21,747 bases of DNA from a virus, in the IMG/VR virus record IMGVR_UViG_3300021375_000189, positions 1 through 21,747 of that record; one strand, 5' to 3'. Each line of letters starts with the position of its first letter. Within the stretch, counting starts at the first letter, position 1. Both the position numbers and the translations under genes were made by a program. Below are positions 1 to 21,747 of the stretch, in pieces. The notes under the pieces are model-generated. The model made no database searches and was not told the DNA's origin. It saw only the letters and a program-made list of their open reading frames with translations.

Positions 1-1
1 T

Positions 2-844
2 GACAAGGGCCGCCCGGCAGGAGACTGGAGCCGGGAGAGCGTAGTGGTTCCGCGTGGCGCGGGCGGGGCTCCGTTGCGCGAAATCCCCTTCGTCTGCTTC
101 AACTCATCCCACCTAGGTATGAAGGTGGGGGAGGTCCCGATGGACGACCTCGCTACCATCAACCTTAGCCACTACCTGAACTCCGCGGACCTTGAGCACG
201 GGAGGCACTTCACTGCGCTGCCCACCGCATGGCTGGCGGGCTTCGAGTTCGAAGGTGACGTACACATCGGATCCACTAAGGCGTGGGTCACCGACAACGA
301 CTCCGCCAAGGCGGGCTACCTTGAGTTCACAGGTGCCGGGCTGAACCACCTTCAGCAGGGCATGGAGCAGAAAGAGCGCCTCATGGCCGTAGTCGGCGTC
401 CGGTTCCTAGAGACGGGCTATGGCGGTCCCGAGAAGCCCGAGACCCTCCGCCTCCGGCAGCAGGGAGACCGCGCCAACCTTGTCTCCATGATGGATGTCG
501 TGGAGGACGGCGTCAACACGCTCCTGGGATACTGCCTGTTCTTTATGTCGCCGGTCACCGGGGACCAGAGCATTAAGTTCTCCATGGCTCGCGACTTCAC
601 GGAGACGCGGCTCGACCCGAACTTGCTGGCTCAGTACATCAACGCGGTGCAAGGCGGGCTGCTTTCTTGGGAGTCTTTCGTTCACGTTCTGAGCACCACG
701 GGCACACTTCCCGATGGCGTTGACGCTGACGAGGAGGCACGCCGACTCTTGGTGGGTATCCCCGGATCGCCTACGGTTGCGGTTGGCGGCGATCCTGCCC
801 CAGAGGAACCCGAACAGGTCGAAGAGGAGCCGGAGGATGAGTGA
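2..844 (+). CDS. Portal protein (DUF4055 type), 5' end outside the window
   Basis: This frame is open from the first bases of the window, so the gene begins upstream; about 280 C-terminal residues are present. Portal proteins form the dodecameric ring at one capsid vertex through which DNA is packaged and ejected. The visible part has features I associate with DUF4055 phage portal-like proteins: a segment around IPFVCFNSSHLG, then DLATINLSHYLNSADLEHG, then HFTALPTAWLAGF, and a KAGYLEFTGAGL stretch followed by a helical region with QQGMEQKERLMAVVG. The C-terminus is acidic and low in complexity (EEPEQVEEEPEDE), which is usual for portal tails. The stop codon overlaps the start of the next gene, and a head morphogenesis and a scaffold gene follow, which is classic head-module order. 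The family call rests on remembered motifs and context; function as a portal is the best reading, not proven here. Confidence 0.8.
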   Translation, partial: DKGRPAGDWSRESVVVPRGAGGAPLREIPFVCFNSSHLGMKVGEVPMDDLATINLSHYLNSADLEHGRHFTALPTAWLAGFEFEGDVHIGSTKAWVTDNDSAKAGYLEFTGAGLNHLQQGMEQKERLMAVVGVRFLETGYGGPEKPETLRLRQQGDRANLVSMMDVVEDGVNTLLGYCLFFMSPVTGDQSIKFSMARDFTETRLDPNLLAQYINAVQGGLLSWESFVHVLSTTGTLPDGVDADEEARRLLVGIPGSPTVAVGGDPAPEEPEQVEEEPEDE

Positions 845-1866
845 TGCCGAGCCCTACCGACATTCGAGCCGCGTTCACCCTGCGGGGGGTAAACGTGGCG
901 CGACATTCCGAAGACGTCCGCCGAAGAGCGACGGGACTTCTTGAGTCATTAGCAGCCCGAATAAACAGGCTACTGCTGTTGTCCGATCTAGGAACGCGCC
1001 CCCAGAAGGAGCGCGTTATCCGACAGATCACTAAGCTTTCCGTGCAGCATTACGATGCCATCGAGGAGGTTCTTGTGGCATCAATGGTGGACCTAGCTAG
1101 GGACGAGTCATCCCACTTCCGAAAGGTATTCGGTAGGGGTTCTGGTAAGGCCATGCTAAAGCGAGAGGCCCAGGCATTGATCTCCTCTATGCTTATTGAC
1201 GGGGTGCCTCTCAGGGACTGGTTGGTCGGCCAGTCAATGGAGATTCCTCAGAGAGTTGGGCGTTTGGTGAGGCTTTCGGGGGCCAATCCCGATGCGAAGG
1301 AGATCAGCGAGGCCGCCTTTGGCCCCACCACGGGGGGATTTGTGATGACCTTGTCCCCCTCAGGCAAGGTGGTGCGGACTCCTATCTTTCAAGGCGGTGA
1401 GGTTCTGAGGAAGTACCGTAGATACCTCAACACCGTAGCCAAGTCCTCGATCCACGCCGCCTCACAGGCCGCCGCCCTAGAGTCCTTTAGGCGCTCCAGC
1501 ACGGTGACAAAGCTAGAGCTTTCGGTGATTTTGGATAGACGGACAAGCCAGATCTGCAATAGCCGGGCGGGCTCGATCTGGATGGCGGCCAGCGGGGCTC
1601 CGGCGCCCGAGAGCGCCACGAACGAGCCCTTTCCCGGACCTCCGCCCTACCACCTGTCCTGCCGGTCAATGCTAGTGCCCTTTTCAGACGAGGTCGCCCC
1701 AGAAATAGCATTTAAAGAGTGGATTTCTTCACTTAGTAAGGCCGAACAGAGAGATATTTTGGGGACAGTGCGGTACAATAGCTATAAGAAAGGAACCCTA
1801 GATCTCAACCGAGTTGAAGTAGGGGACCGTCCGTTGACAATCGAGCAGCTAAGGGATTCTTATTAG
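844..1866 (+). CDS. Minor head / head morphogenesis protein (SPP1 gp7 / Mu F-like)
   Basis: A protein of about 340 residues directly after the portal. The C-terminal third, roughly residues 221-279, has the family signature of minor capsid proteins related to SPP1 gp7 and Mu gpF: LDRRTSQICNSRAGSIW, then a proline-rich PFPGPPPYH and the ending LSCRSMLVPFSD, equivalent to the common D-R-T-S-x-x-C ... P-x-H-x-x-C-R-S pattern. The N-terminal two thirds are helical and charged, as usual for this family. These proteins act inside the procapsid or at the portal during head assembly. Start choice: GTG at 841 overlaps the portal stop and is followed at once by ATG at 844; the GGAGG at 832-836 is 7 bases before the ATG but only 4 before the GTG, so ATG 844 is preferred. 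The two differ by one residue. Confidence 0.8.
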   Translation: MPSPTDIRAAFTLRGVNVARHSEDVRRRATGLLESLAARINRLLLLSDLGTRPQKERVIRQITKLSVQHYDAIEEVLVASMVDLARDESSHFRKVFGRGSGKAMLKREAQALISSMLIDGVPLRDWLVGQSMEIPQRVGRLVRLSGANPDAKEISEAAFGPTTGGFVMTLSPSGKVVRTPIFQGGEVLRKYRRYLNTVAKSSIHAASQAAALESFRRSSTVTKLELSVILDRRTSQICNSRAGSIWMAASGAPAPESATNEPFPGPPPYHLSCRSMLVPFSDEVAPEIAFKEWISSLSKAEQRDILGTVRYNSYKKGTLDLNRVEVGDRPLTIEQLRDSY

Positions 1867-1901
1867 GGCGACCCCCACCCTCACCCCACCTGCTAAAACC
1901 C

Positions 1902-1938
1902 CGCTTCCCGAGGGAGCGTCGGCCCCGAGGGCCTTTTT
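1902..1938 (+). terminator. Two tandem hairpins ending in a T run, just before the scaffold start
   Basis: Two adjacent stem-loops share the loop CGA: CGCTTCC/GGGAGCG (1902-1918, with one T-G pair) and GGCCC/GGGCC (1921-1933). The second runs straight into TTTTT (1934-1938). This is the form of an intrinsic terminator, yet the scaffold ATG follows three bases later, so it may be partial, an attenuator, or an RNA processing/stability element between the head morphogenesis and scaffold cistrons. Confidence 0.5.
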
Positions 1939-1941
1939 GAG

Positions 1942-2784
1942 ATGCTGAACAAACGAGTAGCCAACCTAGACGCCATTGACGAGAAGTACCAGGACCTGTA
2001 CGTCAAGGACGAGCAGTCCGGAGACTTCGTCTTGGACTTTGTGGACCAAGAATCCAAGGCCCAAGTAGACGAGTTCCGGAACAACAACCGGGCACTGAAC
2101 CGCCAGCTTGAGGACATGAAGACGCAGATCGACAAGTACTCTGCGCTGGGAGACGTCACCCCCGATGACATCACGGGGCTTTTGGAGGCCCGCAAGATGG
2201 CCGAGCGGGCATCCCAAGACGAGCTTCTCAAGGAGATCATGCTGCCCGACGGCACCGTGGATCGAGAGCGCATCCGAAGCTACGCCGACAAGCAGTTCGA
2301 CGGCGAGCGCAAGGAGATGTCGCGTAAATTTGATGCGCTAGGACAGGAGAAGGCCGAGCTTGAGTCGGCCCTCTTCGAGGCAAAGGACCAGTACCAGACT
2401 CAGGTTCGCAACTCCGGCATCCGGGACGCAATCGACGGCGTGGCCCGCGTCCGCGAGGGCGCCATGGACGACATCCTCTCTAGAGCAGAGCGCCAAGTCG
2501 GGTTCACCGATAAAGGAGACATGGTCGTCTGGGACGGCAACGGGGAGCCCCGCTACGGCAGTAAGGGCGGCCAGTACATGACCCCGCAGGAGTGGGTTGG
2601 CGAGCTTGTTGAGCAAGCGCCTCACCTGTTCGAGGGCCGCGTCGGAGGCGGTGCTTCCGGCGACGGTGGCCGCCCCAAGGGTCCTGTGGCAGGCCAACCC
2701 CTTATTGACGCCAACGACCCCGAGGATCTTGGCCGAAACTTCAAGGCCCTGCTCGAAGGAAAGGCGGCTATCCGCAACGATTGA
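1942..2784 (+). CDS. Head scaffolding protein
   Basis: A 280-residue, acidic, strongly helical protein with heptad-like stretches (about residues 36-68 and 110-155), typical of phage scaffolds that template the procapsid and are then expelled or digested. Residues 6-45 have the layout I recognise from the N-terminus of such proteins (LDAIDEKYQDLYVKDEQSG, then QVDEFRNNNRALNRQLEDM). The C-terminal part has the companion pattern DMVVWDGNGEPRYG, a TPQEWVGELVEQAPHLFEG helix, and a glycine-rich linker before a short helix that could contact the capsid protein. It lies after portal and head morphogenesis genes as expected. The ATG has only a weak GAG upstream and sits right behind a terminator-like hairpin pair. 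No in-frame upstream start exists after the TAA at 1894. Unusually, no major capsid gene follows. Confidence 0.8.
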   Translation: MLNKRVANLDAIDEKYQDLYVKDEQSGDFVLDFVDQESKAQVDEFRNNNRALNRQLEDMKTQIDKYSALGDVTPDDITGLLEARKMAERASQDELLKEIMLPDGTVDRERIRSYADKQFDGERKEMSRKFDALGQEKAELESALFEAKDQYQTQVRNSGIRDAIDGVARVREGAMDDILSRAERQVGFTDKGDMVVWDGNGEPRYGSKGGQYMTPQEWVGELVEQAPHLFEGRVGGGASGDGGRPKGPVAGQPLIDANDPEDLGRNFKALLEGKAAIRND

Positions 2785-2792
2785 CGTCTAAT

Positions 2793-2819
2793 GGCTAGGG
2801 GGCGACCAACCCCCTAGCC
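2793..2819. other. Perfect 10-bp hairpin after the scaffold gene
   Basis: GGCTAGGGGG (2793-2802) and CCCCCTAGCC (2810-2819) form a perfect 10-base-pair stem with a 7-base loop, eight bases after the scaffold stop. No T run follows on either strand, so it is not a canonical intrinsic terminator; it may slow RNA decay or end transcription weakly. Its TAGGGGG arm could also pair with the CCCCCCTAG at 2894-2902 in the next leader. Confidence 0.6.
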
Positions 2820-2866
2820 CTACAATTTGGAGAGTATTTCTAAGGGCAGGTTCTTCTGCTCTGCTG

Positions 2867-2875
2867 TGCTATACT
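2867..2875 (+). promoter_or_regulatory. Candidate extended -10 promoter for the fibre gene
   Basis: TGC followed by TATACT gives an extended -10 (TGnTATACT) in the intergenic region before the 970-residue fibre gene. No good -35 hexamer is seen 16-18 bases upstream, which extended -10 promoters can do without. Transcription from here would give a leader of about 60 bases. Confidence 0.4.
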
Positions 2876-2896
2876 CTAACGGCACTATCCCTACCC

Positions 2897-2935
2897 CCCT
2901 AGTGCGCCGATAAACAAACAACACCCTCACTAGGG
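2897..2935 (+). promoter_or_regulatory. Leader hairpin that could hide the start region of the fibre gene
   Basis: CCCTAGTG (2897-2904) and CACTAGGG (2928-2935) are an 8-bp perfect inverted repeat with a 23-base A/C-rich loop. The 3' arm contains the only purine-rich stretch before the ATG at 2941 (AGGGA), so pairing would cover the likely ribosome landing site. Regulation is inferred, not shown. Confidence 0.45.
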
Positions 2936-2940
2936 AAATC

Positions 2941-5853
2941 ATGGCTATTGCTCTCGTCGAAAAGGCGCTCTCCGTAAGTAAGTTCTCGCAGCTTGTAGCT
3001 GCTAAGACTGGCGCTATCCCTGTCAGGGCGCTCGACAACTCCGGCCTTAAGTTTGAGGTTTACGAGGACTCTGACGAGTCCGATGGCCCCGGATTCCGGG
3101 TCTGGGTGGTCAGCACCACAGACGCTGAGTCTGACACCCGACTGGCGGAGGAGTGGTTTGTCGGTTCGGCCACCGTCTCCGCTGTAAACTACGATGTTTA
3201 CGCCCAGCCGCTGGCGCCCTCTGAGGCGGAAGCGTTCAAGCCCGGAGCCTTCTTGGGGGCCTGGGTCAGCGGAGCGCAGTACTCCACCGGAGACATGGTC
3301 TCCTACTCCGGCGGCCTGTACACTGCCAAGGACTCGCTCCGTGACAACTCGACGGACCCCTCCACGGACGCGGGCACCAACTGGACCCTGATGCTCGACG
3401 CGACGGGGAAGACCCCGGCAGAGCTTCTCACCGACATCAAGACGGTTGACGGCACCGGGTCTGGTCTCGACGCCGACCTCCTTGACGGCGAGGAGGGCAC
3501 GCACTACCTCGACCGCGCCAACCATACCGGCACGCAGACTCTCGCTACGATCTCGGACTCCGGCGCCCTCGCTGCCCTAGGCACTGTCGGCACCTCCGAG
3601 ATCGACGACGAAGCTGTGACACTCGCCAAGATGGCGCACATTGTCACCGACTCCATCTTGGGGCGGGTCACGGCTAGTACTGGCGACGTCGAGGTCCTGA
3701 CCGCTGCTCAGGTTCGCACCCTCATCAACGTCGAGGACGGCGCCACCGCCGACCAGACTGCCGCTCAGATTCTGACGGCGCTCCAGACCGTGGACGGCAC
3801 CGGCTCCGGTCTTGACGCGGACCTGCTCGACGGGCAGGAAGGTAGCTACCACCTGGACCGTGCGAACCACACCGGCACGCAGACGCTCTCCACGATCTCG
3901 GACTCTGGAGATCTTGCCGCACTGAACACGGTAGGTACTAGCGAGATCGACGGGCTGGCGGTCACCGACGTAAAGATTGCAAACAACGCGGTCACCAACG
4001 CCAAGCTCTCCGACATTGGTCAGAACTTCATCAAGGGTCGGGTGACTACGGGGATTGGTGACGTTGAAGACCTCACCGCCGCTAACGTCCGCACGATCAT
4101 CAACGTCGAGGACGGCGCCACCGCCGACCAGACCGCGAGCGAGATCCTTACCGCCATCAAGACGGTTGACGGCGCGGCCTCTGGGCTTGACGCTGACCTG
4201 CTCGATGGACAGGAGGGGTCTTATCACCTCGCCCGCGGCAACCATACCGGGACGCAGACGCTCTCCACGATCTCTGATTCCGGTGCCCTTGCGGCGCTCG
4301 ACACAGTAGACACTGCCGAGATCGACGACGAGGCGGTGACGCTCGCCAAGATGGCGCACATCGCCACCGACTCGATCCTCGGTCGGGTTAGCGCGACGAC
4401 GGGCGACGTCGAGGTCCTGACCGCTGCTCAGGTCCGTACCCTGATCAACGTGGAGGACGGCGCTACTGGCGACCAGACCGCCGCTCAGATCCTGACGGCG
4501 CTTCAGACCGTGGACGGCACCGGGTCTGGTCTCGACGCCGACCTTCTTGATGGACAGGAGGGAACGCACTACCTTGACCGTGCGAACCACACCGGGACCC
4601 AGACTCTCTCCACCATCTCGGATTCCGGGGATCTCGCGGCGCTGGACACTGTCAGTGCCTCGGAGATCGACACTGATGCGGTCACCAACCCGAAGATTCA
4701 GAACGGAGCGGTCACCAACGTCAAGCTTGCTGACATTGGTCAGAACTTCATCAAAGGCCGAATCACGGCAGGTATTGGTGATGTCGAGGACCTTAACGCC
4801 GCTAACGTGCGGACGATCATCAACGTCGAGGACGGTGCGACCAACACCGGAGAAGCCCTCGCTGATGCGAACCAGACGCTGACGGGCAACCGGACCATCG
4901 ACGACGGTAACAACGCTTACCAGTTCTTCGTTGACCTTGAGGACACTGGCAAGAAGGCCCAGTTCCTCATGAACCCGGCCAACCCGTCACTCACGATGAC
5001 GATGAACAATGGTGCGGGCCAGATCTGCACCATTGGGCACGGGTCCGACAACATCAACCTCCAGTTCGGCACTGCCGGTGACCTCCAGATCGACTCCGAT
5101 CCGGGCGATGACGGTCAAGTCCTAGTATCCACTGGTGCGGACAGCCCGCCGGTCTGGGAGTACCCCAGCATTGTCCAAGGCATCCCCCGCTGGACGTTCT
5201 CCGACTTCAACAGCTACGACGTCCGGGCTCAGGGAGCCTTCCTCGGAACCTCCATCAGCGCCGGTACGTCGGCAGCCTCACCTGCGGCAGACGGCTTCAA
5301 CACCACGGGATTCGGTTGGGTGATTGCTAGCTCTTCGACGAATGCCAACTCTGGCTACCGCTGGGATACGCTGCACAACTCCACCAACGTCACCGTTGGG
5401 TTGACCTACCGAGCAATCATCCAGCCGATGGGCTCGAAGGCCAACCGGGTTGGACGCCTTGGGGCGACCAACACTCCGATGCAAAACACGCCGGGCCAGG
5501 GCATCTTCTTCGATCTTGCGAACCTCACGCTGACCCCGACGGTCATCCGTAACAGTACCTCCTACACTGGTTCTACCTATGCGATGACGGCGGATACAAC
5601 GTACATCCTGGAGATGTATCAGAACACCATCGACGATACGATCTTCCGAGTCTACGCGGCTCCCTCCGAGTCGGACAAGACGATGCTGCCCACCAGCACG
5701 CTGCACAACGTAACCGTTACCAACGCTGACACCGACTGGAACACGAACACTGCCCTTAGGATGGGGCTCTGGGTCGGTAGCACCGGAACGACCGCCGAGG
5801 AACTCTTGGCTATCGACTACATGGGCATCGGCTTCCAGCGCGGCAACGCCTGA
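2941..5853 (+). CDS. Large repetitive tail fibre / receptor-binding protein
   Basis: A 970-residue protein. Residues 1-90 are a distinct N-terminal part, possibly the virion anchor. Around residues 98-145 is a W-x-x-G-x-x-Y-x-x-G-D-x-V-x-Y-x-G-x-L-Y-x-A pattern ending in NW, like the small carbohydrate-binding modules found in chitinases and fibres. Residues from about 169 to 634 hold an A-B-A-B repeat built on DADLLDG, NHTGTQTL, TISDSG, and LINVEDGAT/IINVEDGAT motifs, common in phage fibre shafts. A linker with GDDGQVLVSTG and PPVWEY leads to a roughly 220-residue C-terminal beta-rich domain (starts near GIPRWTFSDF, ends YMGIGFQRGNA) that may be lectin-like and bind the host. Function as a fibre is well supported by composition; the domain fold of the tip is inference. 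It lies where the capsid gene would be expected. Confidence 0.75.
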   Translation: MAIALVEKALSVSKFSQLVAAKTGAIPVRALDNSGLKFEVYEDSDESDGPGFRVWVVSTTDAESDTRLAEEWFVGSATVSAVNYDVYAQPLAPSEAEAFKPGAFLGAWVSGAQYSTGDMVSYSGGLYTAKDSLRDNSTDPSTDAGTNWTLMLDATGKTPAELLTDIKTVDGTGSGLDADLLDGEEGTHYLDRANHTGTQTLATISDSGALAALGTVGTSEIDDEAVTLAKMAHIVTDSILGRVTASTGDVEVLTAAQVRTLINVEDGATADQTAAQILTALQTVDGTGSGLDADLLDGQEGSYHLDRANHTGTQTLSTISDSGDLAALNTVGTSEIDGLAVTDVKIANNAVTNAKLSDIGQNFIKGRVTTGIGDVEDLTAANVRTIINVEDGATADQTASEILTAIKTVDGAASGLDADLLDGQEGSYHLARGNHTGTQTLSTISDSGALAALDTVDTAEIDDEAVTLAKMAHIATDSILGRVSATTGDVEVLTAAQVRTLINVEDGATGDQTAAQILTALQTVDGTGSGLDADLLDGQEGTHYLDRANHTGTQTLSTISDSGDLAALDTVSASEIDTDAVTNPKIQNGAVTNVKLADIGQNFIKGRITAGIGDVEDLNAANVRTIINVEDGATNTGEALADANQTLTGNRTIDDGNNAYQFFVDLEDTGKKAQFLMNPANPSLTMTMNNGAGQICTIGHGSDNINLQFGTAGDLQIDSDPGDDGQVLVSTGADSPPVWEYPSIVQGIPRWTFSDFNSYDVRAQGAFLGTSISAGTSAASPAADGFNTTGFGWVIASSSTNANSGYRWDTLHNSTNVTVGLTYRAIIQPMGSKANRVGRLGATNTPMQNTPGQGIFFDLANLTLTPTVIRNSTSYTGSTYAMTADTTYILEMYQNTIDDTIFRVYAAPSESDKTMLPTSTLHNVTVTNADTDWNTNTALRMGLWVGSTGTTAEELLAIDYMGIGFQRGNA
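3445..4842 (+). repeat. A-B-A-B in-gene repeat, super-period 720 bases
   Basis: Inside the fibre gene, unit A begins at 3445 and 4165, unit B at 3790 and 4510. Both pairs are exactly 720 bases (240 codons) apart; A is 115 codons and B is 125. A carries a MAHI-TDSILGRV-GDVEVLTAAQVRTLINVEDGA series; B carries AVTNxKLxDIGQNFIKGR and IGDVEDLxAANVRTIINVEDGA. The last B stops about 4842. Copies are very similar at DNA level, so the duplication of the A-B pair is probably recent or kept similar by recombination. Confidence 0.85.
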
Positions 5854-5951
5854 TAAACTTTCACCCCCCTAACCACCAACTGAGTGTCGCGCTGTGCGAG
5901 ACTCGTCTATATACCTAATAGCCGGACGCGGCTTAACAAACGAGTTAACTA
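5854..5951 (+). promoter_or_regulatory. Structured intergenic leader
   Basis: This 98-base gap has three stem candidates in a row: GAGTGTCGC/GCGAGACTC (5882-5904, one mismatch, loop GCTGT), AGCCG/CGGCT (5920-5933, loop GACG) and TTAAC/GTTAA (5934-5949, spaced by six bases), the last ending just before the ATG at 5952. A TATATA at 5909-5914 follows the first hairpin and could be a -10 box. No convincing Shine-Dalgarno is present. I see no gene in it. Confidence 0.4.
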
Positions 5952-7871
5952 ATGGCACTAGACACGACTGACTGGACAGTCTCCATTGGCGGAGACATCC
6001 GTTGGACCGGAGCAGGCACTCAAACGAACGTAACCGTTCTTGAGATGCACAGGTTCCTCCAAGACTTGGCTGACGACGCCGTGGCAACCGCCTCGACCGA
6101 CGACTTCCTCGACATCTCGGACGAAACGCCCTCCGACCGAGCGACCGATAACATTATCACGCTCATCAACGGGTATAACATCGACGATACTGCGGCGCAG
6201 CACATCTTCGACGGCTCGATCACCCAAGACGGCGGGGACACGGTTTATTCCGGTCTGGTCGTCGTGGGCGCGGTCGTCGCGGGAACTGAGCTTCAGATCG
6301 TGCAGGACAACGCGATTCTGACCAGCTACTGGGGCACGGGTCTGAACGAGGATGCCGGGGCAAACATTCTTCTCCGCATCATGGTCAAGACCCGAGCCGA
6401 CGGCGCGGACCTCGACGGTCAGCGCGTGCGGGTGTTCGCCAGAGAGCTTGGCGACACTTACGCGGAGTTCTCCGCAACCCTGGGCGCTGGTAACAGCACG
6501 GCGGCTGTGTTCACGGGGACCGACCTCAACAACGCAACCGCTCAGGGCACCATCGCAACCTACGACCGCTTCTCCAACACCGAGGGCTATCAGCAGATTG
6601 ACGTTGACGCTCTTGGCGGCGCTGAGGATTACTACTCGCAGTGGGACATTGTTGCAGGCACCGCCCCCGTGTCCGCAGGCATCAACGATCTCTACGAGTA
6701 CACCAAGTGGATCCAGCGTCGAGGAACTGCTGAGACCATCCACGGGATGAACGGCGACCTCTTCCGGGGAATCACCGCTCAGTGGGCATACGACGCCGAG
6801 GCCGGAGCGGGTCCCGCCACGAACGACGAGTTCGTTTGGGGCGCATACCTGAGCCACGGCGCAGTCACTGGTGGCCCTTTCGTTGTTGGTGAGAAGGTTA
6901 CGGGCGGCACCTCCGGTGCGGTCGGGCGAGTCCTTTCCGTGGATGGCACTGACCTCAGCCTTGTTGTCAGCACCGAGAGCGGTACTTGGGCCAACGGCGA
7001 AGTCCTCACGGGCTTCGCTTCGTCCGCGACCGCGACCACTGACGCTCTTCAGGTCGGGCAGGCAACCGGCGGTGGTGAGGCCACGCTCCTCGCAGTTGAC
7101 GACGACGGCACGACTGGCACCGTCTGGGTTCAGCTTCTGCGCGGGTCCAACCCCTCCGACGACGCGCGGTGCTACGAGAATGGAGACCACACCTCGTTTT
7201 TGGACGTTCAAGGCTCCGTCTCGGCTCGTACCCTTTCGCCCTCCTTCCTTGGAGCGTCCACGGGTACGTCGGTCATTGGTGCGTTCGGTATCGGTATTGC
7301 GACCAACGACCTCACGGCTTCTGACCAGTTGTTCGACCTTACGAACACCCTGCGTCAGCCGCCCAACAACGTGACGTTCACGGTTTCCGGTCTCGTTTCT
7401 GGCGAGGACCGCGTGCTGGTTGGACCTGAGTCCGGCGGCGCTCTTGAGATCGGCCAGTTCGGTCTCAGCACCGGGCTGACGACTGACGACATCACCTCAG
7501 TGGTGGTCGATGCAGCCATCCCGACCGATACGCCTGCCACGGGGACCATCCGGGTCTTCGATGACCTGGGTGTTGCCCGTCGCCTGGAGTACTCCAGCTA
7601 CACGGGATCGACGTTCACTATTTCCAGCACCGATGGAAACGAGGACTTCGCCACAACCAACGCCACCGCTGCGAACAACGTGTTCATCAGCTACATTGAC
7701 GAGCTTGCCACTGGCACCTCTGCCTCCTTCACGGGCGTTTACCTTGCTGACCGGGCGCTGTTCATCCGCGTTCGCGACGGGGGTGGCTCGCCCATCAAGA
7801 CGTTCGAGACTACTGGTACGCTCGGTAACGCTGGTGGCTCGTCCACGGCTATCCGTACTACTGACGCCTGA
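5952..7871 (+). CDS. Virion structural protein, marine-phage type
   Basis: A 639-residue beta-rich protein. The N-terminal 110 residues (ALDTTDWTVSIGGDIRWTG, VLEMHRFLQDLADDA, ITLINGYNIDDTAAQHIFDG, SITQDGGDTVYSGLVVVG) match, as far as I remember, the start of a virion protein seen often in marine metagenomic phages. The middle (about 300-370) has a GxKVTGGTSGAVGRVLSV stretch followed by GEVLTGFASSATAT, a small repeated beta module also found in phage tail and baseplate proteins. The C-terminal part is threonine- and glycine-rich. No enzyme motif is seen. It follows the fibre gene after a 98-base structured leader and precedes another large beta-rich virion protein with an 8-base gap. Exact location in the virion (neck, tail tip or fibre) is not known to me. 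It does not look like an HK97-fold capsid protein. Confidence 0.65.
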   Translation: MALDTTDWTVSIGGDIRWTGAGTQTNVTVLEMHRFLQDLADDAVATASTDDFLDISDETPSDRATDNIITLINGYNIDDTAAQHIFDGSITQDGGDTVYSGLVVVGAVVAGTELQIVQDNAILTSYWGTGLNEDAGANILLRIMVKTRADGADLDGQRVRVFARELGDTYAEFSATLGAGNSTAAVFTGTDLNNATAQGTIATYDRFSNTEGYQQIDVDALGGAEDYYSQWDIVAGTAPVSAGINDLYEYTKWIQRRGTAETIHGMNGDLFRGITAQWAYDAEAGAGPATNDEFVWGAYLSHGAVTGGPFVVGEKVTGGTSGAVGRVLSVDGTDLSLVVSTESGTWANGEVLTGFASSATATTDALQVGQATGGGEATLLAVDDDGTTGTVWVQLLRGSNPSDDARCYENGDHTSFLDVQGSVSARTLSPSFLGASTGTSVIGAFGIGIATNDLTASDQLFDLTNTLRQPPNNVTFTVSGLVSGEDRVLVGPESGGALEIGQFGLSTGLTTDDITSVVVDAAIPTDTPATGTIRVFDDLGVARRLEYSSYTGSTFTISSTDGNEDFATTNATAANNVFISYIDELATGTSASFTGVYLADRALFIRVRDGGGSPIKTFETTGTLGNAGGSSTAIRTTDA

Positions 7872-7879
7872 TATAATCC

Positions 7880-9736
7880 ATGGCCGCCGTCGTTGTTACT
7901 GCTGAAAACCTTCGGGTCGAAGATTGCGAAGCCGCTACCGGCTTCGGTAACATCGGTGGCGGTCAGGGTGGTGCCGTTGAAGCTCCGTTCGCGTACCAGG
8001 GGTCACTGCTTTACAACCGTAAGGTAACCTCTGCTACGGGAGCGGGCTTCGACTACACCTACACCACCGATGGCGGAACCGCCATCGACATGACCGCCAC
8101 TGACCGTAAGGTTTGGATGGTCAAGTGCATGGTCTCTGACTACGGGGGACTTGACGCCACCGACGGCGTACTTGTCCGCATCGGAAGCTCGTCTGGAAAC
8201 TACTACGCCTACATCTTGGCTGGCAGTGACTCTCCAGCGACGAACTTCTCGGCCTACCGGGACATTGGCGGGCTGCTGGTCGTCCCCGTAGACCCCAACG
8301 AGAACACCGCCTACAACGATACTGGTAAGGATGCGGGAAGCCCCACGCTGACCAGTATCAACTACTTTGGCTACGTCTGCGCCTTCTCGAACTCGACTGC
8401 TAAGAACGAGAACTGTGGCCTAGACGCCATCGACGTAGGCTCCGGACTGTACCTAGTGGGAGGCGATGGCGCCACTGCCGACGCCACCTATCAAGACTTC
8501 GCGGACTTTGACGGCAACACAGTAGGCAACCGATTTGGTTACGCTCGTAACGCCGACGGGGGAGGTCTTCTCGGCTTGGGCACCTGGGAGATTGGCGCCA
8601 ACGCCAGCGGCAGCGCCATCTGTGAGTTCACCGACAACGAGGCGGTCATCACTTGGCTCGACCACCTCGCGGGGGTCGGTTTCAACGCAACCAAAGTGGA
8701 CTTGAGCACAGCGGGCACCGTAATCACCGACGGTTCTCTACAGATTGGCGCCGGAGACAGCACGAACGTGGACTCCCGCCCTGACTACCTCGTGGTCGGG
8801 TCCACCGGCACCCTAGCCCTCTCGGCCACGCTTCGTAACTTCCGCAACATCTCCCTGACTACAGGCGTCACGTTTACCGGGGACATCCAGGCCAAGAACT
8901 TCCAGCAGAAGGGAGCTACGATCACCGGGGCCACCATCCGGACAGACGAGGCCACTCAGGTTGCAACGCTGACTGACCCCGGATTCACGACCCTGGACTC
9001 CACAAGCTTCATCCAGTCGGGCGTCGGGCACGCTCTAGAGATCAAGACGGCGGGCACCTACAGCTTGGACGCGCTCACCTTCGACGGCTACGGAACCGAC
9101 GGCTCAAACGACGCCGCTATCTTCGTCAGCGCGTCTTCGGGTACGGTTACCCTGAACATCGTCAACGGCGGCGACACTCCCACGTTCAGGACGGCTGGAG
9201 CTACAGTTGTAATCGCCAACACCGTGACCCTCAAGGTAACCGTTCTAGACGCGGTATCGCTGGCGGCAATTCAGAGCGCTAGGGTTCTCCTGCTCGCGGG
9301 AAACACGGGTCAGGAAAACTTCCAAGAGTCTGTTAGTATTGTGGAGTCCCTTGGCACGGCTACCGTGACGCTCGCCTCGCACGGCTACTCTACCAACGAC
9401 AAGGTTCTTATCGAGGGCGTCACCGGCACCGGCCAAGAGGACATGAACGGCATCAAGGAGATCACGGGCACGACCGCCAACACGTTCACCTACTTTACCA
9501 CAATTGGGCAGGGTACAGCCACCGGAGCGCCCATCGCTACTACAGTGCTGCTGGACGGCAACACCGACGCCAGCGGAATCCTGCAAGACACCGGGTACGC
9601 ATTCCTGTCAAACCAAGAAGTATCCGGTCGTGTCCGCAAGGGCACCTCATCTCCTTATTACAAGACTTCGGGTCTTACGGGCACAATCGTCTCGTCAGGC
9701 TACGACGTCACTTCCCTCCTTATCTCAGATGAATAG
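7880..9736 (+). CDS. Virion structural protein with HG-type beta domain
   Basis: A 618-residue beta-rich protein. The N-terminal half is rich in glycine and aspartate with regular short beta strands. A middle stretch, roughly residues 280-400, looks like a repetitive beta-solenoid (runs such as GTLALSATLRNFRNISLTTG). The C-terminal 170 residues contain a module often seen in marine phage virion proteins: ATVTLASHGYSTNDKVLIEG, then NGIKEITGTTANTFTYF, then DGNTDASGILQDTGY and a VSGRVRKGTSSPYYK motif near the end. These are remembered resemblances; the role in the particle is unclear. The ATG at 7880 comes 8 bases after the previous stop, with a TATAAT ending only two bases before it and no Shine-Dalgarno. 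The 3' end overlaps the next start by 8 bases, so the genes are probably co-transcribed. Confidence 0.6.
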   Translation: MAAVVVTAENLRVEDCEAATGFGNIGGGQGGAVEAPFAYQGSLLYNRKVTSATGAGFDYTYTTDGGTAIDMTATDRKVWMVKCMVSDYGGLDATDGVLVRIGSSSGNYYAYILAGSDSPATNFSAYRDIGGLLVVPVDPNENTAYNDTGKDAGSPTLTSINYFGYVCAFSNSTAKNENCGLDAIDVGSGLYLVGGDGATADATYQDFADFDGNTVGNRFGYARNADGGGLLGLGTWEIGANASGSAICEFTDNEAVITWLDHLAGVGFNATKVDLSTAGTVITDGSLQIGAGDSTNVDSRPDYLVVGSTGTLALSATLRNFRNISLTTGVTFTGDIQAKNFQQKGATITGATIRTDEATQVATLTDPGFTTLDSTSFIQSGVGHALEIKTAGTYSLDALTFDGYGTDGSNDAAIFVSASSGTVTLNIVNGGDTPTFRTAGATVVIANTVTLKVTVLDAVSLAAIQSARVLLLAGNTGQENFQESVSIVESLGTATVTLASHGYSTNDKVLIEGVTGTGQEDMNGIKEITGTTANTFTYFTTIGQGTATGAPIATTVLLDGNTDASGILQDTGYAFLSNQEVSGRVRKGTSSPYYKTSGLTGTIVSSGYDVTSLLISDE

Positions 9737-9932
9737 TGAAATCGCCGACCGCAACCGTAAAGCCATTATCCAAGGTCTCGAAGAGGTCAACGGTCGCATC
9801 AATGACCTGACCGCCCAGCTTGGTCGCATCAACGGACTTGTCTCTCAGCTTCAGCACGAGATCGTGCTACTGAAGCAGCAGAAGATGGACGACCTCGTCA
9901 AGAAGTTCGGCTCTGGTCCCACCGCCAGCTAG
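9729..9932 (+). CDS. Small coiled-coil protein, 67 residues
   Basis: The ATG lies inside the last codons of the preceding virion gene (overlap of 8 bases), which supports translational coupling. The product is almost wholly helical: after NSEIADRNRKAIIQGLEEVN comes a heptad pattern through INDLTAQLGRINGLVSQL and HEIVLLKQQKMDDLV, ending in a short flexible tail. This suggests a two- or three-stranded coiled coil. It sits among virion genes and could be a trimerisation or chaperone-like partner of a neighbouring fibre or neck protein, or a small virion component. I do not recognise a family. It is too short for a tail tape measure. Confidence 0.6.
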   Translation: MNSEIADRNRKAIIQGLEEVNGRINDLTAQLGRINGLVSQLQHEIVLLKQQKMDDLVKKFGSGPTAS

Positions 9933-9943
9933 GCTGATACCTC

Positions 9944-11644
9944 GTGGCGATCACGATTGACTACTCGGACAGCGCCACCCCTCAGTACGTTATCAACGTA
10001 CCGAAGGCGGATATGCTGTTAGTCCAAACGCTGCCGACGGAGATTCGGCAGTTGAATTTGGACACGTTCCGTCAGGCGCTCAACGACCTGATGGACGACC
10101 CCGAGGGTATGCCGTATCCCACGAATCACTTCCACACCCCGCCGCTCTCCATTTCAGGGGTGACGCTGGCGCGGGTTGTGGAGATCCTCGACCCCTACGT
10201 CGTTCAGTTCGAGGACGCCCAGTACAACGTGAACATCGTTGGCGGCAACTCGAACATCTCCGACAAGACGCTCAAGAACCAAGTCGGCGTCAACACGGCA
10301 AACAGTGCTGGACTCCAGGACCCGTTCGCCCTCCAAGCGGGCGCTTACCTCGGAGAGGTCACCATCGACGGCGGCTCTGCTAACACGGGGACCACCTTCC
10401 CGGTGGGCACCAGAGCCTTCCCAGTAAACAACCTTGCTGATGCCAAGGCGATTGCTGACGACCGAGGACTGGCGAACCTGCACATCGTGGGAGACTTCAC
10501 GGTGCAGGACGTGGACATCTCCGGCGATTACATCTTGGTGGGGGACAGCTACCACAGCGGAAAGGTCACTATCCTAGAGAGCGCCGACGTTACGCATATT
10601 GAGATCCGCAACCTGACGGTCGAGGGCAACCTCGACGGCACATCATTGCTCCGCGAGTGCTCGGTCGAGACTGTTGTGGACTTCTGCGGCACGATGATCG
10701 ACTGCGGGCTGGTCGGCCCTATCACCCTGCAAGGGAACATGATGGGCCTTACGGCCTCTGAGTTCATCAACTGCTACTCGCAGGTTGCCGGGGGAGGTCC
10801 GGGCCTTGTACCGTACATCGACCTTGGTGGCGATGAGGATTGCGACCTAGTTGTCCGGGGCTACAACGGTGGGCTCGGCATCCGTAACAACACGCGCCAG
10901 ACGCTCGCAGCCTCCTTGGACTTCACCTCTGGCCGGTTGCTGGTAGATAACGACATCACCCACGGGGACATCACCGTTCGGGGTTCGTGCGAGATTGAAG
11001 ACAACTCGGCGGGCAGCACCACGCTTACTGACAAGACGCTTGAGGCTCTCACCGCTGGCTACGTCTGGGACGAGATTCTGACCGGCGCCTCGCACAACCT
11101 GCCCAGCAGCGCGGGCCGCCGCCTCCGGCAGGCCGGGGCACTGGTCGCTGCGGAGGGTCTAGCAGGCGCCGGGAACACCACTACAGTCATCAACACGGAC
11201 TTGACCTCCGCGGTTGACGAGTTCTACGACGACCACACCTTCGTGTTCACAAGCGGCGATCTGGCAGGGCAAGCTCGCGTCATCACCGGCTACAACGGCA
11301 CTACTAAGCAGGCAACCTTCGACGAGCCTTGGACGAGTGCTCCGGCGGAGGATGACGAGTTCATCGTCTTCGCGGACCACGAATTGACTCGCGACCAGAT
11401 CGTTGAGGCCATGCTCTCCAAGATCATGGCGGACGGCGCATCTGTCGAGGACACCCTGATCCGGGTCCGCCGCCACATGACCAACAAGCTGATCACCGAC
11501 CCGGTGACCGGCGTGGCCTCGCTCTACGCGGACGACGGCCTCACGGTTGACGAGACCTCTCAGATGTACGAGGACGCCGCCGGGACGCAGACCTACCAAG
11601 GCGAGGGCGCCGAGCGCCGCGAGGGCTTCGAGGACACTCCCTGA
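9944..11644 (+). CDS. Virion protein with beta-helix-like centre
   Basis: A 566-residue protein starting at GTG 9944, 11 bases after the previous stop; no in-frame ATG fits the conserved beginning. The first 120 residues (LPTEIRQLNLDTFRQALNDL, DDPEGMPYPTNHFH, ISGVTLARVVEILDPYVVQF, YNVNIVGGNSNISD, NSAGL) resemble a virion protein family that I recall from many marine and environmental phages. From about residue 160 (NNLADAKAIADDRGLANLHI) to 360 there is a repeating strand pattern with short hydrophobic runs, consistent with a right-handed beta-helix. The C-terminus has a FTSGDLAGQARVITGYNG module, then a mixed helical tail ending in charged residues. Probably part of the tail or neck; no enzymatic residues are recognised. 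It overlaps the next gene by one base (TGATG). Confidence 0.6.
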   Translation: MAITIDYSDSATPQYVINVPKADMLLVQTLPTEIRQLNLDTFRQALNDLMDDPEGMPYPTNHFHTPPLSISGVTLARVVEILDPYVVQFEDAQYNVNIVGGNSNISDKTLKNQVGVNTANSAGLQDPFALQAGAYLGEVTIDGGSANTGTTFPVGTRAFPVNNLADAKAIADDRGLANLHIVGDFTVQDVDISGDYILVGDSYHSGKVTILESADVTHIEIRNLTVEGNLDGTSLLRECSVETVVDFCGTMIDCGLVGPITLQGNMMGLTASEFINCYSQVAGGGPGLVPYIDLGGDEDCDLVVRGYNGGLGIRNNTRQTLAASLDFTSGRLLVDNDITHGDITVRGSCEIEDNSAGSTTLTDKTLEALTAGYVWDEILTGASHNLPSSAGRRLRQAGALVAAEGLAGAGNTTTVINTDLTSAVDEFYDDHTFVFTSGDLAGQARVITGYNGTTKQATFDEPWTSAPAEDDEFIVFADHELTRDQIVEAMLSKIMADGASVEDTLIRVRRHMTNKLITDPVTGVASLYADDGLTVDETSQMYEDAAGTQTYQGEGAERREGFEDTP

Positions 11645-11904
11645 TGACGTTGGTCATGCGAGGACTGGGCCGCAGCCCCGGAGGAGGACAGGTAATCGTT
11701 GGCGAGGTCGTCAGCGCGGGCCTGGATGTAAGCATCTCCACCGCCGTGCTGTCTGCGGCTATCGCACCTCCTACTTACCAAGCGAGCATCGACCCCGGCG
11801 TGCTCACCGCATCCCTTTCCAGCACTACGCTCGCCGCTGTTACCCTGCAAACCGGGTACACCGCCGCCATCAGCCCTACCACCCTTACCGCAGAACTCGA
11901 CTGA
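11644..11904 (+). CDS. Small virion-region protein, 86 residues
   Basis: The ATG at 11644 overlaps the TGA of the preceding virion gene. After a short start with RGLGRSPGGG, the rest is a threonine-, serine- and alanine-rich chain of short strands (VSISTAVLSAAIAPPTY, LTASLSSTTLAAVTLQT, AISPTTLTAELD) with three roughly 18-20-residue pseudo-repeats ending in a Thr/Ser-X-Leu unit. Similar short, Ala/Ser/Thr-rich proteins occur beside tail genes in other phages, but I do not recognise a named family. Role unknown; by position it belongs to the virion operon. A purine-rich AGGA lies about ten bases before the start, weak for a ribosome site. Confidence 0.5.
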   Translation: MTLVMRGLGRSPGGGQVIVGEVVSAGLDVSISTAVLSAAIAPPTYQASIDPGVLTASLSSTTLAAVTLQTGYTAAISPTTLTAELD

Positions 11905-11910
11905 CCCGCC

Positions 11911-12267
11911 ATGGCTAACGACGCACTTCTACCGGCCAACCTCGACATCTCAAGAAAGCGTGGCGACACGTTTATGTTCACCATCGTTTTCAACGAGGGA
12001 GGGTCGCCCAAAGACTTCACCGGGTACAGCTTCAAGCTGGCGGTGAGCAGCGAGAGCAAGCCCTCGGATACCGCGAAACAGCTCTTTCAGATCACGGACT
12101 CGATTACGGCGGACGCTAGCGGGAACGTCAACATCCTGATCAACGCGGTGGAGGCGGACCAGCCGCCCAAGACCTATTACTACGAGCTTCAGGGCACGGA
12201 CGGCTCCGGGCTGATCCGTACTCTTTCCGCTGGAAAGTGGATCGTGGTGCAGGACATCGTGAAATAA
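11911..12267 (+). CDS. BppU-N-like small virion protein, 118 residues
   Basis: The chain begins LDISRKRGDTFMFTIVF and continues SPKDFTGYSFKLAV, then ITADASGNVNILI and KTYYYELQGTDGSG, ending TLSAGKWIVVQDIV. This R-G-D-T ... D-x-T-G ... Y-x-Y-x-L-x-G-x-D-G pattern is that of short immunoglobulin-like beta-sandwich proteins related to the N-terminal domain of baseplate upper proteins (BppU), common as last or near-last gene of phage structural operons. It may attach a fibre or decorate the tail. The start has no Shine-Dalgarno (gctt-free, CTGACCCGCC upstream) and lies 6 bases after the previous stop. A 49-base gap with a promoter-like element follows, so this is likely the last gene of the structural operon. 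Confidence 0.6.
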   Translation: MANDALLPANLDISRKRGDTFMFTIVFNEGGSPKDFTGYSFKLAVSSESKPSDTAKQLFQITDSITADASGNVNILINAVEADQPPKTYYYELQGTDGSGLIRTLSAGKWIVVQDIVK

Positions 12268-12294
12268 GACCTACTTTTCTGGTCCCAAACTGGG

Positions 12295-12316
12295 CGGCTG
12301 CCCTTATCATAGGGGT
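12295..12316 (+). promoter_or_regulatory. Promoter-like element directly before an ATG
   Basis: CGGCTGCCCT (12295-12304) is followed by TATCAT (12305-12310), then AGGGGT and the ATG at 12317. A -10 box six bases before the start codon predicts a transcript that begins at or next to the ATG (leaderless). No clear -35 hexamer. Nearly the same arrangement stands before 14322 and 19723. Confidence 0.55.
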
Positions 12317-12703
12317 ATGACCGAGACCAACCCGACCACCCAAGAACTCCAGATCATCATCGACAAGGTGAGGGGAGAGGCCACCCGCCAGGGCTACGCC
12401 GACGGCGCATACGAGGCGCTCATGGCGCTTTTCCGAGCCCTCGACGTCCCTTCAATCCACATCTCTAAGCCCTCCCTGTGGGCCACGCCCTTCGGCAGAG
12501 GCCGAGATGTCCGGGAGTACACGGACTGTAACGGTGCCGATACCTTGGACGAGATGAAGCAGATCCTAGCTACGGCATTCGGCAACTACAAGGGCCTTAC
12601 AGTGGAAGAGATCTTCGAGCGTGCCCTCCTCTCCGAGGACACGGTTCTAGAAATGCCGCAGTCGCCGCTGGACAAGAAAGCATTGGAGGGGACCTGTGAG
12701 TGA
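12317..12703 (+). CDS. Unknown phage protein, 128 residues
   Basis: A soluble mixed helical protein with no signal peptide or membrane segment. The first 45 residues are helical (TQELQIIIDKVRGEATRQGY, then GAYEALMALFRALDV), followed by a possibly loop-rich stretch with a FGRGRDVREY segment and two more helices (TLDEMKQILATAFGNY and VEEIFERALLSED). I do not recognise a family. It opens the replication/control side of the window after the structural operon and has a -10-like box six bases before its ATG and no Shine-Dalgarno. Its end overlaps the GTG of the next gene by 8 bases, so both are probably translated from one message; together they may be early or middle genes. Confidence 0.55.
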   Translation: MTETNPTTQELQIIIDKVRGEATRQGYADGAYEALMALFRALDVPSIHISKPSLWATPFGRGRDVREYTDCNGADTLDEMKQILATAFGNYKGLTVEEIFERALLSEDTVLEMPQSPLDKKALEGTCE

Positions 12704-13181
12704 GCCTGACCGCCGACCGCACATCGGACCGGAGACGACGGAAACCTATTGGATGGGCAGGGTTACGTCAGCCATCGAGTCGATCAAGAACTCTAGCATG
12801 GTAATGTTCGTATCCAGCTACGTCGCCTCCAGCGCCGTGGAGGAGGAGTACCCCGACGGGGTCAACCCCGACACAGGCGAACAGATCGAAACGATGGAGC
12901 GGCTTCACCTCATCCTAGAGAAGGAGCAGGCCGCCTTCGACGAGTACATCACAGTGCTAGACTCTTGGGCCACTGGGGACGCGAGCTTCCTCAAGGCGGG
13001 CAAGCTGGCTACCATGCTTGCTGAGGCTAACTACCTGTCACTGTGTCAGATACCGGAAACCGACGAGGACCTCATCTACGCCAGGGAGTGCGCGTTTGAG
13101 TACGCAAAGATTGTAAAAGCAATATACGCCATGTACCTGAAGACCCGTAAATGGGGCAAGCGTGACGAGAATCGAGACTAG
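12696..13181 (+). CDS. Unknown phage protein, 161 residues
   Basis: Starts at GTG 12696, inside the end of the upstream gene, behind a strong Shine-Dalgarno GGAGGG (12685-12690) five bases away; this decides the start. The product is mostly helical and acidic with a basic C-terminal tail (YLKTRKWGKRDENRD). Segments include a helix with MGRVTSAIESIKNSSMVMF, a connecting loop with YPDGVNPDTGEQI, then long helices (MERLHLILEKEQAAFDEYI, LKAGKLATMLAEANYLSLC, YARECAFEYAKIVKAIYAMY). No catalytic motif is visible and no family recognised. It is the last gene before a strong terminator, so it closes a two-gene unit with the 128-residue protein. Confidence 0.55.
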   Translation: MSEPDRRPHIGPETTETYWMGRVTSAIESIKNSSMVMFVSSYVASSAVEEEYPDGVNPDTGEQIETMERLHLILEKEQAAFDEYITVLDSWATGDASFLKAGKLATMLAEANYLSLCQIPETDEDLIYARECAFEYAKIVKAIYAMYLKTRKWGKRDENRD

Positions 13182-13217
13182 TACACCAGTGGGATGGCCC
13201 TGCTGAGTGGGTTGGTG

Positions 13218-13250
13218 ACCCCGAATACCGAAAGGTATTCGGGGTCTTTT
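13218..13250 (+). terminator. Strong intrinsic terminator
   Basis: ACCCCGAATACC (13218-13229) and GGTATTCGGGGT (13234-13245) form a perfect 12-bp stem closed by a GAAA loop and followed by CTTTT. It separates the 12317-13181 gene pair from the sigma-like gene, which has its own promoter. The T run is short, but stem stability makes this the clearest terminator in the window. Confidence 0.85.
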
Positions 13251-13262
13251 CTAAGGTTGTGC

Positions 13263-13290
13263 TTGTAATCTGCCGATCTGCTGATATAAT
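13263..13290 (+). promoter_or_regulatory. Extended -10 promoter of the sigma-like gene
   Basis: TTGTAA (13263-13268), a 16-base spacer and TATAAT (13285-13290) preceded by TGA give a good sigma-70-type extended -10 promoter. Seven bases separate the box from the ATG at 13298, so the message should begin within a base of the start codon. It lies right after the terminator at 13218-13250. Confidence 0.65.
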
Positions 13291-13297
13291 GACCCCC

Positions 13298-13783
13298 ATG
13301 TACTGCCAATACACCAAAAGCACCAGCAAGCAGATCGTCCGCATCATCGAGTCCTGGGCCTCTCTACAGTGGAAGGTCCTCGGCCACCACTTCACCCGAG
13401 CAGACCTGATTCAGGAGGGGCACATGGTCATGGACAAGATTAAGAAGAAGTACCCCGGAAGGGGAGAGGACCACCTCCTCTCCACGCTGGCACGCTCGCT
13501 TCAGAACAAGTCGAGAGACCTCGCCGCCAAGCCTGACAGGCTCCCCGCAGTGTCCGATCTGTCCCGCGATGACAGCAAGCTCCCCGAAGCCCAGTGCGAG
13601 GATCCGTGCCCGACTTTCGATTACCCCGACTGGCTCCAGAAGGTTATTGACTTCGCGGAGCGAGCAGACCCGCGCCAGATGTCGGCGATCTACGGCCCCG
13701 GTGGCAACCGCTACCTCGCCGCTAAGTGTGACCTTCCTGCCGACTTCCCGGTCAAGGAGATGGTTCTCCGAGCAATCGGCTGA
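13298..13783 (+). CDS. Small sigma-70 region-2-like protein
   Basis: A 161-residue protein. Residues 32-75 (FTRADLIQEGHMVM, KKKYPGRGEDHLLSTLA, SLQNKSRDLA) follow the layout of sigma-70 region 2: the exact D-L-I-Q-E-G core at 36-41, a following helix, a short loop with Y-P-G-R-G where sigma factors have F-D-P-x-x-G, then a helix that in sigma factors contacts the -10 element. Region 4 is not evident; the C-terminal 80 residues (DYPDWLQKVIDFAERADPRQ onward) are unlike a normal region 4. It may be a divergent phage sigma factor or a transcription modulator that copies only region 2. Starts at ATG 13298; an upstream GTG at 13259 and ATG at 13289 are in frame but lie before or within the -10 box. 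It shares TGATG with the next gene. Confidence 0.5.
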   Translation: MYCQYTKSTSKQIVRIIESWASLQWKVLGHHFTRADLIQEGHMVMDKIKKKYPGRGEDHLLSTLARSLQNKSRDLAAKPDRLPAVSDLSRDDSKLPEAQCEDPCPTFDYPDWLQKVIDFAERADPRQMSAIYGPGGNRYLAAKCDLPADFPVKEMVLRAIG

Positions 13784-14325
13784 TGGAGGTACAGCAAGAG
13801 CTTGAGAGCCTAGGTAGGGTGCGCCAGCTTAAAGGCGAGCCTAGGGACCTGTATCTTTGCCGGATCGTCAGGGCGGCATCGCTGACGGGTGGGCTTCCCG
13901 CGGACTCTCTGTCCCCGAGAGCATACGCTTGGCTTCGCCACGCCCAGGCCCGGCTTCAGTCTGGAAACTATCCTCTCGACTTCGACGATCCCAACATCGA
14001 CGTATCGGTGAGCGACCAACTGTTCGACCTTCTGGAGGCCGAGGATAGCATCGCCAAGGAGAAGGCGGCAAGCCGAAACACCTCGCTGCGTAAGCCTACT
14101 AAAGAGGCTAGGTCAGGGGATTACATGAGGATAGCCCAATATATCCTACTGTACCCCGGAGCTTCCCTAGAGGCTACGTCCGCATCACTGGCCTCCACGG
14201 GGTGGATAGTCTCAAGGAAGAAGGTGGAGAGAGTTCAGGACGAGCTTCGCCGGGCTATGCTGGCCCTAAAAGAATCGGGATTTACGGTTCACGGTCCGGA
14301 CGGTTCCCGTATCATAGGAATATGA
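13783..14325 (+). CDS. Unknown protein, 180 residues, C-terminal DNA-binding-like part
   Basis: The ATG overlaps the TGA of the sigma-like gene, and its own TGA overlaps the ATG of the clamp gene, so it is locked in an operon with both. Residues 1-75 are helical with basic patches; a charged helical linker (LFDLLEAEDSIAKEKAASRN) follows; residues 105-165 (MRIAQYILLYPGASLEATSA, LASTGWIVSRKKVERVQDEL, RRAMLALKE) read like a helix-turn-helix or winged helix with a final FTVHGPDG beta hairpin. A role in replication or transcription is plausible from position (between a sigma-like protein and a sliding clamp) but not shown. I know no family for it. Confidence 0.5.
   Translation: MEVQQELESLGRVRQLKGEPRDLYLCRIVRAASLTGGLPADSLSPRAYAWLRHAQARLQSGNYPLDFDDPNIDVSVSDQLFDLLEAEDSIAKEKAASRNTSLRKPTKEARSGDYMRIAQYILLYPGASLEATSASLASTGWIVSRKKVERVQDELRRAMLALKESGFTVHGPDGSRIIGI
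14301..14315 (+). promoter_or_regulatory. Promoter-like element before the clamp gene
   Basis: CGGTTCCCG (14301-14309) and TATCAT (14310-14315), then AGGAAT and the ATG at 14322. It matches the elements at 12295 and 19702 in sequence and in its six-base distance to the start. A weak -35 candidate, TTCACG (14288-14293), lies 16 bases upstream. It sits inside the coding end of the preceding gene. Confidence 0.55.
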
Positions 14326-15392
14326 GGTTCATCGACTACGTCCGGATACTAGCCCCCTATACCGCCTCCGCAAGCTACACCCTTCCCGAGCTTGCCACGA
14401 TCTGCTTCGAAGGTAAGCACGTTTACGCCAGCGACGGGATCTCGTCCCTTAGCCTCGAGGCGGTCGAGACGGTTAGGGGTCTGTGCGTCAAGGCTGGTCC
14501 TGTCCTCAATTGGCTCAACGCCGTGGGCGACGAGCAGCCCTTCACCGTTGGACTGATGGACGGTAACCTCAAGGTGCAGTCGCGGGTCCATGGTCGTCTG
14601 TCCAGCGCCACCTTCCCGATCTCTCCCGTCGGCGGCTACCGACTCAAAGTCGAGACGTCGATGACCGGCGTCGCGTCGGCGGCTACTCTGGAAGACTCTA
14701 CGCAGATGGCCGACGCGCTGGCCTACGTCCTCAAGCGCAGCGGCACCGACTCAACCTTCAAGTGGGCGTCAGGGGTCACCTTGGCCTTCGAGGCGGGGCA
14801 GATGCGGGCGTTGATGACCGACAACATCACCATGGCTGTCGGAGGGTGCGACCTTGAGGTCCGCAACCCGTTTACCTGCATGATTACGCACAGCGCCGCG
14901 CAGCGCCTACAGGCTCTCTGCGCCAACTACGCTGGCGAGCTACGGGCGGGCCTCTACGAGGGCAAGCTCTTCGTCCAGGTAAACGACGCCATCTTCTCCA
15001 CCGTGATCGTCGAGGACGCGGATGCGGTGGATAACTTCTACGGCCAGATTGAGCCCTACTCCGAGATGGATACGTTCGACCCCGGAGTCGAGTTCATCGA
15101 GGCGGTGCGCCGCCACGGACAGTTCGCCGGTAGGGACGGGGCTGCTACGCGGATCAAGGTTAAGGGCGCTGAGGCCACGCTTATCACCAACACCGAGTCG
15201 GGTCGAACAAAGGACCGCGTGGCGATTTTTGGGGCAGGGGAGCAGGAGGTTGAGATCTGCACCGGAGCCTCGGTGCTGTCCCGGATGCTTACCGACGGGG
15301 CTTCGTTCAACCTTACCGAGGACGCTATCGTGACCCGAGACCTGAGGGGCAACATGGCGCTCCTGTGCGCTTGGGACGAGGAGGGAGCCTGA
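14322..15392 (+). CDS. Beta-type DNA sliding clamp-like protein
   Basis: A 356-residue protein, close to the usual 366 of bacterial beta clamps. It shows three similar successive parts of about 110-120 residues. The first has the typical layout of the clamp fold: a helix, then LPELATICFEGKHVYASDGISSLSLEA (broken: LPELATICFEG, VYASDG), which matches the beta pattern of a hydrophobic strand followed by a-x-D. Further parts have a strand LTLAFEAGQMRALMTDN and a final ATRIKVKGAEATLITN. Sliding clamps encircle DNA and tether the polymerase. Function is supported by the next gene (DNA polymerase, overlapping by one base) and by a clamp-loader-like ATPase at 19723. The call comes from fold pattern and context; sequence identity to DnaN is low, so another ring-shaped or beta-rich protein cannot be excluded. 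Confidence 0.55.
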   Translation: MRFIDYVRILAPYTASASYTLPELATICFEGKHVYASDGISSLSLEAVETVRGLCVKAGPVLNWLNAVGDEQPFTVGLMDGNLKVQSRVHGRLSSATFPISPVGGYRLKVETSMTGVASAATLEDSTQMADALAYVLKRSGTDSTFKWASGVTLAFEAGQMRALMTDNITMAVGGCDLEVRNPFTCMITHSAAQRLQALCANYAGELRAGLYEGKLFVQVNDAIFSTVIVEDADAVDNFYGQIEPYSEMDTFDPGVEFIEAVRRHGQFAGRDGAATRIKVKGAEATLITNTESGRTKDRVAIFGAGEQEVEICTGASVLSRMLTDGASFNLTEDAIVTRDLRGNMALLCAWDEEGA

Positions 15393-18091
15393 TGTCTAAG
15401 GGAGGATTTGTGACCCGCAAGGGCTCCAAGAAGGGTGCCCGCGTCAGCAGGGCCGCGCTGTCCCAAGAGGTCAAGATGAACATGGCGAAGAGCATGGGCC
15501 TCGCAGCGGTTGAGGACATGAACCCGGACGCCAAGAATCCGAACCTCCAGCCCGTGCTGGTGGACAACCCGGACATCTACGTCATCCTCGACCGACCGGA
15601 GATCATCGCGGACGAGACCGGGGACGCCGCCCGTGGGGCAGGTCCGGACGTCGTGCGCTCGATCTGCCACCGTCACGGCATCCGGGCCTGCATCGACTAC
15701 ACGGTGCGGACGCTTACCCCTAAGGACCGGGAGCCTGAGGGCTACGAGCTTGAGGCTTTCCGCCCCGAGATCGAGAAGTCCATCGACGAGTCCGGGGCCA
15801 CGGTCGTGGTCTTGGCTGGCGCCGTGGCTATCCGGTGGGGCATGGGCAAGTCGTCGCCCAAGGGCAACCTGATCGAGGCCGCGCGAGGCAGATTCTGGCC
15901 CGGCAAAGTCAACGGGCGAGAAGTCATCTTCATGGCGGCGGCCAGCCCGAAGTGGATCAGCATCGACCTCGCGGAGGCTAACGCCAAGAAGCGTTCGCCC
16001 AAGTCGGCCCTGCCCTGGGGAGTCACCGAGCGAACCAAGGCGCTGGGCCGTGACTTCCGGCGAGCCACCATGCTCGCACGAAGGCACGCTCAGGCGTCCC
16101 CGAGGAAGCCTCTGGACGCTCGGGATCTGCTGGATGAGGTCGAGGTCCTGACTGAGCCCGCGTCGATCCTGACCGCTCTCAGGGCCATTAGAAGCCAAGC
16201 CCCCGAGCGGCTGGCTTTCGACCTCGAAACCACCGCCCTGCGCCCCTACGGGGCGGGTGCCCGGATCAGCACGTTCGCTCTCTCCATCGAGGGCCGGACC
16301 GTGAGCTTCCCCTGGATGCACGCCGAGGTAGGTTTCTCCTCCAAGGACAGGCACGAGATCGGGCACGAGATCAAGGCCCTACTGACCGAGTGCCCGCTCG
16401 TGATCGCCCACAACGCGGTCTTCGAGTGTGAGTGGACGGGTAACCACTTCGGCCTAGATTGGCTACAGTCGATCAACATCGACTGCACGATGAACCGAGC
16501 CTACATCCTCGACGAGCGCCGGGGCGGGCTGTCACTTGACCTGACGTTCTTCGAGGCTTCAGGCGTCGGGCTCAAGGCCCTCTCTCCTGACGTTGATGTG
16601 CGCTTCGTCGAGGTGTCTCCCCTGAAGCCGCTGCTCCGGTACGGCGGCCTAGATACTGCGGCAACCCTGCGGCTCTGGGAGTCCCAAGAGCGCCGCCTAC
16701 GGCAGCGAGACCTGCAAGACGCCGCCGAGCTACAGCGCCGCCGACTGATCCCCGCGGCCATCTGCCAGCTTCAGGGCTTCAACATCGACCAAGTCGGGGT
16801 TCGCCGCCAGAAGTTCGAGGCTGAGGGGTCGCTCGAGATCATCCACCTCGAGGTCAGCAAGCACCCGCTGGCTATCGCCTACGCTCAGAACAACGGAGCG
16901 TTCAACCCCGGTTCCGACGCCCAGCTTGTACACATCTTGGAGTCCCTGGGCCGAGAGGAATACAAGGTCGAGCAGCGGGACGGCTCCATCAAGAACTCGG
17001 TGGACCGCGAGGTTCTACAGCAGATCGTTGCCGCAGGTGGGCAGGGCGCTAGTCTGTGCGAGCAGATCCTAGAGTACCGGGACATCGCCAAGCGACTGTC
17101 TACCTTCGTGGCGCCCTACGACGCCTCCAGCGAGGGCTCGATTATCTGGCCCGACGGGAAGGTCCACGGCCAGTTTAACGTGGCGTTCACGGCCTCCGGT
17201 CGCTGGTCCTCCAATGGGCCGAACCTCCAGAATCTCCCGGCCCGTACCGAGGGTGGCAAGAAGGTTCGAGGACTGTTCACGCCGCCTCCGGGCCACGTTG
17301 TGGTCGCCTCGGACTACGCATCCCTAGAAGCGCGAGTGATCGCAATGTGCTCCCAAGACGAGGTCTGGGTACGCATGGTCAAGGAGGGCTACGACGCTCA
17401 CGGAGAGTGGGCAGAGATCGCCGCCCGCAAGTCCCCTCACGCTTTCCGATCCAAGATCGGTGCCGACGATTGGGACTCGGCGACCAAGTCGCAGCGCAAG
17501 GAGTACCGCGCGATCATCAAGAACGCACTGGTCTTCCCCGCATTCTTCGGCGCTGGAGCGTTCTCCATCGCCCGCAACCTGAACATGGACCAGAAGGATT
17601 GCGATGCCATCTTCGAGCAGTTCTGGGACACCTTCGCAGGGGTCAAGGCGTGGCAGGAGAACCTCATCCACCAGTACAAGGAGCAGGGCTACACCTCCTG
17701 CCTGACCGGGCGCCGTCGCTACGGGCCGCTCAAGACGCTCTCCATGGTCCTGAACACCCCGGTCCAGGGAACGGCTGCCGACCTCATGAGCGAGGCTCTG
17801 GCGAACCTCTGCGCCTTGGCTAACGACACCAATCGCCCCTACCTGCGCCCTTACATGACCATCCACGACGAGGCGGTTTTCTGCGTCCCCGAGGAGCACC
17901 TCGACTCCGCTGTCATGGACATCTCCAAGACGATGGGTAAGCCTTGGGGCGAGTTTCAGAACGTGCCTCTCCAGATCGAGACCGAGGTTGGTCCCTCGTT
18001 CGGCGACCTCGAACTGTTCTCAATCGTGGACTGCCCCGCCTACGGGGACGCCCCGGTCCATAAGAAAGTTTACTGGAAGTCTGATGCTTGA
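15392..18091 (+). CDS. Family A DNA polymerase with 3'-5' exonuclease and UDG-like N-terminus
   Basis: An 899-residue replicative polymerase; the start ATG overlaps the clamp stop and is preceded by a good GGAGGGA, so 15392 is the start. Residues about 60-190 resemble the uracil-DNA-glycosylase superfamily fold in degenerate form (ILDRPEIIADETGDAARG, then YTVRTLTPKDREPEG, VVVLAGAVAIRWGMG, and ASPKW where HPS is usual). Exonuclease motifs: FDLETT near 276 (Exo I), HNAVFE near 339 (Exo II, Glu where Asp is usual), YGGLD near 416 (Exo III). Polymerase motifs: A at SDYASLEAR near 639, B at KNALVFPAFFGAG near 709, C at HDEAV near 824. The FFG instead of YG and a Phe at the position matching E. coli 762 (counted back from FG) are notable. 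Pol A calls are firm; the UDG-like part is tentative. Confidence 0.93.
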   Translation: MSKGGFVTRKGSKKGARVSRAALSQEVKMNMAKSMGLAAVEDMNPDAKNPNLQPVLVDNPDIYVILDRPEIIADETGDAARGAGPDVVRSICHRHGIRACIDYTVRTLTPKDREPEGYELEAFRPEIEKSIDESGATVVVLAGAVAIRWGMGKSSPKGNLIEAARGRFWPGKVNGREVIFMAAASPKWISIDLAEANAKKRSPKSALPWGVTERTKALGRDFRRATMLARRHAQASPRKPLDARDLLDEVEVLTEPASILTALRAIRSQAPERLAFDLETTALRPYGAGARISTFALSIEGRTVSFPWMHAEVGFSSKDRHEIGHEIKALLTECPLVIAHNAVFECEWTGNHFGLDWLQSINIDCTMNRAYILDERRGGLSLDLTFFEASGVGLKALSPDVDVRFVEVSPLKPLLRYGGLDTAATLRLWESQERRLRQRDLQDAAELQRRRLIPAAICQLQGFNIDQVGVRRQKFEAEGSLEIIHLEVSKHPLAIAYAQNNGAFNPGSDAQLVHILESLGREEYKVEQRDGSIKNSVDREVLQQIVAAGGQGASLCEQILEYRDIAKRLSTFVAPYDASSEGSIIWPDGKVHGQFNVAFTASGRWSSNGPNLQNLPARTEGGKKVRGLFTPPPGHVVVASDYASLEARVIAMCSQDEVWVRMVKEGYDAHGEWAEIAARKSPHAFRSKIGADDWDSATKSQRKEYRAIIKNALVFPAFFGAGAFSIARNLNMDQKDCDAIFEQFWDTFAGVKAWQENLIHQYKEQGYTSCLTGRRRYGPLKTLSMVLNTPVQGTAADLMSEALANLCALANDTNRPYLRPYMTIHDEAVFCVPEEHLDSAVMDISKTMGKPWGEFQNVPLQIETEVGPSFGDLELFSIVDCPAYGDAPVHKKVYWKSDA

Positions 18092-18185
18092 TAAGTTTCT
18101 TGCTAGCGATGGGTTCCTGTACTTAGGCATCGCGACCACACTGTGGTTGCGCTGGAGATATGTGGAGCGCGACACCCCGTGCTGA
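18084..18185 (+). CDS. Tiny membrane protein, 33 residues
   Basis: ATG at 18084 overlaps the last codons of the polymerase gene, with GGAAG a few bases before it. The product is MLDKFLASDG, then one predicted membrane segment (FLYLGIATTLWLRW), then a charged tail RYVERDTPC. The overlap, ribosome site and membrane segment make it a plausible real gene despite its size. Its role is unknown; phage mini-proteins of this form can be lysis or membrane modulators, but nothing here shows it. A repeat region begins immediately after its stop. Confidence 0.4.
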   Translation: MLDKFLASDGFLYLGIATTLWLRWRYVERDTPC

Positions 18186-18265
18186 TCCCCCGGCTTTCCG
18201 ATCCCCAGTAAAAATAGGGGCATATGCCGCTCCCCCGGCTTTCCGACTTTCCATAAAAATAGGGG
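18186..18265 (+). repeat. Tandem 35-base direct repeats, period 45
   Basis: Two copies start at 18186 and 18231. Each begins TCCCCCGGCTTTCCGA (identical in both), has a seven-base variable middle, and ends TAAAAATAGGGG (identical in both). The last six bases of copy 2 (TAGGGG) pair with CCCCTA at 18271-18276 across an AGAAG loop. In copy 1 an inner CCCC (18203-18206) can pair with its GGGG. The block lies between two very small membrane-protein genes and may be an operator, iteron-like site, or paired RNA hairpins. Confidence 0.8.
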
Positions 18266-18283
18266 AGAAGCCCCTACATCCAG

Positions 18284-18496
18284 ATGATCGACAACATTTA
18301 CCGACCCTCGCCGCCGATTGGAAATCGACCTTCAATTGCTCTGTTCTTTTTGAAGTCCCTACGCGCCGCCCTGCTTCTGATCACCACTTTGCTCTTGCTG
18401 CCATTCTTGGCGCTGGTACTCTTCCTAGTGGTGTGCTGCGCCTACGCCGATGATGCCATCGAGGGGAAAATGGAAAACCCTCAAGATGATGGTTGA
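18284..18496 (+). CDS. Small hydrophobic membrane protein, 70 residues
   Basis: About 17 polar residues (MIDNIYRPSPPIGNRPS) precede a long hydrophobic stretch, with IALFFL, a short KSLRA break, then ALLLITTLLLLPFLALVLF and LVVCCAYA, and an acidic tail DDAIEGKMENPQDDG. That fits one long or two short membrane segments, with a polar C-terminus. Such a product could be a holin-like or spanin-related lysis protein, but no lysin is visible in the window, so this stays a guess. The ATG follows the 18186-18265 repeats; no clear Shine-Dalgarno. The stop overlaps the -35 box of the next promoter. Part of its coding DNA (18316-18350) is similar to the non-coding DNA at 21541-21575. Confidence 0.45.
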   Translation: MIDNIYRPSPPIGNRPSIALFFLKSLRAALLLITTLLLLPFLALVLFLVVCCAYADDAIEGKMENPQDDG

Positions 18497-18521
18497 CTTC
18501 GCCCGATAGGCGTGATAAGGT
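18493..18521 (+). promoter_or_regulatory. Sigma-70-type promoter with start codon next to it
   Basis: TTGACT (18493-18498), exactly 17 bases, then TAAGGT (18516-18521) with a TGA before it (extended -10). Seven bases (AATCCCC) separate the box from the ATG at 18529, and there is no Shine-Dalgarno, so a leaderless message is expected. Confidence 0.6.
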
Positions 18522-18528
18522 AATCCCC

Positions 18529-19053
18529 ATGAACATCTTCGCCACCAGCAAGGACCCCAAGATCGCCGCGTTCGACCACTGTGACAAGCACGCAACTAAA
18601 ATGCTGCTCGAAACAGCCCAGCTTCTCTGCACCGCCCACCACCTTGAGGGCGAGGCGAGCGACATCCCGAACATCTACCGGGTCACCCACAAGAATCACC
18701 CGAGCGCCGTCTGGGTGCGCTCCTCCCGCGCCAACTACCTCTGGGCCTACGACCTCTTCGTCGCCCTGTGCTCCGAGTTCCGGGTCCGCTTCGGTAAGAT
18801 CCACCTCACGGACGACAAGCTCCGCGTCAGCCTGATGCGCGTGCCGCGCAACATCACCGACCGGGACCTGACGCCCCCGCCCGCGTGCTGCCCCGAGGAG
18901 TTCCACGTTCACGCCGAAGGCGAGTGGCCCACCGAGACCTACAAGCTGTACCTCTCTCGCGGCAAGGACTGGATCACCTACGACTCCTGGCGCCGCCGCA
19001 CCGGCCCGCCCGCTTGGTACGGCCAACTGGAAAATAAATCCTGTGCTATTTGA
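18529..19053 (+). CDS. Conserved phage protein of unknown function
   Basis: A 174-residue protein beginning MNIFATSKDPKIAAFDHCDK, then HATKMLLETAQLLCTAHH, HPSAVWVRSSRANYLWAYD, a FGKIHLTDDKLR strand region, and a C-terminal WRRRTGPPAW. I remember a widespread phage family with this beginning (M-N-I-F ... A-A ... C-D-K-H ... K-M ... E-x-A-Q-x-L-x-T-A-H) found in cyanophages and other tailed phages; it has no agreed function, although some database labels call it a DNA glycosylase-like protein. Conserved His, Cys and Trp residues suggest an enzyme or metal site, but that is inference. A TTG at 18493 is in frame but coincides with the -35 box, so the ATG at 18529 is preferred. The next gene, a lipoprotein, follows after about 76 bases. 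Confidence 0.65.
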   Translation: MNIFATSKDPKIAAFDHCDKHATKMLLETAQLLCTAHHLEGEASDIPNIYRVTHKNHPSAVWVRSSRANYLWAYDLFVALCSEFRVRFGKIHLTDDKLRVSLMRVPRNITDRDLTPPPACCPEEFHVHAEGEWPTETYKLYLSRGKDWITYDSWRRRTGPPAWYGQLENKSCAI

Positions 19054-19129
19054 CCCGCATCCTCTGTGCTACCCGGATATTGTTTCGCGGCCTCTCAAGT
19101 CGGAGAGCGCCGCGACCGATAACAATATC

Positions 19130-19669
19130 ATGAAGCACCACAACCATGAGGCCGACGCCTCCCCCTTCACCATGCTTGCCGCCACCATCCTCCTCTTCGT
19201 AGCATTCGTTGCTATCTGCTCCGGCTGCACCAGCGGCTCTTCCTCCACCCCGGTCGAGTCTGACCCGCCGCCCTGCTACCGAGCAGACGAGCCCAACGAC
19301 TCCTTCGAAACTCCGAACGTCATCGTTCCCGAGGCGTCCCGCTTCCTGATCGAGGGTAACATCCACCACCTTGACCTCGACTGCATGGTCCTGACGGGCG
19401 AGAATGGCGTGCCCTTCGGAGAGAAGATCGTGGACATCTCGTGGGACTACGCAGCCGGGTGGGACATGGAGGTGTCCGTATCTTGGGAGCGCAGCGACGG
19501 CGTGGCGTTCCCCCTGTGGGGAGCTTGGGATCAGTGGGCGACGGGAAACCTCTCCACCACTGTGACGGTGCCCGCTGAGGCTCGCCGCCTACGCCTGAGC
19601 ATCGGCCAGCGAACGCTCAACACCCCGCCTGACGAAACCCGCTACACCATCACCGTCGAGACCTTCTGA
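19130..19669 (+). CDS. Predicted lipoprotein with PPC-like beta domain
   Basis: A 179-residue exported protein. Residues 1-14 are polar and histidine-rich, 15-30 form a hydrophobic core (MLAATILLFVAFVAIC), and Cys33 in C-S-G-C could be the lipidated residue, although a Cys at -3 is an imperfect lipobox. The typical TSGSSS linker follows. The rest (DEPNDSFETPNVIVPEASRF, then EGNIHHLDLDCMVLTG, ending TRYTITVETF) matches the pattern of the small beta-sandwich found in bacterial pre-peptidase C-terminal (PPC) domains: E-P-N-D-S-F ... G-x-I ... D-x-D. It probably sits in the cell envelope of the infected host, where phage lipoproteins can block superinfection, or it is a host-derived cargo gene; neither is shown. 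A GTG at 19043 is an alternative start but would bury the signal peptide in a long N-terminus. Confidence 0.6.
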   Translation: MKHHNHEADASPFTMLAATILLFVAFVAICSGCTSGSSSTPVESDPPPCYRADEPNDSFETPNVIVPEASRFLIEGNIHHLDLDCMVLTGENGVPFGEKIVDISWDYAAGWDMEVSVSWERSDGVAFPLWGAWDQWATGNLSTTVTVPAEARRLRLSIGQRTLNTPPDETRYTITVETF

Positions 19670-19676
19670 TAAAGAT

Positions 19677-19704
19677 CCGGGTTTCCTGTTCTAGGGAGAC
19701 CCGG
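19677..19704. other. Hairpin between lipoprotein and clamp-loader genes
   Basis: CCGGGTTTCC (19677-19686) pairs with GGGA-G-ACCCGG (19694-19704, one bulged G) across a seven-base loop. There is no T run, so termination would be weak. The 3' arm overlaps the CGGCTTCCG part of the promoter-like element at 19702, so the hairpin may also modulate it. Confidence 0.4.
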
Positions 19705-19716
19705 CTTCCGTATCAT
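19702..19716 (+). promoter_or_regulatory. Promoter-like element before the clamp-loader gene
   Basis: CGGCTTCCG (19702-19710) and TATCAT (19711-19716), then AGCTTT and the ATG at 19723. Same layout and distance as at 12295 and 14301. No Shine-Dalgarno and no strong -35 are seen. Confidence 0.55.
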
Positions 19717-19722
19717 AGCTTT

Positions 19723-20637
19723 ATGAGCCTTCTCACCAAATATCGACCGAGCAGTTGGAAGCAGGTTGCCGGGGATGTGTACTCGATCCTCGCTATCAAG
19801 AACGCTGCGGAGAAGAATGACGTCCGATCCTTCCTCGTCTGGGGACCCAGCGGCGTTGGTAAGACGACTGTGGCCCGGCTGATCGCCGACTCCCGCAACG
19901 TCGAGTCCCAAGACCTCGTCGAGTTCGACGCCGCGTCCCGTTCGGGAGTCGGCGATGTCCGCGACCTGATCGAGCTTACCCGGACCCGAGGCTTCAACGG
20001 CAAGGGCTCCCGCTGCATCATCCTCGACGAGTGTCACAGGCTCTCCGTCCAGGCGTGGGATGCACTTCTGAAGACCATTGAGGACGCCCCGGACTGGGTC
20101 ACGTTCGTCTTCTGCACGACGGCCCCCGAGAAGGTGCCCGCGACCGTGAAGACCCGCTGCGCCAGTTTCGAGTTGCCGCCGCTCGACCGGGATGAGATGG
20201 GGCGGCTGCTCCGCCATGTCTGCGACTCCGAAGGTATCCAGATCACGGGAAAGGTCGCAGCCGCACTAGTAGGCAAGGGCTACGGCTCTCCCCGCGCCAT
20301 GCTGGCCGCACTAGCTGCGCTCCCCGAGGCCGACGAGCAGTATCAACTTCAAACGCTCGACACCTTCGTCACCAAGTCCACAGAGGCCATCGAGGTCGCC
20401 AAGGCTCTGGTGTCAGGCAAGTCCGAGAAGGTCTGCCTGAAGCTCCTCTCAGCAATCGACCTGAAGAAGACCAGCGCGGAGTCTATCCGGCAGATCGTGC
20501 TCCGCTACGCCTCCGCTGCTGCCCTCAAAGGCAACGCTAAGGCGGTCAATGTGCTGGCCGCCTTCAAGAACCCGTACCCCGTGGGGGACTACCCCACGGC
20601 TCACCTGATCGTAAGCATCTCTGATGCTTGCCTCTAA
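19723..20637 (+). CDS. Clamp-loader ATPase, DnaX / gp44-like
   Basis: A 304-residue AAA+ protein. It begins SLLTKYRPSSWKQVAGD, typical of DnaX and T4 gp44-type subunits. Walker A is GPSGVGKTT (near 41-49), Walker B is CIILDECH (near 97-104), sensor 1 lies in FVFCTTAPEKVP followed by VKTRC (arginine-finger region, usual S-R-C), and sensor 2 is GSPRAML (near 187). A helical C-terminal collar domain follows. The four-cysteine zinc module present in bacterial DnaX is absent, as in phage loaders. With the clamp-like protein at 14322 it would open and load the ring using ATP. A second, smaller loader subunit (gp62-like) is not recognised here. Preceded by a -10-like box six bases from the ATG, and followed 14 bases later by the GroES-like gene. 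Confidence 0.9.
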   Translation: MSLLTKYRPSSWKQVAGDVYSILAIKNAAEKNDVRSFLVWGPSGVGKTTVARLIADSRNVESQDLVEFDAASRSGVGDVRDLIELTRTRGFNGKGSRCIILDECHRLSVQAWDALLKTIEDAPDWVTFVFCTTAPEKVPATVKTRCASFELPPLDRDEMGRLLRHVCDSEGIQITGKVAAALVGKGYGSPRAMLAALAALPEADEQYQLQTLDTFVTKSTEAIEVAKALVSGKSEKVCLKLLSAIDLKKTSAESIRQIVLRYASAAALKGNAKAVNVLAAFKNPYPVGDYPTAHLIVSISDACL

Positions 20638-20651
20638 CCCCTTCTATAGCT

Positions 20652-20966
20652 ATGAAGTTCACTAACTCCTCTATCCAGCCCTCTGCGGGCTACTACTTCG
20701 TCAAGGGCCCGTTCGTGCCCGAGCAGACCGAGGGCGGTCTGCACCTTCCCAAGATGACCGGGCCGGACGGCAAGCCCCTGCCGTCTTCCACAACTGATTC
20801 CGTCACCGCCGAGATCATCGCGGTCGGTTCCCGCCACGACGGCAAGCCGCCGGAGTGGGCAGCCGGTGACCGGGTTCTCCTCTCTATCCTACCGCACGGT
20901 ATCGAGAACGATGGGGTTGAGGTTGCGTTCATCCAACACAACAACGTGCTCGCGAGGATCTCATGA
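20652..20966 (+). CDS. GroES-like co-chaperonin
   Basis: A 104-residue protein with the layout of GroES/Cpn10: a first strand (IQPSAGYYFVKGP), a mobile-loop equivalent EQTEGGLHLP (residues 24-33, with G-G-hydrophobic, compare GGI in GroES), then TAEIIAVGSRHDGK, AAGDRVLLSILPHG, and the final VAFIQHNNVLARIS, the counterpart of the ending that carries the I-L-A-V-I motif. It is slightly longer than bacterial GroES (about 97). It would cap the host GroEL ring to fold phage proteins, as T4 gp31 does for the capsid protein; that parallel is from family knowledge. Start ATG 20652, with TATAGCT immediately before; an in-frame TTG at 20628 overlaps the previous gene and is less likely. ATGA overlap with the next gene. 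Confidence 0.85.
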   Translation: MKFTNSSIQPSAGYYFVKGPFVPEQTEGGLHLPKMTGPDGKPLPSSTTDSVTAEIIAVGSRHDGKPPEWAAGDRVLLSILPHGIENDGVEVAFIQHNNVLARIS

Positions 20967-21538
20967 TTACCGCCGAAGCTGTCAACCCCAGCACCAGCAT
21001 CAAGGATCTGGCCGAGGTCTTCGCCTCTACTGCCGTGTTTCCCGAAAAGGTGGCCTTCACCTACCTGCAAGCCGGGATCATCGCTGAACTTGGCGAGGCG
21101 CTGAATTCCGCCAAGAAGGTTATCCGAGGGGACGCGGATCTAAAGGAGTACCTCCCCAGGATCATCGACGAGTACGGCGATGTGGTCTGGTATGCGGTCA
21201 GCCTTTGCTCTTGGGCGAACGTCCTTGACGACTCCACTACGCTGTACGACTGCGAGCGCGAGGCCGACGCCTACGCTGGCTTCCTGGCTACCGGGGAGGG
21301 CCAGATCGACGATCAGTTCTTCGTCGATGGGCTTATCGAGATGTCGAAAGACCTGATTAGCGCAACTGAAGAGTGGAACGGCTCGCAGACCCTTCGCGTC
21401 CTCGCGGAGATGGGAGTCCACCTCACCCACTTCTACGGCAGGGATGCTGGCCTTTCGATTGTTTCGCGGAAGGTTTCCGAGAAGCTAGCGGCTCGCAAGG
21501 AGCGCGGCGTGCTCAAAGGCGACGGCGATAACCGATGA
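20963..21538 (+). CDS. MazG-like nucleotide pyrophosphohydrolase
   Basis: A 191-residue protein. The N-terminal 90 residues show the all-alpha NTP pyrophosphatase core: E42-x-x-E45 in AELGEAL and E70-x-x-D73 in DEYGDVVWY, the metal-binding E-x-x-E / E-x-x-D pair. The C-terminal end (VSRKVSEKLAARKERG and GDGDNR) matches the tail of many phage MazG-like proteins, where a K-L-x-x-R motif precedes G-D-G-D-N-R. These enzymes hydrolyse (d)NTPs to monophosphates and pyrophosphate, cleaning or rebalancing nucleotide pools during infection. It overlaps the GroES-like stop by four bases (ATGA) and has GAGG five bases upstream, so it is co-translated. After its TGA the same frame stays open for 37 codons to TAG at 21650, without clear evidence for readthrough. 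Confidence 0.85.
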   Translation: MITAEAVNPSTSIKDLAEVFASTAVFPEKVAFTYLQAGIIAELGEALNSAKKVIRGDADLKEYLPRIIDEYGDVVWYAVSLCSWANVLDDSTTLYDCEREADAYAGFLATGEGQIDDQFFVDGLIEMSKDLISATEEWNGSQTLRVLAEMGVHLTHFYGRDAGLSIVSRKVSEKLAARKERGVLKGDGDNR

Positions 21539-21542
21539 TGGA

Positions 21543-21619
21543 TTGAAAATCCGAACCTGAAAGTTCTGTTCTTTTCGGCCCGTAACGCGGCTCCCCGGAT
21601 TTTCAAGTCCGAGAACAGA
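21543..21619 (+). ncRNA. Candidate structured RNA with interlocked inverted repeats
   Basis: Between mazG and the next gene. TTGAAAATCCG (21543-21553) is perfectly complementary to CGGATTTTCAA (21596-21606), 11 bp. TCTGTTCT (21565-21572), inside that loop, is perfectly complementary to AGAACAGA (21612-21619), outside it. The order A-B-A'-B' is that of a pseudoknot, or of two mutually exclusive folds. A strong hairpin terminator follows eight bases later. No known RNA family is recognised. It could be an untranslated 3' element of the mazG message, a small RNA, or a protein-binding site. Confidence 0.4.
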
Positions 21620-21626
21620 CCTCCTC

Positions 21627-21665
21627 AAATGGCCGCCCCTGGTTTTTCCTAGGGGCGGCCATTTT
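21627..21665 (+). terminator. Strong hairpin terminator after mazG
   Basis: AAATGGCCGCCCCT (21627-21640) pairs with AGGGGCGGCCATTT (21651-21664) in a perfect 14-bp stem with a ten-base loop, ending in TTTT. A short A run on the other arm would let it also work on the opposite strand. It closes the 19723-21538 operon. Confidence 0.8.
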
Positions 21666-21707
21666 GGTACTAGGAATATTCCTCATCGAAAGTTCTTGGG
21701 AAAGTTG

Positions 21708-21736
21708 TTGTGTTTCTCTCCGCGATGAGCGATAAC
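21708..21736 (+). promoter_or_regulatory. Possible promoter of the next gene at the window edge
   Basis: TTGTGT (21708-21713), 17 bases, then GATAAC (21731-21736), and seven bases later an ATG at 21744. Spacing matches the leaderless promoters seen elsewhere in the window, but the hexamers are imperfect. An ATG at 21725 (peptide MSDNSTH to the window end) is an alternative gene start. The window ends before either can be judged. Confidence 0.25.
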
Positions 21737-21747
21737 TCTACCCATGA

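Follow-up and report, generated by a model that had tools for sequence, protein, structure and literature searches.

Leaderless phage messages are known from lambda cI and Thermus phage phiYS40. Predictions exist for mycobacteriophage Corndog/Cluster O (PMC4351075) and for Adephagia gene 90 (PMC11373665). In Deinococcus-Thermus and Actinobacteria, leaderless genes carry a TANNNT box ending 6-7 bp before the ATG and no Shine-Dalgarno (SD) sequence, and SD-led genes occur alongside them (PMC12340547, PMC3160421). The leaderless -10 motif of D. radiodurans, which was tested experimentally, has the same 6-7 bp spacing (PMC12340547). In the TA-led class described by Zheng et al., the signal begins about 12 bp upstream of the start codon; high-GC hosts that have leaderless genes often carry TANNNT at such a distance (PMC3160421). 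T4 late transcription uses a small divergent sigma factor, gp55, together with an 8-bp TATA box and the sliding clamp as activator (PMC2988020).

The window analyzed here, 21,747 bases long, comprises an entire IMG/VR virus record. Its genes are coded on the + strand and run from portal, head and scaffold proteins and tail fibres to replication genes; GroES-like and MazG-like proteins are also encoded. On the replication side, the order is sliding clamp (14322), family A DNA polymerase (15392), phrog_624 protein (18529) and clamp loader (19723). Genes are named below by their start positions. The features that bear on the argument are as follows.

12302..12316, + strand: class I promoter-like element CCTTATCATAGGGGT, abutting the ATG at 12317, with TATCATAG at 12305-12312
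12317..12703, + strand: gene with no significant family match and a class I box in front; the cistron at 12696, with its own SD, is next
13217..13246, + strand: intrinsic terminator upstream of gene 13298, 13-bp stem and TTTTCT tail
13263..13297, + strand: predicted class II promoter TTGTAA-N16-TATAAT-N7 before the ATG at 13298, with a TG-extended -10 and 10/12 consensus positions
13298..13783, + strand: probable phage sigma-like protein, with a sigma-70 region 2 signature
13783..14325, + strand: gene between the sigma-like gene and the clamp, no family match; the class I box of 14322 lies in its 3' end
14307..14321, + strand: class I element CCGTATCATAGGAAT, before the ATG at 14322 and within the 3' end of gene 13783
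14322..15392, + strand: sliding clamp (DNA polymerase processivity factor), phrog_947 E=2.7e-11
15392..18091, + strand: family A DNA polymerase, phrog_17 E=1.9e-110; SD-led (GGAGGGA, anti-SD -12.3 kcal/mol)
18493..18528, + strand: predicted class II promoter TTGACT-N17-TAAGGT-N7 before the ATG at 18529, with a TG-extended -10; read directly
18529..19053, + strand: phrog_624 protein; homologs align from residue 1, confirming the start
19708..19722, + strand: class I element CCGTATCATAGCTTT, before the ATG at 19723
19723..20637, + strand: clamp loader, phrog_5846 E=7e-56; the start is backed by alignment with four phage homologs

Only remote cultured relatives of the replication genes were found: the nearest are Edwardsiella phage ZHS, SSP002-type Vibrio phages and, in the case of the clamp loader, Pseudanabaena phage Pan1, with amino-acid identities of about 30-40%. 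When the polymerase or the clamp loader was used as a single-protein query against IMG/VR viral contigs, no close relative was found; profile scans and alignments led to distant polymerases only (26-35% identity). A polymerase-profile search of genome contigs for a hint of the host gave no match. Small lipoprotein-like and membrane ORFs lie among the replication genes (18284-18496 and 19130-19669), and the ORF at 19130-19669 has a weak, non-significant spanin match (E=0.13). The gap 3' of the polymerase gene contains two imperfect direct copies of CCCCCGGCTTTCCGA...TAAAAATAGGGG at 18185-18275.

The preliminary description of this DNA had placed -10-like hexamers before five start codons, and all five were found: TATCAT at 12305, TATAAT at 13285, TATCAT at 14310, TAAGGT at 18516 and TATCAT at 19711. 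In that order, 6, 7, 6, 7 and 6 bases separate the hexamer from the ATG. Counted from the first T, the distances are 12, 13, 12, 13 and 12 bp, which fits the leaderless TA-led criterion of about 12 bp. A TANNNT box stands 6-7 bp upstream at 5 of 21 curated gene starts, against a mean of 0.48 in dinucleotide shuffles of the upstream sequence (P=1.5e-4). The + strand has 202 ATGs; a box precedes six of them, of which five are gene starts (P=2.5e-5); no box was detected among the 260 ATGs of the minus strand. When TANNNT was counted by its distance from every candidate ATG of the long ORFs, the sole peak was at 6-7 bp (5 observed, 0.62 expected), and by this signal the window ranks first among the viral loci tested. 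No class I box was found in the structural genes (844-11911). A TATAAT located 2 bp before the ATG at 7880 (TGATATAAT, 7872-7880, formed around a stop codon) has the wrong spacing and was not taken as a further case. Thus, the five boxes are real and not a product of chance. The same description had treated them as one family. The five boxes stood, but as two promoter classes, and for one of these the reader may be a phage factor and not the host sigma.

The three TATCAT boxes (class I) are copies of one 8-mer, TATCATAG, which is absent elsewhere in the window. Its three copies, each 12 bp before an ATG, compare with 0.06 expected, and in 5000 shuffles a positional 8-mer was never seen three times. 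The common layout is CC[G/T]TATCATAG-N4-ATG, and the genes it heads are the clamp, the clamp loader and gene 12317. The site at 14310 also scores as sigma-70-like (TTCACG-N16-TATCAT, 9/12), and a recognisable -35 is missing at the other two of the three sites, 12305 and 19711. Each of the three class I sites has a perfect TCATA-N4-TATGA dyad spanning the -10 box and the start codon; both class II sites lack it. The exact 5+5 bp symmetry arises from a T before and an A after the ATG in all three, and the arm centres are about one helical turn apart. The dyad may mark an operator. An exact-motif scan of IMG/VR with CCKTATCATAGNNNTATG returned 70 stretches with one match each; these were judged to be chance matches because most are in AT-rich contigs and many do not open a gene.

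The two class II sites share TGATANNNT-N-A-N-CCCC-ATG and -35-like hexamers. A sigma-70 scan of 11600-21747 gave two matches only, at the sites of 13298 and 14322, with 1.9 expected by chance; the strict scan missed the site at 18493..18528 because TAAGGT falls under the match threshold. The strong terminator upstream of gene 13298 ends 51 bp before its ATG, and thus leaves little room for a leader.

As the preliminary description had stated, the five boxed genes have no SD: their anti-SD duplex energies are at background (P 0.22-0.96). It had also divided the genes into operon-leading ones with a box and operon-internal ones with an SD. This division is weak and not established: box and SD do not exclude each other significantly (Fisher P=0.12). 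The first 4 bp of gene 14322 are shared with the gene upstream, which puts the box inside coding sequence, and by position the gene does not lead an operon. Five leading genes with an upstream gap (1942, 2941, 5952, 18284 and 19130) have no box, and many genes of the window have neither box nor SD. As for the SDs assigned to internal genes, GGAGGGA at the polymerase gene held, but at 20963 the GAGG forms only a weak duplex (background P 0.22).

Taken together, the boxes are best read as giving leaderless or nearly leaderless messages, with a probability of roughly 0.7 in our estimate. Leaderless first cistrons are inferred because the spacing equals that of D. radiodurans and the TA-led positions of Zheng et al. 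A hexamer ending 6 bp before the A would place +1 on that A, and one ending 7 bp before it would place +1 within one base. Promoter activity and leaderless translation are predicted from sequence, and the start points from box geometry. The leaderless prediction of the preliminary description is supported in part, by the spacing, the enrichment, the -35 and extended -10 elements of class II and the terminator, but not by the SD split or by related phages: the box at 6-7 bp is not enriched in related viral loci, all of which are distant (about 30% polymerase identity). The preliminary description had itself counted a lack of enrichment in related phages against its prediction. The likeness to the leaderless genes of Deinococcus-Thermus and Actinobacteria is in the box, its distance from the ATG, the lack of an SD and the SD-led genes alongside. 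Here, however, the genome is that of a phage, three of the five boxes are one identical 8-mer, and class II keeps a -35 and an extended -10. With the leaderless messages of other phages, the window would share a phage promoter with +1 at the start codon; it differs in having a repeated near-identical element on replication genes and not single SigA-like promoters or a repressor gene.

Gene 13298 stands behind a class II box. Its product reads DLIQEG...KKKY...HLLSTLARSLQNKSRDLA, which is typical of sigma region 2. In tblastn against sequenced phages nothing was detected, and a single-protein Pfam search showed no sigma; the relation surfaced weakly through NCBIfam (sigma70-ECF, TIGR02937, E=0.009) and through the family alignment. 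Among 19 family members (the product and 18 aligned relatives, many from phages that also share the polymerase and the clamp loader), TIGR02937 matches seven (best 1.9e-5, weak profile scores), Sigma70_r2 matches six and phrog_35491, which has no function in PHROGs, matches 16. When the region-2 profile was compared by hhalign, all five E. coli sigmas had lower E-values than all 13 controls and aligned at region 2, at a low absolute probability. The AlphaFold (AF2) model is helical (pLDDT 88), with region 2 confidently modelled. None of the Foldseek hits was significant; the SigE N-domain (TM 0.54-0.59) and SigA domain 2 were among them, and all had E above 1. Helices follow region 2 in the model, which suggests a possible region 4. 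From these results, the product of gene 13298 is probably a phage sigma factor, previously unnamed.

The arrangement recalls T4 in its 8-bp -10 element without a clear -35, in a small protein with probable sigma region 2 similarity and in a clamp encoded nearby. The sliding clamp and clamp loader of a T4-type system are both in the window (phrog_947 and phrog_5846). A T4-type system also has a co-activator, gp33, and a clamp-binding tail on its sigma factor. In contrast to T4, the box sequence is another one, the boxes are on replication and not virion (late) genes, and the helices after region 2 point to the possible region 4.

The sigma-like family lies upstream of the clamp and polymerase genes in the window, in the IMG/VR relative L116, in L099, L120, L104 and L118, and in others. 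In the Mardecavirus Vibrio phage SSP002, the relative gp063 precedes the genes for clamp, polymerase and clamp loader, an arrangement also seen in the window. SSP002 and IMG/VR relatives such as L116 share with the window the order sigma-like gene, clamp, polymerase (plus clamp loader in SSP002) and CGTAT-type boxes near the clamp gene. Within the 40 kb of L116, which holds the closest sigma-like relative, we found four CCGTATGNNTTG sites, with 0 for the reversed control. They precede a DnaB-like helicase gene, a gene after the sigma-like gene, the clamp gene and an operon including the clamp loader. The L116 protein called at 7947 was dropped as an apparently wrong-frame call. SSP002 has 13 forward copies of CGTATAG, eight of them intergenic (P=2.6e-6), and three reverse copies, none of them intergenic; one forward copy lies 28 nt before the clamp gene. 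A second, unrelated element, TTAGTAA/TTACTAA, is extremely frequent in the SSP002 (L205/L206) intergenic regions, with 34 and 25 copies in 4.8 kb; it may serve in partition or be bound by a regulator.

In a non-redundant set of phages carrying the sigma-like gene, CGTATR has a strand bias of 29:6, which stays at 14:2 (P=0.002) without the two phages that suggested the motif; start codons can inflate part of the CGTATG signal. In other phages CGTATR has no strand bias (18:13). With L116 set aside, CCGTAT alone is unbiased in the family, and the claim is therefore limited to the weaker CGTATR signal. The class I element (CCGTATCATAG) and the boxes of the relatives have a CGTAT core in common, and the CCGTAT link is a short motif. 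Where a box resembling class I precedes the clamp gene of a relative, the distance is 28-61 nt and an SD follows the box. Thus, leadered messages are expected there, and the leaderless spacing would be particular to this phage or its host; the polymerases are also only about 30% identical.

How the boxes are read was considered in several ways. All five may be ordinary host sigma-70 promoters in a leaderless-rich host, in which case the identity of class I would reflect duplication or preference and the product of gene 13298 would not act there as a sigma. We give this a little less than even odds. TATCAT is a good -10, the site at 14310 has a partial -35, TANNNT at such spacing is common in high-GC leaderless hosts (PMC3160421), and no phage factor is needed. 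However, class I is identical over 8 bp with a common CC upstream, unlike the variable TANNNT of host leaderless genes, the -35 is missing at 12305 and 19711, and relatives with the sigma-like gene are marked by similar CGTAT boxes. A link between class I and a phage sigma is a testable, tentative lead, less likely than not.

It is unlikely that class I sites are instead operators, with the dyad bound by a repressor of the replication genes and closeness to the start codon following from the dyad. The exact symmetry, confined to class I, speaks for this reading, but it was noticed post hoc and is partly a consequence of the ATG; no repressor was identified, class II would be left unexplained, and an operator role is compatible with a promoter doubling as operator. 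Still less probable is that the boxes are no promoters, but chance AT-rich hexamers or translation-related upstream elements, with transcripts starting further upstream. Sigma-70-like sites are indeed no commoner in this region than in shuffles; against this stand the fixed spacing, the repetition of TATCATAG, the -35 elements of class II and the shuffle statistics.

Under the leaderless reading, the boxes would be the -10 elements of promoters whose +1 falls on the A of the ATG or no more than one base from it, and the downstream cistrons (12696 and the polymerase, 15392) would be translated from the same messages by SD-led initiation. Class II (13298 and 18529) would be read by the host sigma-70-type RNA polymerase. 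Class I is one repeated phage element; tentatively, the sigma-like product of gene 13298 would read it or take part in its reading, and a host-to-phage promoter cascade might then act on the replication genes.

Leaderless phage messages have so far been documented or predicted piecemeal only, and are of a kind already known. A broader possibility, which we regard as doubtful at present, is a phage family with its own small sigma (phrog_35491 and relatives, under no such name in the libraries used) that adjoins the clamp and acts at CGTAT-type promoters to drive the replication genes; here this regulon would have turned leaderless, with promoter, possible operator and start codon fused in a 15-bp cassette. 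The probable sigma-like family beside the clamp is a candidate promoter-switch protein for Mardecavirus-like phages and many uncultured ones; the records examined annotate no such protein for them. If true, a repeated leaderless cassette on replication genes would offer a compact test of promoter choice paired with ribosome choice.
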